A stretch of DNA of 64,000 nucleotides from Opitutia bacterium. Lineage in GTDB: Bacteria; Verrucomicrobiota; Verrucomicrobiia; Opitutales; Opitutaceae. Each line of letters starts with the position of its first letter. The first letter of the stretch is position 1. The notes under the pieces were generated by a model, which did no database searches, was not told where the DNA came from, and worked only from the letters and a program-made list of their open reading frames with translations. This document shows, piece by piece, positions 1-64,000 of this stretch. Position numbers and translations under genes: made by a program. The stretch spans positions 682,001 to 746,000 of the forward strand of contig JACRHT010000016.1 of assembly GCA_016217545.1 (NCBI GenBank), given 5' to 3'.

Positions 1-726
1 GCTCGGCTGCCACGTGACGTCGAAATGCCGCTCGTAGCCCGTGACCTGCACCGCGCGCGGAGCATCGGGTGCGGGTGCGGCGGCGACCTTGCTGTCCATG
101 ATCACTAAATCGTCAAGGTAGAGCGTGTGCTCGGCGCCGTCGTCGAGACCCTGCGTGAAGATCACCGCAACCGCGTCCTCCATCTTGAACCCGCGATCCG
201 AAGTATCGCGGAAAATCGCCTGGCTGCCGTTCAACTTCATCCGCACCCGCACCCACTGTTTCGCGGGCAGTCGCTCACCGCCGGCCACCAGCGTCTCCGG
301 CGACGCGCCGTAGTTGTTCGCGTCCTGCATCGTGACCCGCGGCGAGTTTTCCGCCGTGAGCTCCGTGTCCGACCAACACCAGAACGCCAGCGTGTCGCCC
401 TGCATCTTCAGCTTCCGCCAATCGCGACCCGGGTCCTTGATCACCGCGTGCCAGGAACCGCCGCTCGCGGATTTCCAGTGCAGCTTCAACGCGTTGGGCG
501 GGCTCACGAACCGCTCCGTCGTCGTCGGCAAGCGCTCGCCGACGCGCTCGATGAAACTCGGCGCCACGACGCCCGCCTCGGAATTGTAGTAGCCGCCGCT
601 CGCGGGGCTGTTGTCATAGATCACATGGAGGTCGTAGTCCGGCAGCGCCGCCGCCACGTTCCCGACCGCTCCGCACACCGCCAGCCACCCTGCGAACATC
701 GCTCTCTGCAAACGTTGGCATTTCAT
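1..726 (-). CDS. Secreted protein, N-terminal part (runs off left edge)
   Basis: The reading frame opens at the ATG at 726 and stays open to base 1, so only about 242 N-terminal residues are present. Residues 1 to about 27 form a signal peptide (basic MKCQR start, hydrophobic core, ending near NVAAA). Residues 30-210 look like an all-beta carbohydrate-binding or laminin-G-like module: Trp-rich strands, a W-x-A-V-I-K-D segment, and 'LYLDDLVI' near the end, typical of ligand-binding beta-sandwiches on secreted glycosidases. It is followed by an Ala/Pro linker and the start of a fibronectin-III-like strand (RAVQVTGYERHFDVTW). The catalytic part, if any, lies outside the window. Likely exported and concerned with polysaccharide, but the family is not established. 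Confidence 0.7.
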   Translation of the reverse strand, partial: MKCQRLQRAMFAGWLAVCGAVGNVAAALPDYDLHVIYDNSPASGGYYNSEAGVVAPSFIERVGERLPTTTERFVSPPNALKLHWKSASGGSWHAVIKDPGRDWRKLKMQGDTLAFWCWSDTELTAENSPRVTMQDANNYGASPETLVAGGERLPAKQWVRVRMKLNGSQAIFRDTSDRGFKMEDAVAVIFTQGLDDGAEHTLYLDDLVIMDSKVAAAPAPDAPRAVQVTGYERHFDVTWQPS

Positions 727-799
727 GGCGCGAACAAAGCACCGCGAGCCGCGAGCGCGAGCCTGAATCCGTTTCCGCTCCGAAATTCCCGCGCGAAAC

Positions 800-1912
800 T
801 CAGAGCGCCGCGCGAACGGCCGACGCCACTCGCGCCACATCCGCGAGCGACAGGCCCGGGTGCAACGGCAGCGAGAGCACCTCGGTGCATGCGCGCTCCG
901 TTTCCGGCCGGGAAACATCCTGCGCGTAACCGGGCTGCCGGTGGATCGGCACCGGATAAAGCACGCCACAGAAAATCCCCCGCGCCTCGAGCGCACCGCG
1001 CAGCGCGTCGCGCAGCGGCGTGCGCACGACGAATTGATGCCACACGTGCTCCCGCCCCGGCGCGACGAACGGCAACCTAACCGCGGCGCCTGCGAGCGAA
1101 TCGACGTAAGCCGCCGCCAGCTGCGCGCGCTGGGCATTTTCCGCCGCGAGACGCGGCAGTCGCGCCCGCAGGATCGCCGCCTGCAACTCGTCGAGCCGGC
1201 TGTTCCGTCCGTGCTCGTCGCTCACGTAGCGCGTGCGCCAGCCGTATTGGCGGAGCAGACGCACGCGTTCGAGCGCGGCGGCGTCGCCGCCGACCACCGC
1301 GCCGCCATCGCCGAGCGCGCCGAGGTTTTTGGTCGGATAAAAACTGAACGCCGCGAGATCGCCCCACGTGCCCGCGTGGCGTCCGCCGACCACGGCACCG
1401 TGCGCCTGCGCGCAATCCTCCACGACCTTCGCGCCGTGCTCCCGCGCCAGCGCCAGAATCGCCGGCATGTCGCACGCCTGACCGTAGAGATGGACCGGCA
1501 CGACCGCCTTGATGGCGCGCGCCGTGTCCGCGCGCAGCGTCGCCGCGAGCGCCGCCGCGTCCATCAGCATCGTGTCCGCCGCGATTTCGACGAAGACCGG
1601 TTCGGCGCCGGTGGCGACGATCGCGGCGGCGGTCGCAGTGACGGTATTGGCCACCGTGGCAACGCGGTCGCCCGGACCGACGCCGAGGGCCCGCAGGGCG
1701 AGTTCGATGGCGTCGGTGCCATTCGCCACGCCCGCGCAACCACTCGCGCCGAGCCACGCGGCGAATTCCGTCTCGAACGCCGCAAGTTCGCGCCCGTGGA
1801 TGTAAGTGCCGCTGTCGAACACGCGCGCGACGGCAGCGTCAATTTCAACCTTGGCGGTGAGATAGCCGGCTTTCGGATCGGCGGAATAGAGGCGGCGCAG
1901 CGCGTCGGACAT
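800..1912 (-). CDS. DegT/DnrJ/EryC1 family sugar aminotransferase
   Basis: A 370-residue PLP enzyme of the family that aminates nucleotide-linked keto-sugars. Seen: the N-terminal 'G.YIHG.EL..FE.EFA..LG' region, the substrate/PLP part 'GVANGTDAIELAL', the PLP-binding 'VVEDCAQAHGA' with its Asp, and the Schiff-base lysine in 'SFYPTKNLGALGDGG'. The C-terminal 'VWHQFVVRT' and 'YPVPIHRQPGY' are also usual for the family, and length is normal. The start at 1912 gives a standard N-terminus; longer frames upstream run through the preceding gene. It begins 8 bases after the stop of the epimerase gene, so the two are probably co-transcribed for synthesis of an amino-sugar for surface polysaccharide. 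The exact sugar cannot be read from sequence. Confidence 0.9.
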   Translation of the reverse strand: MSDALRRLYSADPKAGYLTAKVEIDAAVARVFDSGTYIHGRELAAFETEFAAWLGASGCAGVANGTDAIELALRALGVGPGDRVATVANTVTATAAAIVATGAEPVFVEIAADTMLMDAAALAATLRADTARAIKAVVPVHLYGQACDMPAILALAREHGAKVVEDCAQAHGAVVGGRHAGTWGDLAAFSFYPTKNLGALGDGGAVVGGDAAALERVRLLRQYGWRTRYVSDEHGRNSRLDELQAAILRARLPRLAAENAQRAQLAAAYVDSLAGAAVRLPFVAPGREHVWHQFVVRTPLRDALRGALEARGIFCGVLYPVPIHRQPGYAQDVSRPETERACTEVLSLPLHPGLSLADVARVASAVRAAL

Positions 1913-1920
1913 GGTTGGGC

Positions 1921-2952
1921 TCAAAGCTGAATTTCCCGCAGCCAACCCGCCTGTTCGCGGTGCCACGCCACGGTGCGACGGAAACCCTCCTCGACCGAAA
2001 CCTGCGGCTTCCAGCCGAAAAGGCGGTCCGCCTTCGCGATGTCCGCCCAAGTCTCCTTCATGTCGGCGGCATGCGGCGGCTTGCCGGCGAGGGTCGCTTT
2101 CCGCCCGAGTGCAGACTCGATGAACCCGATGATCGTGTGCAGATTCACGGGATTGTTGCCGCCGCCGAGGTTGACGATCTCGTAGCCGACCGGCCGCGCC
2201 GCGAGGATGGTGCCGCGCGCGATATCGTCGACGAACGTGAAATCGCGCGCCTGCGTGCCATCGCCGAAAAGCTCGATCGGCTGGCCGCGCGCGATCCATT
2301 CGATGAACCGGAACGGCGCCATGTCCGGCCGGCCCGCGGGCCCGAACACCGTGAAGTAACGCACCACCGTCGTATCGATCCCGTAGAGCTTGTGATATGT
2401 GTAGGCCATCACCTCCGCCGCCTTCTTGGTCGCCGCGTAAGGCGAGAGCGGCGTGTTGACCGGCTGGTCCTCGGTGAACGGCATCGGACACCCCGCGTAG
2501 AGCGACGAGGTCGAGGCGAGCACCTGCTTTTTCACCCCGTGCCGCCGCATCGCCTCCATGACATTCAGCGTGCCGTGCGCGTTGGTGGAGAGATAGACGT
2601 GCGGGTTCTCGAGGCTGTAACGCACACCGGCGCGCGCCGCCAAATTGAAGACCGCATCGAACTTGAACTCGGCAAACAACGCCTTGAGCGCGGGCATGTC
2701 CTCAAGATCGAGCGCGCGAAATACAAAACGCCCCTTCTGCACCGCGCGCCCCGCGTAGCGCGACTGGCGCGCCGCGCCCGGCGCGAATCCCTCCGCTTCG
2801 CCGAGGAGCCGCGCGAGCCGGTAATCCTTGAGGCGTGGGTCGTAGTAGTCGTTCAGGTTGTCCACTCCGACGACGGTGTGCCCCGCCGCGAGAAGCTGCT
2901 CGCAGACATGGGAGGCAATGAAACCCGCCGCACCGGTGACCAAGTGGATCAT
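1921..2952 (-). CDS. NAD-dependent nucleotide-sugar epimerase (UDP-glucuronate 4-epimerase type)
   Basis: A 343-residue extended short-chain dehydrogenase. The Rossmann motif is TGAAGFIASH near the N-terminus (third Gly replaced by Ala), followed by 'VDNLNDYYDPRLK', a signature of UDP-glucuronate 4-epimerases. The catalytic Ser-Tyr-Lys set is present (STSSLYAG, then SPYAATKKAAE). Likely reaction: UDP-glucuronate to UDP-galacturonate. I chose the ATG at 2952 (MIHLVTGAAG) over one 30 bases upstream because it places the Rossmann strand at the usual distance. It lies upstream of the aminotransferase gene in a probable two-gene unit for nucleotide-sugar synthesis. Confidence 0.88.
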   Translation of the reverse strand: MIHLVTGAAGFIASHVCEQLLAAGHTVVGVDNLNDYYDPRLKDYRLARLLGEAEGFAPGAARQSRYAGRAVQKGRFVFRALDLEDMPALKALFAEFKFDAVFNLAARAGVRYSLENPHVYLSTNAHGTLNVMEAMRRHGVKKQVLASTSSLYAGCPMPFTEDQPVNTPLSPYAATKKAAEVMAYTYHKLYGIDTTVVRYFTVFGPAGRPDMAPFRFIEWIARGQPIELFGDGTQARDFTFVDDIARGTILAARPVGYEIVNLGGGNNPVNLHTIIGFIESALGRKATLAGKPPHAADMKETWADIAKADRLFGWKPQVSVEEGFRRTVAWHREQAGWLREIQL

Positions 2953-3089
2953 CGCGCGCAGCTTGGTCATCGCCGCAATCAACTACAAGCCCGCGTGAGC
3001 CGCTGCCCTTCCGTGGACTCGCCGCGACTGCGCAACGCAGCCGGCCGGCACGCAAGACAGCGCAACCGCAGAGATCTCGTGCCGAAGCC

Positions 3090-4853
3090 CTACCGGCGCC
3101 GCGCCACCAGATACGCCTGCACTTCCGCCAGCGAACGCGTGTTGATCACCTGCTCGCGTATCAGCCAGCCCTTCCGCGCGGCGGCGACGCCGGCCTTGAA
3201 CCACTGCAACTGGTCGGTCGAGTGCGCGTCGGGATTGATGCTCGTCAGCAAACCGCGCGCCGCGGCGCGCCGCCACAGCCGCCAATCCATGTCGAGGCGC
3301 CACGGACTCGCGTTGAGTTCGATGATGACGCCGTTCGCGATCGCCGCGTCGATGACCTTCTCGGCGTCGACGTCGTAGCCCGGCCGCTCCAGCAGAATGC
3401 GGCCCGTGAGGTGGCCGAGCATCGTCACGTGCGGATTCTCAATCGCACGGATGATGCGCGCCGTCATTTCCTCGCGGCCCTGCTTGAACGACGAGTGCAC
3501 CGACACGACCACGTAATCCAGCGTCGCGAGCACCTCGTTCGGAAAGTCGAGCCGCCCGTCCGGCAGGATGTCGACCTCGCTGCCCGCGAAGACGTGCGTC
3601 GTGAATTTCTTCGCCGTGTTCAGTTTACGGATCGCCGCGACCTGCGCCGCGAGCCGCGCCTCGTCGAGGCCGCGCGCCTGGAAACTGGCCTTCGAGTGAT
3701 CCGCGATGCCGAGATAATCCCAACCGAGCTCCTGCGCCGCACGGACCATTTCCTCGAGCGTGTTGTGCCCGTCCGATTCGGTGGTGTGGTTGTGAAACAC
3801 GCCGCGCAAGTCGCCCTCCTCGAGCAACCGCGGCAGCGGCCCCGCTTCGGCGGCTTCGATCTCGCCGAGACCTTCGCGCAGCTCCGGCGAAATGAAATTC
3901 AATCCCAGCGCGCGGAACAGCTGCTCCTCCGTCTTGATCTCGGTCTTCCGCCCGCGCTCCTCCGCCTTCTGCTTCGCGGTCCCCTCGCCTTCCGCCGGCA
4001 CGAGCCCCCACTCGCTCATGCTCAGCCCGCGCTGCAACGCGCGACCGCGCATCTGGACATTGTGGTCCTTCGAGCCGGTGAAATGGTGCAGCGCAAACAC
4101 GAACTGCTCCGGCGGCACGAGCCGCAAATCCGCCTGGATGCCCGAGTGCAGCCGCACGCTGGCCTTCGTCTCGCCGTGCGCCGTGACCTCCTTCACCACG
4201 GGCAACTTCACGAACCAATCCACCACCGGCTGCGGCTCCCGCGTCGCGACCAGAAAATCCAGATCGCCCACCGTCTCGAGCCGGCGCCGCAAGCTCCCCG
4301 CATGCTCCGCCTGCTCCACCTGCGGCAGTGCGCGCAGGCCGGCCAGAATCGGCTCCGCGACCTCCCAGGCCTCCAGCCAGACATGTCGCTTTCCATAGGC
4401 GGCGCGGTTGGCGATGCCCTCGAGAATCTTCGCCTGGGTCTTATCGCCGAAACCCGCCAGCGCCGCGACCTTGCCGGCCTTGCAGCCTTCCTCGAGCTTC
4501 GCGATCGAGTCGATGCCGAGCTGCTCGTGCAGCGCCTTGATCTTCTTCGGCCCGACGCCGGGAATTTCCAACAGCTCCACCAAACCGGGCGGCAACGACG
4601 CCTTCAGTTTCTCGTGGAACTCCAACTTTCCCGTTGCGTGCAGCTCGCCGACTTTTTGCGCGAGCGCCTCGCCGATGCCTTTGACTTCATCGAGCGTCCC
4701 GGCCGCGACGCGCGCGGCGATTTCCTCCTCGCTCATCGACTCGATCAGACGCGCGCCGCTCGCATACGCGCGAATCTTGAACGGATTCTCGCCCTTCAAC
4801 TCGAGCAGCGTGGCGATGTCAGTGAGGACGGCGGCGATCTCGGCTTTCTTCAT
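3090..4853 (-). CDS. polX: Family X DNA polymerase with PHP domain (PolX)
   Basis: A 587-residue protein of usual bacterial PolX length. Order: N-terminal 8-kDa-like helix-hairpin-helix region (residues 1-80), a second HhH '[14 protein letters not shown]' (about 93-107), and the polymerase-beta nucleotidyltransferase palm. The palm shows 'AGSLRRR' and the metal-binding DLD at about 197-199, with a third Asp in 'QADLRLV' near 242. A C-terminal PHP phosphoesterase domain starts at about 350 with '[13 protein letters not shown]' and 'GIADHSKAS'. Known PolX proteins fill short gaps in base-excision repair, and the PHP domain gives 3'-5' exonuclease and AP-endonuclease activities. The start [10 protein letters not shown] at 4853 matches family N-termini; an in-frame extension to 5099 overlaps the next gene and is unlikely. 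Confidence 0.95.
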
Positions 4854-4876
4854 CGTGGAAATTCGGAGCCGAAAAC

Positions 4877-6124
4877 CTACGCAGACGACCGACCCGCGCC
4901 AGCGAGAAGCGATGTCTCGGCCAAAGCGCGAAGCTCCACGCGGTTCAGCTTCCCCGCTTCGCTCTGCGGCCAGCGCGACAGAGCGACGTAGTCCTTGGGA
5001 CGCTGCGCGGGCGACAACTCCCGCAGCGCCGCCGCTCGCGCCCGCTCGAGATCGAACTCCGCGTGCGCCGCGTAAACGGCCACCACGCGCTCGCCCCACT
5101 CGCGATCCGGCACGCCGACGACGGCGAGTTGCGCGGTCCCGGTCGCGGATTTCAGCACCGCCTCCACCGCGAGCGGCTGCACTTTCTCTCCACCGGAAAT
5201 GATGACCGCATCCCTCCGCCCGAGCACGTGGAGGCGACGCGCGCCGTCGAAGCGCCCGACATCCGCCGTCTCGAACATCTTCCGCTCGTGCCGCCAGTCG
5301 GGGTAGTAGCCGCGAAAAAGCGAACGCCCGCTCACGCAGATCGCGCCATCCTCACCGAGCACGACGCGCGCATGCGGCAGCACCGTTCCCGAGCTGCGCT
5401 CGCCGCGCGCGAATTCCTCCGGCCGCAGCGCCGCGACCATCGCCGCCGTCTCGGTCATGCCGTAGCTGAGCGACAGCGCCACGCGAGCCTCGGCCGCGCG
5501 CTCGAGCAACTCCGGCCACGCCGGCGCGCCGCCGAGGAACACGATGCGGAAACTGCGCAGCCATTCCGCCGCCGCGGGATCGCGCAACAGCCGCTCGAGC
5601 TGCGTCGGCACGAGCGACAGCACCCAACCGTCTGCGCGCGCCGGCAAATCCGGCCGCAGACCCGCTTCGATTTCCTTCCAGCTGCCCGGGACGAATTCGC
5701 CCCCGGTCGTCGCACAGCGCATCCACGCCATGAAGCCGCTGACGTGGTAAAGCGGCAGCAGCCCCAGCGCATTCACGCGCGCGAGACCGAAGTGTTGCGT
5801 GAAGCCCTTCACCGCCGCGGCGATGGTGTAGCTGTCGTGCCGCGCGAACTTCAACCGTCCCGATGAGCCGCCCGTCGGAATCATGAGCCAGCCGAGCCCG
5901 AGTTGCGCCTTCGTGTTTTCTCTCGACGCAAGCGGCAACTGCTCGAACGCCGCGCGTTGCGCGGCGCTCCACGCCGGGTTGCCCAGGAAAACTTCGCCCT
6001 CGCCGGCCGCCGCGCGCGCGAATTCCGCCCGAAACGCCGCGGCGTCCGGCGCCGCGATGAGCACCCGTTCCCCTGCCGAAGGCGACTCCGCGCCGAGCAG
6101 ACGCGCTAGCTCGCGGCGTTCCAT
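4877..6124 (-). CDS. menE: O-succinylbenzoate-CoA ligase-like adenylating enzyme
   Basis: A 415-residue ANL-superfamily ligase, short like MenE. Seen: the phosphate-binding loop '[14 protein letters not shown]' (about residue 88), '[13 protein letters not shown]', '[15 protein letters not shown]' (adenine motif), 'YYPDW', the hinge-region motif '[16 protein letters not shown]', and the catalytic-lysine region '[21 protein letters not shown]'. MenE joins CoA to o-succinylbenzoate in menaquinone synthesis. The assignment rests on the family plus its overlap (19 bases) with the upstream menC gene. menB, menD and menF are not in this window. Confidence 0.88.
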
Positions 6125-7098
6125 AGTGACTCCGGATTCACGTGCGCGCCCCACGACGCGTCGAGCAGCGGCCCCACCGCCGGGCCGTCCCACAGCGGAT
6201 CGCCGAAAATCTCACCGACGCCGAAGCCCAGCGGGCGCACCGTCAGCTTCTGGGCAAACGCCGCGCGGAGGATTTGCGCGCGCGCCAGCGCCGACTCGAT
6301 CGCGCTCGAAAGCACGAGATCGGGTTTCGTCTCGTGCGCCCACACCACGAGTTCGTCGAGCGGCCCGGCGAGCGCCGGTTTGATCACGAACACCCCCGGC
6401 CAGCCGCGCGCCTGCCACTCGCGCGCGGCGGAGAGGCCCGTGACGGACTCGTCGAGCGCGAGCTTCACTGGATAATCCGTCGCGAGCCCGAGCAGCGTAT
6501 CGGCGTTCATCACCGGTTGCTCGACGAATTCGATCGGGCGCTCCGCGCAAAACTCCAACCAGCGCGTCGCATCGCGGTTCGACCAGCCGCCGTTGGCGTC
6601 GAGCCGGAGCTTCGCGTAGCTCGGAAGTCGCGCGAGCAAATCGTCGAGCAGCGGCAGCTCCTCCTCCGGGCGCGCCACGCCGACCTTCCACTTGAAGGCG
6701 AGGAAACCCGCCTCGAGTTTCGCCTCGAGCGCCGCCAGCACCGCCTTGCCCGCCGGAAGCAGCGCCGCCACCGGCAACCGCTCGCCGTTTGGTTTTGCCG
6801 GCAACTCGTGCGCGAGCAGCGCGGCCAGCGCGAAACGCACGCACGTCATCCGCTCCGGCACGTCCGAGACCGCGCTCGCCGTCAGCGTGTCACCGAGACG
6901 CGCGCAAGCCTCCCGTGCTTCCGCCAGCGTCTCCGTGCCGAAATCCGGCAGCGGCGCCACCTCGCCGTAGTGCACGGCACCGTCCGCGCCCTCGGCCCGG
7001 AGCAGGATCCCCTCGCGCTCGCTCCACAGCCCGTGCGCCGTGCGCAGCGGAGTGCGCAAGGGGCGCCGATACACGCGATGATTGAACCGCAGGGACAT
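6106..7098 (-). CDS. menC: o-Succinylbenzoate synthase (enolase superfamily)
   Basis: A 330-residue enolase-superfamily dehydratase. The MenC barrel set is visible: Lys-x-Lys in 'FKWKVG', Asp in 'LRLDANGGW', Glu in 'EFVEQPV', Asp-Glu in 'LALDES', and the C-terminal lysine in 'VFVIKPALAG'. It dehydrates SHCHC to o-succinylbenzoate in the menaquinone pathway. The start ATG at 7098 (MSLRFNHRVY) gives the typical N-terminus; an in-frame longer form to 7188 would overlap the divergent guaB start. It heads a menC-menE pair whose genes overlap by 19 bases, suggesting translational coupling. Only 88 bases separate it from guaB, so that gap must hold both promoters. Confidence 0.9.
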   Translation of the reverse strand: MSLRFNHRVYRRPLRTPLRTAHGLWSEREGILLRAEGADGAVHYGEVAPLPDFGTETLAEAREACARLGDTLTASAVSDVPERMTCVRFALAALLAHELPAKPNGERLPVAALLPAGKAVLAALEAKLEAGFLAFKWKVGVARPEEELPLLDDLLARLPSYAKLRLDANGGWSNRDATRWLEFCAERPIEFVEQPVMNADTLLGLATDYPVKLALDESVTGLSAAREWQARGWPGVFVIKPALAGPLDELVVWAHETKPDLVLSSAIESALARAQILRAAFAQKLTVRPLGFGVGEIFGDPLWDGPAVGPLLDASWGAHVNPESLWNAAS

Positions 7099-7186
7099 CC
7101 CCGCCAAGGAAGACGGCGAAGACGCACTTGGCAAAGTTTCTCGTTGAGGTTCCGACAGGCCGGAGTATTTCGCTAACGGCAACACC

Positions 7187-8749
7187 ATGACGAAGTCTGT
7201 TGCCGACGAATCCGATTTCTACCTGCCGGCCGAGCGATTTTTCGCCGCCCATGCTCCGAGTGCGCTGACCTACGACGACGTGTCGCTCGCCACGCTGTTC
7301 AGCGACATCCTGCCGAAGGACGCAGACACCTCGACCTCGCTCGCCGACGGCCTGCGCCTGCAGATCCCGATCATCTCGTCCGACATGGACACCGTCACCG
7401 AGTCTCGCATGGCGATCTCGATGGCGCTGAACGGCGGCATCGGCCTCATTCACTACAACCTCCCGGCCAAGGACCAGATCAAGGAAGTCGCGCGCGTGAA
7501 GCGCCACGTGCACGGTCTCATCCAGGATCCGATCACCGTCCAGCCCGACGCGACCATCGCGGACGTGCTCCAAATGATCGAGCAGCGTCGATTCGATTTC
7601 CGCACCTTCCCCGTCGTTGAAGAAAGCGGCAAACTCGCCGGCCTGCTCTCCGGCAACCTCGTCAAGGAGCGCTACAAGTCCAAGAAGGTCGCGGACGTGA
7701 TGACGCCGCGCAAACAGCTAGTCACGGTGCAGGAAAAAGCGCTCGGCGCTGACCCGATCAAGGAAGCGGACAAGTTCTTCACCGAGCACGTCGGCATTCA
7801 CAAAATTCTCGTTGTCGACACTCAGGACCGCCTCCGCGGCCTCGTCACCAGCTCCGACGTCGAACGCATCACTTCCGAAGCCAAGTCCCGCCGCAAGCCT
7901 GCGCGCGACTCGCAATTCCGCCTCGTCGTCGGCGCCGCCGTCTCTCCGATCCGCAAGCCCAACGGCGAGCTCGACCGCGACAAGGTCATCGCCCACGTCG
8001 GCGCGCTCGTCGAGGAGGCGGTCGACTGCGTCGCCGTTTCCACCGCGCACGGCCACACCGCCGGTGTGGGCGACGTCGTGCGCCTCATCCGCGGCGCGTT
8101 CCCCGCCCTGCCCATCATCGCCGGCAACGTCACGAGCGGCAGCGGCGTGGAGTTCCTCGCCGATTGCGGCGCGAACGCCATCAAGATTGGCCAGGGCCCC
8201 GGCTCGATTTGCACGACGCGTGTCGTCGCCGGCGTCGGCATCCCGCAACTCACCGCGCTCCACGTCGCCGGCCGCGGCGCCGCAAAGAAAGGCGTCAAAC
8301 TCATCGCCGACGGCGGCATCACGAAGTCCGGCGATATCGTGAAGGCGCTCACGCTCGCCGACGCCGTCATCCTCGGCGGCTTGCTCGCCGGTTGCCGCGA
8401 GGCGCCCGGCGAAATCATGGAGATCTCCGGCAAGCTCTATAAGCAATACCGCGGCATGGGCAGCCACGCCGCGATGAAGGCCGGCTCCGCCGCGCGCTAC
8501 GGCCACGACAAGAACGACACCGTGCGCAAGGTCGCCGCCGAAGGCATCGAGGCGCTCAAGGAAGTTTCCGGCTCCGTCGACGACGTGCTCAACACCCTCA
8601 TCGGCGGCGTCCAATCCGGCATGGGCTATCTCGGCGCCAAGACACTCCCCGACCTCCGCGCCAAAGCGCGCTACGTCCGCGTAACGCCGGCCGGCCAAAA
8701 AGAAGCCGCCCCGCACGACGTGATCGAAGTCGCGACGCGCAAGGGCTGA
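7187..8749 (+). CDS. guaB: Inosine-5'-monophosphate dehydrogenase
   Basis: A 520-residue IMP dehydrogenase making XMP from IMP in guanine nucleotide synthesis, in the cytosol. Seen: 'LTYDDVSL' and '[13 protein letters not shown]' at the barrel start, two CBS domains inserted at about residues 105-230, and the catalytic loop 'GPGSICTTR' with the nucleophile Cys at about residue 342. The downstream '[16 protein letters not shown]' (IMP phosphate binding) and '[14 protein letters not shown]' region corresponding to the flap are also present. It is slightly longer than the usual 480-500 residues because of an extended N-terminus. The start has no Shine-Dalgarno-like sequence (upstream bases GCTAACGGCAACACC). 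It is transcribed alone, divergently from menC. Confidence 0.96.
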
Positions 8750-8922
8750 TCAACTCCGCGGCCGGCGCCCGCTCGCTCACACGCCGCAACGAAACGCGCT
8801 GCGCGCTCAACGTCTCGCGTGATCGCTCCCCGGGGAATTTCGCGTTGCGCCGCGCGGCGGCGGCGCGAGAGATTTCCCACGCGCAGTCCGGCGGGGCCAA
8901 GCAGGACGAAACGCGTCCTTCC

Positions 8923-10695
8923 ATGAACACATTCCGGTGCCTGCGGGCGCTTTTTTCCTCGTGCATCTCAGCCGTTGTCGCCGTTGCCGGCGCGGCTGGA
9001 CCGTCGTCCGCGAACGCCGATGACGCGGCGCAACTCGCGGCGCTGGCTCGTGCGGACGGGCGCACCCTCGACGCGAACGCCAACCTGATTCCGGCGCCGC
9101 TCGACCGCGCCATGACAACGCAGCGACTCGCGGACGGTCGCGAGATTGCGGTCCCCATCGGCATGAGACTTGTGCCCGCCGATGCGGCGACCGGCACCGC
9201 GTCCTTCTTCGCCGGCATCTACGAAGTCACGCAGGCCGAATACAGCGCGTTCCTCGTCGCGAACCCTGACGTCGCCACGCCGCGCGCGTGGGCCAGCCGC
9301 GAATGCCCGGCCGCCACCGCCAATTTCCCCGTGACCGGCATCTCGCACGCCGACGCCCTCGCCTATTGCGCGTGGATCGAGGCCGGCACCGGCCGCGCCG
9401 TGACGCTGCCGACGGCAGCGCAGTTTGCCGCACTTGCACGCGGGAGCCAACGCTCTCGGTCTGAGGACTTTTTGCCCCTTCATGCGGTCGGATCAGACCA
9501 TCACGACATCAGCGCCCTCGGCTGCTACGACACCGCCGGCAACGCCGGGGAGTGGCTCCGCGATCAAAGCGGTAGCTCTGCCGACGACCGAATCGGTTAT
9601 CGGCTGGTCGCGCGCGCGTATGAATCCGCGATTGAGCGAAAAACGGATGCGTCTCTGTTCGATGCCGTCGTGACGCAGGCGAACGCACCACAGAGCCCTC
9701 CACCTGTGCCGTGGATCTCGGAATGGATACGAATCACCCGTCAACCGATCAGCCGCGGCGTATCGCCCGGCACGTCGGTCGATTTGGAAATTGAAGCCGT
9801 CTATCATCAGGGCGCCGACGAAGGCCCGATCTCCAACCCATCCTGCCAATGGCTCAAAGACGGCGTGGTGATTCCGGGCGCGTCGAAGCTAAAACTCACG
9901 CTGCAGAATGTGCAGGAGAAGGATGTGGGCGTTTACCTATGCTTGATCTCCACGAGTGCCGGGACACTGACCCAAACTTCCGAGCCGGCCGTGATCGCGC
10001 TCGGCACCACCGGGACCGCCCCGCGCATCACGCGCTCGCAGCCGGAAGTCTTCGTTCCCAGCGGCGGCACGGCGCTGGTCTCGTTCGATTTCGCAGCGGC
10101 CTACCCCAACGCGGCGGTTTGGGAATACAGCTATGCCGTCGTTGGAGATCACCCACCAACGGCACCGGACATCCAAGTTTCCCAATCGGAGACGAGCGCC
10201 ACCGCCACTTGGCGCAATGTGCCGCGAGACGGACAAACGACGTTGATCATTCGTATCTTCACCGCCTACGGCACGGCGGAAGCATCGACGAAGGTCACGG
10301 CGGTCAACGACGGCGCGGCGCCGTCGATCAGCCGTCAGCCCTCGGGCGCTACTGTTACGCGCGGCGGCAGCGCCACGCTCTCCGTGACCGCCAGCGGCAC
10401 GCCTGCGCCCAGCTTCCAGTGGTCGCTCAACGGCAACGCGATCGCGGGGGCAACGTCAGCCTCGCTTTCACTCGCCAACATTCAGGACGCCAACACCGGA
10501 GCCTACAGCGTCACGGTGAGCAACGTCCTCGGCAGCGTGACCAGCACAACGGCGAACATCTCCATCGCTGCGCCGGCACCGACGCCGAGTGGAAGCGGTG
10601 GAGGTGGCGGCGGTGCGCCCGGCATCGGCTTCATCGCCGCAATGGCTGTCCTCACGCTGCTCCGCATCGTCGGCGATCGCCGCTCGCGACGCTGA
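8923..10695 (+). CDS. Secreted protein: degenerate FGE/sulfatase-modifying-factor-like domain, two Ig-like domains, sorting-type tail
   Basis: 590 residues from the ATG at 8923, which gives a clear signal peptide (MNTFRCLRALF..., cleaved near SANA). Residues about 60-230 resemble the formylglycine-generating-enzyme fold ('FFAGIYEVTQAEYSAFL', 'GISHADALAYCAWIE', 'VTLPTAAQFAALARG', 'DTAGNAGEWLRD', 'IGYRLV'). The C-terminal part of that fold, with the Arg-Gly-Gly-Ser core and catalytic cysteines, is missing, so enzymatic activity is unlikely. Two Ig-like domains follow ('CQWLKDGVVIPGAS...DVGVYLC' and 'FQWSLNGNAIAGATSA...NTGAYSVTV'). The end is a Gly-rich linker, one membrane segment and RRSRR, like C-terminal sorting signals of outer-surface proteins. 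Function unknown; probably surface-exposed. Confidence 0.8.
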   Translation: MNTFRCLRALFSSCISAVVAVAGAAGPSSANADDAAQLAALARADGRTLDANANLIPAPLDRAMTTQRLADGREIAVPIGMRLVPADAATGTASFFAGIYEVTQAEYSAFLVANPDVATPRAWASRECPAATANFPVTGISHADALAYCAWIEAGTGRAVTLPTAAQFAALARGSQRSRSEDFLPLHAVGSDHHDISALGCYDTAGNAGEWLRDQSGSSADDRIGYRLVARAYESAIERKTDASLFDAVVTQANAPQSPPPVPWISEWIRITRQPISRGVSPGTSVDLEIEAVYHQGADEGPISNPSCQWLKDGVVIPGASKLKLTLQNVQEKDVGVYLCLISTSAGTLTQTSEPAVIALGTTGTAPRITRSQPEVFVPSGGTALVSFDFAAAYPNAAVWEYSYAVVGDHPPTAPDIQVSQSETSATATWRNVPRDGQTTLIIRIFTAYGTAEASTKVTAVNDGAAPSISRQPSGATVTRGGSATLSVTASGTPAPSFQWSLNGNAIAGATSASLSLANIQDANTGAYSVTVSNVLGSVTSTTANISIAAPAPTPSGSGGGGGGAPGIGFIAAMAVLTLLRIVGDRRSRR

Positions 10696-10701
10696 AGTCG
10701 T

Positions 10702-11631
10702 TCAGTCCACCCGCCACTCGAGCCACCAGCGCGCGGTTGCGCCCGGCGCGAGCAGGCCGAACTGCTTCCAATCGTTCACCGCCTGCGCGAGCGAATCCGG
10801 CGCGCCATTCGTCGGCTCCAGCGCGACGTGGTGAATACCACCGTGTCCCCGGTTCAGCCACAGGCCGAGCATCGGCGCGGCCGCGACGTCCCAGCGCAGC
10901 TCGAGCCGCGCGCCGCTGCGCTCGTTGGCGATCGCCGCGCGGCCCTCACGCAACGGTCCCGCGAAGCCCTTGATGCACCCGCGCGGCATGCCCGGCGTCT
11001 CGAGTCGATCGAGACGAAAACCCGGCTGCGGTTCTGGGTAGTTCCAGAGTTCGCCGTGCGCGATCGGCCCGGTGCCGATGCCGCCGTTCACCCGCAGCAC
11101 GCTCACCTCGGCCGGCAGCTCCAAGCGATCTCCCTCCTCGATCGTGAGCAGCGGATGCACGCACCACACATATTCCTCCGGGCCGGAACCGACGTTCGTT
11201 AGCGCGTAATCGAAGCGAAATCCCTCCGCGAAGGCGGAGACGGTGCGACGAAAACGCAGCGGAGTGACCGGCAGGTCGACCGTGGAAGTCAGTCGCCCGA
11301 CGGCGCGTTCCGCCGCATCGAGCGACCAGCTCTGAAACCAAACTTCTCCGTGATCCGGCACGCGGCGGCCCCGCCATTCACACGCGGCCACGCTCGGCAC
11401 ACACTCGTCGATGCCCGCCTGCGGACTCGCGCCGAAATCCGAACCCGGCGCGCTCGGCCACAACCAACGCACGTCGGGCCGATGCCAGCACCACTCGCGC
11501 CCGCTGCGGCGACCGCGCAGGCCGATGACGCGCCCGCCGAGCTCGGGCACCATCGCGAGTTCGGCGGTCGGAGTGCGCAGTCCCACGACCTGGAATCCCT
11601 GTTCGTTGCCGGTGAATACCTCCGCCTGCAT
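10702..11631 (-). CDS. Galactose-mutarotase-fold protein (aldose 1-epimerase-like)
   Basis: A 309-residue protein with the beta-sandwich pattern of aldose 1-epimerases: 'ELAMVPELGGRVIGLRGRRSG' at the N-terminus, 'GIDECVPSVA' where mutarotases have their sugar-contacting loop, the 'YALTNVGSGPEEYVWCVHPLLTIEEGD' strand pair carrying the His-Pro, and 'VALEPTNGAPDSLAQAV' near the end with a conserved-looking Glu. No signal peptide, so cytoplasmic. It faces the secreted FGE-like gene tail-to-tail with 6 bases between stops, and its start is 165 bases from the divergent purA. The sugar substrate is not known; the family includes hexose mutarotases and glucose-6-phosphate epimerase-like proteins. Confidence 0.75.
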   Translation of the reverse strand: MQAEVFTGNEQGFQVVGLRTPTAELAMVPELGGRVIGLRGRRSGREWCWHRPDVRWLWPSAPGSDFGASPQAGIDECVPSVAACEWRGRRVPDHGEVWFQSWSLDAAERAVGRLTSTVDLPVTPLRFRRTVSAFAEGFRFDYALTNVGSGPEEYVWCVHPLLTIEEGDRLELPAEVSVLRVNGGIGTGPIAHGELWNYPEPQPGFRLDRLETPGMPRGCIKGFAGPLREGRAAIANERSGARLELRWDVAAAPMLGLWLNRGHGGIHHVALEPTNGAPDSLAQAVNDWKQFGLLAPGATARWWLEWRVD

Positions 11632-11796
11632 CCCTCCCGTTTACGCCTCGCGCCGCCGAGCGTCGAGCGTGCGCCGTGGCGGAATTTCGCTCGGTTGGTG
11701 ACGCGCACGACAGGGGTTTAGCCTTGCGACGGGAAGCGCGCTCGCGTTTTAGCTGTTCGGCAACTGGGGACTCACTTCCTGGCTGCCCTCCCCAGC

Positions 11797-13320
11797 ATGT
11801 CGCTCACGCCGTTTAGCAGCCAATTGATCGCGGACGTCGGCATTTCCTTCGGCGACGAAGGCAAAGGCCGCCTCATCCCGGAGGTCGTGCAGGAGCTGCA
11901 CGACACTCCCGCCGCCGTCTCCGTTGTGTTCAAGGTCAACGGCGGCTCCAACTCCGGCCACACCGCCGGCGGCATCAAGCTGAACCTCCTCCCGGCCGGC
12001 GTCGTCGAGAAGAGCGTCGCGCACCTCGCCATCGGCGCCGGCGTCGTCGCCGATCCGCGCAAAATCCTCTGGGAGGCGCAGCCGCTCGAGCAGAAAGGCT
12101 ACGCGATCTTCAGCCGCCTCGTCATCGACGAGCGCGCGATGGTTTCCGATCTTTCGCACCGCCTGCTCGACCTCGCGTGGGAGGACTACCGCGTGAACGT
12201 CCTGAAAGAGGAGCCGCGCGGCTCGACTGGCCGCGGCATCACGCCGTCCTATCAGGACGAGACCGGGCAGTGGCAGATCACTTTCGCCGATTTCCTCGGC
12301 GGCGAGAATTTCTTCAAGCGCAAGATCGCGGCGCGCGCCGACCGCGCGCTGCGCACCATCCAGCACGTCTGCCAAGTCTCGCCCGCGACGTGGGACAGCT
12401 TTTTCGAGAAACTCACCGCCGCCGAACAGCGCGCGAACGCCGAGGCGGTCGAGATGGGGCTCTTCGCCAAGAGCGACTTCGATTTCCTGCGCTTCCGCGG
12501 CACGACGCCGTTCACGCTGAACGTCGACGAACTGGCGCGCGTGTATTGGGAAACCGGCCAGCGCCTGCGCGTCAACATCGGCGAAGTCCGCGAACTCGTC
12601 CTGCGCGAGCTCGCCGCCGGCCGCTCGATCGTCGGCGAATTCGGCCAGGCCTACTGGCTCGACAAGCGCCACGGCTTCTCGCCTAACGTCACTGCTTCGC
12701 ACACGTTCACTCCGGAGTTTTTCGAAAGCGCCGGCGTGCCCGTGCAGCCGATCCACACCTTCGCGGTGGCGAAAGCCTACGACACCAAGGTCGGCACGCA
12801 CACATTCATCACGCAGATGGACGACGCGCTGCCCACCTGCCAGCGCCTGAAGCAAATCGAGTTCGGCACCACCACCGGACGGCAGCGCATGGTCGGCTGG
12901 TATGATGCCGTGGAAAAGGGCGACGCGCTCCGCTACGGCGGCTATCAGGATCTGATGATCAACAAAATCGACGCGCTCACCGGCGCCGACGAATTGTTGA
13001 TCTGCACCGCCTACACCGACGCCGCGGGCAAACGCTACGCGCACGTCCCGCGCAACGAGGCACTGCGCAAGACGCTCCGTCCCATCTACGAGAAACACGC
13101 CGGTTGGACGCAGGATATCTCGAGCGTCCGCCGCTTCGGCGACCTGCCGCGCGCGGCCCAGCTCTACACTGCCGCGATGGTCCGCAGCCTAGTCACGGTG
13201 GCCTACGGAGATCGCCTGCCGGCCGCGCTGCCGAACCTGCGCTACCTCGGTGTCGGTCCGCATCCCTCGCAAATCATCAAGGATGTGCCCGCGACCGCGG
13301 ACCTCATTGCGCTGAAATAA
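11797..13320 (+). CDS. purA: Adenylosuccinate synthetase, divergent long form
   Basis: 507 residues against about 430 for common PurA. The enzyme joins IMP and aspartate with GTP in AMP synthesis. Family motifs are recognisable but altered: GTP P-loop 'SFGDEGKGR' at residues 17-25; '[11 protein letters not shown]' (usual GGNNAGHT) with the catalytic His; '[11 protein letters not shown]' (usual GTTGRGIGPAY); '[22 protein letters not shown]' split by a rewritten IMP loop (usual EGAQG.LLD.DHGTYP.VTSS); and '[12 protein letters not shown]' (usual TTTGRPRR.GW). An extra segment lies between residues about 190 and 250. The key Asp20, Lys23 and His are kept, so activity is plausible. Upstream gene divergent; a hairpin follows the stop. 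Confidence 0.85.
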
Positions 13321-13322
13321 CA

Positions 13323-13346
13323 AAGCCGCGCTGGCCCGCGCGGCTT
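13323..13346. terminator. Hairpin between convergent purA and HTH gene
   Basis: A 9-bp perfect stem, AAGCCGCGC at 13323-13331 pairing with GCGCGGCTT at 13338-13346, with a 6-base loop. It starts 2 bases past the purA stop. On the minus strand it is followed by CTTTGTTATTT, and on the plus strand by a weaker A/T run (GGAATTTTTGG), so it can serve as a bidirectional terminator for purA and the minus-strand HTH gene. Confidence 0.7.
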
Positions 13347-13380
13347 CGGAAATAGGGAATTTTTGGCGAAACGCGCGCGC

Positions 13381-13746
13381 TTACTTGCGCGCCTTCACGA
13401 GGCCGAGTTCCTTCTTGATGTTCTGCACGCTGGGCAGGGAGATATTGAGCGCCTTGGCGATTTCGCCGCCGGTCTTCCCGGCCTGCACGAGCGCCTTCAA
13501 CTCCTTTTTCGTTTCGGGAGTGATCTTCGCGCGCGGCTTGCGACCCGTGTTGCCGGTGGTTTTCGCGGCCTTCGCACCACCGGTCTTCGCGGCGCTGCGC
13601 AACGCGTCGATGAACGCGTCCATCGACTTGAAGCCAAACTTGCCCGGCAGGCCGAGCAACTTGCGATTAAAGCCAGCCAGCTCCTTCTCCAATTTGGACA
13701 TCTGGCGCTGATATTCCTGCAGTTTCTTGAGTTTATCGGTAACCAT
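13381..13746 (-). CDS. Small coiled-coil/helix-turn-helix DNA-binding protein
   Basis: 121 residues. The N-terminal third (MVTDKLKKLQEYQRQMSKLE...) is a predicted coiled coil. The middle is a Lys/Ala/Gly/Thr-rich linker with GRKPRAK, an AT-hook-like basic patch. The C-terminus 'ITPETKKELKALVQAGKTG', 'GEIAKALNISLPSVQNIKKE' is a resolvase-like helix-turn-helix. The layout (oligomerisation coil, flexible basic linker, DNA-binding end) resembles H-NS/MvaT-type nucleoid proteins, but no sequence family is claimed. It follows folC by 61 bases on the same strand and may share its transcript. I used the ATG at 13746; one 12 bases upstream is also possible. Confidence 0.75.
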   Translation of the reverse strand: MVTDKLKKLQEYQRQMSKLEKELAGFNRKLLGLPGKFGFKSMDAFIDALRSAAKTGGAKAAKTTGNTGRKPRAKITPETKKELKALVQAGKTGGEIAKALNISLPSVQNIKKELGLVKARK

Positions 13747-13807
13747 ATGGCAGGACATTGCAGACCGACTCCGCTACAGCAAGGGTCAATAAAGCAGCCG
13801 TGAACCC

Positions 13808-15121
13808 CTAGAAGTCCTGCAGTTTTCCCTCACCACACCCCCGGCCGGGCGAAATCCGGGACAGCACTTCGCCGAGCAAATAAATCGAGCCTGTAACCAC
13901 TATGATATCTTCGTCGCCTCCCAATGCACACCGATCCGCGGCGGGAAAGACGGACTCGATTGTCGCGCGATGCAGACGTCCCGCCAGCTGCGGCCCGGCG
14001 AAGCGCTCGAGTTCGTCATAGCTACACGCGCGCGCCTGGTGCGGCGGAATCAGGTAAACCTCAGCCGCATAACGAGAAATCACCTCAAACAAGGCGCGCG
14101 CGCGGAACTCGCCCAGCGCGCCCGTAACGACGATCGGGCGTCGGCCGGTTTCCGCCACCAACCGCGCCAGATTGGCCGCGAGCACCGCCGCGCCTTCCGG
14201 ATTATGCGACGCGTCGAGAATGAGCGGTCGCCCGCCGATCGTCGTGCGTTCCCAGCGGCCGGTCCAGGAAACCTGTCCGAGGCCACGGGCGATTGCCGCG
14301 TCGTCGATCCGCGGAAATCTCGCCGCCAGAAGTCGCGCCACCAGCGTCGCCGTGGCCGCGTTCCAGCGTTGGTAGTCGCCTTCAAGGTTCGACCGGGGAT
14401 AGCGCGCGATATCCTCGCCGAATATCTCCCGCACCGAACTCACGGGAGCGCCGCGCTCGTGCGCGATTGCGCGAATGACCGCCTCCGCTTGCTCCGGCAA
14501 ACGCCCGAGCACGAGCGGCCGACCGGCCTTCACAATGCCGGCCTTCTCGGTGGCGATCTGCGCGAGGGAGTCCCCGAGCTGCTCCATGTGATCGAAACCA
14601 ATCGAGGTGATGACCGCGACCTCAGGTTCCACCACATTCGTCGCATCCAAACGACCGCCCAATCCGACTTCGACCACGGCGGCGTCCACGCGCTCGCGCG
14701 CGAATTGGAGGAACGCCATCGCCGTCATGAACTCGAAGAAACTCGGGTGATCGTCCGGCCCAGCCGCACCGAGCTTTTCAGCGACCGGCGCGAGCTCGTT
14801 CACGTAACGAACAATCTCGTCCTCCGAGAGAATGCGGCGGTTCACCTGCACCCGCTCGCCCAGCTTCACCAGATGCGGCGAAGTATAGAGTCCGGTCTGG
14901 TAGCCGGCGTGGCGCAGGACCGATTCCACCATCGCGGAGACCGAGCCTTTGCCATTTGTGCCCGCGATGTGGACGACCGGATAATTGCGTTCCGGATGAG
15001 CAAGCGCCTCCGCCAGGCCACGCATGCGGTCCACGCCGAATTTCACGCCCGCGGTTTTCAGCGCGTAAAGATAGTCCGTGGCCGCCGTGTAGTCGGCGAA
15101 ACGCGGAGGCTGCGACGGCAT
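13808..15121 (-). CDS. folC: Folylpolyglutamate synthase / dihydrofolate synthase
   Basis: 437 residues, usual FolC length. Mur-ligase-type ATP loop 'HIAGTNGKGSVSAMVES' (GTNGKGS at residues 54-60), the FolC signature 'TGLYTSPHLVKLGERV', 'FFEFMTAMAFLQFA', 'VVEVGLGGRLDATNVV' and 'SIGFDHMEQLGDSLAQIATEKAGI' follow in order. The C-terminal Mur domain carries 'LDASHNPEGA'. It adds glutamate to dihydropteroate and/or folates in the cytosol. The start at 15121 lies 17 bases after accD's stop; the same accD-folC pairing is common in bacteria. Last in the truA-comF-accD-folC run. Confidence 0.95.
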   Translation of the reverse strand: MPSQPPRFADYTAATDYLYALKTAGVKFGVDRMRGLAEALAHPERNYPVVHIAGTNGKGSVSAMVESVLRHAGYQTGLYTSPHLVKLGERVQVNRRILSEDEIVRYVNELAPVAEKLGAAGPDDHPSFFEFMTAMAFLQFARERVDAAVVEVGLGGRLDATNVVEPEVAVITSIGFDHMEQLGDSLAQIATEKAGIVKAGRPLVLGRLPEQAEAVIRAIAHERGAPVSSVREIFGEDIARYPRSNLEGDYQRWNAATATLVARLLAARFPRIDDAAIARGLGQVSWTGRWERTTIGGRPLILDASHNPEGAAVLAANLARLVAETGRRPIVVTGALGEFRARALFEVISRYAAEVYLIPPHQARACSYDELERFAGPQLAGRLHRATIESVFPAADRCALGGDEDIIVVTGSIYLLGEVLSRISPGRGCGEGKLQDF

Positions 15122-15138
15122 CGCGGATGTCCCGGGAA

Positions 15139-16035
15139 TCAGGTCGCGGCGGACGCGACCTCGGGCGCCTTCGCCGTAGCGCTGGCGCGCGTCTTCTTTT
15201 TCAGAAAGAGCGCCTGAAGGATATCGCGCAGACGATCGCGCATCTCGGTGCGCGGCACGATCTGGTCGACGAGGCCGTGCTTGAGGAGGAATTCCGCGGT
15301 CTGGAAACCCGGCGGCAGCGTCTGCTTCGTCGTTTCCTTGATCACGCGGGCGCCGGCAAAGCCGATGAGCGCGCCCGGTTCCGCGATGATCACGTCGCCG
15401 AGCGTCGCGAAACTCGCCGTGACGCCGCCGGTCGTCGGGTGCGTGAGCACCGAGATGAACGGCAGCTTGGCCTCCGCCAGTCGGCCGAGCGCCGCGCTGG
15501 TCTTTGCCATCTGCATGAGCGAGTAGATGCCTTCCTGCATGCGCGCGCCGCCGGAGGCGCTGACGATGATGCACGGGCACTTCTGCTTCGCCGCCCGCTC
15601 GATCGCGCGAGTGATTTTCTCACCCACCGCCGCGCCCATCGCGCCGCCGCAGAAACGGAAATCCATCACCGCGAGCGATACCGGGATGCCGTGGATCTTC
15701 GCCGTGCCGCAAATGACGGCCTCGGGCAATCCACTCTCCTTCTCGTATTTCTTGATGCGGTCGGGATACGTGGCGGAGTCGACGAACTTCAGCGGATCGG
15801 CCGACTTCACGCCCGCGTCGAACTCCTGAAACGTCCCCTCGTCGACCAGCCCGGCGATGCGCGCGCGCGAACCGATCGGGAAATGGTAACCGCTCTTCGG
15901 CACGACCATCAGGTTCGCCTCGAGTTCCTTGTTGAAGATGATTTCACCGGAGAGCGGGCACTTGGTCCACAAGCCCTCCGGGATGTTCTTCTTCTTCTTG
16001 GGCGTGGCCAGTTTGGGTTTCGAGAAATGAGCCAT
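15139..16035 (-). CDS. accD: Acetyl-CoA carboxylase carboxyltransferase beta subunit with degenerate zinc ribbon
   Basis: 298 residues; partner of AccA in making malonyl-CoA for fatty acids. The crotonase-like carboxyltransferase core is intact: '[23 protein letters not shown]', '[25 protein letters not shown]', '[37 protein letters not shown]'-type segments. Odd: the N-terminal zinc ribbon, normally Cys-x2-Cys-x15-Cys-x2-Cys, reads 'WTKCPLSG' and 'MVVPKSGY'. Only Cys26 remains; the other positions are Ser29, Val45 and Ser48. The surrounding ribbon sequence is otherwise recognisable, so the fold may persist without zinc. Nine bases downstream of comF. accA is not in the window. Confidence 0.94.
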
Positions 16036-16044
16036 GGGCGGAAA

Positions 16045-16788
16045 TCAGCCGTGACCGAACGTGACGACGTCGAGGTTCAACGCACCTGCATCCCGCAGGA
16101 CTGCGGCGCAGGCGTTGAGCGTGGAACCCGTGGTGAAAACGTCATCGATGAGAAGGTAATGATGGCCGGGGGTTATGACTGCGCCGGGAGCCAAGGCAAA
16201 GGCATTTTTCAGGTTCTGCTGGCGCGTCGCGCGGTCGAATTGCGTCTGCGAAACCGTGTCCACGACGCGCACCAGCAACTCCTCGATCCGCGCCTCGCCA
16301 TCAACCGCTTGCAGCGCGCATTCCGCGAGCAAACGGCTCTGATTGTAGCCGCGCTCGCGCAGTTTCCGCGTGTGCAACGGCACAGGCACGATCGTGCGGC
16401 CGCGCACGAAATCAGTGTAGCCCGGCGCGCGACGCATCAACACGACGATGTCCTCGAGCACGTGCAGGCCTTGGTGGTATTTCAACGCGTGCACGACGGC
16501 GCGCCCCGGGCCCTTCAACAGAATCGCCGTCTTGCCCTCCCCGAAGTTCGGCACGAGCGCCTCGCAGTGTTCGCACAGCCGATTTACCGCGGCCTCGCCG
16601 AAGAAAGGATGCCCACACGTGGTGCAATGCGGCGGCCCGACCACGTGCATCTGCTGCGCGCACTTCGCACACACGTGCCGCAAGAAATGTCCGTCCTCCT
16701 GCTCCACCACTGCGAGGCAACTCACACAGGTCGGCGGGAAAACCACATCGCGCGCGGCGCGCCAGGCGTGCTGCAGGGATGCGTTCAT
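16045..16788 (-). CDS. comF: ComF/GntX-family phosphoribosyltransferase-like protein
   Basis: 247 residues. An N-terminal zinc-binding region has Cys pairs ('PPTCVSCL', 'HVCAKCA', 'HCTTCGHPF', 'LCEHCEAL', residues about 18-85). It is followed by a type-I phosphoribosyltransferase fold with 'VPVPLHTRKLRERGYNQSRLLA' and the PRPP motif 'YLLIDDVFTTGSTLNACA' near the C-terminus. ComF proteins are needed for DNA uptake in competent bacteria, probably handling incoming single strands; no other competence gene is present in this window. Tightly spaced: 7 bases after truA and 9 before accD. Confidence 0.92.
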   Translation of the reverse strand: MNASLQHAWRAARDVVFPPTCVSCLAVVEQEDGHFLRHVCAKCAQQMHVVGPPHCTTCGHPFFGEAAVNRLCEHCEALVPNFGEGKTAILLKGPGRAVVHALKYHQGLHVLEDIVVLMRRAPGYTDFVRGRTIVPVPLHTRKLRERGYNQSRLLAECALQAVDGEARIEELLVRVVDTVSQTQFDRATRQQNLKNAFALAPGAVITPGHHYLLIDDVFTTGSTLNACAAVLRDAGALNLDVVTFGHG

Positions 16789-16795
16789 CGCGCGC

Positions 16796-17551
16796 TCAGT
16801 ATTTCACCTTCACCAGAAACAACCCCTGCGGCGGCGCGGTCACCACCGTCGGAATGCGCCGCCGGGTGCGGATCAGCTCCGCGATGTCCTCGGGCGTGAG
16901 CTTGCCGATGCCGACATTGATCAGCGCACCGGTGAGACTGCGCACCATCTTGTAGAGAAACCCGTCCGCCTCGAAGGTGAAGGTCAGCTCGCGCCCGCGC
17001 CGGCGGACTTCCAGTCGCCGGAGGTCGCGCACGGTCGTCTCGTAGGTGCGGTCGTTCTCGCCGGAAAACGCCCAGAAATCCTGCTTGCCGCGCAACACCT
17101 TCGCCGCGCGCTCCATCGCCGCAAAGTCCAACGGCCGGTCGAACGACCACCGATAATTGGTCGTGAACGGATCCGCTTCGCCGAGAAAAACGTGATAGCG
17201 ATACACCTTTCCCTTGGCCGAAAAGCGCGCGTGGAAACTCGCCGACGCCTTCCGCACGCTGACGATTTGAATGCTCTTCGGAAGCGTGGCCTGGAGCGCC
17301 AGCCGCAGTTTCTCCGCGACGTGCGGCCACACGGCGTCGAAGTGAAAAACCTGCCCGAGCGCGTGCACGCCGGCGTCGGTGCGGCCGCTGCCGTGCAACC
17401 GCAGCTCGGTCTTGAAAATCGCCGCCAGCCGCCGCTCGAGCACGTCCTGGATCGTGTTGCCGCTTTCCTGACTCTGCCACCCGTCGAATGCGCCGCCATC
17501 ATAGGCGACGACGCACTTCCAGCGCGCGGGAGTTGGAGCGGACGATGACAT
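16796..17551 (-). CDS. truA: tRNA pseudouridine(38-40) synthase
   Basis: 251 residues, family-standard. 'VVAYDGGAFDGWQSQ' opens the protein, and the catalytic Asp is Asp59 in 'LHGSGRTDAGVHALGQVFHF'. 'SFHARFSAKGKVYRYHV', 'GKQDFWAFSG' and 'FEADGFLYKMVRSLTGALINVGIGK' are TruA signatures. It isomerises uridines 38-40 of the tRNA anticodon arm. First gene of the truA-comF-accD-folC run; its start is 52 bases from the divergent HAD gene, so the promoter of the run must lie in or near that gap. Confidence 0.96.
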   Translation of the reverse strand: MSSSAPTPARWKCVVAYDGGAFDGWQSQESGNTIQDVLERRLAAIFKTELRLHGSGRTDAGVHALGQVFHFDAVWPHVAEKLRLALQATLPKSIQIVSVRKASASFHARFSAKGKVYRYHVFLGEADPFTTNYRWSFDRPLDFAAMERAAKVLRGKQDFWAFSGENDRTYETTVRDLRRLEVRRRGRELTFTFEADGFLYKMVRSLTGALINVGIGKLTPEDIAELIRTRRRIPTVVTAPPQGLFLVKVKY

Positions 17552-17603
17552 CGCGACCGAGCTTGCGGGCCGGACCGCGCGCCGCAAGCCTCCCGCCCCA
17601 TTC

Positions 17604-18263
17604 ATGGCGAAAAGCTACCGGCACATCATTTGGGACTGGAACGGCACGTTGCTCGACGACTGCGACTACAGCATCGGCGTCATGAACACGCTGCTGCGAA
17701 CACGCGGCCTGCCCCTGCTCGACCGCGCGCGCTACCACGACGTCTTCGATTTCCCGGTGCAACTCTACTACTCGCGGCTCGGCTTCGATGCCGCGAAAGA
17801 CGACTTCCACAGCCTCAGCGTCGAATTCATCACCGGCTACGACGCGCGCCGCCTCGAGTGCGCCCTGCACTCCGGCACGCGCCCGACCCTCGCTGCGATC
17901 CAGCGGGCCGGTCGCACGCAATCCGTGCTCTCCGCCTACCGCCACGAGACGCTGTGCGAGATCATCGCGCACTTCGAACTCACCGCTCACTTCCGCGAAC
18001 TGGCCGGCCTCGATAACATCTACGCTCACAGCAAACTCGAACTCGGCCGCCGACAACTCGCGCGCCTCGGCGTTCCCGCATCCGAAGTCGTCTTGATCGG
18101 CGACACCGTGCACGACGGCGAAGTGGCGCGCGAGCTTGGCGTCGATTGCGTGCTCGTCGCCGCCGGCCACCACTCCGCCGCGAAATTGCGCCGCCATCAC
18201 GACCGTGTCGTCGAGACGCTTGCCGAACTGAGTAGCGTGCCTGGGCTGGAGTTCGTGAGCTGA
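17604..18263 (+). CDS. HAD-family hydrolase, phosphoglycolate-phosphatase-like
   Basis: 219 residues. HAD motif I is 'IIWDWNGTLLDD' with nucleophile Asp11; the second acidic residue usual at +2 is Asn13, a variant found in one branch of Gph-like phosphatases. Motif II is probably 'SVLSAYRHE', motif III Lys in 'AHSKLELG', and motif IV 'VLIGDTVHDGEVA'. The helical cap lies between residues about 20 and 90. Likely a small-molecule phosphatase; the substrate is not readable. Divergent from truA and converging on ruvX, with a pair of inverted REPs between the two stops. Confidence 0.88.
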   Translation: MAKSYRHIIWDWNGTLLDDCDYSIGVMNTLLRTRGLPLLDRARYHDVFDFPVQLYYSRLGFDAAKDDFHSLSVEFITGYDARRLECALHSGTRPTLAAIQRAGRTQSVLSAYRHETLCEIIAHFELTAHFRELAGLDNIYAHSKLELGRRQLARLGVPASEVVLIGDTVHDGEVARELGVDCVLVAAGHHSAAKLRRHHDRVVETLAELSSVPGLEFVS

Positions 18264-18289
18264 TGTCGGGGAGAGCCGCGGTGCGTGCG

Positions 18290-18361
18290 GTAGGGCGGGA
18301 CCGCTGGGCCCGCCGCGCGAGCGGCATCATCTTCTCGGCGGGCCCAGCGGTCCCGCCCTAC
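18290..18361. repeat. Inverted pair of REP elements (BIME-like)
   Basis: Two perfect 25-base inverted copies, 18290-18314 and 18337-18361, separated by 22 bases. Each begins with the tetranucleotide GTAG and then forms its own imperfect hairpin (GGCGGGACC pairing with GGGCCCGCC around a GCT loop, one A/G mismatch). GTAG plus an imperfect hairpin is the hallmark of REPs processed by RAYT transposases. It lies between the convergent HAD and ruvX stops. The sequence shares only GTAGGGCG and the final GCC with the REPs around the RAYT at 22 kb, so it is a different REP class. Confidence 0.85.
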
Positions 18362-18375
18362 CCCAAGCCCCATTC

Positions 18376-18804
18376 TCACTCCGTCGGCGCGAGCGGCGGA
18401 TTCTGCTGATCGAGGAAGTCCTGCAAGATGATCGTCGCTGCGCGCGAGTCGATCAGCCCGCTGTCGCGCACCCCGCGACGGTCCTTTTTCTTGATAGATG
18501 ATTCGGCCGCGTAGCTCGTCAGCGTCTCGTCCACGAGATGCACCGGCAGCGCGAAGCGCGCCTTCAGCTCGGCGACGAACGCGTCCACCTCCTTCGCCTT
18601 AAAGCCGACCGACCCGTCCATGTTGTAGGGATAACCGACGACGAGGTCCGTGATGCGCCGCGCCTTGATCACCTCGCCGAGCTTGGCCCAGCGCGCATCG
18701 CCCGCCGGCTCGATCACCGCCGGCAATGGCGTCGCGACCCCGATCTCGTCGCCGTGAGCGAGTCCGATCCGTTTCGCGCCGTAGTCGATGCCGAGATAGC
18801 GCAT
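18376..18804 (-). CDS. ruvX: RuvX/YqgF-family putative RNase H-fold nuclease
   Basis: 142 residues. 'YLGIDYGAKRIGLAHGDEIGVATPL' holds the first acidic residue (Asp7) of the RNase-H-like fold; 'DLVVGYPYNMDGSVGFKA' and 'VHLVDETLTSYAAE' give the second acidic site; the end 'GLIDSRAATIILQDFLDQ' supplies the last Asp. This family is implicated in 16S rRNA 5'-end maturation and/or Holliday-junction resolution. The start at 18804 (MRYLGIDYG) is preferred over an ATG 6 bases earlier. It follows manC, separated by a palindromic repeat. Confidence 0.93.
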   Translation of the reverse strand: MRYLGIDYGAKRIGLAHGDEIGVATPLPAVIEPAGDARWAKLGEVIKARRITDLVVGYPYNMDGSVGFKAKEVDAFVAELKARFALPVHLVDETLTSYAAESSIKKKDRRGVRDSGLIDSRAATIILQDFLDQQNPPLAPTE

Positions 18805-18819
18805 GAGCACTCAGGGACT

Positions 18820-18909
18820 CACCACGAGGGAACACGCATCGCCGCGAAGCTCAACCGAGCGCACGCCCGCAGCGCGTATTCGTGTCCATTCGTGTTCATT
18901 CGTGGTTTC
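18820..18909. repeat. CACGAAT palindromic intergenic element, copy 1 (degenerate left arm)
   Basis: The right arm (18878-18909) carries the repeating unit ATTCGTGTCC/ATTCGTGTTC/ATTCGTGGTTTC. The left arm (about 18820-18837, ACCACGAGGGAACACG) is a decayed inverted version. It fills the gap between the manC stop (18913) and the ruvX start (18804), ending 3 bases from the manC stop codon. Copies 2 and 3 are at 41161-41240 and 51456-51546. Confidence 0.8.
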
Positions 18910-18912
18910 TTC

Positions 18913-19998
18913 TCAGAGGAACTTCTTCTTCTCCGCGTCGGCCTCGAGCCGTTTGAGGAGCGCCTTGATCTCCTGCGCCTTCTCCTTCGGGCAAACCAGC
19001 GTGGCATCGCCGGTGCTGACGACGATCAAGTCGCTCGCGCCCACCACGGCAGTCAGGTGTCCGTCGCGCGAGACGACGATGTTGCCCGCGCCGTCCTCGA
19101 CCACCGCGAGCCCGCGCAGCACGTTGCCCGCGGTGTCCTTCGGAAAATGGTTCGCGACCGCCGGCCAGGCGCCGACGTCGTCCCAATCGAACGTCGCCGG
19201 CACGACGACGACGTTGGTCGATTTCTCCATCAGCGCGTAGTCGACGGAGATTTTCTTCAGACTCGGATAACCCGCCGCGAGCGCGGCCGTCCAACCGCCC
19301 TTCGCCGCCGCCTGCTCCATCGCCGCGAGACCGGCGTGCAGCTCCGGGGCGTGCGCCTTCAGTCCGGCTTCAACCACCGGCACGCGCCAGACAAACATGC
19401 CGGCGTTCCAGAAGTAGCGTCCGGACGAAACATAGTTCTGCGCAGTCGCGAGGTCGGGCTTCTCGACGAAGCGCTTCACGGCCATGACCTCGCGCCCAGC
19501 CACATTTTTCCACGGCCCCGCCTGCTCGATGTAGCCGAAGCCCGTCGCCGGCTCCGTCGGCTTGATGCCGAGCGTCACGAGCACATCGGCGCTCTCGGCG
19601 GCGGCAAACGCCACGTTCAGCAGCGACTGGTATTCGCGCACGTCGTGGATGACGTGGTCCGCCGGCAACATCGCAAACGCGGCCTGCGGGTCGCGCTGCT
19701 TCACCAGCAACGCCGCGAGGCCCGTCGCCGCCGCCGTGTCGCGCCCCATGGGCTCGGCCACGAGGTTTTCCGCCGGCAATTGCGGGCACGCCGCGCGCAC
19801 CCCGGCGAGTTGCGCCTGGGTGGTGATGACGAAGATGTTCTCCTTCGGCGCGACGCCCAGCACGCGATCCACGGTCTGCGTGAGCATCGGCGTCTCGCCG
19901 ACGATCGGGAGGAGATGTTTGGGTGTGCTGTGTCGGCTGGCGGGCCAGAAGCGCTCACCGCGGCCACCAGCCATGATCACGACGTAACGTGCGGGCAT
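18913..19998 (-). CDS. manC: Mannose-1-phosphate guanylyltransferase
   Basis: 361 residues with only the nucleotidyltransferase domain (the two-domain form fused to a mannose-6-phosphate isomerase is about 470). GTP site 'VIMAGGRGERFWPASRHSTPK' opens the protein; 'AEPMGRDTAAATGLAAL', 'MLPADHVI', 'GFGYIEQ', 'VKRFVEKPDLATAQNYV', 'YFWNAGMFVWR' and 'FDWDDVGAW' are family signatures. It makes GDP-mannose for surface polysaccharides. The start MPARYVVIMAGG at 19998 is chosen because a longer in-frame start would overlap the divergent rhodanese gene. Confidence 0.93.
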   Translation of the reverse strand: MPARYVVIMAGGRGERFWPASRHSTPKHLLPIVGETPMLTQTVDRVLGVAPKENIFVITTQAQLAGVRAACPQLPAENLVAEPMGRDTAAATGLAALLVKQRDPQAAFAMLPADHVIHDVREYQSLLNVAFAAAESADVLVTLGIKPTEPATGFGYIEQAGPWKNVAGREVMAVKRFVEKPDLATAQNYVSSGRYFWNAGMFVWRVPVVEAGLKAHAPELHAGLAAMEQAAAKGGWTAALAAGYPSLKKISVDYALMEKSTNVVVVPATFDWDDVGAWPAVANHFPKDTAGNVLRGLAVVEDGAGNIVVSRDGHLTAVVGASDLIVVSTGDATLVCPKEKAQEIKALLKRLEADAEKKKFL

Positions 19999-20041
19999 AG
20001 GATTCCCCACGATTCCGGGCCGCCCCACTCCGTCAACGGCG

Positions 20042-20076
20042 AACTGGGTTTGCCTTTCCGGGGTCTTCACCCAGTT
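20042..20076. promoter_or_regulatory. Palindrome in manC/rhodanese divergent region
   Basis: AACTGGGT (20042-20049) and ACCCAGTT (20069-20076) are perfect 8-bp inverted arms around a 19-base spacer. The site sits in the 88-bp gap between divergent manC and the rhodanese gene. It could be an operator or an RNA hairpin in the rhodanese leader; nothing else supports a function. Confidence 0.3.
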
Positions 20077-20086
20077 TCGCCGTCCC

Positions 20087-20407
20087 ATGCCGTTCCCTCT
20101 CGAAACTGACGTCGCCACCGCCGCCCAGCTATTTGCCGCGGGCACGCTGCTGATCGACGTCCGCGAACCCAACGAAGTCGCCGCCGTCCACCTCCCGGGC
20201 AGCAAGCACATCTCGATTCGCGAAATCCCCGCGCGCGCCGCCGAAATCCCGCAAGATCGCCAGGTGCTCATCCTCTGCCATCACGGCGGTCGCAGCGCGC
20301 GCGTGACCCAGTTCCTGCGCGCCTCCGGCTGGGAAAACGTCACCAACGTCGCCGGCGGCATCGACGCGTGGGCGCTCAAAGTCGATCCGGCGCTCGCCCG
20401 CTATTGA
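20087..20407 (+). CDS. Single-domain rhodanese
   Basis: 106 residues, one rhodanese domain. The active-site loop 'CHHGGRS' (Cys64-Ser70) matches the six-residue loop of GlpE-type sulfurtransferases. 'LLIDVREPNEVAAVHLPGSKHI' and 'NVTNVAGGIDAWA' are standard. No signal peptide, so cytoplasmic. It would move a sulfane sulfur to cyanide or to a protein acceptor; the physiological partner is unknown. Divergent from manC and followed after 67 bases by a small basic-protein gene. Confidence 0.9.
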   Translation: MPFPLETDVATAAQLFAAGTLLIDVREPNEVAAVHLPGSKHISIREIPARAAEIPQDRQVLILCHHGGRSARVTQFLRASGWENVTNVAGGIDAWALKVDPALARY

Positions 20408-20474
20408 GCCGCCGGAGGGCTTGACTCGCGTCGCGCAATCCGGACAAATCCCCGCTCACTCATCACTCAACACC

Positions 20475-20573
20475 ATGGGCAAACAATACAACAAGGTCAT
20501 CAAAAAGAAACGCCGCGTCGCTTACTTGAAGCGCAAGAACGCCGCCAGCAAAGCCAAGGCGAAGAAGAAGTAA
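20475..20573 (+). CDS. 32-residue very basic protein, possibly ribosome-associated
   Basis: ATG at 20475 and TAA at 20571-20573. About half of the residues are Lys or Arg (start MGKQYNKVIKKKRRVAYLKR, end KAKAKKK), with a single hydrophobic cluster VAYL. Composition and size resemble very small ribosomal-type proteins (the bTHX/bS22 or AURKAIP1/COX24 kind), but no family match is claimed. Codon use is regular, and a strong hairpin lies 25 bases after the stop, as expected of a real, separately terminated gene. No Shine-Dalgarno sequence precedes it. Confidence 0.65.
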   Translation: MGKQYNKVIKKKRRVAYLKRKNAASKAKAKKK

Positions 20574-20598
20574 CCCGGCGCACAACGCCCAGCCTCTC

Positions 20599-20627
20599 GC
20601 GCCCGCAGTCGCGGGCGCATTTCATTT
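20599..20627 (+). terminator. Hairpin terminator/attenuator abutting rimO start
   Basis: GCGCCCGC (20599-20606) pairs perfectly with GCGGGCGC (20611-20618) around an AGTC loop and is followed by ATTTCATTT. The rimO ATG begins at 20628, directly after this run. It should end the small-protein transcript; any read-through messenger would have rimO's start immediately beside the stem. Confidence 0.7.
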
Positions 20628-22043
20628 ATGTCGATCAAGGTCAGCCTCATCTCCCTCGGTTGCGCGAAGAATCTCGTCGATAGCGAGATCATGGTCGGCC
20701 ACCTGCACCAGGCCGGCATGCAAGTCATCCCGGAGGCGGACAAGGCCGACGTCGTGATCGTCAACACGTGCTCGTTCATCGATTCCTCGAAGGAGGAATC
20801 CATCGGCCACATCCTAGAGATCAATCAGCAGCGCGGCATGCGCAAGCGCCGCAAGGAACAGAAGCTGATCGTCGCCGGCTGCATGTCGCAGCGCTTCTCG
20901 AAGGACTTGAAGGGCGAACTCCACGAGGTCGACGCCTTCATCGGCCTCGACCAAGTCACCAAAGTCGCGCCGATCATCGAGGAGATATACGCGAAGGAGC
21001 GCGGCAAGAAGGACCTGCCCGCCGATTACGTCGCGGGCAAATCGACCTGGATTCCCGACTACGATACGCCGCGCTTCCGACTCACGCCGAAACATTTTGC
21101 CTACGTCAAGATCGCCGAAGGCTGCAACCACCCGTGCACCTTCTGCATCATCCCGCAGATCCGCGGCCGCCACCGCAGCCGCACCGTCGCGAGCGTCGTC
21201 GCCGAGGTCCGTCAGCTCGTGAAGGAAGGCGTGAAGGAGATCAACCTGATCTCCCAGGACACGACCTTCTTCGGGATGGATACCTGGGAACAGCGCCCGA
21301 ATCCGCGCACTCCCGTCGATTCCTCGCGCGGCACCGCTCTCACCACTCTCCTCCGCGAGCTCAACGCCATCGAAGGCGACTTCTGGATTCGCCTGCTCTA
21401 CACGCACCCCGCGCATTGGTCGGATGAGTTGATCAAGACCATCGCCGAGTGCCCGAAGGTCGCGCGCTACATCGACATCCCGCTCCAGCACATCAGCGAC
21501 CACATGCTCGGCCTGATGCAGCGCGAGACGAGCGGCGACTACATTCGAGACCTCATCCGCCGCATCCGCGCCGGCATCCCCGGCATCGCGGTCCGCACGA
21601 CGTTCATCGTCGGCTTCCCTGGCGAAACCGATGCCGACGTCGACGAGCTTTGCCAATTCATCCGCGAGACCAAATTCGAGCGCCTGGGTGTGTTCCGCTA
21701 CTCGCAGGAGGAAGGCACGCGCGCCGCGAAGATGGCCGAGCAGATTCCCGCCAAGGTGAAGGAAGCCCGGTGGCACAAACTCATGGCGCTCCAGCAGGAG
21801 ATCGCCCGCGAAGTCTCCAAGCGCTACGTCGGCCGAAAGCTCCGCGTCCTCGTCGAGGAACCCGGCGTCGCCCGCGGCGAAGCCGACGCGCCCGACATCG
21901 ACGGCCGCGTCTACGTCCCGAAGAGCCTGTCCGTCGGCGCGTTCGTGGACGTCACGATCAACTCCTTTCACGACTACGACCTGCTCGCCGTCGCCAAGGG
22001 CGAGGAGCCGGTCGTCTACAAAGTCGCGAAACAGGCGCAGTGA
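20628..22043 (+). CDS. rimO: Ribosomal protein S12 methylthiotransferase
   Basis: 471 residues. The N-terminal UPF0004 domain holds three cysteines for the auxiliary cluster ('SLGCAKNLVDSE' with Cys12, 'VNTCSFIDSSKEES', 'AGCMSQR'). The radical-SAM motif is 'GCNHPCTFCIIP', Cys166, Cys170 and Cys173. The C-terminal TRAM domain ends the protein. The SLGCAKN and IDSSKEES segments distinguish RimO from MiaB. It methylthiolates an Asp of ribosomal protein S12. The ATG at 20628 directly follows a hairpin and has no Shine-Dalgarno sequence. Confidence 0.95.
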   Translation: MSIKVSLISLGCAKNLVDSEIMVGHLHQAGMQVIPEADKADVVIVNTCSFIDSSKEESIGHILEINQQRGMRKRRKEQKLIVAGCMSQRFSKDLKGELHEVDAFIGLDQVTKVAPIIEEIYAKERGKKDLPADYVAGKSTWIPDYDTPRFRLTPKHFAYVKIAEGCNHPCTFCIIPQIRGRHRSRTVASVVAEVRQLVKEGVKEINLISQDTTFFGMDTWEQRPNPRTPVDSSRGTALTTLLRELNAIEGDFWIRLLYTHPAHWSDELIKTIAECPKVARYIDIPLQHISDHMLGLMQRETSGDYIRDLIRRIRAGIPGIAVRTTFIVGFPGETDADVDELCQFIRETKFERLGVFRYSQEEGTRAAKMAEQIPAKVKEARWHKLMALQQEIAREVSKRYVGRKLRVLVEEPGVARGEADAPDIDGRVYVPKSLSVGAFVDVTINSFHDYDLLAVAKGEEPVVYKVAKQAQ

Positions 22044-22084
22044 GCTGAAGAACGTCGCAGAAATCCAGGCGATGCGATTCCGCT

Positions 22085-22573
22085 TCAGGTAGGGCGAGTC
22101 GTCCCCGACGAGCCGTCGTCCACCCGCGGCACCGGCCACACCCACGGCCAGTCTACCGGGCGCTCCACCATGCCAGCTCGCACCGGATTCAACCGGATGT
22201 ATTCCGCCTTTTGTTCCTCAGACTCATCCGAACGCAGCCGGTGATCGAAAAAACCAGTCTGCCATTTCACTCCTAGTGTTCGCGATTGATAGGCTTTCCA
22301 AACGCGGACAACGGTCGCCATCTCCCCGTCGCGCGGAAATGCAACCAACATATGCAAATGGTCCGGCATCAGCAGGACCAGCTTGAGCCACCATTCTCCA
22401 CGTTCGTGATAGAAGATCGCAGAATCGAGCAGGCGCGTTCCGGCCGGTTCGCGGCAAAGCGAGTTCATGCCGCGCTTCTGCGCGCAAATCGTGACGAAGA
22501 ACACCGAACCTCCAGCGACCCAAGCTGGGGGCGTGTGATGCAGAGTGCGCCGCTGCGGTGTGTGTCGGTTCAT
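22085..22573 (-). CDS. REP-associated tyrosine transposase (RAYT, Y1 family)
   Basis: 162 residues, apparently intact. N-terminal 'GGSVFFVTICAQKRG' starts the fold; the metal-binding HUH motif is 'LMPDHLHMLVAF', and the catalytic tyrosine lies in 'AEYIRLNPVRAGMV'. RAYTs cut single-stranded REP DNA next to a GTAG. The gene is bracketed by two inverted REPs: its start codon is 8 bases inside the right REP, and its last ten or so residues (DDGSSGTTRPT) are encoded by the left REP, with the stop 1 base beyond it. It follows mpl on the same strand with 29 bases between. Confidence 0.92.
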   Translation of the reverse strand: MNRHTPQRRTLHHTPPAWVAGGSVFFVTICAQKRGMNSLCREPAGTRLLDSAIFYHERGEWWLKLVLLMPDHLHMLVAFPRDGEMATVVRVWKAYQSRTLGVKWQTGFFDHRLRSDESEEQKAEYIRLNPVRAGMVERPVDWPWVWPVPRVDDGSSGTTRPT

Positions 22574-22606
22574 CGCACCCCGGCTCGTCGGGACGACTCG
22601 CCCTAC
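22089..22606. mobile_element. RAYT-REP element (REPtron), 518 bp
   Basis: Left REP at 22089-22114 (26 bases) and right REP at 22582-22606 (25 bases) are inverted copies that differ by one C in the loop. Each starts with GTAG followed by an imperfect hairpin (GGC, two mismatched pairs, GTCG/CGAC stem, short loop). Between them is only the transposase gene. The right REP overlaps the mpl stop codon: the TAG at 22603-22605 is part of the REP's GTAG. Confidence 0.88.
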
Positions 22607-24078
22607 CTTTCCACAGCCGGCGCCCGTTTCACGAAGCCGATGATGATGCCGTCGAATGACCCGTTCGTGAAGAACACCACGAGCTGCGGCCTCGGCCTCT
22701 CGGCGTGCGTCGCTGCGACGAGCTTGTCCAACAAATCCGCATTGCTCGGCGCCGTGCAGCCGCGCACGCCGAGCGTCGCCAGATGCGCGATGAGCGCGTC
22801 GTGGTCGAAACGCTCCTCGGGTTTCAGCAAATGCGCGCGCGCGACCGGCCCGAGGTAAACGTGGTCGGCGCGCGCCAGCGCGTCCTTGAACGCGTCGAGC
22901 ATCACGCGCCGGCGCGAGGTGTTGCTGCGCGGCTCGAACGCCGCGTGGATCACATGCCCGGGAAAGCGCGCACGGAAACTCGTCAGCGCCTCGCCCACCG
23001 CGGTTGGGTGGTGGCCGAAATCCTCGATCACCTTCAGCGCCGGCGTGTCCAGCAACAGCTGCTGCCGGCGTTTCACACCGCGGTAGCGTGCGAGCGCGTC
23101 GAGTTTCAGCGCCGCACCCTTTGTGGCGTAATAGGCCACATTCTCCGGGACCGCCTCGCCGACCGGCACGACGGCGAGGCTGAGCTGCGCCGCCGTCGCC
23201 GCCATCGCGGCATTGCGCGCGTTGTAGAGGCCCGGCTGCGTCCAACGCACCTCGGTCCACTTCGCGCCTTTCCAAGTCAGCGTGAAAGTCGCGCCTTCGG
23301 GTGACTCGGAAAATTGCTCGATGCGCACGTCGCAATTCTCTCCCACACCGACGCGCACGACCCGCGTCCACTTGAACTCCGGCAGCGCCGCGAGGTTCGC
23401 ATCGTCGCCGTTCAGCACGATCCAGCCGTTGCGCGGCACGATGCGCGCGAGGTGGTAAAACGTCCGTTTCACGTCGCTGAGGTCGTCGAAGATGTCGGCG
23501 TGGTCGAACTCGAGGTTGTTCATCACCGCGATGTGCGGCGCGTAGTGAATGAACTTGCTGCGCTTGTCGAAAAACGCGCTGTCGTATTCGTCGCCCTCGA
23601 TCACAAAAGGATCGGTCGCGCTGCCGAGATGGCTGCCCATCGGCGGATCCTGCGGCACGCCGCCGATCAGGAAGCCCGGATCGCCGCCGTTCTCGCGCAG
23701 CAGGAACGCCGTGATCGCAGTCGTCGTCGTCTTCCCGTGCGTGCCGGCGATGACGATGTTCTTTCGTCCCTTCAGAACGAATTCCGCGAGCAGGGCCGGC
23801 AGCGACGTGAAGGGGATCGCACGCGTGTCGAGCAACCACTCGACCTCGGCGTTGCCGCGGGTCATCGCGTTGCCGACGACGACCAGGTCGGGTTTCAGCC
23901 GTTCGAGGCGCGCGGGGTCGTAGCCTTCGTGCAACTCGATGCCCGCCTCGGCGAGCACCGTGCTCATCGGCGGGTAGATGCCGGCGTCGGCACCGAGCAC
24001 TTCGTGGCCGTTGGCGCGCGCCAGCAGCGCCGCGTTGCCCATCGCCGTCCCGCACACGCCCATGAAATAGATCCGCAT
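22603..24078 (-). CDS. mpl: UDP-N-acetylmuramate:L-Ala-gamma-D-Glu-meso-DAP ligase
   Basis: 491 residues, Mur-ligase family, cell-wall peptide recycling. N-terminal 'YFMGVCGTAMGNAALLARANGHEVLGAD' (UDP-binding), ATP loop 'IAGTHGKTTTTAITAFLL', 'IEGDEYDSAFFDKRSKF' (an Mpl signature), 'MNNLEFDHADIFDDL', 'NARNAAMAATAA', and the Mur C-terminal domain 'DFGHHPTAVGEAL'...'EPRSNTSRR'. The start at 24078 gives the canonical MRIYFMG. The reading frame ends with VER and a TAG supplied by the inserted REP, so the original C-terminus may have been slightly different. Known MurC proteins lack the EYDSAFFDKR motif. Confidence 0.93.
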   Translation of the reverse strand: MRIYFMGVCGTAMGNAALLARANGHEVLGADAGIYPPMSTVLAEAGIELHEGYDPARLERLKPDLVVVGNAMTRGNAEVEWLLDTRAIPFTSLPALLAEFVLKGRKNIVIAGTHGKTTTTAITAFLLRENGGDPGFLIGGVPQDPPMGSHLGSATDPFVIEGDEYDSAFFDKRSKFIHYAPHIAVMNNLEFDHADIFDDLSDVKRTFYHLARIVPRNGWIVLNGDDANLAALPEFKWTRVVRVGVGENCDVRIEQFSESPEGATFTLTWKGAKWTEVRWTQPGLYNARNAAMAATAAQLSLAVVPVGEAVPENVAYYATKGAALKLDALARYRGVKRRQQLLLDTPALKVIEDFGHHPTAVGEALTSFRARFPGHVIHAAFEPRSNTSRRRVMLDAFKDALARADHVYLGPVARAHLLKPEERFDHDALIAHLATLGVRGCTAPSNADLLDKLVAATHAERPRPQLVVFFTNGSFDGIIIGFVKRAPAVER

Positions 24079-24188
24079 GGGGGTTTTCTTGGCGTCGGCG
24101 GGCGACCGTGGCCACGAAAAACTCGCGTCGAAGGACCAGCGCGCCGGATTCAAATTGAGCAGTTCACCGCGCGCACTACGCTCGCGCC

Positions 24189-25976
24189 ATGCCTCGCTCC
24201 AACCTCTGGCTCAGTCTGGCCGCGCTCTTCGCCAGCGCGGCGGTCATGCACGCCGACACGAACCCCACGCAGGAACGCGCGGATCGTTTCCTCGCGCTCG
24301 TCAACGCGTCCTACCAGGCGCTCTCCACCGTCGAGAGCAACGCCCAGTGGGATGCCGCGACCGACGTCTCGCCGGTGCACGACGCCGCGTCCGAAGTCGC
24401 CGGCAAGGCGCGCGCCGCTTTCATGGGGAATCCCGCCCTGATCAAGGAAACCCGCGCGCTCCTGCTCGAGCGCAAGGATCTCAGCGAACTCACCGTCCGC
24501 CAACTCGAGCGCCTGCTGCTGCTGTCGGCCGAAGGCCCGATGACGAACCCCGATCTCACGCGCGCGCGCATCGCCGCGGAGACCGCGCAGGCATCCACGT
24601 TGAACGGTTTTGAATTCAAGCTGCGCGGAAAGCCGATCTCGGTAAACGAAATCGACAACCTTCTCCAAAGCAGCACCGACCTTGCCGAGCGCCAGGCGGT
24701 GTGGGAAGCCTCGAAGGAATCCGGCCAGGCGTTGAAGCCCGGCCTCGTCAAGCTGCGCGATCTGCGCAACGGCGTCGCGCGCGAGCTCGGCTTTAACGAC
24801 TACTTCGCGCTCCAAGTCGCCGGCTACGGCATGTCGACCGAGGAGATGGTGCAGCTGAACGACGAGTTCATGCGCGTGCTCCGCCCGCTCTATCTCCACC
24901 TGCACACGTGGGTGAAATACAAGCTCGCCGAGAAGTATCACCAGCCCGTGCCGAAGCGCATTCCGGCGCATTGGATCAACAACCGCTGGGCGCAGGAGTG
25001 GGACGGCATGGTCGAGGCCGCGAACCTCGAGCCCTACTTCAAGGACCGCACGCCCGAGTGGGTCGCGAAAGCTTCCGAGCAATTCTACGTCGGCCTCGGC
25101 TTCTCGAAACTGCCGGAGAGTTTCTGGAAAAAATCCGACCTCTACCCCGTCGCCGCCGGCGGCACGCGGAAGAAGAACACGCACGCCTCCGCCTGGCACG
25201 TCGACCTCGATCGCGACCTCCGCTCGCTCCAAAGCATCGAGGCCAATCCGTGGTGGTTCACGACCAACCACCACGAATTCGGACACATCTACTACTTCAT
25301 GAGCTACACGCGGCCCGAAGTGCCCGCGCTGTTGCGCAACGGCGCGAATCCCGCCTTCCACGAGGGCTTCGGCGAACTCACCGCCCTCGCCGCCTCGCAG
25401 GTGCCCTACCTGAAATCCCTCGGCGTGCTGCCCGCGAATTTCCAGGCGGACGAAAACGCCTTCCTCCTCAACAACGCCCTCGCTCCCGGCGTGCCTTTCA
25501 TTTTCTGGGCCTCCGGCGTGATGACGCACTGGGAAGCCGACATCTACGCGCATAACCTCCCCGAATCGGAGTGGAACAAGCGCTGGTGGGACCACGTGCG
25601 CAATTTCCAGGGCGTCGAGCCGCCCGCCGAGCGCGGCGAGGAATGGTGCGACGCCGCGACGAAGACGCACATCAACGACACGCCGGCCTACTACTACAGC
25701 TACGCGATCGCGCAGGTCTTCAAATTCCAGCTCCACGACTACATCGCCAAACACATCCTGCATCAGCCCCCGCAGTCCTGCAATTACGCCGGCAACAAAC
25801 AGGTCGGCGACTTCCTCCGCTCGATCATGGAAAAAGGCCAAACCGAAGACTGGCGCAAGGTGCTGCGCGAGGCGACCGGTGAGGAACTCTCAACCCGTGC
25901 GATGGTGGAATACTACGCGCCGCTCCTGAAGTGGCTCGAAGAACAAAACCAGGGCCGCCAAATCGGCTGGGAATGA
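24189..25976 (+). CDS. Peptidase M2 family (ACE-like) peptidyl-dipeptidase
   Basis: 595 residues with a signal peptide (cleaved after about residue 22, VMHA/DTN), so periplasmic or secreted. The zinc motif is HEFGH at 362-366 with the third ligand Glu in 'NPAFHEGFGE', matching the M2 pattern HEMGH...NPGFHEAIGD. Other ACE-family signatures are 'ALQVAGYGMS', 'HTHASAWHVDL' region and 'PAYYYSYAIAQVFKFQLHDYI'. It would remove C-terminal dipeptides. The stop overlaps the next gene's ATG (ATGA), implying coupling. Confidence 0.92.
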   Translation: MPRSNLWLSLAALFASAAVMHADTNPTQERADRFLALVNASYQALSTVESNAQWDAATDVSPVHDAASEVAGKARAAFMGNPALIKETRALLLERKDLSELTVRQLERLLLLSAEGPMTNPDLTRARIAAETAQASTLNGFEFKLRGKPISVNEIDNLLQSSTDLAERQAVWEASKESGQALKPGLVKLRDLRNGVARELGFNDYFALQVAGYGMSTEEMVQLNDEFMRVLRPLYLHLHTWVKYKLAEKYHQPVPKRIPAHWINNRWAQEWDGMVEAANLEPYFKDRTPEWVAKASEQFYVGLGFSKLPESFWKKSDLYPVAAGGTRKKNTHASAWHVDLDRDLRSLQSIEANPWWFTTNHHEFGHIYYFMSYTRPEVPALLRNGANPAFHEGFGELTALAASQVPYLKSLGVLPANFQADENAFLLNNALAPGVPFIFWASGVMTHWEADIYAHNLPESEWNKRWWDHVRNFQGVEPPAERGEEWCDAATKTHINDTPAYYYSYAIAQVFKFQLHDYIAKHILHQPPQSCNYAGNKQVGDFLRSIMEKGQTEDWRKVLREATGEELSTRAMVEYYAPLLKWLEEQNQGRQIGWE

Positions 25977-26515
25977 CCCGCGCGCCCGCGATCGCCCTCG
26001 CCGCGTTTGTCGCGCTCGTCGCGTTCGTCGCTCCGCCGACGCCCGCCGCGAACGCCGCGGATGCCGCGGATGCCGCGAGCCCAGTCGCGCAGGACACCGC
26101 CGTCGGTGTCGCCGACCTCGGCTGGCTCGCGGGCACTTGGCGCGGCCCCACGCCGGCGGGCCGCACGATCGAGACCACCTACACTCCGCCGGACGGCGGC
26201 GTCGTTCTCGGCACCAGCAAGGAGTTCAACGCGGACGGCCGCTGCGTGTTCTTCGATCTCGAACACTTCGCGCTGAAAGACGGCGTGCTCACGCTCACGC
26301 CGCATCCCGCCGGCAAGCGCAGCGCGGACTCCTTCCCGCTCGTCGCCTTCGATCGCACCGCCCGCCGCGCGACCTTCGCCAACCGCGCGCACGATTGGCC
26401 GCAGCAATTCGACTACGCGCGCGAATCGCACGACCGCCTCGTCATCGTCCTTTCCGGTCCTGACAAATCCGGCGGCACGCGCACGGAGCGCTACGAACTC
26501 GGACTCGTCCGCTGA
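25973..26515 (+). CDS. Exported DUF6265-type protein
   Basis: 180 residues. The start at 25973 is inside the previous gene's stop (ATGA), and gives a signal peptide (MTRAPAIALAAFVALVAFVA..., cleaved near ANA). The mature part opens with 'LGWLAGTWRG', and continues with an alternating beta pattern ('YTPPDGGVVLGTSKEF', 'HFALKDGVLTLTPHPAG', 'ATFANRAHDWPQQFDYARE'), a lipocalin-like small barrel seen in this family. Function unknown; coupling to the M2 peptidase suggests a related envelope role. Confidence 0.8.
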   Translation: MTRAPAIALAAFVALVAFVAPPTPAANAADAADAASPVAQDTAVGVADLGWLAGTWRGPTPAGRTIETTYTPPDGGVVLGTSKEFNADGRCVFFDLEHFALKDGVLTLTPHPAGKRSADSFPLVAFDRTARRATFANRAHDWPQQFDYARESHDRLVIVLSGPDKSGGTRTERYELGLVR

Positions 26516-26542
26516 CTTCCGCCGCGCGTCGAGCTTCCCATT

Positions 26543-26557
26543 TTCGGGAAACCCGAA
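26543..26557. terminator. Weak hairpin after the M2/DUF6265 pair
   Basis: TTCGGG (26543-26548), loop AAA, CCCGAA (26552-26557), starting 27 bases after the stop. It lacks a clear T-run, so it is only a possible terminator. Confidence 0.3.
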
Positions 26558-26689
26558 TCCCGCCCCCGGCCGAGCGTCATCCGCCGCACCTGCCTGCCGT
26601 GCTCTCTAGTCGTTGACCACAAGCGATTTGAAATAAACAAGTCCGCTGGCATGCCGGGTGCAAAAGCTGACCGACTCACCGCCCCTCTC

Positions 26690-28219
26690 ATGCTCCAGCT
26701 TCGGCGCCCATTCGCCCTTTTTCTTTTCCTCGCTCCGTTCGTCGTCGCGCTCGCGCAAAACGCCAACGACGCCACGCCCGCCAGCACTCCGGGGCCGATC
26801 CGTGAGAAGCTGACGCTCGACGACGCCATCCGCCGCGCCGTGGCGAAGAATTACACGATCCAATCCGACGCGCTCGACGTCTCGATCGCCCGCGCGCGCG
26901 TGCTGGAGCAATTCGGCATCTTCGATCCCCAGCTCACGGGCAAATACACCTACGGGGAAAACGAGAATCCGCTGCAGACCTTCAACTCGTCGACCGGCCT
27001 GCGCAATTTCACCACCGACAAGACCGACAGCTACGAACTCGCCGTCGGCGGCACGATGCCGTGGGGCCTCACCTACTCGCTCGGTGCCACGCAGACCAAT
27101 GCGCGCGGCACGTTCAACGGCTACGCGGACGCGTTCGACACCTTTGCCGGCGTCTCGGCCCGCCAGCCGCTGTTGCGCGGTTTCGGCTTCGGCGCGACCA
27201 CCGCCCAGATCCGCATCGCGATGGCCGGCCGCGATATTTCCGAATGGCAGTTCCGCCAATCGGTCATCGATACGATCACCCGCGTCACGTTCGCCTACTA
27301 CGAGCTGAGCTTCGCGCAGTCGAACCTCCGCACCGCGCTGCGCTTCCGCGAAGTCGCCGCGACGCTGCTCGAAGAGAATCAAAAGCGCTTCAAGGTCGGC
27401 GCGATGTCCGAATACGACGTCACTTCCGCCCGCGCGCGCGTTGCCATGCGCGAGGAGAACATCTTCTCCGCCGAGCGTGGCGTCCGCGAAGCCGAGAACG
27501 CCCTCAAGGCCCTCATCTCCGACGAGCGCAGCGTGAAGCTCCTCGATTGGAAAATCGAAATCGAGCCGCTTACGACGCTGCCCGTCGCGCTCGTCAATCC
27601 CGCCCTCGATTTTCAGGAAGCCCTCAAGAAACGCCCCGACTACCAGCAGGCGAAGCTCAACCTCAAGCGCTCCGACATCTCCTACAAATACCAGCGCAAC
27701 CAGCTCCTGCCGCGCGTCGACCTCGTCGGCAGCTACGGCTACAACGGCCTCGACGCCAACCGCGAGACTGCCCAGCGCATGGTCCGCAACGAGGACTTCC
27801 GCTCCTTCAGCTACGGCGTGCAGGTCACCATCCCGTTCACCTTCGCCGCCGAACGCGGCCGCTACCGCCAGGCGAAGTTCGCCAAGCGCCAGGCCGAGAT
27901 CGATCTCGAGCAAATCGAGCAGAACATCGTCGTCTCCGTCGGCAACGCCGCCGCGAATATCGAGACCACCCGCCAGCGCGTCGCCGCCGCCCGTCAGGCC
28001 CGCGAACTCGCCCAAAAGGTCCTCGAGGACGAACAAAAGCGCCTCCGCGCGGGCAGCAGCAGCACGTTCTTCGTTTCCCAGGAGCAGGAAATCGTTGCCA
28101 GCACGGAAGTCAGCGAACTCCGCGCCGAAGCCGACTACCGTCGGGCGATCGCCGAATACGACCGGCAGCTCGGCGTCACGCTGGAAAAGCTAAATATCAG
28201 CATCACTGCGCCGAAGTAA
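26690..28219 (+). CDS. TolC-family outer-membrane efflux protein
   Basis: 509 residues from the ATG at 26690, which gives a signal peptide (MLQLRRPFALFLFLAPFVVALA). Two outer-membrane-efflux repeats are visible: 'LTLDDAIRRAVAKNYTIQ'...'PQLTGKYTYG' and 'EALKKRPDYQQAKLNLKRSDISYKYQRN'...'VDLVGSYGYNG', with long alpha-helical heptads ('RVLEDEQ', 'EQIEQNIVVSVGNAAANIE'). Such proteins form trimeric channels from periplasm to outside. No membrane-fusion or inner-membrane pump gene adjoins it. A start 39 bases earlier is in frame but would spoil the signal peptide. Followed by a strong terminator. Confidence 0.9.
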   Translation: MLQLRRPFALFLFLAPFVVALAQNANDATPASTPGPIREKLTLDDAIRRAVAKNYTIQSDALDVSIARARVLEQFGIFDPQLTGKYTYGENENPLQTFNSSTGLRNFTTDKTDSYELAVGGTMPWGLTYSLGATQTNARGTFNGYADAFDTFAGVSARQPLLRGFGFGATTAQIRIAMAGRDISEWQFRQSVIDTITRVTFAYYELSFAQSNLRTALRFREVAATLLEENQKRFKVGAMSEYDVTSARARVAMREENIFSAERGVREAENALKALISDERSVKLLDWKIEIEPLTTLPVALVNPALDFQEALKKRPDYQQAKLNLKRSDISYKYQRNQLLPRVDLVGSYGYNGLDANRETAQRMVRNEDFRSFSYGVQVTIPFTFAAERGRYRQAKFAKRQAEIDLEQIEQNIVVSVGNAAANIETTRQRVAAARQARELAQKVLEDEQKRLRAGSSSTFFVSQEQEIVASTEVSELRAEADYRRAIAEYDRQLGVTLEKLNISITAPK

Positions 28220-28247
28220 TAATCAGGTTTGTTTAGTGTGTGTGTCC

Positions 28248-28288
28248 AACAGGCGGCGGCCCCTCAAAAGGCGCCGCCTGTTTGTTTT
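28248..28288 (+). terminator. Strong intrinsic terminator of the TolC-like gene
   Basis: AACAGGCGGCG (28248-28258) pairs with CGCCGCCTGTT (28272-28282), an 11-bp perfect stem, followed by TGTTTTC. It begins 28 bases after the stop codon. Confidence 0.9.
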
Positions 28289-28352
28289 CGCCGCCGCTAC
28301 AGCGAACGCGGCTCGGAAGTGGTTTTGCGAAACACGGGTGTAGTCCGGTCTG

Positions 28353-28595
28353 CTACCGCTTTTTCGCGACTAGCCGATCAATTACCAACGAAGCCTGCTC
28401 TTTGCTCAAGCATTCGAGAAACGCCTCGTCCTGAAATCCCTCCGTCCAAAGACGTAATTTCTGCTTCTTCGTGGCGAACTCTGAATATGGGGTCCACGGC
28501 GGTAATGCGAAAAATTGAAAACCGCGCCCATCCAAGAATGCCTTCACTGTGTTGTAGCGCACCAGCTCTGGGAGCGATTCGCCTTTATTTTTCAT
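28353..28595 (-). CDS. Hypothetical 80-residue protein
   Basis: Starts 7 bases after the stop of the DUF1080 gene on the same strand. Amphipathic, rich in aromatic residues (FQFFALPPWTPYSEF) with a Lys/Arg-rich middle; no signal peptide or membrane segment. Its bases look less GC-rich than the neighbours, which could mean recent acquisition. Not recognised. The tight spacing to the upstream gene is the main support for it being real. Confidence 0.5.
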   Translation of the reverse strand: MKNKGESLPELVRYNTVKAFLDGRGFQFFALPPWTPYSEFATKKQKLRLWTEGFQDEAFLECLSKEQASLVIDRLVAKKR

Positions 28596-28602
28596 GACAC
28601 TT

Positions 28603-29238
28603 TCAGATCGCGCGCACCTTCACGTTCCGCAGCTCGATGCTTTCGCCTGCAACGGCCACCCGGCCACTCCGCTCGGCGACGAACTTCGCCACGGACGGAT
28701 TCGCGCTCGCCGCGATCGCTTTGCGCCAATCTGGCGTGTCGAGCATGTAGCTCATCACCTTCTCGCCGTTGATCCAGTATTCGACCGAGTTGCCGAACAC
28801 CACGATCTTGCAGCGATACCACACGTCGAACTGCGGCGGAATCTTCCGGTCGGGCGCACTCAGGCCGTTTCCACCGAGCACGTCGCCGTGCCCGGCCAGC
28901 TGCATCACCGGCCCGGATTTCTCCGGCGACGCTTCGTCCTCGAACACCCGGAAATACACCGCGCCCTTGCCGCCCTCGGCGACCTTCCAGTCGAACGTCA
29001 GTTCGAAATCCGCAAACGCATCGTTCGTCACCAGCGCCGCACCAGCCGCGCCGAAGAACGAGCCGTCGCGCGCCTGCCAATTCGTCGGCAGCTTGTTGGC
29101 CCGATAGCCGTGCCAGTCGCTCGCATCGAGCAAACGCCAGCCCTGCGAGCGCTCGAACGCCGTCACCTTCGGCTGATCGGCCGCCATCAACGCAACCGGG
29201 AAAACCAACGCGGCAAACAGAAGTGACTTGGGGCTCAT
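28603..29238 (-). CDS. Secreted DUF1080 (3-keto-disaccharide hydrolase-type) protein
   Basis: 211 residues from the ATG at 29238 (a GTG 9 bases upstream is in frame). Signal peptide MSPKSLLFAALVFPVALMAA. The concanavalin-like DUF1080 domain fills the rest: 'DWHGYRANKLPTNWQARDGSF', 'FADFELTFDWKVAEGGKGAVYFRV', 'SGPVMQLAGHGD', 'FDVWYRCKIVVFGNSVEYWINGEKVMSY' and 'IELRNVKVRAI' at the end. Members hydrolyse 3-keto-glycosides in sugar catabolism, and many are abundant in Verrucomicrobiota and Planctomycetota. Substrate unknown. Confidence 0.85.
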   Translation of the reverse strand: MSPKSLLFAALVFPVALMAADQPKVTAFERSQGWRLLDASDWHGYRANKLPTNWQARDGSFFGAAGAALVTNDAFADFELTFDWKVAEGGKGAVYFRVFEDEASPEKSGPVMQLAGHGDVLGGNGLSAPDRKIPPQFDVWYRCKIVVFGNSVEYWINGEKVMSYMLDTPDWRKAIAASANPSVAKFVAERSGRVAVAGESIELRNVKVRAI

Positions 29239-29279
29239 GGTGCTCACGATGTGGCTCGGCCCCGCAGCGTCAATCTCCG

Positions 29280-29301
29280 GAATAGGGTGAGCCCCCTATT
29301 C
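29280..29301. promoter_or_regulatory. Perfect palindrome upstream of HTH-MBL gene
   Basis: GAATAGGG (29280-29287) and CCCTATTC (29294-29301), perfect 8-bp arms with a 6-base spacer, in the 175-bp divergent gap between the DUF1080 gene and the HTH/metallo-beta-lactamase gene. The form is that of a dimeric-repressor operator, and the adjacent gene carries an HTH-like domain; the link is inference. Confidence 0.4.
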
Positions 29302-29413
29302 ATTCTCTGGAAAGCAGAATGTGCCCCTCCCCTCCGCGCAAGCGGGCCGTCGCAGCACCGAGCCACGCCAATGTCCGCTTGCGCCGCCGCGCCGCCGCCG
29401 CGAACGTGCCTCC

Positions 29414-30241
29414 ATGCCGCGCATCCCTCTCGAGGACAATTTCACCGACGTGCTGGGTAAAGCCCAACGCGGCCTCCACCTCTCCGACGCCGACCTCGTC
29501 GCCAAGGCCGGCATCACCGCCGCCGAGTTTGCCGCCCTCAAGAAAGGCGAAATCCGCGACCACCCGCTCCGCGCCATCGCCCGCGCCCTCCAGCTCAACG
29601 GCGCCGCCCTGCTCACTCTCGCCCGCAAGGAATGGTATCCGCAACAACCGGTCTTCCCCCGCGGCTTCGCGATGTTCAACACGCCGCACGAGGACATGAC
29701 GGTGAACAGCTACCTCGCGTGGGACACGCGCACGCGCCTCGCCGCGGCGTTCGACACCGGCGCCGACGCCAGTGCGATGATCGACACCATCGCGAGCGAG
29801 AAGCTCACCCTCCGCTACATTTTCGTCACCCACACGCACGAGGACCACATCGCCGCGTTGCCGCAACTCGCCGCCGCCGCCCCCGCCGCGGAAATCTGGT
29901 CGAGCGACCGCGAGCCGGTCGCCTTCCCCGGCGCCCGCACGTTTACCGAGAACGCCCACTTTCACCTCGGCGAACTCGCCGTGAAAACGCTGCTCACCTG
30001 GGGCCACTCGCCCGGCCAGACGACGTTCTATGTCACCGGCCTCTCCTGGCCGCTCGCGATCGTCGGCGACTCGCTGTTCGCCGCCTCGGCCGGCGGCAGC
30101 CCCGAGCACTACGCCGACCAGCTCCGCAACGACCGCGAAAAGATCTTCCGCCTGCCCTCCGATACCGTGCTGGCCTGCGGCCACGGCCCGTTGACGACGC
30201 TCACCCAGGAACGTCGCTACAATCCGTTCTTCGCTCGATGA
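29414..30241 (+). CDS. HTH-like domain fused to metallo-beta-lactamase-fold hydrolase
   Basis: 275 residues from the ATG at 29414. Residues about 5-75 ('VLGKAQRGLHLSDADLVAKA', 'GITAAEFAALKKGEI') have the helix pattern of an XRE-type helix-turn-helix. From about 85 the metallo-beta-lactamase fold begins, with 'HTHEDH' at 140-145, a third His in 'TWGHSPGQTTFYV', an Asp in 'IVGDSLFA' and a terminal 'VLACGHGPLTTL'. This is a glyoxalase-II-like two-metal site. The combination suggests either a self-regulating hydrolase or a domain used for protein interaction. Confidence 0.83.
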   Translation: MPRIPLEDNFTDVLGKAQRGLHLSDADLVAKAGITAAEFAALKKGEIRDHPLRAIARALQLNGAALLTLARKEWYPQQPVFPRGFAMFNTPHEDMTVNSYLAWDTRTRLAAAFDTGADASAMIDTIASEKLTLRYIFVTHTHEDHIAALPQLAAAAPAAEIWSSDREPVAFPGARTFTENAHFHLGELAVKTLLTWGHSPGQTTFYVTGLSWPLAIVGDSLFAASAGGSPEHYADQLRNDREKIFRLPSDTVLACGHGPLTTLTQERRYNPFFAR

Positions 30242-30321
30242 GCTGGCGCACTAGCTGCCGGAAAGAGACTTGAGCCGGTCCGGCGACCCGGTTCCTGTCC
30301 GATATAGGTAGGAACCCTCTG

Positions 30322-32781
30322 ATGCCCCGTTTGCCCCTCCGCCGCGTCCGGCTCGTCGCGTGGTGCCTTTTGTGCGCCGGCGTGATCGGTCTTTTGCGCG
30401 CCGATGAATCCGCGCCACCGGCCAAACGCCGCTGGCGCGCCGGGGTCGAACTCGGAGCCGCGCCGTTCACCTTTGCCGACGATCAGGGTCGGCCCACCGG
30501 CTTCGCCGTCGAATTGCTCCGCGCCGTCGCCGCGGAGCGCGGACTCGAGATCGAATTCGTCACGACGCCGTGGAGCGAGATGCTTCCCAAATTCCGTCGC
30601 GGCGAAATCGACATCATCTGCAACATCGTCGACACGCCGGATCGCCACTCCTTCATCGCGTTCAGCAGCACCACGGCCACGCTCAAGGGCGCGCTTTTCC
30701 TGCGCAAGGACCACGCGCCGCTCTACGACTACAGCGACATCAACGGCCTCCGCATTGCCGTGCCGCGCGACTCGCGAGCGCACGACTTCCTGAAACGCAG
30801 CCCGTGGCGCGTCGAATTCGCGTTCGAGCCCTCGCTCCTCGATTGCATCACCGCGCTCGACCAAGGACGCGCCGACGCCGTCTTTTCCACCGACCTCGTC
30901 GCCGCCGACATCATGCGGCGCCGCGGGCTCACCAACATCGTGCGCTCGAAGCTCGAGTTTCCCGATCTCGACTATCGCGAGCACTTCGGTGTCTCGCCCG
31001 CCAACCCGCAACTCCTGGCCGAACTCAACGAGGGCCTGCTGACCGTCGAGCGCCACGATCACTACGACCGCCTCTACGAACGATGGATCGGCCCACTCCG
31101 CCCGCGCGAACTCGGCTGGCGTGACCTGCGCCCCTACGCGGCTCCCTTCGTCGTCTCGCTCGGCCTGATCCTTTTCGCCTTCGCGTGGCAACGCCGGATG
31201 CTGCTGCAAGTTGCCCGGCAGGCCGAAGCGCTGCGTCTCAGCGAGGAGCGCCTCTCGCTCGTGCTCGAAGGCAGCCAGGACGGATTCTGGGACTGGAACG
31301 TGCGCACCGGCGAAATCCTCCGCAGCCCGCGTTGGTATTCCATGCTCGGCTACACGGCCGACGATATCCCGCCCGACCACGCCGGCTTCTCCGGCATCGT
31401 CCATCCCGACGACCGCGAGCGTTGCGTAGCCTCCGAGTCCGAATTCTGGCGCGGCCAGGATCACTTCACCATCGAACTCCGCTTGCGCACCAAGGACGGC
31501 GGTTGGAAGTGGATCCTCGACCGCGGCAAGGTCGTCGCGCGCGACCCGCACACGCACGAGCCGCTCCGCATCGCCGGCACGCACACCGACATCACGTCCC
31601 GCAAACTCGCCGAGCAGGAGGCCGAGAGCCTGCAGCGCAAGATGCAGGAGACCCAGCGCCTCGAGAGCCTCGGCGTCCTCGCCGGCGGCATCGCGCACGA
31701 TTTCAACAACCTCCTCACCGTCATCCTCGGCAACGCTTCCCTCGTCGAACTCGACGAGCGCGCCTCGCCCGCGACCGCCGGCCACGTGGAGAAGATCAAG
31801 CAAGCGTCCAATCGCGCGGCCGATCTCTGCCGGCAACTCCTCGCCTACGCCGGCAAAGGCGCGTTCACGATCGAGCAATTGTCGCTCAACTCCATCGCGC
31901 GCGACACCGTGCATCTCTTGGAACTCTCCGCGCAGCGCCAGGCCGCGCTCGACTTCGCGCTCGCGAAGGACCTCCCGCTCGTCGAAGGCGATCCGTCGCA
32001 ATTGCAGCAGGTCATCATGAACCTCGTGCTGAACGCCTCCGAGGCCATCGCGAAAAAAGGCGGTCGCATCCGCCTCACGACGTCGCGCGTCGATCTCGTG
32101 CGCGGCGAACTGGCGGACGCCCTGCCGTCGCCCGACCTCGCCGCCGGCATCTACGCCTGCCTCGAGGTGGCCGACAACGGCTGCGGTATGTCGCCCGAGG
32201 TTCGCGCGCGCATCTTCGATCCGTTCTTCACGACGAAATTCACCGGGCGCGGCCTCGGCCTCGCCGCCGTCCTCGGCATCGTGCGCTCCCACCGCGGCGC
32301 ACTCACGGTCCACAGCGAACCCGACCGCGGCTCCACTTTCCGCGTCTACCTCCCCGCCACGGCGTCGGCCGCGCCGCCCCCGAAGCCGCCGACGCGCGAC
32401 CGCGGCGCGTCGACGGGAGTCATTCTCGTTGCCGACGACGACGAAGCGCTCCGCCCGCTTTTCGCCGAAGTGCTGAGCCGCCTCGGCTTCACGCCGGTCG
32501 TCACCGCCGATGGCGACGAAGCGCTCGCCGCCTTCACCGCAGAGCCGGAGCGGTTCACCGCCGCCCTCCTCTATCTCACCATGCCGGGCAAGGACGGCCT
32601 GCAGACGTTGCGCGAGCTGCGGCGCATCCGCGCCGAATTGCCGTGCGTCCTTGTCAGCGGCTACAGCGAACACGAGGCCCGCGCGCGCGGCGACGTGCGC
32701 GAGTTCACCGACTTCCTGCAAAAGCCGTTCACACCCGAAAGCTTGAACGCCGTGCTCCGCCGCGCCACGAGTAGGGTGTGA
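30322..32781 (+). CDS. Hybrid sensor histidine kinase with periplasmic solute-binding domain and degenerate receiver
   Basis: 819 residues. Order: signal peptide (1-26); a family-3 solute-binding domain (about 40-270; 'GAAPFTFADDQGRPTGFAVELL', 'FRRGEIDIICNI'); one membrane helix (about 275-293); a PAS/PAC pair (about 310-430; 'GFWDWNVRTGEILRSPRW', 'RIAGTHTDITSRKLAE'); HisKA with His459 in 'GGIAHDFNNLLT'; HATPase ('NLVLNASEAI', 'DNGCGMS', 'GRGLGLAAVLGIV'); and a C-terminal receiver. The receiver's phosphorylated Asp is Tyr751 ('ALLYLTMPGKDG', codon TAT), so phosphate relay through it should fail. An AGGAA sequence 8 bases before the ATG makes a good ribosome site. No transcriptional response regulator adjoins. 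Confidence 0.92.
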   Translation: MPRLPLRRVRLVAWCLLCAGVIGLLRADESAPPAKRRWRAGVELGAAPFTFADDQGRPTGFAVELLRAVAAERGLEIEFVTTPWSEMLPKFRRGEIDIICNIVDTPDRHSFIAFSSTTATLKGALFLRKDHAPLYDYSDINGLRIAVPRDSRAHDFLKRSPWRVEFAFEPSLLDCITALDQGRADAVFSTDLVAADIMRRRGLTNIVRSKLEFPDLDYREHFGVSPANPQLLAELNEGLLTVERHDHYDRLYERWIGPLRPRELGWRDLRPYAAPFVVSLGLILFAFAWQRRMLLQVARQAEALRLSEERLSLVLEGSQDGFWDWNVRTGEILRSPRWYSMLGYTADDIPPDHAGFSGIVHPDDRERCVASESEFWRGQDHFTIELRLRTKDGGWKWILDRGKVVARDPHTHEPLRIAGTHTDITSRKLAEQEAESLQRKMQETQRLESLGVLAGGIAHDFNNLLTVILGNASLVELDERASPATAGHVEKIKQASNRAADLCRQLLAYAGKGAFTIEQLSLNSIARDTVHLLELSAQRQAALDFALAKDLPLVEGDPSQLQQVIMNLVLNASEAIAKKGGRIRLTTSRVDLVRGELADALPSPDLAAGIYACLEVADNGCGMSPEVRARIFDPFFTTKFTGRGLGLAAVLGIVRSHRGALTVHSEPDRGSTFRVYLPATASAAPPPKPPTRDRGASTGVILVADDDEALRPLFAEVLSRLGFTPVVTADGDEALAAFTAEPERFTAALLYLTMPGKDGLQTLRELRRIRAELPCVLVSGYSEHEARARGDVREFTDFLQKPFTPESLNAVLRRATSRV

Positions 32782-32806
32782 CCGCTCACGCTCTTCCGGC
32801 CCGGCC

Positions 32807-34183
32807 ATGACCGAGCCGCTCCGCGATCCCTACTCCGCCCTCCGCCACGCCGGTTACCGGAGGTTTCTGGTCGGCAATTTCCTCGCCAACGTCGGACGCC
32901 AGGCCGTCAGCGTCGCCGCCACGTGGCAAATCTACCAATGGACGCACTCCGCAACGGCGCTGGGGCTCGTCGGTCTCGTGAACGTCGTGCCGCTGCTCGT
33001 GTTCGTGCTGCCGGCCGGCGTGTGGGCCGACCGCGTCGATCGGCGGCGGATCATTTCGCGCTGTCTGCTTGGTTCAGCGGTCCTCTCGCTCGCGCTCGCC
33101 GTCGTGACCCAGCTCCACGACGCGATCCCGCCCAGCGCCGCACTCGACTCCGCCAACCACGCTCTCCGCGCGGTGGCGCTCCTGTTCGAACGCCACGCCG
33201 ATCCTGCGACGCTGAACTTCACCAATCCCGCGCTGCCGATCGTCTACACGCTCCTCTTCCTGCACGCCATCGTGCGCGTCGTCGCCGGACCGGCGCGCGG
33301 AGCGATCGTGCCGCAGCTCGTGCCCGCCGCCGCGCTGAGCAACGCCGTGACGTGGAGTTCGAGCCTCTTCGAACTTTCCACCGTGATCGGTCCCGCGCTC
33401 GGCGGTGCCATCGTGGCGTTCTCGAGCTACACGTTCGTCTACGCCTTCGACGTCCTCTGCGCGCTCGCCCTCGTGTTCGCGCTCATGGGCGTGCAATTGC
33501 CGCCGCGCACCACCGACGCGCAACGCCCGGCGGCGCCCGGCATGTTCGCCGGCGCGCGATTCATCTGGCGCCACCCGCCGATTCTCGGCGCCCTCGCGCT
33601 CGACCTGTTCGCTGTGGTCCTCGGCGGAGCCATCGCGCTGCTGCCGATCTACGCGGATGAGATTCTTCACGTCGGCCCCGCCGTGCTCGGCTGGCTGCGA
33701 GCCGCGCCGTCACTCGGAGCCATCACGATGGCCTTCGTCGTCGCGCATCGCCGGCCGTTTGCGCGGCCCGGGATCGTCATGCTCTGGTCCGTCGCGGGTT
33801 TCGGCGCCGCGGTCACGCTCTTCTCGCTTTCGACTTCGCTCTGGCTCTCGCTCGTCGCGTTGTTCCTGAGCGGCGCGTTCGACAACGTCAGCGTCGTGAT
33901 CCGCCACTCCGTCGTGCAACTCCTGACGCCGGACGCGCTGCGCGGCCGCGTGACGTCCGTGAACCAATTGTTCATCGGCTGCTCGAACGAGATTTCCGCT
34001 CTCCGCGCCGGACTGATGGCCGCCCTGTTCGGACCGGTTCTCGCCGGGTCGGCCGGTGGCGCGGGCACCATCGCGGTCACGATTGCCGCCGCGCTGATCT
34101 GGCCCGCGTTGCGCGTGCTGCCTCCGCTCGCGCAACTCGCGCCCTCCTCCGCCGAAACTCCAAGCGCCAAGAAAAACAATTAG
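32807..34183 (+). CDS. MFS transporter, EntS/DHA3-like exporter
   Basis: 458 residues with about 12 hydrophobic segments. 'FLVGNFLANVGRQAVSVAATWQIYQWT' starts the first helix; the MFS A-motif is 'GVWADRVDRRRIISRC', and a later 'ALRGRVTSVNQLF' is typical of DHA3-type exporters (enterobactin exporter-like). The stretch between helices 3 and 4 (about 100-140) is longer than usual and hydrophilic. Substrate unknown. It sits 25 bases after the hybrid kinase and 43 before the next kinase, all on the same strand. Confidence 0.88.
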   Translation: MTEPLRDPYSALRHAGYRRFLVGNFLANVGRQAVSVAATWQIYQWTHSATALGLVGLVNVVPLLVFVLPAGVWADRVDRRRIISRCLLGSAVLSLALAVVTQLHDAIPPSAALDSANHALRAVALLFERHADPATLNFTNPALPIVYTLLFLHAIVRVVAGPARGAIVPQLVPAAALSNAVTWSSSLFELSTVIGPALGGAIVAFSSYTFVYAFDVLCALALVFALMGVQLPPRTTDAQRPAAPGMFAGARFIWRHPPILGALALDLFAVVLGGAIALLPIYADEILHVGPAVLGWLRAAPSLGAITMAFVVAHRRPFARPGIVMLWSVAGFGAAVTLFSLSTSLWLSLVALFLSGAFDNVSVVIRHSVVQLLTPDALRGRVTSVNQLFIGCSNEISALRAGLMAALFGPVLAGSAGGAGTIAVTIAAALIWPALRVLPPLAQLAPSSAETPSAKKNN

Positions 34184-34226
34184 ACACCAGCGCGCCGTTC
34201 CCGCTAGCTTGGCCGCGCACCCCCGC

Positions 34227-35657
34227 ATGCAACAGCAGCGCAAGTCATGGATGGTTCTCAGTTTGGTCATTGCCCTGATTTCGGCGCTCGCCGGGATCAT
34301 CCTGCAAGATGACCTGCGGGAAAAACTCGGGACGAACTACTACGTCCTGTCCCTCGCCATCATCGGGTGCGTGCTGCTCGTGCTGAGCGGCTACCTGTGG
34401 GATCGCACGATGGTCACGCGGTTGCGCGCGCTCGGCTCGCAGGCGAAGGCGATCCAGCCGGATGCCGCCATCGATGAGCCGACGAAGGAGGACGAGGTCG
34501 GTCACGATGAAATCATCGGCCTCGCCCGTCAGATCGAGCGTATGGCGCGCTCGCTCCAGCGCGTGGAGGCGAGCTACCGCGGCATCGTCGAGGATCAGTT
34601 CGACCTCATCTGCCGCTACAAACCCGACGGCACGCTCACCTTCGTCAACGGCGCCTACTGCCGCTTCTACGGCCGCAAACGCAGCGAGTTGATCGGCCAG
34701 CCCTTCGCGGGCATGGCCACGAGCAGCAAAATCCCCTGGAACAGCGATCCCGCCATCCAAACCTACGAGCAGGAGATCAAGGGCGCGACCAGCACCACGT
34801 GGCTGCAGTGGATCGTGCGCGAGATCTACGACAACGATCACCGCATCGTCGAATATCAGGCCGTCGCGCACGACATCACCGCCCGCAAGATGGCCGAGGT
34901 CGCACTGCTCCGCGCCAAGGACGCCGCCGAAGCCGCCAACCGCGCCAAGGGCGAGTTCCTCGCCATCGTCAGCCACGAGATCCGCAACCCCATCAGCGGC
35001 GTCATCGGCTTTGCCAATCTCCTCGACGGCGCGAACCTCACCGCCGAACAACGCGAATACGTCACGCTGATCCGCAACAGCGGCGACTCGCTGCTCTTCC
35101 TCATCAACGACATTCTCGACTTCTCCAAGATCGAAGCCGGCAAGATCGAGTTGGAGAACGAGCCGTTTTCGCCCCGCACCTGCATCGAGGAAGTCGTCGC
35201 GTTCTTCCGCCCGAAAGCCGCCGCCGCCTCGCTCGGCCTCGAGACCCGCGTCGCGCCCGACGTGCCCGCCATCGTCAGCGGCGACGTCTACCGCCTGCGC
35301 CAGATTCTGATCAATCTGGTGGGCAACGCCGTGAAGTTCACCAAGCGCGGCGGAGTGACCATCCAGCTCGAAGCCGTCGCGCCCGACGACCTTTCCGACA
35401 CCTTGCTGCTGCGCTTCACGATCCACGACACCGGCATCGGCATTTCGGCCGAACAAGCCGCCCGCCTCTTCAAGGCCTACGCCCAAGCCGACGCGGGCAC
35501 CGCGCGGCGCTACGGCGGCACCGGGCTCGGCCTCATCATCTGCAAACGCCTCACCGAGCTGATGGGCGGCACCATCTGGGTCGAAAGCACGCCGAACCTC
35601 GGTTCGAAATTCTTCTTCGTGGTCCGGGTTAAACAACCCGTGCCGGCGAGCGTCTGA
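34227..35657 (+). CDS. Membrane PAS sensor histidine kinase
   Basis: 476 residues. Two membrane helices (about 8-27 and 40-60) bracket a very short outside loop, followed by a HAMP-like linker, a PAS domain ('YRGIVEDQFDLICRYKPDGTLTFVNGAYCRFYG' region, about 115-230), HisKA with His250 in 'LAIVSHEIRNPISGVIGF', and a complete HATPase ('NLVGNAVKFTKRGG', 'DTGIGIS', 'GGTGLGLIICKRL'). No receiver domain. The ATG at 34227 (MQQQRKSWMV) places the first helix correctly; a TTG 18 bases upstream is in frame. Likely partner regulator not in the immediate neighbourhood, unless it is the receiver-HDOD gene downstream. Confidence 0.9.
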   Translation: MQQQRKSWMVLSLVIALISALAGIILQDDLREKLGTNYYVLSLAIIGCVLLVLSGYLWDRTMVTRLRALGSQAKAIQPDAAIDEPTKEDEVGHDEIIGLARQIERMARSLQRVEASYRGIVEDQFDLICRYKPDGTLTFVNGAYCRFYGRKRSELIGQPFAGMATSSKIPWNSDPAIQTYEQEIKGATSTTWLQWIVREIYDNDHRIVEYQAVAHDITARKMAEVALLRAKDAAEAANRAKGEFLAIVSHEIRNPISGVIGFANLLDGANLTAEQREYVTLIRNSGDSLLFLINDILDFSKIEAGKIELENEPFSPRTCIEEVVAFFRPKAAAASLGLETRVAPDVPAIVSGDVYRLRQILINLVGNAVKFTKRGGVTIQLEAVAPDDLSDTLLLRFTIHDTGIGISAEQAARLFKAYAQADAGTARRYGGTGLGLIICKRLTELMGGTIWVESTPNLGSKFFFVVRVKQPVPASV

Positions 35658-35701
35658 GCCACTGCCCGCCGCTCAAACTCTTCGGGATCAACGATCCAGA
35701 G

Positions 35702-35776
35702 TGGAGGTGCGGGGCGGAATCGAACCGCCGAATAGAGCTTTTGCAGAGCTCGGCCTTACCACTTGGCTACCGCACC
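35702..35776 (-). tRNA. tRNA-Cys (anticodon GCA), CCA encoded
   Basis: The minus strand folds as a cloverleaf: acceptor GGTGCGG/CCGCACC, D-arm GCC-loop-GGC, anticodon stem GAGCT/AGCTC with loop CTGCAAA (anticodon GCA), T-arm GGCGG-TTCGAAT-CCGCC. The discriminator is T (U73), the identity base for Cys, and the 3' CCA is encoded (35702-35704). 75 nt including CCA. Confidence 0.96.
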
Positions 35777-36040
35777 GGAGCAAAATCGGCCGGCAACTTG
35801 GGCCATCTCCCGGACGTGCGCAAGAACTGAAATTCGGACCCGCATTTTCCCGGGCGGACCTACCTTTCGAAGCCGTCAGCGGACCGATAATCCGCACAAC
35901 ACCTTGCCTCGCGCCCTAGATGGAGCCCGGCCGGCGTCCGCGGGAGGAATCGCCTCAATTTCGCTCCCAACGAGCCGATTGGGACGGCATCGTTGAGGCG
36001 CTCGCTCGCCGAGCGCCTCCGCGTTTCCCTCCTGTCCCCA
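35777..36040. other. Intergenic region upstream of tRNA-Cys and of the receiver-HDOD gene
   Basis: 264 bases with no supportable gene. It must hold the promoter for tRNA-Cys (minus) and probably that of the plus-strand HDOD gene, but no clear sigma-70 boxes, hairpins or repeats are visible. Confidence 0.6.
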
Positions 36041-37783
36041 ATGGCCAACGTCCTACTGGTCGACCCTAACGACGTGGCGAGAAAAGCCATGCAAGGCATT
36101 CTCGCCCGGGGAGGCCATCGCTTCGCGGCGGCGAACAGCATCCCGGAAGCGTTCGCCCTCCTGCGCCGCAACGTGCGCGTGGACCTGATCTTCGCGGAAT
36201 TGCGGCTCAAAGGCGACGGCGGCCTCGCCCTCGTGCGCCAGCTCAAAGCCGACCGCCTGCTCAGTTCGCTGCCCGTGGTGATCTACACGGAGCACCCCGA
36301 CCGGGACAGCGTGAAGCGCGCCATCGAGCTGCACGTCCAGAATTTCCTCATCAAACCCTATAACGACGACGACATCTTCAAGGAGATCGAGAAAGCCGTC
36401 GCCACACCGTGGCGCGCCTCGCACTTCGAGGAGGAAAAGGCCTTCTGCCGACTCGTCGGTATCACGCCGGCCGAGCTTGGCCAAAAGCTGGCCGCGCTGC
36501 GCGACGCCGTGCCGCTCATCCGCACCGAGGTGGAAAGAGGCACGGCCTTGCGCGACCACCACATCGTCGCCGCGGCCGTGCAAGCGCTCCGCGAGCAAGG
36601 CGAGGCCGCGGGCGCGTGGGGACTCGTTGAGGTGCTGAACCAGCTCACGGATCACACCTCAGCCGGGCAATGGCTGCCGGTCCAAGCGGATCTGGCGCAG
36701 ATCGAATTCGCCGGCGAACTCATCTCGCACTGGATCGACGCCCGCCGGCTCTGCCCTGACTTCATCGCGGGGGAGGAACCCACGCCCACCAATCCAGCGC
36801 TCGAACGCGAACGCCGCGCCTGGCTCGCCGCCCCAGGTGAAGGCCGCTGTCCGGTCGTGGACTGGACTCAATTGGTCCGCGAAGCCCTCGCGCTGCCCGG
36901 CGCGCCGGTGATCGATTCCGCCGTGGCCGGTTTCCAGATGATCGCGAACGGCCATCCATCGTGCATCAATCCGCTGATGGACCTCGTCGCGCGCGATCCG
37001 GGCCTGACGGCGCAGATGCTGGTCGCCGCCAACCGCGCGCATCCCTCAGCCGAGGAATTCAATCGCATCGAGGATGCCCGCCTCGCCATCGGCCAGCTCG
37101 GAGAGATGCGTCTGCAGGAGGAGGCGCGCCGGCTGGTCGTGATCGACAGCCGCACTTTTAGCCTGGAGCCCGCGCTGAGTTGGGCGAGCTATTGGACATT
37201 CCAGCGCGCCGTGGCGCGCGTCGCTCAGCTGCTCTGCAAGGAACTCGAATTCTACAGCCTCGAAGCCACCGCGCGCACCGCCGGGCAGATGCACGACCTC
37301 GGCCTCATGCTGCTGGCTCGCCTCCGCCCCGCCGGATTTCAAGCGGTGCTCGAACACGCCCGCATCCATCGCCAGCCGCTGCGCGAAGTGGAGAAACTCT
37401 TCCTCGGCGGAACCACGCCGCAGCTCGCCACCGCGTTCGCGGAGCAGTTCGGCCTCTCGCGCCGCTTCAAGAACGTCCTGCGCTGGATCGAACATCCCGC
37501 CGAGGCGCGCGAGGACCAGCCGCTCGTGGCGATCATCTCGCTGTCGCGCCATCTGTGCCGCTGGAACGAGGTCGGCACGTCCGGCGACCCGCTGCCGGAA
37601 TCGATGCCTGCCTTGGAGCAAACGGAGGAGTGGACGATCCTGCGCGAGGGCCTCTATCCGAGCTTCAACTTCCAGAAGTTCGAACAAAAGGTGCACTCTC
37701 ACTGTGAGCAGCTGCGCGCGGAACTCTCCGGGCATGAGTCGGGCACGGTCCGCGAGCTGATTTCCGCCGACAACACGCGCTAA
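36041..37783 (+). CDS. Receiver-HDOD protein with Glu in place of the phosphorylated Asp
   Basis: 580 residues. The receiver domain (1-120) starts 'MANVLLVDPNDVARKAMQ'; its acceptor position is Glu53 ('DLIFAELRLKGDGG'), where Asp is standard, while the later Thr ('VVIYTEH') and Lys ('NFLIKPYND') are kept. Glu can mimic a phosphorylated state, so the domain may be permanently on. Residues about 290-500 form an HDOD domain ('PGAPVIDSAVAGFQMIANG', 'LVARDPGLTAQMLVAAN', 'YWTFQRAVARVAQLL', 'AGQMHDLGLMLLARLRP'), found in signalling proteins for motility, stress and cyclic-nucleotide control. The start at 36041 is selected as the first Met before the receiver's beta-1. Confidence 0.9.
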   Translation: MANVLLVDPNDVARKAMQGILARGGHRFAAANSIPEAFALLRRNVRVDLIFAELRLKGDGGLALVRQLKADRLLSSLPVVIYTEHPDRDSVKRAIELHVQNFLIKPYNDDDIFKEIEKAVATPWRASHFEEEKAFCRLVGITPAELGQKLAALRDAVPLIRTEVERGTALRDHHIVAAAVQALREQGEAAGAWGLVEVLNQLTDHTSAGQWLPVQADLAQIEFAGELISHWIDARRLCPDFIAGEEPTPTNPALERERRAWLAAPGEGRCPVVDWTQLVREALALPGAPVIDSAVAGFQMIANGHPSCINPLMDLVARDPGLTAQMLVAANRAHPSAEEFNRIEDARLAIGQLGEMRLQEEARRLVVIDSRTFSLEPALSWASYWTFQRAVARVAQLLCKELEFYSLEATARTAGQMHDLGLMLLARLRPAGFQAVLEHARIHRQPLREVEKLFLGGTTPQLATAFAEQFGLSRRFKNVLRWIEHPAEAREDQPLVAIISLSRHLCRWNEVGTSGDPLPESMPALEQTEEWTILREGLYPSFNFQKFEQKVHSHCEQLRAELSGHESGTVRELISADNTR

Positions 37784-37825
37784 CCGCAGTCCGCGCGACC
37801 CAACGCGAGCGCCCTCTCGAGCGGC

Positions 37826-37864
37826 GAAAAAGAAAAACGGAGCAACCGTGTCCGGCTGCTCCGT
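37826..37864 (-). terminator. Intrinsic terminator of the Dabb-domain gene
   Basis: On the minus strand ACGGAGCA (37857-37864) pairs with TGCTCCGT (37837-37844), extended inside by CCG/CGG, and is followed by TTTTTCTTTTTCGCC. It lies 31 bases past the stop at 37896. Confidence 0.9.
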
Positions 37865-37895
37865 CAATAGATCGGAAGAACGCGAAGACCGACGC

Positions 37896-38264
37896 TCAGT
37901 TCGTCACGTCGAACGTCGTGCTGTGGTCGCGGATCGGCAGGTAGACCTTATACCACGCTTCTTGGGCGGGGCTCTTCGTGTAGTTCTTCAGCGCGTCGGC
38001 GTCCTTGAACTCCATCGCGATCACGTGGGTGCGCTCGCCCTGCTGTTTCAGGGTCTTCGTCCAAACGTGCAACACACCCGGATAGGCTGCCGGGATGGCC
38101 TGCGCGCCATCGAGAGCGGCTTGGATCTGTTCGGGAGTGGTGCCGGCTTTCCACGTCACGGTGACGACGTGAAGAACGGTCTTCGGGGCGGAGTCGGCAG
38201 CAAAGGCGGCGGATGCGAAGAGGCAGGCCGCGCCAGCGAGAAGGACAGTGAGGAATTTCTTCAT
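37896..38264 (-). CDS. Exported Dabb (stress-responsive alpha/beta barrel) protein
   Basis: 122 residues from the ATG at 38264 with a clear signal peptide (MKKFLTVLLAGAACLFASAAFAA). The mature part 'VLHVVTVTWKAGTTPEQIQA' to 'HVIAMEFKDADALKNYTKSP' and 'IRDHSTTFDV' is a single Dabb domain (dimeric alpha/beta barrel). Family members range from stress proteins to small lyases; no function can be assigned. Monocistronic, with its own terminator. Confidence 0.85.
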   Translation of the reverse strand: MKKFLTVLLAGAACLFASAAFAADSAPKTVLHVVTVTWKAGTTPEQIQAALDGAQAIPAAYPGVLHVWTKTLKQQGERTHVIAMEFKDADALKNYTKSPAQEAWYKVYLPIRDHSTTFDVTN

Positions 38265-38616
38265 AGGGTAAGGGAAACGTGCGCGGTTCGCCTCGCCGCG
38301 CAAGCCCGCTTCGACGAAACCCACCGTTCGCCAGTATCACGCGACTCAGAGCGAAAGCCGCGCCTCCCTCCCCACATCCACCGCGAACTCCGCTTCACGC
38401 GCCTCGTTACGCGAGTCGCCACACATCTCCAGGCTCAATCTGACAGACAACGTCCTGACGACTCACACCTAGAGCGCGCCTTCAAATTGTCACTGCAAGG
38501 AGTCCCGCCGAGCAGGACGACGAAGCCACCGAGCGAAGCGACAGCATGACATCCAACTGGATCGCCACGGCCCGCTCTGCGGGCCTCGCGATGACAAGGC
38601 ATTTTGAAGACGCACC
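38265..38616. other. Intergenic region of 352 bases with one repeat
   Basis: Between the Dabb gene start and the PL5-type lyase stop. The part 38265-38486 shows no gene-like reading frame or clear signal, although the Dabb promoter must lie near its left end. The part 38487-38598 is an intergenic repeat described separately. Confidence 0.6.
38487..38598. repeat. Terminally inverted intergenic repeat (TGTCATTGCGAGG type)
   Basis: Ends TTGTCACTGCAAGG (38487-38500) and CCTCGCGATGACAA (38585-38598) are inverted copies matching at 11 of 14 positions. Inside are GAGCGAAGCGAC and CTGGATCGCCACGG, segments characteristic of the widespread TGTCATTGCGAGG...CGCAATGACA palindromic intergenic elements. 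No reading frame inside. Confidence 0.65.
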
Positions 38617-39687
38617 TCAGGGCTTTTCCAATTCAGCCGCGAGAGCGAACACCTCATCGAGGAAGCCGGGTTTGAACTTCTCGAGCTGGCTGTGCGGCCA
38701 CTTGGACGGATCCGCGTTGTAGGGCGCGATGTAGGCGAGTCCCTTTTTGAGACTCGCACCGCTCGGCGCCTCGTAACGCCAGAGGTCGATGCCCACCGAG
38801 CGCGCCAAGCGCGCGAGCGTGAGCTGCGCCTCGAGATTGAAGCGGCTGTAGCCGAGCGCATCCTGCCGCGCGAGTTCCTCGGGCTGGCTGCCGTCGGGCT
38901 TGAACTGCGCGGCGATGCGCGCCTTGTTCTCTTCGAAAATCCGTCGCGCGTCGTCCTCCCGGCCGAGGTAGAGCGCGATGCCAGCGGCTTGGACGAGGAA
39001 CCACGTGCCATGGTTGTTCTCGGCGGCGTGCTCCTTGCGGGCGTTCTTCGCGGTCTGCAGCCAGCGATAGTAGTCCTCGAACCACGCGCGCACCGCGCGC
39101 GATTCATCGGCGGTGAGCGCGGGAGAGCCGGCGAGCAAACGCACCGCATCGGCGGCCCACGCGAGCTGCCGGCCGTCGAGGATGCCAGAAGAGCTGCCGC
39201 GATTGCCGTCGTGGCCCAGGCGGACCTGCGCGTAGTCGAGAGAGGGATTCATGCGCGTGGCCGGCGTGGCGAACCAGGCGCGCAACCATTCGCCAGCGCG
39301 CCGGGCGGCGGCTTCGTCGTGGTTCCTCGACCAAGCGAGCGCGAGCGTCGACACCGCGCCGGTGAATTTCCACAGGCGATTGTTGTCGCCTGCTTCCACG
39401 CGCTCGCGGTTGTGGTGACCGTCGTGGCGCACGTAGGGCAACCCGTCGGGCTTCGCGGGATCCGGCCACCAGTAACGCGCATAGCTGACGTAGTCGTGCG
39501 CGTCGCCGGTGGGCGACGGCGTCGGCTTGTCGACGATGGTGCGGATCGGCAGCTCGAGTGCCTTTTTGACTTCCGCACTGAAGGCCGCGTCGGAGCGACG
39601 ATCGAGATCGACCAGGAGCGGACGAACGGGTTGCGCGAACGCAAAGAGAGGTGCCGCCACAGCGGCGGCGAGGCACAGCAATTTCAT
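38617..39687 (-). CDS. Secreted alginate-lyase-family (PL5-type) protein
   Basis: 356 residues from the ATG at 39687 with signal peptide MKLLCLAAAVAAPLFAFA. An (alpha/alpha) toroid lyase: 'DYVSYARYWWPDPAKPDGLPYVRHDGH', 'AWSRNHDEAAARRAGEWLRAWF', the active-site-like 'AAENNHGTWFLVQAAGIAL' (Asn-Asn-His), and 'YSRFNLEAQLTLARLARSVGIDLWRYE'. PL5 enzymes cut alginate, but PF05426 proteins occur widely with other uronate polymers, and here it lies last in a pectin operon, so galacturonan or another uronate polymer is a reasonable alternative. 40 bases downstream of uxaC. Confidence 0.82.
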   Translation of the reverse strand: MKLLCLAAAVAAPLFAFAQPVRPLLVDLDRRSDAAFSAEVKKALELPIRTIVDKPTPSPTGDAHDYVSYARYWWPDPAKPDGLPYVRHDGHHNRERVEAGDNNRLWKFTGAVSTLALAWSRNHDEAAARRAGEWLRAWFATPATRMNPSLDYAQVRLGHDGNRGSSSGILDGRQLAWAADAVRLLAGSPALTADESRAVRAWFEDYYRWLQTAKNARKEHAAENNHGTWFLVQAAGIALYLGREDDARRIFEENKARIAAQFKPDGSQPEELARQDALGYSRFNLEAQLTLARLARSVGIDLWRYEAPSGASLKKGLAYIAPYNADPSKWPHSQLEKFKPGFLDEVFALAAELEKP

Positions 39688-39727
39688 TGGGGAAAAAGAC
39701 GGCGCGCGAGGCCGCGCGGTCACGCGC

Positions 39728-41146
39728 TCAGGCGCGAAAAGCGGGATCGAGTTCGAGGCGGAAGTAGCCGCGAGCGTTGGCGAAGCAGATGTTCTTCACC
39801 ATGCCGCCGACGAGCTCGCGATCCGCGGGGATTTCGCCACGCTCGACCATGCCGCCGAGCAGATTGCAGAGCACGCGGCGGAAATACTCGTGACGCGTGT
39901 AGCTGAGGAACGAGCGCGAGTCCGTGAGCATGCCGACGAAGCGGCTGAGCAGACCGAGGTTCATGAGCGCGTTCATCTGCCACTCCATCGCTTCCTTCTG
40001 GTCGAGGAACCACCAGCCGGAACCGAACTGCATCTTACCGGCGACGGAGCCGTCCTGGAAATTGCCGATCATCGTCGCGAAGACGTAATTGTCGGCCGGG
40101 TTCAGGTTGTAGAGGACGGTGCGCGGCAGCTCGCCGGTGGAATCGAGCGCGTCGAGGTAGCGGCTGAGCGCGCGCGCTTGCGGGAAGTCGCCGATGCTGT
40201 CGAAACCCGTGTCGGGCCCGAGTTGCTTGAGGAGGCGGGTGTTGTTGTTGCGCAGCGCGCCGAGGTGCAGCTGCTTCGTCCAGCCCTTCGCGGCGTCCCA
40301 GCGGCCGAACTCGAGCATGAGGAACGAGCCGAACTTCGCCCACTCTTCCGGCGTCGCGGCGCGACCGGCGCGCGCGGCGTCGAAAATCGATTTCGCCTCG
40401 GCAAGCGTGCACGGCTCGGCGAGCGCCTGCTCCATGCCGTGGTCCGAGAGGCGGCCACCGACGGCGTGGAAGTCGTCATGGCGCTTCTTCAGCGCGGCCA
40501 GCAGATCGTCGAAGGTTTTGACCGGCATGCCGGCGGCGCCACCAAGGCGTTCGAGCCACGCGTTGTAGGCCGCGGGCGCGTTCACGCCGAGCGCCTTGTC
40601 GGGGCGGAAGGTCGGATAGACGCGCGTCTTGAGGCCGAGCTGCTTGATGCGCTCGTGGTCGGCGAGCGAGTCGGCGGGATCGTCGGTCGTGCAGATGACG
40701 GCGACCTTGTTAGCGGCGAGGATGTCGTGCACGCGCATGCTCGCGAGTTTGGCGTTCGCAGCCTGCCAGATGGCGTCGGCGCTCTTCGGGTTGATGATCT
40801 CGTCGATGCCGAAGTAGCGCTTCAGCTCGAGATGCGACCAGTGGTAGAGCGGATTGCCCAGCGTGTGCGGGACGGCGGCGCACCACGCATCGAACTTCTC
40901 GCGCGGTGTCGCATCGCCGGTGCAGACGCGTTCCTGCACGCCGTTGGTGCGCATGGCGCGCCACTTGTAGTGGTCGCCGCCCAGCCAGATCTCGGAGAGA
41001 TCGGCGAACGAGTGGTTGTCCGCGATCAGCTTCTGTGACAGGTGGCAGTGATAATCAAAAATCGGCTCGTCCTTGGCGAACGCGTGGTAGAGGTCGCGCG
41101 CGGTCGCGGTTTGCAGAAGAAAGTCGTCGTGAATGAACGGTTTCAT
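39728..41146 (-). CDS. uxaC: Uronate isomerase (glucuronate/galacturonate isomerase)
   Basis: 472 residues, family-standard. 'MKPFIHDDFLLQTATARDLYH', metal-binding 'FDYHCHLSQKLIADN' (His-x-His), 'EIWLGGDHYKWRAMRTNGV', 'GNPLYHWSHLELKRYFGI', 'CTTDDPADSL', 'RVYPTFRPD', and 'GWWFLDQKEAMEWQMN' are UxaC signatures. It turns D-galacturonate into D-tagaturonate (or glucuronate into fructuronate) in the cytosol. It is the first step for the monomer released by GH28/GH105. A palindromic repeat fills the 99-base gap to the upstream uxaE. Confidence 0.96.
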   Translation of the reverse strand: MKPFIHDDFLLQTATARDLYHAFAKDEPIFDYHCHLSQKLIADNHSFADLSEIWLGGDHYKWRAMRTNGVQERVCTGDATPREKFDAWCAAVPHTLGNPLYHWSHLELKRYFGIDEIINPKSADAIWQAANAKLASMRVHDILAANKVAVICTTDDPADSLADHERIKQLGLKTRVYPTFRPDKALGVNAPAAYNAWLERLGGAAGMPVKTFDDLLAALKKRHDDFHAVGGRLSDHGMEQALAEPCTLAEAKSIFDAARAGRAATPEEWAKFGSFLMLEFGRWDAAKGWTKQLHLGALRNNNTRLLKQLGPDTGFDSIGDFPQARALSRYLDALDSTGELPRTVLYNLNPADNYVFATMIGNFQDGSVAGKMQFGSGWWFLDQKEAMEWQMNALMNLGLLSRFVGMLTDSRSFLSYTRHEYFRRVLCNLLGGMVERGEIPADRELVGGMVKNICFANARGYFRLELDPAFRA

Positions 41147-41160
41147 GGGAAAAGTTTCTC

Positions 41161-41240
41161 AACCACGAATAGACACGAATTAACACGAATAGAACGCGCC
41201 CGCGTCTGATTCGTGTCCATTGGTGTTCATTCGTGGTTTC
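41161..41240. repeat. CACGAAT palindromic intergenic element, copy 2
   Basis: Left arm 41161-41192 (AACCACGAAT, AGACACGAAT, TAACACGAAT) and right arm 41208-41240 (ATTCGTGTCC, ATTGGTGTTC, ATTCGTGGTTTC) are inverted. Each arm is itself about three 10-11-base units. It lies between the uxaE stop (41246) and uxaC start (41146); the right end is 5 bases from the stop. Confidence 0.88.
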
Positions 41241-41245
41241 CTCCG

Positions 41246-43063
41246 TCAGCGGCTGATGTCGTTCAGCATCGCGTCCAGCGTCGTGTAGCTCGCGAGCAGT
41301 TTCGCGGCGGCGGCACAGCGTTCCGGCGAGGCGAGTCCGGTGTTTTCAGCGAGGAACAGAATGTAGGCGGCGATGCGCTTCGAGAACAGCAGGCGCGCCT
41401 CGGGGCTGATGGCGTAGAACCGCGCGCGCTGGCGGTAGCCGGCGGGCGTGTGGTCGCCGAGCGCGGCCTTCTCGGGTTTTCCGTCGGCGGCGAGCACGTA
41501 GAGGAAGTTGTATTCGAAAAACGTCATGTGCTCCGCGGACGGCGGCAGCGCGGCGAGCGCGGCGCGGCAAGTGGCGGGCGAAGCGAAGACGTCGACGGAC
41601 TTGCCGCAGGCCGCGAGCGAAGTCGTGACGAACACACGGGCCATCTTCTGCTCCGTGGGATCGGCGCTGAACGCTCCGGCGACGGCCATGTCGACCGTGA
41701 ATTGATACCATTCCTGCCAGAGCGCCGCGTCGGCGGCGTTCTTCGACTGCGAGAGCGCGACGCCCATTTCATAGGTGTAGCGGCCGGAGGTCTTGATCTC
41801 CAGATGACTGCCGGTGACGCGGCCCATGACTTGGTAGTTCTCTGCGGACTTGCCGGAGCCGGAGTGGAACCCGATCGAGACGCCGAACTTCCGGCAGACG
41901 TTCCACTGTGCCTCGATGAGCTTCGTGAGCGCGGCATTGTCGGGATACGGCGTGTTCTTCTGGAAGCCGAAAGCGGGGGCGACGAAGTTCACCGGCATGC
42001 CGAGCACTTCGCAGAGCGCGAGCATGATGGCCGTGGTTTCCGGCGTGGTGAGGCCGGGCAGCTCGTCGATCGAGAGTTCGCGGAGATACTTGCGGCCGAC
42101 GTCGGTGGTGAACGCGGCGGCACGCGCGGCGGCGTATTTCTCGTCGCGGCGTTTCATCTTCTGCATCGGCGTCCAGACGGTCGCGAGGAGCGCGGTGAAC
42201 GCGGCGTCATCGAGCTTCAGGCCGGCGGCGGCGACGCGCGCGCGGGTCTTCGCGACGATGTCGGCGGGGATCTGCGTGGCGTCGGCTTTCTGGTTGAGCG
42301 CGAGTTCGGGCGAGAGGTCGAAGGTGATGTAGCTGGCGAGCAGGCAGCCTTTGACGAGCGCGTCTTCGCGGACGTCGAACTTGCCACCGATGGGCTGGTG
42401 GTCGGCGTTGAACGACCACGCGACGCGACGGCGATGGAAACCGGTCTTGAGCTTCGAGAGGACGGAGCCGTGGCTCATACCCTCGACGCTCTGGCCTTGG
42501 TGCCCTTCGGGGACGTTGGTGCCGATGAAGGGGAACGGCACGGTATCGAGCCGGCCTTCGAGCATGGCGTCGACATCGTAGACGAGTTCGCGCGGGATCG
42601 AGTTTTGGTTCGCGGTGAGGCCGATTTCGAGGGCGCTCATCGCCCACTCCACCGCCGGCCAGTGCAGCGTCGTGAAACGCGCGCCGATGCCGAGCGTGCT
42701 CTGACCGAGCTTAGCGCCGGCCGTCGGGAAGATCGTCGAACCCGCGTCGTGCTCCTGGATGAGATTCTTGAGCGTGAGGAGATTCGCGAATGTCGCGGGG
42801 AAGAACGTCGCATCGCCGATCTTAACGCCCTCAGCGAGCGGCGCGCCGGAGCCGGCGAGTTTCCAGGCGCAGTCGCCCTGCGCGTTCTCCCACAGCGTCC
42901 ACGTGCCCGCGGCGGTCGCGAAGGCACTCTTGGCGTATTCGCAGGCCTTGCCGGCGCGGAGATCGGTCTGCAGCCCGGCCCAATCGAGGCAGAAGTCGGG
43001 CGACACGCACGGGTTCTGCGCGATGCGGAGATTGTTCTGGAGGAGGAACGTGTTGATGGACAT
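41246..43063 (-). CDS. uxaE: Tagaturonate epimerase family protein
   Basis: 605 residues; resembles the UxaE family that interconverts D-tagaturonate and D-fructuronate. It contains 'LHWPAVEWAMSALEIGLTANQNSIPRELVYDV', 'FIGTNVPEGHQGQSVEGMSHG', 'WSFNADHQPIGGKFD' and 'GVSIGFHSGSGKSAENYQVMG' - a barrel with possible metal-binding Asp/His residues. No signal peptide, so cytosolic. Identification is by general resemblance plus position between uxaC and a fructuronate-reductase-like SDR, exactly where such an epimerase is needed if UxaA/UxaB are absent. The family has also been described as similar to tagatose-type ketose epimerases. Confidence 0.78.
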   Translation of the reverse strand: MSINTFLLQNNLRIAQNPCVSPDFCLDWAGLQTDLRAGKACEYAKSAFATAAGTWTLWENAQGDCAWKLAGSGAPLAEGVKIGDATFFPATFANLLTLKNLIQEHDAGSTIFPTAGAKLGQSTLGIGARFTTLHWPAVEWAMSALEIGLTANQNSIPRELVYDVDAMLEGRLDTVPFPFIGTNVPEGHQGQSVEGMSHGSVLSKLKTGFHRRRVAWSFNADHQPIGGKFDVREDALVKGCLLASYITFDLSPELALNQKADATQIPADIVAKTRARVAAAGLKLDDAAFTALLATVWTPMQKMKRRDEKYAAARAAAFTTDVGRKYLRELSIDELPGLTTPETTAIMLALCEVLGMPVNFVAPAFGFQKNTPYPDNAALTKLIEAQWNVCRKFGVSIGFHSGSGKSAENYQVMGRVTGSHLEIKTSGRYTYEMGVALSQSKNAADAALWQEWYQFTVDMAVAGAFSADPTEQKMARVFVTTSLAACGKSVDVFASPATCRAALAALPPSAEHMTFFEYNFLYVLAADGKPEKAALGDHTPAGYRQRARFYAISPEARLLFSKRIAAYILFLAENTGLASPERCAAAAKLLASYTTLDAMLNDISR

Positions 43064-43074
43064 GGGGGGCGGGA

Positions 43075-43166
43075 GTAGTGAGTAGCGGGTAGCGAGTAGG
43101 ACCGAACGGAGTTTGGCAGGGGTGGCTTTCGCGAATGCTCGCTACTCACTACCCGCTACTCGCTAC
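43075..43166. repeat. GTAGCGAGTAG inverted tandem element
   Basis: Left arm 43075-43099 and right arm 43142-43166 are 25-base inverted copies with 2 mismatches; each arm is a run of GTAGYGA/GTAGCGG heptads. The 42-base spacer has no obvious signal. It occupies the gap between the uxaE start (43063) and the SDR stop (43171). Confidence 0.8.
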
Positions 43167-43170
43167 TGTT

Positions 43171-43959
43171 TCAGATCGTCATGGCGTGGTAGCCGCCGTC
43201 GACGATGAGTTCCTCGCCGGTGATGAACGAGCCGGCGGCGTCGCTGGCGAGGAGGAGCGTCGCGCCGATGAGTTCGCGGGCTTCGCCGAAGCGCTTCATC
43301 GGCGTGTGGCCCATGATGTTCGCGACGCGGTCAGGCGTGAGGACCTTGCGGTTTTGCTCGGCGGGGAAAAAGCCCGGGACGAGGACGTTGACGCGCACCT
43401 TGGCCGGAGCCCACTCGCGCGCGAGATTGAGCGTGAGGTTGTGCACAGCGCCCTTGGTGGCGGAGTAAGTGAAGACGCGCGACAGCGGCACGACGCCGGA
43501 CATCGAGCCGAGGTTGATGATCGAGCCACCCTGGCCGCGATCGACGAGGTATTTGCCGAAGACCTGGCAGCCGAGGAAAACGCCCTTGAGGTTCACGCGC
43601 ACGATGCGATCGAACTCCTCCTCGGTGATGTCGAAGTAAGGCGTGGCGGAGTTCACGCCCGCGCCGTTGACGACGATGTCGATGCGGCCGGAACGGCCGA
43701 TCACGGCGTCGCGCAAGCCCTCGAGTTCGATCTTGCTGGTGGCTTCGGCGGCGTAGAACCACGCCTTGCCGCCGGCCGCGGCGATCTTGTCGAGACGCGC
43801 CTGGGCCTTGTCGATGTTGCGCCCGACGAGGACGACTTCGGCGCCCGCGCCGGCGAGGCCTTCGGCCATCGCGCCGCAGAGTTCGCCGGTGCCGCCGATG
43901 ACGACGGCAACTTTGCCGTGCAGGCCGAAGAGGGAGGAGAGGTAGTCGTGGTGGTTCAT
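43171..43959 (-). CDS. uxuB: SDR oxidoreductase, probable fructuronate reductase (mannonate oxidoreductase)
   Basis: 262 residues, classical short-chain dehydrogenase. Cofactor loop '[17 protein letters not shown]' (variant TGxxxGxG), 'VNGAGVN', Ser in '[11 protein letters not shown]', catalytic '[11 protein letters not shown]', and the C-terminal '[15 protein letters not shown]'. In Bacillus subtilis the mannonate oxidoreductase UxuB (YjmF) is likewise an SDR rather than the long-chain enzyme of E. coli. The neighbouring uxaE and uxuA make fructuronate to mannonate reduction the likely role; other SDR activities (e.g. on 2-keto-sugar acids) are possible. Confidence 0.72.
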
Positions 43960-44002
43960 GCGTGAAGAGGAGTGACGACCAAGCGCGAGCGTGGGGTGAC
44001 GC

Positions 44003-45055
44003 TCAGGGCTGCAGCTTGGCCTTCCATGATCGGTAGGCCTTCAGAACGGACCGAGGTTGCTCGGAATACCAGCCGTAGCCGTTCCGGCGCTCGAGTTCGA
44101 TCTCGTTGACATCGTAGTGCACGACCGAGTCACGGCCCATGAACACGGGCCGATCGGTGCCGAGTTCGTAGAACCGCGCCCAAGTGTCCGGCGCGGCGGG
44201 ATCCCTTTCGGCAAAGCGCTCCATGCCCGTCGCCGTGGGCTTCTCGGTCCAGCGGATGCCGTGCACCGGAGTCTTCTCGAACCAAGCGACGGCTGCGTCG
44301 ACGGCGCGGACGATTTCCGGCCACGGCCGCGGCAGGCTCATCAGAAAGTTGACGATCGTGGCGCTCTCGCGACTGGCGATGGAGGGAGGCTCGAACTTGC
44401 GGGCCCAGGCGGGCGCGAACGTCGTTTCATCGTGCTGCGCGCACCACGCGGTGAGTATCCCGTTCTGCACAATCTGGCACTTGAGAATGCAGTCGACGCC
44501 GCGCGCGACGGCAGCGCGGGCTTTCTCGCGGCGCGCGTCATCGACCCATGAAAACGGTTCACTCCCCTCGCCCACCGCGCGCAGGACCTCGAGCACGCGG
44601 ACCATCGCGTCGTCGTTGAACGTGATGTGGGTGTAGTAGCCTTTGCGCAGCGGGAAATACTGCGGCCAGCCGCCATTCGGATATTGCGCGGCGAGCAGGT
44701 AATCGATGCCCCGCTCGGCCGCGGCGCGGTAGCGCGGCTCCTGCGTCGCGACGTAGGAACGGGCGAGGAATTTGATCTGCGTGGTCGTGGCGCCGTTGTC
44801 GATTGTCGCGTCGTCGTGCGCGCGCTCTTCGAGTTCCGCCCGCTCGGCGGACGTGAGCGGCTTGGCCATGTCGATGTTCTTGGGCCAGCCGCCTGACGGG
44901 TATTGGTAGAGCAGCAGGTTCTCCGCAATCGCGCGGCCCTGCTCGCCGGCGAGCCACTTCGCGTCGCGCGGCAGGCGTTCGGACCATTTCACGGACTCGA
45001 CCGCGCCGAGCGGCGCGGCGAGCACGAGGCAAAGCGCGAGGAAGCGGAGCGTCAT
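44003..45055 (-). CDS. pelA: Pectate lyase, PL10 family
   Basis: 350 residues with signal peptide [20 protein letters not shown]10 pattern: '[24 protein letters not shown]', '[28 protein letters not shown]', '[37 protein letters not shown]', '[28 protein letters not shown]' and '[17 protein letters not shown]'. The enzyme cleaves polygalacturonate by beta-elimination, giving 4,5-unsaturated oligomers for GH105. Its start abuts the transporter's stop codon. Secreted or periplasmic. Confidence 0.93.
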
Positions 45056-46501
45056 TTAGGCCTCGTCGAGTTTGACGAGTTGGAACTTCGGCACGAGCAG
45101 GTGCATGACGACCCACGCGACGATGTAGGCGGTGCCGCACACGACGAACAGGATGCCGTAGCCGACCTCGATCTTGCCGAGGGTCGTGTAGTGCGCGAGC
45201 AACAGACCCGCCGCGCGGGCGATGAGGATGCCGCCAATGCCGCCCGCCATGCCGCCGATGCCGGTGACCGACGCCACGGCGCGTTTCGGGAACATGTCGG
45301 AGACGGTCGTGAAGATGTTGGCCGACCAGGCTTGGTGCGCCGCGCAGGCGACGCCGATGGTCAGCACCGCGAGCCAGATGTCGATTTCGCCGAGACGGGA
45401 GGCGAAGAGCACGGTCAGCGGCCCGAGCGCGAAGATGAACATCGAGAGCTTGCGCGCCTTGTTCAGGTCCATGCCGCCGTTCGCGAAACGTTTCGGCAGC
45501 CAGCCGCCGAAGATCGAGCCGACTGTGGAGATCGAGTAGACGACCGCCACGGCCACGGTCCAGCTGATGAAGCCGGGCACTTCAGAGCTCGGGCCGGTGA
45601 AGCCGGGATGCGCGGCCTTGAACGCGGTGATCTTGCGCGCGTTTTCCTCGTTCAGGAACGCCGGGAGCCAGAACATGTAGAACCACCAAATCGGATCGGT
45701 GAGGAATTTGCCGAAGAAGAACGCCCACGTCTGGCGGAAGCCGAGGAGCTTGAACCAGCTGACCTTCGCGACCGGGGCACCCGCGACGGCAGCCGGGGCG
45801 TCGTCCTTGTCGCTGTGGATGTAGTCGTATTCGGCCTGGGTGAGTTGGCCGTTCTTGAGCTTCGCGGCCGGAGAGTCGTAGGTGCGATACCAGAAGAACA
45901 GCCAGAGCAGACCGACGGCGCCGGTGAGGATGAACGCCCATTCCCAACCCCACCACTCGGCGATGTAGGGCACGGTGATGGGGGCGACGATCGCACCGAC
46001 GTTGGCGCCGGAGTTGTAGAGGCCGGTGGCGAGCGCGCGCTCCTTCTTCGGGAACCACTCGGCCATGGTCTTGTTGGCGGCGGGGAAATTGCCCGACTCG
46101 GTGAGACCGAGCGCGGCGCGCCAGAAACCGAAGCTCCACGTGTGGTGGCCGAAGGCGTGGCCGATGGCCGCGATGCTCCAGCCGATGAGCGAGTAGGCGT
46201 AGCCGGACTTTGTGCCGACCCAGTCGATGAACCGACCGGCGAAGATCATGCCGATCGCGTAGGTGAACTGGAAACAGATCACCACGGTCGAGTAGTTGAG
46301 CTCTTGCGCCGCCTTGTCGGCGCCGAAGACGCCGTCGGCGGAGAGGATCGGCTTGAGGAGGCCGAGCACGTTACGGTCGAGGTAGTTGACCGTGGTGGCG
46401 AAGAAAACGAGCGCGCAGATCGTCCAGCGATAGCGGCCGATCTGTTGATTAATTTCTTCAAGTCTGCTCATGGGGGTCGGGGGTTGGGGAACAGCGCTCA
46501 T
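45056..46501 (-). CDS. exuT: MFS hexuronate transporter, ExuT-like
   Basis: 481 residues from the ATG at 46501; about 12 membrane helices. ExuT/phthalate-type signatures: 'YRWTICALVFFATTVNYLDRNVLGLL', 'FAGRFIDWVGTKSGYAYSL', 'ALGLTESGNFPAANKTMAEWFPKKERALATGLYNSGANVGA', 'GWLPKRFANGGMDLNKARK'. It would import galacturonate or small uronates across the inner membrane. Two starts are possible: 46501 overlaps the upstream stop (ATGA, coupling), while 46471 (MSRLEEINQQ) fits family N-termini better. The first is given. Lies between GH105-GH28 and PL10 genes. Confidence 0.92.
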   Translation of the reverse strand: MSAVPQPPTPMSRLEEINQQIGRYRWTICALVFFATTVNYLDRNVLGLLKPILSADGVFGADKAAQELNYSTVVICFQFTYAIGMIFAGRFIDWVGTKSGYAYSLIGWSIAAIGHAFGHHTWSFGFWRAALGLTESGNFPAANKTMAEWFPKKERALATGLYNSGANVGAIVAPITVPYIAEWWGWEWAFILTGAVGLLWLFFWYRTYDSPAAKLKNGQLTQAEYDYIHSDKDDAPAAVAGAPVAKVSWFKLLGFRQTWAFFFGKFLTDPIWWFYMFWLPAFLNEENARKITAFKAAHPGFTGPSSEVPGFISWTVAVAVVYSISTVGSIFGGWLPKRFANGGMDLNKARKLSMFIFALGPLTVLFASRLGEIDIWLAVLTIGVACAAHQAWSANIFTTVSDMFPKRAVASVTGIGGMAGGIGGILIARAAGLLLAHYTTLGKIEVGYGILFVVCGTAYIVAWVVMHLLVPKFQLVKLDEA

Positions 46502-49092
46502 TTGCTTTCGGGGCTGGGAACGGAGTTGAGGCCCTTCGGCATTTTCTTGGGAGATAGCGTGACGTTGGTGAAGGTAACAGAACCGGCGTGCTCGACGACC
46601 TCGGGTTCAGTCAAATCGTTGAACTGGGAGTTCTTCACTCGGATATTCTCGATCACCCCGTTCGGGATGCCGCGGATGTAAAGCGCGCGCGGGCTGGCGG
46701 AGCTGGTGATGTTCTCGAGCTGGACGTTGCGGACAATGGGCCGAAAGTCGCCCTTGGCGCCCTCCTCGTAGCGGAAATCGATCGTGAGGACGGCTTCGCC
46801 GACGTGGCCGACGCGGATGTTGCGCGCGAAGACGTTTTCGAGCGTGCCGCCGCGCACGGCGTTGTTCTTGAAGCGCAGGGCGCGATCGAGGTTGGGGCTG
46901 TCCATCTCGCAGTTCTCCACGAAGATGTTGCGGATGCCGCCGGAGCATTCGGAACCGAGGACCACGCCACCGTGGCCGTCGAGCATCTTGGAGTTGCGGA
47001 TGACCATGTTCTCGGTCGGCACGCCGACGCGGCGGCCGTCGCCGTTGCGGCCAGACTTGATTGCGATGCAGTCGTCGCCGGTGTCGAACACGCAATCCTC
47101 GACGAGGATGTCGCGTGACGACTCGGGGTCGCAGCCGTCGTTGTTCGGGCCGTGTGAGTGGATTTTCACGCCGCGCACGGTGATGTTCTGCGAGAGCACG
47201 GGATGGATTTCCCACATCGGCGAACGGATGATCGTGACGCCCTCGATGAGGATGTTCTTGCAGCGGTAAGGCTGAATGAAATTCGGGCGGAGATGATCCT
47301 CGGGGCCGAAGACGCGCTCAGCAACGGGGACGTTGGTCTCGCCCATCTTCAGCAGTTTCTCGCGGGCGATGCGCTGACGCGGGGCGACGCCGGGTTCCTT
47401 CTTGTTCCATCCCCACCAGTTGTCCCAGTCGGCCTGGCCGTCGAGCGTGCCTTCGCCGGTGATGGCGATGTTCTCCTGCTCCCAGGCGTAGATGAGCGGC
47501 GAGACGTTCATCAGCTCCACGCCTTCCCAGCGCGTGAAGACAATGGGGTATTTCTTCGGGTCGGTGAGAAACTTGAGCGTCGCGCCCTTGCTGACGTGGA
47601 GGTTGACGTTGCTCTTGAGGTGGATGGCACCGGTGAACCATTCGCCGGCGGGAATCACCACGCGACCGCCGCCCGCGGCGTTGGCGGCGGCGATGGCCTT
47701 GGTGATCGCGTCACTGCTGTCGGGCGAGCCAGCAGCGGTGCCAAAATCCGTGATCGGAAAATCCTTCGCGGGGAACGTCGGGGCCTTGATGCGGGCGAGG
47801 ACGCGCTCGTAGTCATCCCAACCGCGCGCCTGAAATGAAGCAGACGCCGCGGCCGATTTGGTCGCGACCATCTTTTCGACTTCGATGCCGGCGAGGATGA
47901 ACGGGCCGGTGCCCTTCGCGTCGTTGTCGACGATGGGCTCGCTGATGTAATAGTCGAACGAGCCGTCACGCGGGCGGCCGTTGGCCATCGTGTAACCGAG
48001 GCCGGCGCCCTGGCAGATTTGCGTGAGGCGGATGGAGCCGTCGGAGTTGGACTTGATGAGCGTGTCGAGGATGCCTTGGTAGCCCTTGAGGATCGCGGCT
48101 TCGTATTTTTCGCGCGGCAGGTAGCCCTTGTTCACGGCTTTCGCGAGCGCGTAGACGAACATCGAGGAGCCGGAACCTTCGAGGTAATTGCCCTGGCGCG
48201 TGCCGAGGTTGGTGATCTGCCACCAGACGCCGGTCTTCGGGTCCTGCCAGCGAACGACGCCGTCGGCGAGGCGCTTCAGGATGCCGACGATGTGATCGAT
48301 CTCCGGCTGGCTGACCGGCATATAGTCGAGCGAGTCGACGATCGCCATCGCATACCATCCGATGGCGCGGCTCCAGAAGTGCGGCGAGTAACCGGTCTGT
48401 TTGTCCGCCCAGCTCTGCGCCTTGGCTTCGTCCCACGCGTGCCAGAAAAGGCCGGTCGCGGGATCGTAGCTGTGCGCGTCCATCAGGACGATCTGCTTCG
48501 CGACGTCGTCGAAGAGGGCCGGCTCGTTGAACTCCACGGCGTATTGCGCGAGGAACGGCGAGGCCATGTAGAGGCCGTCGAGCCACATCTGGTGCGGATA
48601 ACGCTTCTTGTGCCAGAAGCCGCCCTCGCTCGTGCGCGGGTGCCGCCGCATCTGGTCGCGCAGCGCCTGCACAGCCTTCACGTAGGCGGGGCTCTTTTCG
48701 CCGCGCGCGATGGCGGCGAGGAGCACTTTGCCCGGCGGGATATTGTCGATGTTGTAGTCTTCCTCCTTGTAGCCGGCGATGACGCCGTCGGTGTTGACGT
48801 GCGAGGCGACGGCGCGCGTGCCGAATTGCGTGTAGGCCGCGTTGCCCGTCGTGTCGCCGAGGCGAACCAAGCTGAGCGCGAGCACACCGGGCGAATAATC
48901 CCAGCGCGCGCGCGGGTTCGAGCCGCCGGCCTCGAGCGCGTTGCCGAGGCGCTTCATCTCGGAATCGGCGAGGCGCTGCGACCACTCGAGCGGCGTGGCG
49001 CCGTTGAATTTCTGCGGAGCGTCGGCCGCGAGCGAGCGGGCAACGAGACCGAAAACAACAGCGAGAGCAAACAGGGTGCGGGTGAACTTCAT
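46498..49092 (-). CDS. Secreted GH105-GH28 fusion: unsaturated uronyl hydrolase plus polygalacturonase
   Basis: 864 residues. Signal peptide 1-22 (MKFTRTLFALAVVFGLVARSLAA). Residues about 35-420 are GH105: 'SEGGFWHKKRYPHQMWLDGLYMASPFLAQYA' with the catalytic Asp of 'WLDGLYMA', and 'FWSRAIGWYAMAIVDSLDY', 'YLEGSGSSMFVYALAKAVN'. After a short linker, about 440-850 is GH28: 'AGEWFTGAIHLKSNVNLHV', 'NNDGCDPESS', 'DTGDDCIAIKSG' (two of the catalytic Asp), 'GHGGVVLGSECSGG' (catalytic His) and 'ALRFKNN' (R-x-K). Both sites look intact. A single chain can thus cut galacturonan and remove the unsaturated end residue. Confidence 0.94.
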   Translation of the reverse strand: MKFTRTLFALAVVFGLVARSLAADAPQKFNGATPLEWSQRLADSEMKRLGNALEAGGSNPRARWDYSPGVLALSLVRLGDTTGNAAYTQFGTRAVASHVNTDGVIAGYKEEDYNIDNIPPGKVLLAAIARGEKSPAYVKAVQALRDQMRRHPRTSEGGFWHKKRYPHQMWLDGLYMASPFLAQYAVEFNEPALFDDVAKQIVLMDAHSYDPATGLFWHAWDEAKAQSWADKQTGYSPHFWSRAIGWYAMAIVDSLDYMPVSQPEIDHIVGILKRLADGVVRWQDPKTGVWWQITNLGTRQGNYLEGSGSSMFVYALAKAVNKGYLPREKYEAAILKGYQGILDTLIKSNSDGSIRLTQICQGAGLGYTMANGRPRDGSFDYYISEPIVDNDAKGTGPFILAGIEVEKMVATKSAAASASFQARGWDDYERVLARIKAPTFPAKDFPITDFGTAAGSPDSSDAITKAIAAANAAGGGRVVIPAGEWFTGAIHLKSNVNLHVSKGATLKFLTDPKKYPIVFTRWEGVELMNVSPLIYAWEQENIAITGEGTLDGQADWDNWWGWNKKEPGVAPRQRIAREKLLKMGETNVPVAERVFGPEDHLRPNFIQPYRCKNILIEGVTIIRSPMWEIHPVLSQNITVRGVKIHSHGPNNDGCDPESSRDILVEDCVFDTGDDCIAIKSGRNGDGRRVGVPTENMVIRNSKMLDGHGGVVLGSECSGGIRNIFVENCEMDSPNLDRALRFKNNAVRGGTLENVFARNIRVGHVGEAVLTIDFRYEEGAKGDFRPIVRNVQLENITSSASPRALYIRGIPNGVIENIRVKNSQFNDLTEPEVVEHAGSVTFTNVTLSPKKMPKGLNSVPSPESK

Positions 49093-49114
49093 AACAGCAG
49101 AGGTGACGGAAGGA

Positions 49115-50194
49115 TTATTGGCCGAGGCGGATCATCTCGCGGCCGGCGAGCAGGAAGGCGCCGACGCCGTAGGGTTCGGTGGAGTTTTCGTCGAAGGTGA
49201 CCGGCGTGAAACCAACCGGCTGCACATGCGTGAGACGGCCATCGGGCTTCACACACGCGAGGAGCGCGGACCAGGCTTTGCGGACGGTCGGCTCGAACTT
49301 GGCGCGATCGAGGATTCCCTCGTTGATGCCCCACGCGATGCCGTAGCAGAAGAAACCGGTGCCGCTGCTTTCCTGCATCGGGTAGCTCTGCGGATCGAGC
49401 ATGCTCGCGCGCCAGTAGCCGTCGGGGTTTTGCAACGCGGCGATGCGCTCGGACATCTCGCGGAACTGCTGCACGAATTTCGCGCGTGCGGGATGATCCG
49501 CGGGCATCGCCTGCAACATGCGGACGAGGCCGCCGAGCACCCAGCCGTTGCCGCGCGCCCAGAAAACCTTGGCGCCGTTCTTCTCGAGTTTCGGGAAGAT
49601 GGAGCTGTCGCGGAAATAGAGGCGCTCGCTGCGGTCGTAAAGGTAGTCGGAGGTCACCCACCATTTCGTGACGGCGAACTCGAGATACTTCGCGTCCCCG
49701 GTGAACTGCGTGAGCTTGGCCCACGCGGGCGGCGACATGAAGAGCGCGTCGCACCACGACCAGCGGTCGGTGTGGCCGGGATTCTTCTTCGAATCGAAGA
49801 GGAGGTTGTCGTCCTTTTGGTGCGCGAGGATGTAGTCGAAGCGCTCGCGCATCGGCGCGATCATGCGCGTGTCCTTGGTCGCGCGATAGAGGTCGGCATA
49901 GGTCTGGCCGACCGCGTGGTCGTCGGCGTGGTAGATGCGCTCGCCGAGTTTCCAGGCGTTCCCCTCGCCCATCTTGACCATCGCGTCGCGGAAACGCGGG
50001 CTGGGCGAGACCTCAACCAGCGCCATCACGCCGGCGTAGAACGCGGCGTTGTGCCAGTCGGTGGATTTCCACTTGGGCGCGGGATTGGCGAGCTGCCAGT
50101 CGGCGACTCGCTCCATCACGGTTAAGGTTGATTCGGTGGCCGGCGCAGCGAGCGCCGCAGACAACAGGAACGCGCAACAGAGGAGTCGTTTCAT
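49115..50194 (-). CDS. Secreted GH105-family unsaturated rhamnogalacturonyl/galacturonyl hydrolase
   Basis: 359 residues, signal peptide MKRLLCCAFLLSAALAAPA. GH88/GH105 toroid: 'ADWQLANPAPKWKSTDWHNAAFYAG', 'NPGHTDRWSWCDALFMSPPAWAKLTQFTGD' (Asp of 'CDALFM' at the catalytic place), 'VFWARGNGWVLGGLVRML', 'DPQSYPMQESSGTGFFCYGIAWGINEGIL'. It removes the unsaturated uronate from lyase products as a keto-acid that cyclises to 5-keto-4-deoxyuronate. Distinct from the GH105 half of the neighbouring fusion, so two specificities are likely. 6 bases after the DUF4861 stop. Confidence 0.9.
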   Translation of the reverse strand: MKRLLCCAFLLSAALAAPATESTLTVMERVADWQLANPAPKWKSTDWHNAAFYAGVMALVEVSPSPRFRDAMVKMGEGNAWKLGERIYHADDHAVGQTYADLYRATKDTRMIAPMRERFDYILAHQKDDNLLFDSKKNPGHTDRWSWCDALFMSPPAWAKLTQFTGDAKYLEFAVTKWWVTSDYLYDRSERLYFRDSSIFPKLEKNGAKVFWARGNGWVLGGLVRMLQAMPADHPARAKFVQQFREMSERIAALQNPDGYWRASMLDPQSYPMQESSGTGFFCYGIAWGINEGILDRAKFEPTVRKAWSALLACVKPDGRLTHVQPVGFTPVTFDENSTEPYGVGAFLLAGREMIRLGQ

Positions 50195-50200
50195 GCGGAA

Positions 50201-51412
50201 TCAGTTCGGGGTGAGGGTAACGGAAACAGGGGCGCGCGCACGCGCGGCGGCGTTGGCGACGTAGTCTTTCCAAGCCTGGTAAGTGGTGAACTCGCCGGCC
50301 TTGGACCAACCGGCGCCGGCGAAGTAGCGGAGCGATTGGCCCGCGGCGACCTTGGCGAGCACGAGTTGGTTGCGATCGTCCTCGGCGAAGCCTTGGAACG
50401 CGTCCGAGGCGACGAGGATTGCGGTGCCGAGCGCGCCGTTGGTCTTCTGCTCGACCCATTGCGTGATCGAGCCGTCGGCCGGTGTGGGCGTCGTCGCGAT
50501 CTTCGGCTCCTGGCCTTTGTCAGCGGGCGTCTTGTTCAGGCCGATGCCGATGACGACTTCCTTCGCACCGGTGATCTGGAAGGTGCTGTCGATCTGATCG
50601 AGATTGTGCCCGGCATCGACGGTGAAGCGCTTAACCTCGGAAACCATCACGCCGTTGGCCATCCACGTGTCGTAGGTGAGCTCGAAGATCGCGCGGACCG
50701 GACCATTCGCGATGACCTTCCACGATTTGTAGTTTCGGCCAACCCAGAGCGTCTTGCCGTCCCACACGCCGAGGCCGCCGCAGCCGCGCGACGGGCCGAC
50801 GTTATACATGTCCATGCCCTCGCCCTCGTCCTTGTGGTAGTGGTCGTGGCCCTTGTTATACCAGCGGTCAACGATCGGGTAGCTCACGCGCTTGCACCAG
50901 ATGTCGAGGCCGCTGGTGACGAGCACTTCCTTGGCGGCACCGTCCGCCGGAGCGGCGAGCGCGGGGCCGTAGGTGCGGTGTCCGATCTTGTCGTTTTCCC
51001 AGGCGAAGTCGTCGAGCCGTTCGGGCACGTAGCGCGCGAAGGCTTTTGAAGGAAACACGGGCGCGACGGTCTCGGTTTTCTCGACGGTGAACGTCGCGCT
51101 CTTCTCGCCGGCGGCGAAGTCGTGCTGGAAGATCAACTCGCCGTAAGCGATCCCCTCGCCTTTCGGATCCTTGGCCTGCGGGGCGACGTTGGTGACTTGG
51201 TAAGGGAGAACGTTGCCTTGCGCGTCCTTCACCGCGATGCGCTGCAGCAACGCGCCGGGGAGGTGTTTGTTGATCTCGGACCACGGGACGGTGATCGTCT
51301 CGGACGGGCGGGCGATGTCCAACGCGTGCGTGACGGTGAGCGTGATTTTCTCAGCCGCCAGCAGCGAGCTCGACAGCAAAGCGAGCCCGACGAACAGGAG
51401 TTGGGGTTTCAT
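50201..51412 (-). CDS. Secreted DUF4861-domain protein
   Basis: 403 residues from the ATG at 51412, signal peptide MKPQLLFVGLALLSSSLLAA. The mature chain starts 'ITLTVTHALDIARPSETITVPWSEI' and carries 'YNKGHDHYHKDEGEGMDMYNVGPSRGCGGLGVWDGKTLWVGRNYKSWKV' segments, rich in His/Asp/Glu and typical of DUF4861. Function is not established from sequence; the tight gap to the GH105 gene (6 bases) and place between kduD and GH105 indicate pectin-oligomer processing, perhaps of branched rhamnogalacturonan. A palindromic repeat precedes it. Confidence 0.8.
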   Translation of the reverse strand: MKPQLLFVGLALLSSSLLAAEKITLTVTHALDIARPSETITVPWSEINKHLPGALLQRIAVKDAQGNVLPYQVTNVAPQAKDPKGEGIAYGELIFQHDFAAGEKSATFTVEKTETVAPVFPSKAFARYVPERLDDFAWENDKIGHRTYGPALAAPADGAAKEVLVTSGLDIWCKRVSYPIVDRWYNKGHDHYHKDEGEGMDMYNVGPSRGCGGLGVWDGKTLWVGRNYKSWKVIANGPVRAIFELTYDTWMANGVMVSEVKRFTVDAGHNLDQIDSTFQITGAKEVVIGIGLNKTPADKGQEPKIATTPTPADGSITQWVEQKTNGALGTAILVASDAFQGFAEDDRNQLVLAKVAAGQSLRYFAGAGWSKAGEFTTYQAWKDYVANAAARARAPVSVTLTPN

Positions 51413-51455
51413 GGAAATTTGGGAAGGAGGCGGGAACTCAGAAAACGAACCGAGG

Positions 51456-51546
51456 AACCACGAATGGACACGAATGAACACCAATGGTCGTGAGGCGGGC
51501 AGCGTTTCGCTCCCATTCGTGTCCATTCGTGTCCATTCGTGGTTTC
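51456..51546. repeat. CACGAAT palindromic intergenic element, copy 3
   Basis: Left arm 51456-51486 (AACCACGAAT, GGACACGAAT, GAACACCAAT) and right arm about 51513-51546 (ATTCGTGTCC, ATTCGTGTCC, ATTCGTGGTTTC) around a 26-base centre. It lies between the kduD stop (51556) and DUF4861 start (51412), ending 9 bases from the stop. Confidence 0.88.
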
Positions 51547-51555
51547 CACTTCGCC

Positions 51556-52323
51556 TCAGCGCGCGAGCCAGCCGCCGTCGACGGCGATCGTGTAGCCGTT
51601 GACGTAGTCGGACGCGGAGGACGCGAGGAAAACCACGGCACCCTTCAAGTCGTCGGGCGTGCCCCAGCGGCCCGCGGGGATGCGATCGAGGATGGCGGCG
51701 GAGCGCTTCTCGTCGGCGCGGAGCGGCGCGGTGTTGTCGGTCGCCATGTAGCCGGGCGCGATCGCGTTGCAGTTGATGCCCTTCGACGCGAGCTCGTTGG
51801 CGATGAGGCGCGTCAGGCCTTGCACGGCGCTCTTCGACGCGGTGTAGGACGGCACGCGGATGCCGCCTTGGAACGAGAGCATCGAGGCGATGTTGATGAT
51901 CTTGCCCGTGCCGCCGCGCGAGACGACGTCGTTGCAGAACGCCTGGCTGAGGAAGAACACGGCGTCGATGTTGATGCCCATTACGTCGTCCCAGTCCTTC
52001 TCGGAGAACTTCACGAAGTCCTCGCGGCGGATGATGCCGGCGCAGTTCACGAGGATGTCGAGCGCGGGGAACGTCTGCTTCGCGGTGGCGATGACTTGCG
52101 GGATCGACGCGCGATCGCCGAGGTTGCCGACGACGGCGACGGCTTTGCTGCCGAGCGCCTGCACCTGCTTGACGGTGTCGTCCGCGGGCAGGATGTCGAC
52201 GGCGACGATATTCGCGCCGGCTTCAGCGAGTGCGAGCGCCATGCCTTGACCGAGGCCGCGCGCGGCGCCAGTGACGACGGCGGTTTTTCCGGTGAGTTTG
52301 AAGGAGTCGAGGATGTTGCTCAT
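51556..52323 (-). CDS. kduD: 2-Dehydro-3-deoxy-D-gluconate 5-dehydrogenase
   Basis: 255 residues, classical SDR and close to KduD over the whole length: 'FKLTGKTAVVTGAARGLGQGMALALAEAGANIV', 'CAGIIRREDFVKFSEKDWDDVMGINI', 'IINIASMLSFQGGIRVPSYTASKSAVQGLTR', 'GINCNAIAPGYMATDNTAPLR'. Catalytic Ser/Tyr/Lys are in SMLSFQGG and YTASK. It reduces 2,5-diketo-3-deoxygluconate to KDG using NADH. It follows kduI with 27 bases between. Confidence 0.94.
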   Translation of the reverse strand: MSNILDSFKLTGKTAVVTGAARGLGQGMALALAEAGANIVAVDILPADDTVKQVQALGSKAVAVVGNLGDRASIPQVIATAKQTFPALDILVNCAGIIRREDFVKFSEKDWDDVMGINIDAVFFLSQAFCNDVVSRGGTGKIINIASMLSFQGGIRVPSYTASKSAVQGLTRLIANELASKGINCNAIAPGYMATDNTAPLRADEKRSAAILDRIPAGRWGTPDDLKGAVVFLASSASDYVNGYTIAVDGGWLAR

Positions 52324-52350
52324 GTGGGTGTGTGCAGGCGGGTGTGAAAA

Positions 52351-53181
52351 TCAGCGCAGCGTCGCGATCGGCGCGGGATCCATGTCGGCGAAATCCTGAT
52401 TCTCGCCGCCCATGCCCCAGATGAAGCCGTAACTGTCGGTGCCGGCGCCGCTGTGGATCGACCACGGCGGGGAGAGAACGGCTTCGTGGTCGCGGACGAC
52501 GAGGTGGCGCGTCTCGTCGGGCTTGCCCATGAAGTGCATGACGGCGGCGCTGTTGGGGATGTTGAAATACATGTAGACCTCGGAGCGGCGCGTGTGCGTG
52601 TGCGGCGGCATCGTGTTCCAGATGCTGCCGGGCTGGAGGATCGTGAAGCCCATGACGAGCTGGCAGCTCTTGATGCCGCCGGCGTGGATGACCTTGTTGA
52701 GCCGGCGATCGTTCGCAGTGGCGGCCGCGCCGAGCGCGACGGCGTTGGCTGCGTCGTAGCGCGCGAGCGTCGTCGGGTAGGCGGCGTGCGCCGGATAGCT
52801 CAGCAGGTAGAACCGCGCGGGCTTCGTGGCGTCGGCCGAGGCGAACGAAATCGCCTGCGCGCCGCGGCCGACGTAGAGCGTGTCGAGGTTGGCCATCGCG
52901 TAGCGCTGGCCGTCGACGGTGACCGTGCCGTCGCCGCCGGTGTTGATGACGCCGAGTTCGCGGCGCTCGCAGAAAAATGCGGAGCGCAACTCCGCGGCGG
53001 CGGAGAGCGGGAGTTCGGCCGCCAAAGGCATAGCGCCGCCGATCACCGTGCGGTCGGTTTCCCAATAGCGCAGCGTGAGCTTGCCGGGTTGATACAGGTC
53101 CGTGACGAGGAACGCCTCGCGCAAAGCGGAGGTCGACATCGAGCCGTAGGTGCGGACGTCAGCAGCAGGGATCAGATCCAT
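52351..53181 (-). CDS. kduI: 5-Dehydro-4-deoxy-D-glucuronate isomerase
   Basis: 276 residues, normal length. The two-cupin KduI pattern is evident: 'RYWETDRTVIGGAMPL', 'FFCERRELGVINTGGDGTVTVDGQRY', the metal site 'MPPHTHTRRSEVYMYF' (His, His, Glu) and 'PPWSIHSGAG' (His), then 'WGMGGENQDF'. It isomerises the keto-uronate released from unsaturated oligomers. First gene of the 14-kb minus-strand pectin run; a candidate IclR operator lies 68-100 bases upstream of its ATG. The leader between contains a run of 8 G (plus strand) at 53211-53218. Confidence 0.94.
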   Translation of the reverse strand: MDLIPAADVRTYGSMSTSALREAFLVTDLYQPGKLTLRYWETDRTVIGGAMPLAAELPLSAAAELRSAFFCERRELGVINTGGDGTVTVDGQRYAMANLDTLYVGRGAQAISFASADATKPARFYLLSYPAHAAYPTTLARYDAANAVALGAAATANDRRLNKVIHAGGIKSCQLVMGFTILQPGSIWNTMPPHTHTRRSEVYMYFNIPNSAAVMHFMGKPDETRHLVVRDHEAVLSPPWSIHSGAGTDSYGFIWGMGGENQDFADMDPAPIATLR

Positions 53182-53248
53182 GAGATAGCGGGGCGGAAGT
53201 TCGGACAGCAGGGGGGGGACAGCAGGGAAACAGGGAACGAGAACAAAA

Positions 53249-53281
53249 GTTCGCTAATGAACTATCGGTTCATTTATGAAT
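53249..53281. promoter_or_regulatory. Candidate IclR/KdgR-type double operator upstream of kduI
   Basis: Two dyads, GTTCGCTAATGAAC (53249-53262) and GTTCATTTATGAAT (53268-53281), centres 19 bp apart. The same arrangement with 25 of 33 bases identical is at 60078-60110 next to the iclR-family gene. Each dyad has the form TTCA-N4-TGAA (one mismatch in the first). It lies 68-100 bases before the kduI ATG. Assignment to the regulator is inference. Confidence 0.6.
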
Positions 53282-53332
53282 TTTGCCGCCTTTTGCGGCA
53301 AGCGCGAATTCCTCCAAAATCGGGAAAGAGCA

Positions 53333-53348
53333 CCCCTCATTCGAGGGG
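53333..53348 (-). terminator. Possible terminator of the receptor/pectinesterase unit
   Basis: CCCCTC (53333-53338) pairs with GAGGGG (53343-53348) around ATTC, about 45 bases after the pectinesterase stop. The T-run on the minus side is weak (GCTCTTTCC). Confidence 0.4.
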
Positions 53349-53391
53349 TTGGCGGGAGCCGCAGCGAGGCGAGCGTCGTTCTCATCGTCGA

Positions 53392-54360
53392 CTACCGGCC
53401 GCTCGCCGTCGGGTCCCAGGCATCCGCACCGCCGAGGACTGCGGCTGGCGTGTAGGAAGCCGCTTCGTCCGATGTGAGCTGGTGCGCCCAAGCCACGCGC
53501 GCGGCCGGCGCACCGCCCGGGCCGGTGCTGGCGAATTCGCCGTAGAACGTGGTCTTCTCGGCGTCGGGCTTGTTCCAGTTGTGCCAGCCCTCGGGACGCA
53601 CGTTGGCGGACATCTCGGTGTGAAGGAACACGGTCTTGGCGAAGTTGCGCCACGGACGGCCGAGGTAGGTTTTCGCGCCCTCCGCGCCAGTGACCTTGCA
53701 ATGGGAAAATACGTAGCCGTGCGCAGAGCCCTGCGGTGTCGACGCCGCGGTCAGGTAGCCGTCGCGCAGCGCGTGGATGTGGCAGCGCTCGAACCAGACC
53801 GTGGCGGCACCGAAGATGAAGTCGACGTGCCCCTCGATGTAGCAGTCCTCGAAGTAGTGGCGCCCGCGGTTGACGAGAATCGTGTCCTGCCAGCCGAGGA
53901 AGCGCACGCGGCGGAACTCGAGCCGGTCGCCGTCGGCGCGCAGCGCGAGGGCCTGGCCGACCGGACCCGCGGTGTTGGCGAGAGTGATGTTCTCCCACTG
54001 CATGCCGTCACCATCGATCTGCACCGTCGGTGTGCGGAACGTGCCGAGCGGTTTGCCGTCGGGGCCGGGCAGATTCGCATGGACGTTGAACTCGACGACC
54101 GTCTTCTCCGCGTCGTCGCCGACGATGCGCATCAGGCCGCGCTCGCGTTGCACGTAGATGCGCTCGTGGTAAGTGCCGGGCTTCACGCGAATGGTCCAGC
54201 GCGGCTGGGTCGAATCGGTGCGCATGGGCGCGGAGCTGATGGCGTCCTGCAACGACGTGTAATTGCCACTGCCGTCGAGCGCGACGACGGCGTCGGCTTT
54301 GATTTCACCTGCGTGAGCGAGCAGTGCGAGGGCCGAGAGCGCGAGAAACGAGCGGAGCAT
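53392..54360 (-). CDS. Pectinesterase, CE8 family
   Basis: 322 residues with signal peptide MLRSFLALSALALLAHA. CE8 right-handed beta-helix: 'VVALDGSGNYTSLQDAI', 'IRVKPGTYHERIYV', 'QALALRADGDRLEFRRVRFLGWQDTILV' (Gln and Asp of the site), 'CYIEGHVDFIFGAATVWFERC' (catalytic Asp in VDFIFG) and 'YLGRPWRNFAKTVFL' (Arg of LGRPW). It removes methyl groups from pectin so that GH28/PL10 can act. Its start is 1 base after the receptor stop, hence one transcription unit. Confidence 0.94.
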   Translation of the reverse strand: MLRSFLALSALALLAHAGEIKADAVVALDGSGNYTSLQDAISSAPMRTDSTQPRWTIRVKPGTYHERIYVQRERGLMRIVGDDAEKTVVEFNVHANLPGPDGKPLGTFRTPTVQIDGDGMQWENITLANTAGPVGQALALRADGDRLEFRRVRFLGWQDTILVNRGRHYFEDCYIEGHVDFIFGAATVWFERCHIHALRDGYLTAASTPQGSAHGYVFSHCKVTGAEGAKTYLGRPWRNFAKTVFLHTEMSANVRPEGWHNWNKPDAEKTTFYGEFASTGPGGAPAARVAWAHQLTSDEAASYTPAAVLGGADAWDPTASGR

Positions 54361-54361
54361 G

Positions 54362-56551
54362 TTAGAACAGGAGTCGAGTGCTGAAGGTGAGTTCGCGACC
54401 GGCGCCGAGGCGCGCGTTGCTGGCGACGAGGTCGCGGTCGAGGAGGTTGCGGATGCCCGCCTCCACTTCGAAAGTGCGCTTGGGCGTGCGCCAGGAATAG
54501 CCGCCGCTGGCGTGCAGCAGGCCGTAGCCGGGGTATTTCAAGAAGGTCCGGCGCGCATCGGCATAGTTCGCGACGTAGTTGCTGAGGTATTGTCCCGTCG
54601 CGGCGAAGAACGGTCCGCCCTTCGGGCCGGGGCGGCGGTAGCGCAGCTGGCTGTAAGCGGTGAGCGCCGGCAGGCGCGAGATGGCGCGTCCGATTTCCTG
54701 CGGCAGGTCGGGTGACGCAGTTGTGATCGCCTCCATGGCGACCACGCGCGTCGAGAAGGCAACGGCGGGATTCACCTGCCAGCGCACCTCGGCGCGGCCG
54801 CCGCGGTAGCGCTCCTCGCCCGCGGCGACGAGCTGCGGCTGCGTCTGGTTGGCGTCGAACACCGGATCGTCGTAGAGCGGGTTGCGGCGGGAAATGTGTT
54901 GGTTGTAGAGAACGAAACCGCTCGCGCTGAACTCCACGGCGCCCCGCTTCGAGCGTCCCTTCAAGCCGGCTTCGTAACCGAGCGTCGTCTCGTTGTCCTG
55001 GATGCGCCCGGTGCGCGAGTCGACGCGGGTCGACGGATCGAACGCCGTGCTGAGACTCGCGAACGCGAGCAGACGGCTGGGCTTCAGCTGCCAGTTGAGT
55101 CCGGCGTGATAGCTGACCTGCGACGCGCGGTCGCTGACGTGCGGGAAGAGCGCGGCGGGTTTGCGATCCTCGACGTGCAGCGAAACGCCGTCGTAACGCA
55201 GGCCCGTGGAAACGACGTAGCGGCCGCGCTGGAACGCCGCGCGATCGCTCAGCTCGAATGCGGTGTAGCCGGCGTATTCGGTGCGATCGTTCAGGATGCG
55301 GCTGAAGACGGCGGGATCGTAATCGGGGCGATAGTAGTCCGGCGCGTAGGGATTGAACTTCCGCACGGAGAGCGGGAGCGCGTCGCGCGCGGACGTCGGC
55401 AGCGCGCGGTCTTCGCGGCCGTATTCGCCCCACGTGTGGCTGCCGGAGGCGAGGAGCTTGTGCTCGGCGCCGAACGCGCGGAAGCGGTTGGTGAGTTCGA
55501 GCTGCAACGCGTAGGCGTGCTGCGGCTGCTCGATGTGGCGCGGCTCGCGCGTGCCTTCGAAGAGGCCGGTGTCGAGCGAGAGCACCGAGGTGGTGAAGCG
55601 GTCCTGCACGACGTCGCGCCACCACCCTTCCGCGTTGGCGCGGATGGCGAGCGTCTTGGTTGGGGCGCCATCGAACTGCACGCCGAGCACGGCGGCGCGG
55701 CGACGGATCGCAGCGTCGGGGCCGTTGGCGTTGAACTCCGCGAGCGGCAAATACGGGCCGGCGATCAGGCCGCCTTTGGGCCGATACTCGGGAATGCCCG
55801 GCGTGACGCGCGCGCGGATCTCACGGTAATCGGCGGAGACGAGCGTGCTGGCGGAGCGGCCGTGGCGCCACGTGACGGACGTGCTGACGGAAAGCGTTTC
55901 CTCACGGGTGAATTGTTCCGGGCCGGTGCGCCGCTGCCAATCGACGGCGAGGCGCTGCCAGAGTTTCTTTTTCACCAGCGGGCCGGTCGTCTCGAGCTGC
56001 GCGCGCTGGCGGTCGAGCGAGGTGAATTGGACCTCGGCGCGCTGGCGGTCCTTCGCCTGCGGGCGCGCGGTTTGCATGTCCTGGATGCCGCCCGGGGCGG
56101 CGCGGCCGAGGACGGGGACGAGCGGCCCTTGAATGACGACGGTGCGGGCGGTGTTGAGCGCGTCGTTGATGCCGAGCTGCGCAAAACCGTTGCGCATGAC
56201 CGGCGTGGGGAAGCCGCGGAGGTTGAGCCGCTCTTCGCCCGTGATGCGGTCGGCGGGCGACGGAGTGCCGACGGCGTTGAGGTCGGCGCCGAGGTCGGAC
56301 GCCATGTTCTCGTCGAGCTGCGTATCGACCGGCTTGATGAGGTCGTTGGCGAACGGCTCGTCGCGCATCTGTTCGTCGAGCGAGCCCATGCCGGTGGCGT
56401 CGTAGCCTTCGTCTTCGCTGGTCGCGGTGACGGCGAGCGGATCGAGTTTGAGGATCGGATCGACGATTGGCGCGGGCGCGGCGGTTTGCGCGACACCGAA
56501 CGGTGCGGTGAAGCTCAGAAGGACGAGAGCGAGAGCGGAGCGAGCGGACAT
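54362..56551 (-). CDS. TonB-dependent outer-membrane receptor (siderophore-receptor-like type)
   Basis: 729 residues from the ATG at 56551 (signal peptide MSARSALALVLLSFTAPFGVAQ). 'LDPLAVTATSED' is a TonB-box-like region, the plug follows ('LNLRGFPTPVMRNGF', 'VVIQGPLVPVLGRAAPGGIQDM'), and then a beta-barrel with alternating hydrophobic strands to the terminal Phe ('GRELTFSTRLLF'). The overlap with the pectinesterase unit (1 base apart) suggests uptake of pectin fragments rather than iron. An in-frame extension upstream (56686) is not preferred because it places a terminator hairpin inside the reading frame. Confidence 0.88.
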   Translation of the reverse strand: MSARSALALVLLSFTAPFGVAQTAAPAPIVDPILKLDPLAVTATSEDEGYDATGMGSLDEQMRDEPFANDLIKPVDTQLDENMASDLGADLNAVGTPSPADRITGEERLNLRGFPTPVMRNGFAQLGINDALNTARTVVIQGPLVPVLGRAAPGGIQDMQTARPQAKDRQRAEVQFTSLDRQRAQLETTGPLVKKKLWQRLAVDWQRRTGPEQFTREETLSVSTSVTWRHGRSASTLVSADYREIRARVTPGIPEYRPKGGLIAGPYLPLAEFNANGPDAAIRRRAAVLGVQFDGAPTKTLAIRANAEGWWRDVVQDRFTTSVLSLDTGLFEGTREPRHIEQPQHAYALQLELTNRFRAFGAEHKLLASGSHTWGEYGREDRALPTSARDALPLSVRKFNPYAPDYYRPDYDPAVFSRILNDRTEYAGYTAFELSDRAAFQRGRYVVSTGLRYDGVSLHVEDRKPAALFPHVSDRASQVSYHAGLNWQLKPSRLLAFASLSTAFDPSTRVDSRTGRIQDNETTLGYEAGLKGRSKRGAVEFSASGFVLYNQHISRRNPLYDDPVFDANQTQPQLVAAGEERYRGGRAEVRWQVNPAVAFSTRVVAMEAITTASPDLPQEIGRAISRLPALTAYSQLRYRRPGPKGGPFFAATGQYLSNYVANYADARRTFLKYPGYGLLHASGGYSWRTPKRTFEVEAGIRNLLDRDLVASNARLGAGRELTFSTRLLF

Positions 56552-56594
56552 CGTGCGAAAACTAGCGGGAAGCGAGGGCTCCCCAAAGAGAAAA

Positions 56595-56621
56595 GTCCGC
56601 CAGGATGTTGGCCTGGCGGAC
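56595..56621 (-). terminator. Intrinsic terminator of the frameshifted TonB receptor gene
   Basis: GTCCGCCAGG (56595-56604) pairs with CCTGGCGGAC (56612-56621), a perfect 10-bp stem with a 7-base loop; the minus strand then reads TTTTCTCTTT. It lies 67 bases past the receptor stop at 56689. Confidence 0.88.
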
Positions 56622-56688
56622 CTCCCCTGCGGCGCGAGCCCACGAAGACCCGCGCCGCACCGTGTTGGCTGATGCCAATGCGGCAATT

Positions 56689-59600
56689 TTAGAAGGTGCC
56701 CTTGATGCCGAAGGAGAAGTTCACACCGAACTCTTCCCAGCGGAAACCGCGGGCGTAGCCGGGCGTATCCGGGTTGAAACGTTCGATGACCTGCTCCTTG
56801 TTCAGGACGTTGCGGGCGGCGGCGAAGAAGGTGAAGTGCTTGTTGAGCTGGTATTCGCCGCTGAGATCGAGATTCCAGCGCGGCTGGTAGTATTCGAAGA
56901 AGCCGGTGGTGGTGCCGTATTGCGCACCGGTCTGGATCGCGGCGGCGGTGGCGGACGTGCCCTTTTGGCGACCGCGGAAGTTCATGTTCGCGTTCACCAC
57001 CCAGGGCTTCTTGGCGAAGCTGAGGCTGAAGTTGCCGGTCTTGGAGATGAAGCCGCGGAAGTCAGGCGTGTTGTCGCCCGAGAGGTGCAGGGCCGTGCCG
57101 TTGGCCTTGACCGTGAAGTAGCGACCCCAGCCCGGGAGGAACTTGAGCGGCTGGATGACGCTGAATTCCCAACCGCTGACCTTGGCGTCGCCCCCGTTGA
57201 TCGTCGTGTTGACGGACCAGCCGACGTAGCGGGGATCGATGCCGAGTTCCTGCGCGAGAGCGGCGTCGACGACGCCACCGCGCGTTTGTCCAGAAGTCGC
57301 TGAGGTTTTTCTGGAAGGCGCCCACGATCATCTGGCCGCCCTTTTCCGGATAGTATTCGAGGGACAGGTCGAAGTTGTTCGCGGTCCAGGGCTTCAAGCC
57401 GGTGTTGCGGATGGTGAGCGAACCGGCCGCGGTCGGGTCGGTGTCGTTCTCGTCGATGGTGGTCGCGGGAATGATGTTCGCGTAATCCGGGCGGCCGAAG
57501 GTCTTCGCGTAAGCGGCGCGGAGGAGGAGGTTGTCGCGGATTTCGTAGGTGAGGTGCAGGCTCGGGTAGTAACCGTCATAGCTGCGGTCGGCCCTATAGC
57601 CGCGCTCGATGAGGGTCATGCCGAGTTCCTGCATCGTCGTGGTGGTGAACGTGCCCGTGGTGACGCCGCCCGTGCCCACGACGGTGCCGCTCGGGGTCTG
57701 GGTGTTCGTGGTGGTCGTCGCGCCCGCGGGGCCGGCAGAGGCCTTGCGGACGTATTGGATGCCGGCGAGCGTCGGATTGCCGTCGACGAGCGTGCCGTCG
57801 GCATTGCGCTCGAAGAGGACTTCGAAGCCGTTCTTCAGCGCGCCCTGGCCCTTGTCGTTAGTCTTCTCGTAACGGACGCCGCCGACGAAACGGAGCTTGC
57901 CGCGCAAGAGGCGGCCATCGATCTGCGCGTAGTAGGCGGTGACGCGCTCGGACATCTTTTCCGAGTTGTTGATGCGGTTCGTCTCGTTGGTGACGGCGTT
58001 CGTGGTGAAGTAGCCGGGGTTGGAGCGATAGACTTCGGCGAGCAGGTAGGGATTGATCCACTGGATCGACTTGGAGCCGAAACCGGAATCGCTGCCCTTA
58101 TAGACGGTGTCGAGGAAAGCACCGGCGTTGTCGTCGGCCGTGTTGGAGACGCCGTCGGCGCCGACGTAGGTGTAGGACTCGGAATAGCGGCGATTGTCGC
58201 GGCCTTCCTCGCGGACTTCGCCGCCGAACTTCACGTTGACCGGAATGGTCCAGGAATCGAAGTGGCGCGCGACGTTCACGTGGCCGCTCTTCATGGTGGC
58301 CTTGCCGTCGATCGGGTCGTTCGAGGCGGTGGTGAGGCGGAAATTGTTCAGGTTGTAGGGATCGAGCACGTTGCCCGAGGCGTCCTTCGCCGTGATGTTC
58401 ATGCCGCCGGGGAAGTTGAAGCCATCGGCGCGCAGGTTGGTGACGCCGACGAGGCTCGTGCCGACGTTGGCGAAGTGCCCGCGGGCGAGCGCGCGATACC
58501 AAGTGCGCGACTGGACGCCGTTGACGCCGGCATCGACATCCCACTCCGCGTTGTTCCATTTCCAAACGATGTTGCCGGCGGAGGTGTTGCCGAGCTTGTC
58601 GCGGAAGGAGCTGCCCTGGGTGACCGAGCCGCGGCCGGACGCCGCCTGCACGAAGTCGGAGCCCCAGGAGATCGGCGTGCCGGTGTTGGTGCTCGGGGTG
58701 CCGCTGGTGCCCATGTTGAAGTTCAGGTTACGATTGCCGAAGAAGGTCTTGTAGTAGTTGTCCTGGTAGGCGACCGAGAGCGTCTGGTTCTTCGTGAGCT
58801 TCCAGTCGGCCTTGATGCCGATCGAGGCGCGATTGGTGGTCTTGGGACCGTCCTGAATCTGCCATTGCTGCATGTAGGGGTTGGACGGTGTCGCGGCCGT
58901 GAGCGTGGTGGCGGAGCCGCCGGCGGGCGTGTAGGTGCCGCCGCCCTGCTGGAAGTTCCACGTCGGCTGCCAGCGATGCTGTTCGACGTGCTGATTGGAC
59001 GAGAGTCCAGTGATGACGAGGCCGAAGCGGTCGTTGACCGGCAGCGTGTAGTCGAAATCGAAATTCGGGAGCACCTTGAACGTCTTCTTCACGCCGGGCC
59101 CGGGCGTCTTCTGGAGGATGTCCATGTTCTCCGAATTCATGTTCATGTAGACGCGGTAATTGAACTGCGCGCCTTTGCGCTCGAACGCGTTCTTCGAAAT
59201 GAAGTTCACGGCACCGCCGAGGGAGTCGGCCGGGATGTCGGGCGTCGGCAGCTTGATGATTTCCGTGCGGGAGGTGTTGTTGATCGAAACCTGCTCGAAC
59301 TCGAACACGCGATTGCTGCTGCCCGACGCGGAGGAAGTCAGGCGCATGCCGTCCCAGTAGACGTTGGAGAAATTGGAAGCGAAGCCGCGAACGGAAACCG
59401 TGCGCACGTCGGCGGCGACGTAATCGACCGAGACGCCGGGCAGGTATTTGAGGAACTCGCCGGGATTGCCCTCGTTGACCGCACCGAAAGCGTCGGCCGC
59501 CATGACGACCTTCACGTTGGGAGCGTAGCGCTGTTCGTTCGTCGCGAGCGCGTTGCCTTCGTATTCGCGGTTGGACTGCACGACGAAGGTGTCGAGCTGC

Positions 59601-60016
59601 ACGACCTTGTCGTCGGTCTTGCCGTAGCGGTCCGCGCTCGTGAGTTCAAAATTCAGCGTGGTGCTTTGGCCGGCCGCGACCGTCACGGACTCGGATTTCG
59701 GATCGAGACCGGTATAGACGACTTTGACGGTGACCGTTCCCGCCGGGAGGTCCGCGAAGCGATATTCGCCGAACTCGTTCGTGAACGTTTCGCGCGTGGT
59801 GCCGTCGACGGTGACGCGGGCATTGTTCAGGTAGCGGCCGGTGCCGACGTTCAGCACGCGACCGGAAATTTCGCCCGCCGCCTGGGCAAACGAAGGCACT
59901 GCGAGCACGGCCATCAGAGCGAGGCCGGCGAGCCAACGCCCCAGCGGGGCGCAGCGTAGGAATCCACGGACAAAGCCGGCAACAACGTGCCGACGAGCAG
60001 TCGGGGTGGGTAGCAT
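56689..60016 (-). pseudogene. Large TonB-dependent receptor, frameshifted near the C-terminus
   Basis: Start at 60016; about 1109 residues if the shift is corrected. Signal peptide to about residue 46; a carboxypeptidase-regulatory-like beta domain ('ISGRVLNVGTGRYLNNARVTVDG'); plug ('GEFLKYLPGVSVDYVAADVRTVSVRGF'); then a 22-strand barrel. At about 57295-57303 the frame changes: 'QKNLSDFW' leads into junk, whereas the next frame continues 'GQTRGGVVDAALAQELGIDP'...'PGWGRYFTVKANGTALHLSG'...'FSFGIKGTF' to the stop at 56689. Reading GACTTCTGG as a 2-base loss from a TTCTTC repeat would restore the usual DFFG. Read as a pseudogene or a sequencing error; the rest looks intact. Probably the main pectin-oligomer receptor. 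Confidence 0.85.
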
Positions 60017-60077
60017 AGGGTGGGGGGTGGTAGGTTTTAGCTCAGCGAAAAAAGGGGAGCTGGGGAATTTCGCTGAA

Positions 60078-60110
60078 GTTCACTAATGAACTTGCTATTC
60101 AATGGTGAAT
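60078..60110. promoter_or_regulatory. Candidate double operator in receptor/iclR intergenic region
   Basis: GTTCACTAATGAAC (60078-60091) and ATTCAATGGTGAAT (60097-60110), centres 19 bp apart; both perfect TTCA-N4-TGAA dyads. It lies in the middle of the 156-bp gap, 62-94 bases from the receptor ATG and 63-95 from the iclR GTG. Sister site at 53249-53281. It fits a two-dimer IclR-family operator controlling both directions. Confidence 0.65.
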
Positions 60111-60172
60111 GTCGTTCGCTTTGGCAATAAAATTCTCCCCCGTGCGCGACTCGCCGCGCATGATCTTCTCTG

Positions 60173-61006
60173 GTGAAACCCGCCCCCTATCCCACCCGCC
60201 CCGCCGCCTCCCGGACAACGTCGCCCGCCTCCGACGCCGAGCGCTACGTCATCCCGAATCTCCGCAACGCCTGCCGCATCCTCAAGCTGCTCGGCCGCTC
60301 CACCGAGGGCTACAAGGTCGCGGACATCGCCCGGGAGCTGAAAATCCCCGTGACGACCACGCTGCGCATCATGAGCACGCTCACGCTCGAGGGGCTCGCG
60401 CGCAAGGTCGACAGCCGCTTCGAGCTCGGCCCGGTCCTCATCCAACTTGGTAACGCCGCTCTCTCCGGCACCGAGATCCGCGAACTCGCCCAACCTGTCC
60501 TGCTCAAGCTCACTCAGGTAACCGACGAGACCGCGCACCTCGCGATTCCCTGCGACGACCGTTCGCTCATCGTCGCCGTGCAGGACAGCCTGCACCCGCT
60601 CCGCGCCGCCTCGCGCCCGGGCTTCCTCGCCGAGCTGCACTGCTCGTCGACGGGCAAGACCTTCCTCTCGTTCCTGCACTACGAGCGCCTCGCGGAACTC
60701 TTCCCCTCCTCCGCCAAGCCCACCAAGCGCACCCCGCGCACGTTGACGACGCTCGCGGAAATTCGCCGCGAAATCGAAGCGACGCGCAAGCGCGGCTACA
60801 GCCTCGACGACGAGGAGTTCAATCCCGGCGTCCGCTGCCTCGCCGCGCCGGTCTACGCCTCCGACGGCAAAGTCGCCGCCGCGATCGGCATCACCGCCGC
60901 CACGGTTCGCTTCACCCGCGAACGCATCCCCGAGATGGGCGCGCACGTGATGGCCGCCGCCCGCGAACTCTCCGAACACCTCGGCTACCGCGGCCAGGAA
61001 TCCTGA
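60173..61006 (+). CDS. IclR-family transcriptional regulator (KdgR-like role)
   Basis: 277 residues from a GTG at 60173 (MKPAPYPTRPA as translated). N-terminal winged helix about 25-85 ('CRILKLLGRSTEGYKVADIARELKIPVTTTLRIMSTL'), then the IclR effector domain ('LRAASRPGFLAELHCSSTGKTFLSFL', 'KRGYSLDDEEFNPGVRCLAAPVYASDGKVAAAIGITAA'). IclR regulators of uronate pathways (KdgR) respond to 2-keto-3-deoxygluconate; the same effector is inferred here from the neighbours. It is followed by the LarA-like gene after 1 base, so they share a transcript. The long Pro/Ser-rich N-terminal tail is unusual. Confidence 0.9.
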   Translation: MKPAPYPTRPAASRTTSPASDAERYVIPNLRNACRILKLLGRSTEGYKVADIARELKIPVTTTLRIMSTLTLEGLARKVDSRFELGPVLIQLGNAALSGTEIRELAQPVLLKLTQVTDETAHLAIPCDDRSLIVAVQDSLHPLRAASRPGFLAELHCSSTGKTFLSFLHYERLAELFPSSAKPTKRTPRTLTTLAEIRREIEATRKRGYSLDDEEFNPGVRCLAAPVYASDGKVAAAIGITAATVRFTRERIPEMGAHVMAAARELSEHLGYRGQES

Positions 61007-61007
61007 C

Positions 61008-62303
61008 ATGTCCGACGCGCCCTACCGTTCCCTCGCTCCGTCCGGCCAGTCGCTCAGCGACGACACCGTGCGCGACCTCGTCGCTCGCGCCTGCCCCGCC
61101 GCCAACTACCGCGGCAAGCGCGTGTGCCTCATCATCCCCGACGGCACGCGCACCGCGCCCGTCGGCCTGATGTTCAAGACGCTCTTCGCGCAACTCGCGG
61201 GCGCCGTGAGGAAATTCGACGTCATGATCGCCCTCGGCACGCACCCAGCGATGACCGACACCGCCATCAACGAACGCGTCGAAATCTCCGCCGACGAACG
61301 CGCCTCCACCTACCGCGACGTCGAGTTCATCAACCACGAATGGGACAACCCCGCCGCGCTCCGCGATCTCGGCTGCATCCCCGCCGAGCAGATTCGCGAA
61401 CTCTCCGGCGGTCTCTTCGCGATGGACGTGCCCGTGCACGTCAACAAGCGCCTCTTCGACTACGACGAACTCATCATCGTCGGACCGGTCTTCCCCCACG
61501 AGGTCGTCGGCTTCTCCGGCGGCAACAAGTATCTCTTCCCCGGCGTCGCGGGTCCGGGCATCTTGAATTTTTTTCACTGGCTCGGCGCCGTCGTCACGAA
61601 CCCGATGATCATCGGCAACAAGTGGACGCCCGTGCGCAAAGTCGTCGATCGCGCCGGCGCCCTCGTCACAGTGCCGAAGCTCTGCTTCGCGATGGTCGTG
61701 CAGGGCAAGGGCGACCTCGCCGGCCTCTTCGCCGGCACGCCCGAGCAGGCATGGGATGACGCCAGCGAACTCTCGCGCCAGCTCCACATCACTTACAAGG
61801 ACCGCCCGTTCCACACCGTGCTCAGCTGCGCGCCCGCGATGTATGACGAACTCTGGGTCGGCGGTAAGTGCATGTATAAACTCGAGCCGATCGTCGCCGA
61901 CGGCGGCGAGCTCATCATCTACGCGCCGCACATCCACGAAGTCTCCGTCGTGCACGGCAAGATGATCGAGCGCATCGGCTACCACTGCGTGCAGTATTTC
62001 CTCAAGCAGTGGGACAAGTTCCAACACGAGCCGTGGGGCACCCTCGCCCACTCCACCCACGTGCACGGCATCGGCACCTACGACGAGAAAACCGGCATCG
62101 AGACGCCGCGCGTGCGCGTGACGCTCGCGACCGGCATCCCCGAGGCCACCTGCCGCAAGATCAACCTCGGCTACCGCGACTGGCGCACGATCAAGAAAGA
62201 GGACTTCGCCAACCGCGAACACGAGGGCGTTTTCCTCGAGCCGAAGGCCGGCGAACGCCTTTACCATCTCCGCCAGAAGCCCAAGTGGGCCGGCGGCGAG
62301 TGA
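61008..62303 (+). CDS. LarA-like nickel-pincer racemase/epimerase
   Basis: 431 residues. The LarA N-terminal pattern is clear: 'LIIPDGTRTAPVGLMFKTLF' (Asp, Thr, Arg), 'IALGTHPAMTDTAI' (His), and 'VGPVFPHEVVGFSGGNKYLFPGVAGPGILNFFHW' segments holding His, Lys (which binds the nickel-pincer nucleotide in LarA) and His. In lactate racemase such residues hold an NPN cofactor made by LarB/C/E, none of which is in this window. Relatives racemise or epimerise other 2-hydroxy acids, including malate and aldonates. In an IclR-controlled pectin unit, an aldonate or uronate-derived hydroxy acid is the likely substrate; this is inference. Confidence 0.82.
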   Translation: MSDAPYRSLAPSGQSLSDDTVRDLVARACPAANYRGKRVCLIIPDGTRTAPVGLMFKTLFAQLAGAVRKFDVMIALGTHPAMTDTAINERVEISADERASTYRDVEFINHEWDNPAALRDLGCIPAEQIRELSGGLFAMDVPVHVNKRLFDYDELIIVGPVFPHEVVGFSGGNKYLFPGVAGPGILNFFHWLGAVVTNPMIIGNKWTPVRKVVDRAGALVTVPKLCFAMVVQGKGDLAGLFAGTPEQAWDDASELSRQLHITYKDRPFHTVLSCAPAMYDELWVGGKCMYKLEPIVADGGELIIYAPHIHEVSVVHGKMIERIGYHCVQYFLKQWDKFQHEPWGTLAHSTHVHGIGTYDEKTGIETPRVRVTLATGIPEATCRKINLGYRDWRTIKKEDFANREHEGVFLEPKAGERLYHLRQKPKWAGGE

Positions 62304-62494
62304 GTCGTCGAATCCGCGTTGCGATGCTCACCACCCGCCATCCCAAGCGCCGCCGCCCCGCGACATTTCGCGCGCCGCCCGCGCACGGGAAGGCGCTTGT
62401 GCAGCGCTTGCGTATTACTCGGCATGACACGCTTCCGCCGGGTGTAGACATCGCGCTCTGCTAGAGTTTCGACTGCGAAAAATTTCTTTCTCCC

Positions 62495-63130
62495 ATGAAC
62501 AAGTCCGAAGTCCTCGCCCGCATCAAACAAGAGAAGGTCATCGCGCTCATCCGCGCCGACGGCCCCGACAGTCTCATCGACTGCGCCCGCGCCCTCGCCG
62601 CCGGTGGCCTCACGGTCATCGAGCTCACGATGTCCACGCCCGGCGCGCTCGACGTGCTCGCCAAGGCCGCGAAGGAGCTCCCGCACGTGACCTTCGGCAT
62701 GGGCACCGTCGTCAACGCCGAGACCGTCGCGCAGGCCCAGGCCGCCGGGGCGAAGTTCATCGTCACGCCTTGCGTGCGCCCCGCGGTCATCGCCGCCTGC
62801 AAGGAGCGCGGCCTCGCCATCCTCGGCGGCGCGCTCACGCCGACGGAAGCCTACAACACCTACGAACTCGGCGCCGACGTCGTGAAGGTCTTCCCCGCCG
62901 AGTTCTTCGGCCCCGCCTTCATCAAGTCCCTCAAGGCCCCCTTCCCCTTCCTGAACGTCATGCCCACCGGCGGCGTCACACCCGAGACCGTCGCCGATTT
63001 CCTCAAGGCGGGCGCCTACGCCACCGCCGCCGGCAGCGCCCTCGTGCAACCCGCCGCGCTCAAGGCCAAGGACTGGGCCGCGATCACGCTCCGCGCCAAG
63101 GAATTCGTCGCCGCCGCCAACAAGGCCTGA
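62495..63130 (+). CDS. eda: 2-Keto-3-deoxy-6-phosphogluconate / 4-hydroxy-2-oxoglutarate aldolase
   Basis: 211 residues. 'VIALIRADGPDSLIDCARALAAGGLTVIELTMSTPGAL' carries the catalytic Glu of 'VIELTM'; 'FGMGTVVNAETVAQAQAAGAKFIVTPC' and the Schiff-base Lys131 in 'GADVVKVFPAEFFGPAFIKSL' follow, then 'VMPTGGVTPETVADFLKAGA'. It splits KDPG into pyruvate and glyceraldehyde-3-phosphate, the exit of the pectin pathway. It is 191 bases after the LarA-like gene, with no clear signal in the gap, and is followed by uxuA. Confidence 0.95.
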   Translation: MNKSEVLARIKQEKVIALIRADGPDSLIDCARALAAGGLTVIELTMSTPGALDVLAKAAKELPHVTFGMGTVVNAETVAQAQAAGAKFIVTPCVRPAVIAACKERGLAILGGALTPTEAYNTYELGADVVKVFPAEFFGPAFIKSLKAPFPFLNVMPTGGVTPETVADFLKAGAYATAAGSALVQPAALKAKDWAAITLRAKEFVAAANKA

Positions 63131-63154
63131 CCCGCACCGCCGCTCCACGCCCCG

Positions 63155-64000
63155 ATGCAAACCGCCTTCCGTTGGTATGGTCACTCCGACCGCGTGCCGC
63201 TGCTCTGGCTGCGGCAAATGACGCCGCGTCCGCTCGTCGTCACGCACCTCGCGCACATCCCGCCCGGCGAAATCTGGCCGGTCGAGGACCTGCGCCGGCT
63301 GCGTGACGAACTCGCCGAACAGGAACTCGCTCTCGGCCCGATCGAGAGCGTTTTCTGGACCGACGACATGAAACTCGGCCGCGGCGACCGCGACCTGCAC
63401 ATCGAAAACTACATCCAGTCGCTCGCGAACATCCGCGCGGCCTTCCCCGACGCCGGCGAGATCATTGTCACGTATAACCTGATGCCGCTCGACTGGGGCC
63501 GCACCGAACTCGCGCACCTCCACCCCAACGGCACGCGCGGTCTCGCCTACGATCACGCCGCGATGGCGCGCATCGACCTCTCGCACGGCCTCTTTCTCCC
63601 CGGCTGGGGCCGCCGCTACAGCCGCGAAGAATTCAGCGCGCTGCAAAAAGCCTACGCCGATCTCGGTGCGAGCGGCTTCTGGGAAAACGTCCGCTACGCG
63701 CTGAAAGCGATCATCCCCGCCGCCGCCGCGAGTAACATCCGTCTCGCCGCGCATCCGAACGACCCGCCGTGGTCCTACCTCGGCCTCCCCGCGTTTCTCT
63801 GCAACGCCGCGGACATCCGCCGCCTGCTCTCGCTCTACCCGCACCGCTCGAACGCGCTTTGTTTCTGCACAGGTTCCTACGGCGCCGATCCGGCGAACGA
63901 CATCGTGGGCATGATCCGCGAGTTCAAGGACTCCATCGCGTGGGCGCATCTCCGCAGCGTGAAAACGACCGCGGAAAAAACCTTCCACGAAGCCGACCAC
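63155..64000 (+). CDS. uxuA: D-Mannonate dehydratase, N-terminal part (cut by right edge)
   Basis: The frame from the ATG at 63155 stays open to the window end, giving 282 residues of a protein normally about 390. 'FRWYGHSDRVPLLWLRQ', 'PPGEIWPVEDLRRLRDEL', 'SVFWTDDMKLGRGDRDLHIENYIQSLANI', 'ITYNLMPLDWGRTEL'-like segment and 'RLAAHPNDPPWSYLGLP' match UxuA. The visible part ends 'SVKTTAEKTFHEADH', where UxuA has its metal-binding motif. It dehydrates mannonate to KDG. 24 bases after eda, same transcript. Confidence 0.93.
   Translation, partial: MQTAFRWYGHSDRVPLLWLRQMTPRPLVVTHLAHIPPGEIWPVEDLRRLRDELAEQELALGPIESVFWTDDMKLGRGDRDLHIENYIQSLANIRAAFPDAGEIIVTYNLMPLDWGRTELAHLHPNGTRGLAYDHAAMARIDLSHGLFLPGWGRRYSREEFSALQKAYADLGASGFWENVRYALKAIIPAAAASNIRLAAHPNDPPWSYLGLPAFLCNAADIRRLLSLYPHRSNALCFCTGSYGADPANDIVGMIREFKDSIAWAHLRSVKTTAEKTFHEADH

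Follow-up and report, generated by a model that had tools for sequence, protein, structure and literature searches.

KdgR of gamma-proteobacteria, an IclR-family protein acting on genes of pectin breakdown and of 2-keto-3-deoxygluconate (KDG) metabolism, is released by KDG (PMC8688573). Its consensus, printed as RWWGAAACGNCGTTTCAKKA in Table 1 of a survey of IclR-family motifs (PMC8222616), is one inverted pair. The same survey (PMC8222616) gives 18-22 bp between the centres of tandem sites; the arms in the four printed subgroups of its group 1 are 5 or 6 bases apart (17-18 bp palindromes) by our alignment of the arms. It further prints a group 2 consensus (TGRAACAN1-2TGTTYCA), describes three-box sites that mix both arrangements, naming PcaU and PobR with them, cites TtgV for tetramer binding, and has no Verrucomicrobia in its taxon table (PMC8222616).

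Here, we follow up two palindromes noticed by eye in a pectin locus of the window, i.e., the whole 64,000-nt stretch analysed. They develop into a testable predicted regulon that spans most steps from pectin to pyruvate, with coverage judged along the known order of these steps. Our literature search found no such regulon for this bacterial family.

Two double palindromes and the runs behind them

The first-pass annotation placed site A (GTTCGCTAATGAACTATCGGTTCATTTATGAAT, 53249-53281) upstream of kduI and site B (GTTCACTAATGAACTTGCTATTCAATGGTGAAT, 60078-60110) in the spacer that separates iclR from the large TonB receptor, and direct reading agrees. The recount again gives 25 of 33 identical bases in an ungapped alignment, and each site has two TTCA-N4-TGAA dyads with one mismatch in the first dyad of site A (TTCG). 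This "mismatch" G recurs at the kduI sites in three further same-genus genomes (G040, G133, G163). Distances to the start codons are as claimed (68 bases to the kduI ATG at 53181, 62 to the receptor ATG at 60016, 63 to the iclR GTG at 60173). The dyad centres are indeed 19 bp apart, which is 1.8 helical turns and not the proposed "about two". The sites and their surrounding genes are as follows.

53249..53281, - strand: predicted operator A, upstream of kduI; dyads 53250-53261 and 53269-53280, 19 bp centre to centre
60078..60110, no strand: predicted operator B, in the spacer of iclR and the large TonB receptor; dyads at 60079-60090 and 60098-60109
60173..61006, + strand: iclR, IclR-family regulator, 277 aa (HTH_IclR + IclR_C)
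61008..62303, + strand: LarA-like nickel-enzyme homologue, second in the iclR run; closest to a putative hexonate epimerase model, below its cut-off
62495..63130, + strand: KDPG/KHG aldolase (eda type), third in the iclR run
63155..64000, + strand: UxuA mannonate dehydratase, gene start only, continuing beyond the window end
C16:746280-747377 (contig coordinates, outside the window): PfkB-family KDG-kinase-like gene, follows uxuA as fifth of the iclR run
56692..60016, - strand: large TonB-dependent receptor; the assembly has its reading frame interrupted near 57289
54362..56686, - strand: second TonB receptor-like gene; no Pfam match, siderophore-receptor models matching only weakly and below cut-off, true start uncertain
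53392..54360, - strand: pectin methylesterase (PF01095)
52351..53181, - strand: kduI, 5-keto-4-deoxyuronate isomerase
51556..52323, - strand: kduD, 2-dehydro-3-deoxygluconate 5-dehydrogenase
50201..51526, - strand: DUF4861 / BT3233-family polysaccharide-utilization protein
49115-50194, - strand: glycosyl hydrolase family 88 protein (PF07470)
46498-49092, - strand: fused PF07470 + GH28 protein
45056..46501, - strand: MFS transporter; nearest model D-galactonate transporter, below cut-off
44003..45055, - strand: pectate lyase (PF09492)
43171-43959, - strand: SDR of the kduI run, nearest to mannonate oxidoreductase, below cut-off
41246-43063, - strand: UxaE tagaturonate-epimerase family, kduI run
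39728-41146, - strand: UxaC, kduI run
38617-39723, - strand: alginate-lyase family protein (PF05426), kduI run

The two sites thus head three runs, i.e., the kduI run (11 genes), the receptor/pectin-esterase run and the iclR run, the last including the KDPG aldolase, mannonate dehydratase and KDG-kinase-like genes. Pectin and KDG genes stand behind the predicted operators.

The 31-bp double-dyad pattern (up to 3 mismatches) matches twice in the window, compared to 0.08 expected, and none of 100 shuffles reached two matches; the observation that no other intergenic region of the window has the motif is correct for the double dyad. Single dyads with at most one mismatch are common (19 in the window, 10.4 expected), so it is the pairing of dyads that counts. 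Over the 5.09-Mb genome, the double dyad occurs at two places with 0-1 mismatches, at none with 2 and at four with 3. A single exact TTCGCTAATGAAC at C12:685830-685842 was rejected as a further site: the second dyad is absent, and this 13-base pattern matches no more often than its reversed control (4 each over both strands), as expected by chance. By eye, the frame that follows resembles an oxidoreductase.

Sites beside iclR orthologs and across genomes

We compared 200 genomes of the same bacterial family, drawn from the larger family. Ortholog loci were picked by protein and not by motif, which gave 54 places with E up to 2e-49, of which 53 were scanned (from 300 bases upstream to 60 bases downstream of the estimated start). 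L038 was left out since its contig is the same as one in G132 (equal length, 27,324), and a partial match in G173 fell below the 150-bit tblastn limit. Among the 41 close orthologs (at least 57% identity), the best double dyad has 0 mismatches in 20, 1 in 13, 2 in 6 and 3 in 2 loci. A double dyad with at most 2 mismatches thus precedes 39/41 close orthologs, compared to 0/4000 random 360-bp windows, and such sites are found before iclR orthologs of 15 genera. The site ends 41-90 bases ahead of the estimated iclR start in 36/41 loci, and the centres are 19 bp apart in 34/41 (53 bp in one, 59 bp in one). The pairing of regulator and site recurs in dozens of related species, and the receptor-iclR spacer again holds a site in other genera. 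Several distant relatives retain one whole dyad with the other degraded. One residue, where the recognition helix begins, is V60 in 37/41 close orthologs and R in 12/12 distant ones.

The link between the sites and the adjacent IclR protein is also supported at the level of genomes: a site with at most one mismatch is present in 37/41 genomes with a close ortholog compared to 15/159 without (Fisher p 1e-23 on lists compiled by hand, uncorrected for shared ancestry). Beside iclR, kduI and receptors, the genes adjoining sites in the relatives encode SDR, DUF4861, GH88-family and KDPG aldolase proteins as well as giant Ig-repeat proteins with pectate lyase domains. For kduI, we scanned 600 bases upstream (less at contig ends) of a subset of the kduI matches, i.e., 37 regions from ortholog genomes and 51 from elsewhere, with the 168-base piece L213 dropped. 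Sites with at most 2 mismatches precede 14/37 and 2/51, respectively, and both positives among the 51 come from genomes with distant IclR relatives (G144 36%, G013 48%). Since 8 of the 14 share the iclR-kduI spacer, only six are separate kduI sites. No such site is found in the scanned stretch of the remaining 23/37, and our guess is that these kduI genes sit within longer runs.

For a search with a model from other genomes, we trained on 32 of the 38 sites that adjoin iclR and have at most 2 mismatches (consensus TTCACTAATGAACTTGnnATTCATATTTGAAC), excluding this genome, its nearest relative G040 and four loci (L083, L116, L126, L127). Among the 150 of 227 first-look candidates that were scored in this genome, just sites A and B are recovered (E 1.4e-8 and 1.0e-5), and the sole further match (E 1.43) falls within site B, read from the opposite strand. 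Matrix scores are 52.0 and 40.5 bits, whereas ten 64-kb Markov sequences, each scanned on one strand, reach at most 3.6. Matches are thus not spread at random, and both places precede pectin and uronate genes. The KDG kinase that had been expected among the targets has no site of its own; a KDG-kinase-like gene is found as the fifth of the iclR run. Information content is highest across the whole distal dyad TTCACTAATGAAC and drops in the centre.

Polarity and the TTG element

The sites are polar, with a strong and a weak dyad; in operator A, the CTAATGAA-type dyad is the nearer of the two to kduI. Polarity at iclR was counted on 34 of the 38 iclR-adjacent sites. For the "other" sites (a hand-made list of 23, part of all such sites), the strong dyad is the farther one in 1/23, and in 4/23 neither side has it. 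In the catabolic direction, a TTG (mostly TTGCC, resembling a -35 box) starts 18-21 bp before the site in 27/38 iclR-adjacent and 15/23 other sites, and is absent from 11/38 and 8/23. This element was first counted on 34 plus a hand-picked 18 sites; the four and five sites that followed have none. The respective elements in the window are the following.

53296..53301, - strand: TTGCCG, -35-like element and putative promoter part, starting 21 nt before operator A in kduI direction
60122..60127, - strand: TTGCCA, -35-like element and putative promoter part, starting 18 nt before operator B in receptor direction

Scans with the sigma-70 promoter consensus found none at either site, and hexamers at the expected -10 position match TATAAT poorly (means of 1.4-2.6 matches for spacers 14-21), which leaves the TTG element as the basis of the promoter model. 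A conserved GGCAAC..AAAAT beside the iclR sites was discarded as the iclR promoter, given that similar GGCAA-like stretches flank kduI-only, receptor-only and DUF4861 sites opposite to where the gene lies; we therefore read them as TTGCC of the complementary strand. We also left unused a terminator-like stem (60141-60162), since shuffles yield 0.4 on average. A polar site with a TTG element ahead suggests a repressor lying over the promoter.

Predicted control and comparison with known systems

The first-pass proposal of one regulator for the catabolic run, the receptor and itself is supported at sequence level by the ortholog linkage and the two-place genome scan. Sites A and B are very likely read by the neighbouring IclR protein. 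For the whole reading, i.e., that both are operators of the protein encoded at 60173-61006, which would repress three runs until released by an intermediate, we estimate a probability of about 0.8. Each operator would be read by two side-by-side IclR dimers, one per 12-bp dyad, 19 bp apart. The predicted transcripts under this repressor extend over the 11 genes from kduI through the last one of the uronate run, over receptor1-receptor2-pectin esterase, and over the regulator's own run (iclR-LarA-like-KDPG aldolase-uxuA-KDG kinase). With about 12-15 bp between the TTGCC-type hexamer and the operator that follows it, the -10 region would be located in the weaker dyad, with transcription starting inside or just beyond it. 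The releasing intermediate would most likely be KDG.

It is rather improbable that the same regulator activates the same regulon (or does both), binding beside the polymerase when ligand is present. Some IclR-family proteins, namely PcaU and PobR, are activators, and a convincing -10 was not found at the sites. The usual place of a bound activator is the -35 element or farther upstream, whereas the operator lies about 12-15 bp past the TTG hexamer, such that the bound protein would cover -10 and start if the promoter is assigned correctly.

We also consider it unlikely that one dimer binds the central TGAA-N7-TTCA in the manner of KdgR and group 2, with accessory outer boxes and 12-bp dyads that are not binding units. 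The inner arms are 7 bp apart as in the printed group 2 consensus, and the three-box sites offer a described mixture (PMC8222616); on the other hand, the inner ACA/TGT bases of that consensus are absent from the sites, the information profile peaks across a whole dyad and drops in the centre, and it is one whole dyad that several distant relatives retain.

Control by another regulator, e.g., a second IclR-family protein (C17:282989-283465) or an unrelated factor, with a coincidental iclR neighbourhood, is very unlikely. The genome does encode this second IclR_C protein, with a second KDPG aldolase some 11 kb away, and in the same-genus genome G096 a site precedes a giant pectate-lyase protein yet there is no IclR match at E 1e-15, i.e., no ortholog was found. 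Against this, the site stands before nearly all close orthologs of the adjacent protein, mostly 41-90 bases ahead, and the genome scan shows no double dyad with up to 3 mismatches beside the second IclR gene. A chance resemblance of two palindromes, for which one could cite that one genome gives two sites only, is already refuted by the shuffles, the genome scan and the sites in 15 genera.

We tentatively propose, while rating it doubtful as a whole, a family-specific composite switch. Its polar four-box operator, with arms 4 bp apart unlike those of the printed subgroups, would face the catabolic gene with the strong dyad, while the weak dyad would double as the -10 region downstream of a -35 of TTGCC type. 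Receptor, pathway and regulator could then be induced in a graded way as the weak-dyad dimer is lost step by step, and residue 60 (V/R) might mark a change of operator.

On the main reading, the neighbouring regulator would turn most of the pectin pathway on or off as a single unit, and the 31-bp matrix may flag more pectin-response genes in relatives, e.g., those of the giant Ig-repeat/pectate-lyase-domain proteins.

Regarding known proteins, PF09339 (31.5 bits, cut-off 22) and PF01614 (138.7 bits, cut-off 24) place the regulator in the IclR family, and its sites agree with the family's habit, i.e., often tandem palindromes upstream of regulator and metabolic genes with 19 bp within the published 18-22. 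BhcR, which regulates the beta-hydroxyaspartate pathway, is the best-scoring NCBIfam model (NF045644), yet its 171.5 bits are below the cut-off of 350. The curated KdgR model NF011671 reaches 112.3 bits (cut-off 275), and because of this shortfall KDG is suspected as ligand by analogy only. TtgV, a tetramer on two adjacent palindromes that controls an efflux pump, is a distant sequence match (structures 2xrn/2xro, E 1.3e-9).

Like group 1 tandem sites, ours have TTCR/YGAA-type arms in tandem dyads with centres at 18-22 bp (PMC8222616); the 5 or 6 bases between arms printed there are not found, as the spacing is 4 bp in both window sites and the consensus of 32, a value that depends on the alignment. 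As in the KdgR regulon, an IclR-family protein is paired with genes of pectin breakdown and KDG metabolism (here by predicted control), and the boxes are palindromic with TGAA/TTCA-like arms. In contrast to the one inverted pair of the printed KdgR box, the sites here have two TTCA-N4-TGAA dyads, and their consensus of 32 lacks the KdgR-type GAAAC..GTTTC pair. Also unlike the KdgR regulon, there are only two sites, the regulator is inside the regulon with a site of its own, and the likely targets include TonB receptors. The predicted regulon is thus of a known type, i.e., an IclR/KdgR-like local regulon, while the polarity and the TTG element are new in this analysis.

Two predicted operators in the source genome

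The first-pass annotation had described two related sites in the pectin locus, each with two TTCA-N4-TGAA dyads whose centres are 19 bp apart, and had proposed that a single IclR-family regulator controls the catabolic genes, a receptor and itself. Direct reading and a recount agree with the described positions and sequence of both sites, i.e., this observation is correct. The sites and the genes beside them are:

53249-53281: site A; leftward, a run of 11 genes, i.e., kduI, kduD, DUF4861, two PF07470 hydrolases (one GH28-fused), an MFS transporter, then a PF09492 pectate lyase, an SDR closest to mannonate oxidoreductase, a UxaE-family protein, UxaC and a PF05426 protein
60078-60110: site B; leftward, two TonB receptors (the large one at 56692-60016, minus strand) and a pectin esterase; rightward, the following genes
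60173-61006, plus strand: iclR, encoding the adjacent IclR-family regulator
61008-62303: LarA-like gene (nickel racemase/epimerase family); its highest-scoring model, a putative hexonate epimerase, stays under the cut-off
62495-63130: KDPG aldolase
from 63155: UxuA
C16:746280-747377, past the window end: PfkB-family gene; KDG kinases are among its NCBIfam matches, none of which reaches its cut-off

The two sites therefore precede genes covering most of the pathway from pectin to pyruvate. Judged by gene direction and short gaps, each run would form one transcript. For the LarA-like gene, we would guess at a function in epimerizing uronates or aldonates. The large receptor shows a single reading-frame change at about window position 57289, whereas in G040, the nearest relative, the same stretch forms a single open frame of 1085 aa; the change is either an assembly error or a real break.

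For the pattern TTCA-N4-TGAA-N7-TTCA-N4-TGAA with up to 3 mismatches, the window holds 2 matches vs. 0.08 expected, and the 5,094,286-base genome holds 2 with 0-1 mismatches and 4 with 3, with no match at 2. We also searched the genome with a sequence-only model trained on 32 iclR-adjacent sites from other genomes, some from iclR-kduI spacers and none from separate kduI sites. With 150 of 227 first-look candidates scored, the model found site B at E 1.4e-8 and site A, which precedes kduI, at E 1.0e-5; its one further match was an opposite-strand part of site B (E 1.43). That is, the genome-wide scan proposed by the annotation returns sites before pectin/uronate genes.

An exact single dyad TTCGCTAATGAAC, with the second dyad absent, lies at C12:685830-685842 on another contig and is probably due to chance, since a control pattern matches equally often. 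On a further contig (C17:282989-295244), a second IclR-family gene and a second KDPG aldolase gene lie about 11 kb apart; the genome pattern scan found no double dyad there, and the pair possibly forms a separate regulon.

Linkage to IclR orthologs and pectin genes

Two separate searches covered 200 genomes of this family, one using the IclR protein as query and one using the motif. The motif matched with at most 1 mismatch in 52 genomes, the reversed control pattern in none of the 200. Such a site occurs in 37/41 genomes having a close ortholog (at least 57% identity) vs. 15/159 without (Fisher p 1e-23, a value that ignores relatedness).

Ortholog places (54, E up to 2e-49) were fetched regardless of the motif, and 53 were scanned from 300 bases before to 60 after the estimated start. 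For the 41 close orthologs, the best double dyad has 0/1/2/3 mismatches in 20/13/6/2 cases. Among 4000 windows of 360 bases drawn at random from the fetched loci, excluding those within 1 kb of a site, none reached 2 or fewer mismatches and 6 had 3; shuffled upstreams gave 3 mismatches in 2/2650 cases and none lower. In 36/41 close orthologs, 41-90 bases separate the end of the site from the estimated start; in the other five the distance is 141, 193 and 252 bases or the site overlaps this start (two). The 12 distant relatives show 1, 2, 3, 4 and 5 mismatches in 1, 2, 1, 6 and 2 cases, respectively. Four distant IclR relatives (L113, L117, L118, L120; 42-45% identity) keep one good dyad near their own start, e.g., TTCAAATATGAAC, with the other degraded; the double operator may therefore have grown out of a single one, or the single one may be its reduced form. 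A longer pattern, run on 162 genomes from the order's other families, matched none of them with up to 2 mismatches and 5 with 3; its sensitivity is moderate (3/5 close-ortholog family genomes in that draw recovered, source genome excluded).

Neighbouring genes were sorted by hand. The 37 ortholog genomes hold 54 sites that match with no more than 1 mismatch. Of these, 53 adjoin an iclR ortholog, a TonB receptor or a pectin/uronate gene (one site overlaps the start of an SDR gene), and the last precedes an Ig-repeat protein truncated at the contig end. From these neighbours, the receptors would import pectin products. The 15 other genomes contain 16 such sites. Four lie beside genes of this kind (a giant pectate-lyase protein, a distant iclR, a receptor and an SDR with 34% identity to KduD); the remaining 12 lie elsewhere, several of them within open frames. 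Upstreams of kduI carry a site with up to 2 mismatches in 14/37 cases in ortholog genomes (8 in a shared iclR-kduI spacer, 6 separate) vs. 2/51 elsewhere, and KDPG aldolase adjoins sites in two genomes (G175, G113).

Within the window's genus, sites also lie beside proteins of 2475-3162 residues, which combine numerous Ig domains with pectate lyase domains. Those directly behind an operator, from three genomes, are:

L138, 9893-17320: giant protein, 9 Ig domains plus pectate lyase domains
L143, 9923-19411: giant protein, 13 Ig domains plus pectate lyase domains
L140, 553-10041: giant protein

Pfam was run on the proteins of G096 and G116; that of G149 has the same length as G116's. The source genome has no operator before such a protein, its scan giving sites A and B alone.

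Taken together, ortholog linkage, out-of-sample matches and neighbouring pectin/uronate genes support control of the pectin locus by one IclR regulator as probable, and the interpretation in the annotation is right to the extent that sequence can tell.

Anatomy of the predicted operator

Counting dyad pairs with at most 1 mismatch per dyad and up to 60 bp apart in the 41 ortholog upstreams, we find a spacing of 19 bp in 34 loci; one locus has a pair at 53 bp and one a pair at 59 bp. The dyads are unequal, i.e., TTCACTAATGAAC is near-invariant while its partner is about TTCATATTTGAA. The CTAATGAA-type dyad is on the side away from iclR in 32/34 iclR sites (neither side in 2) and gene-proximal in 18/23 other sites (both sides in 2 of these; far side only in 1, neither in 4).

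In the catabolic direction, 27/38 iclR-adjacent sites (TTGCC in 18) and 15/23 others have a TTG that begins 18-21 bases ahead of them; six other equal-width bins hold it in 0-3 of 34 and 0-1 of 18. Among the sites lacking it are the divergent G020 sites and those preceding aldolase. We take the TTG element to be the -35 box of the catabolic promoter, such that the operator would overlie the -10 element and transcription start; promoter scans and hexamer comparison gave no support for a -10 element at the sites. That the polar four-box operator acts as a composite switch, its weak dyad doubling as -10 for graded induction, is an unlikely reading, at little more than one chance in four, slightly lowered from three in ten because TTG is absent from all nine sites outside the first count.

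The recognition-helix stretch of the regulator is PVTTTLRIM. Residue 60 is V in 37/41 close orthologs and R in 12/12 distant ones, which also have different sites; the correlation could reflect shared ancestry.

Comparison with known systems

The regulator reaches no curated NCBIfam cut-off (BhcR 171.5 of 350, KdgR 112.3 of 275), and its solved-structure relatives include IclR-family proteins, KdgR entries and TtgV. A literature search on IclR/KdgR pectin regulons and Verrucomicrobia/Opitutaceae gave, among the papers listed and judging by titles and abstract openings, none on the present regulon. KdgR is described as released by KDG, with positive feedback (PMC8688573). For IclR-family sites, PMC8222616 distinguishes two motif groups and describes both three-box sites and tandem sites with 18-22 bp between them. 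Verrucomicrobia appear neither in its taxon table nor in its available text. By our alignment of the arms, its group 1 motif has 5-6 bases between them, compared with 4 here. The system is of a known kind, in a family for which the literature search listed none, and its operator is polar and somewhat unusual.
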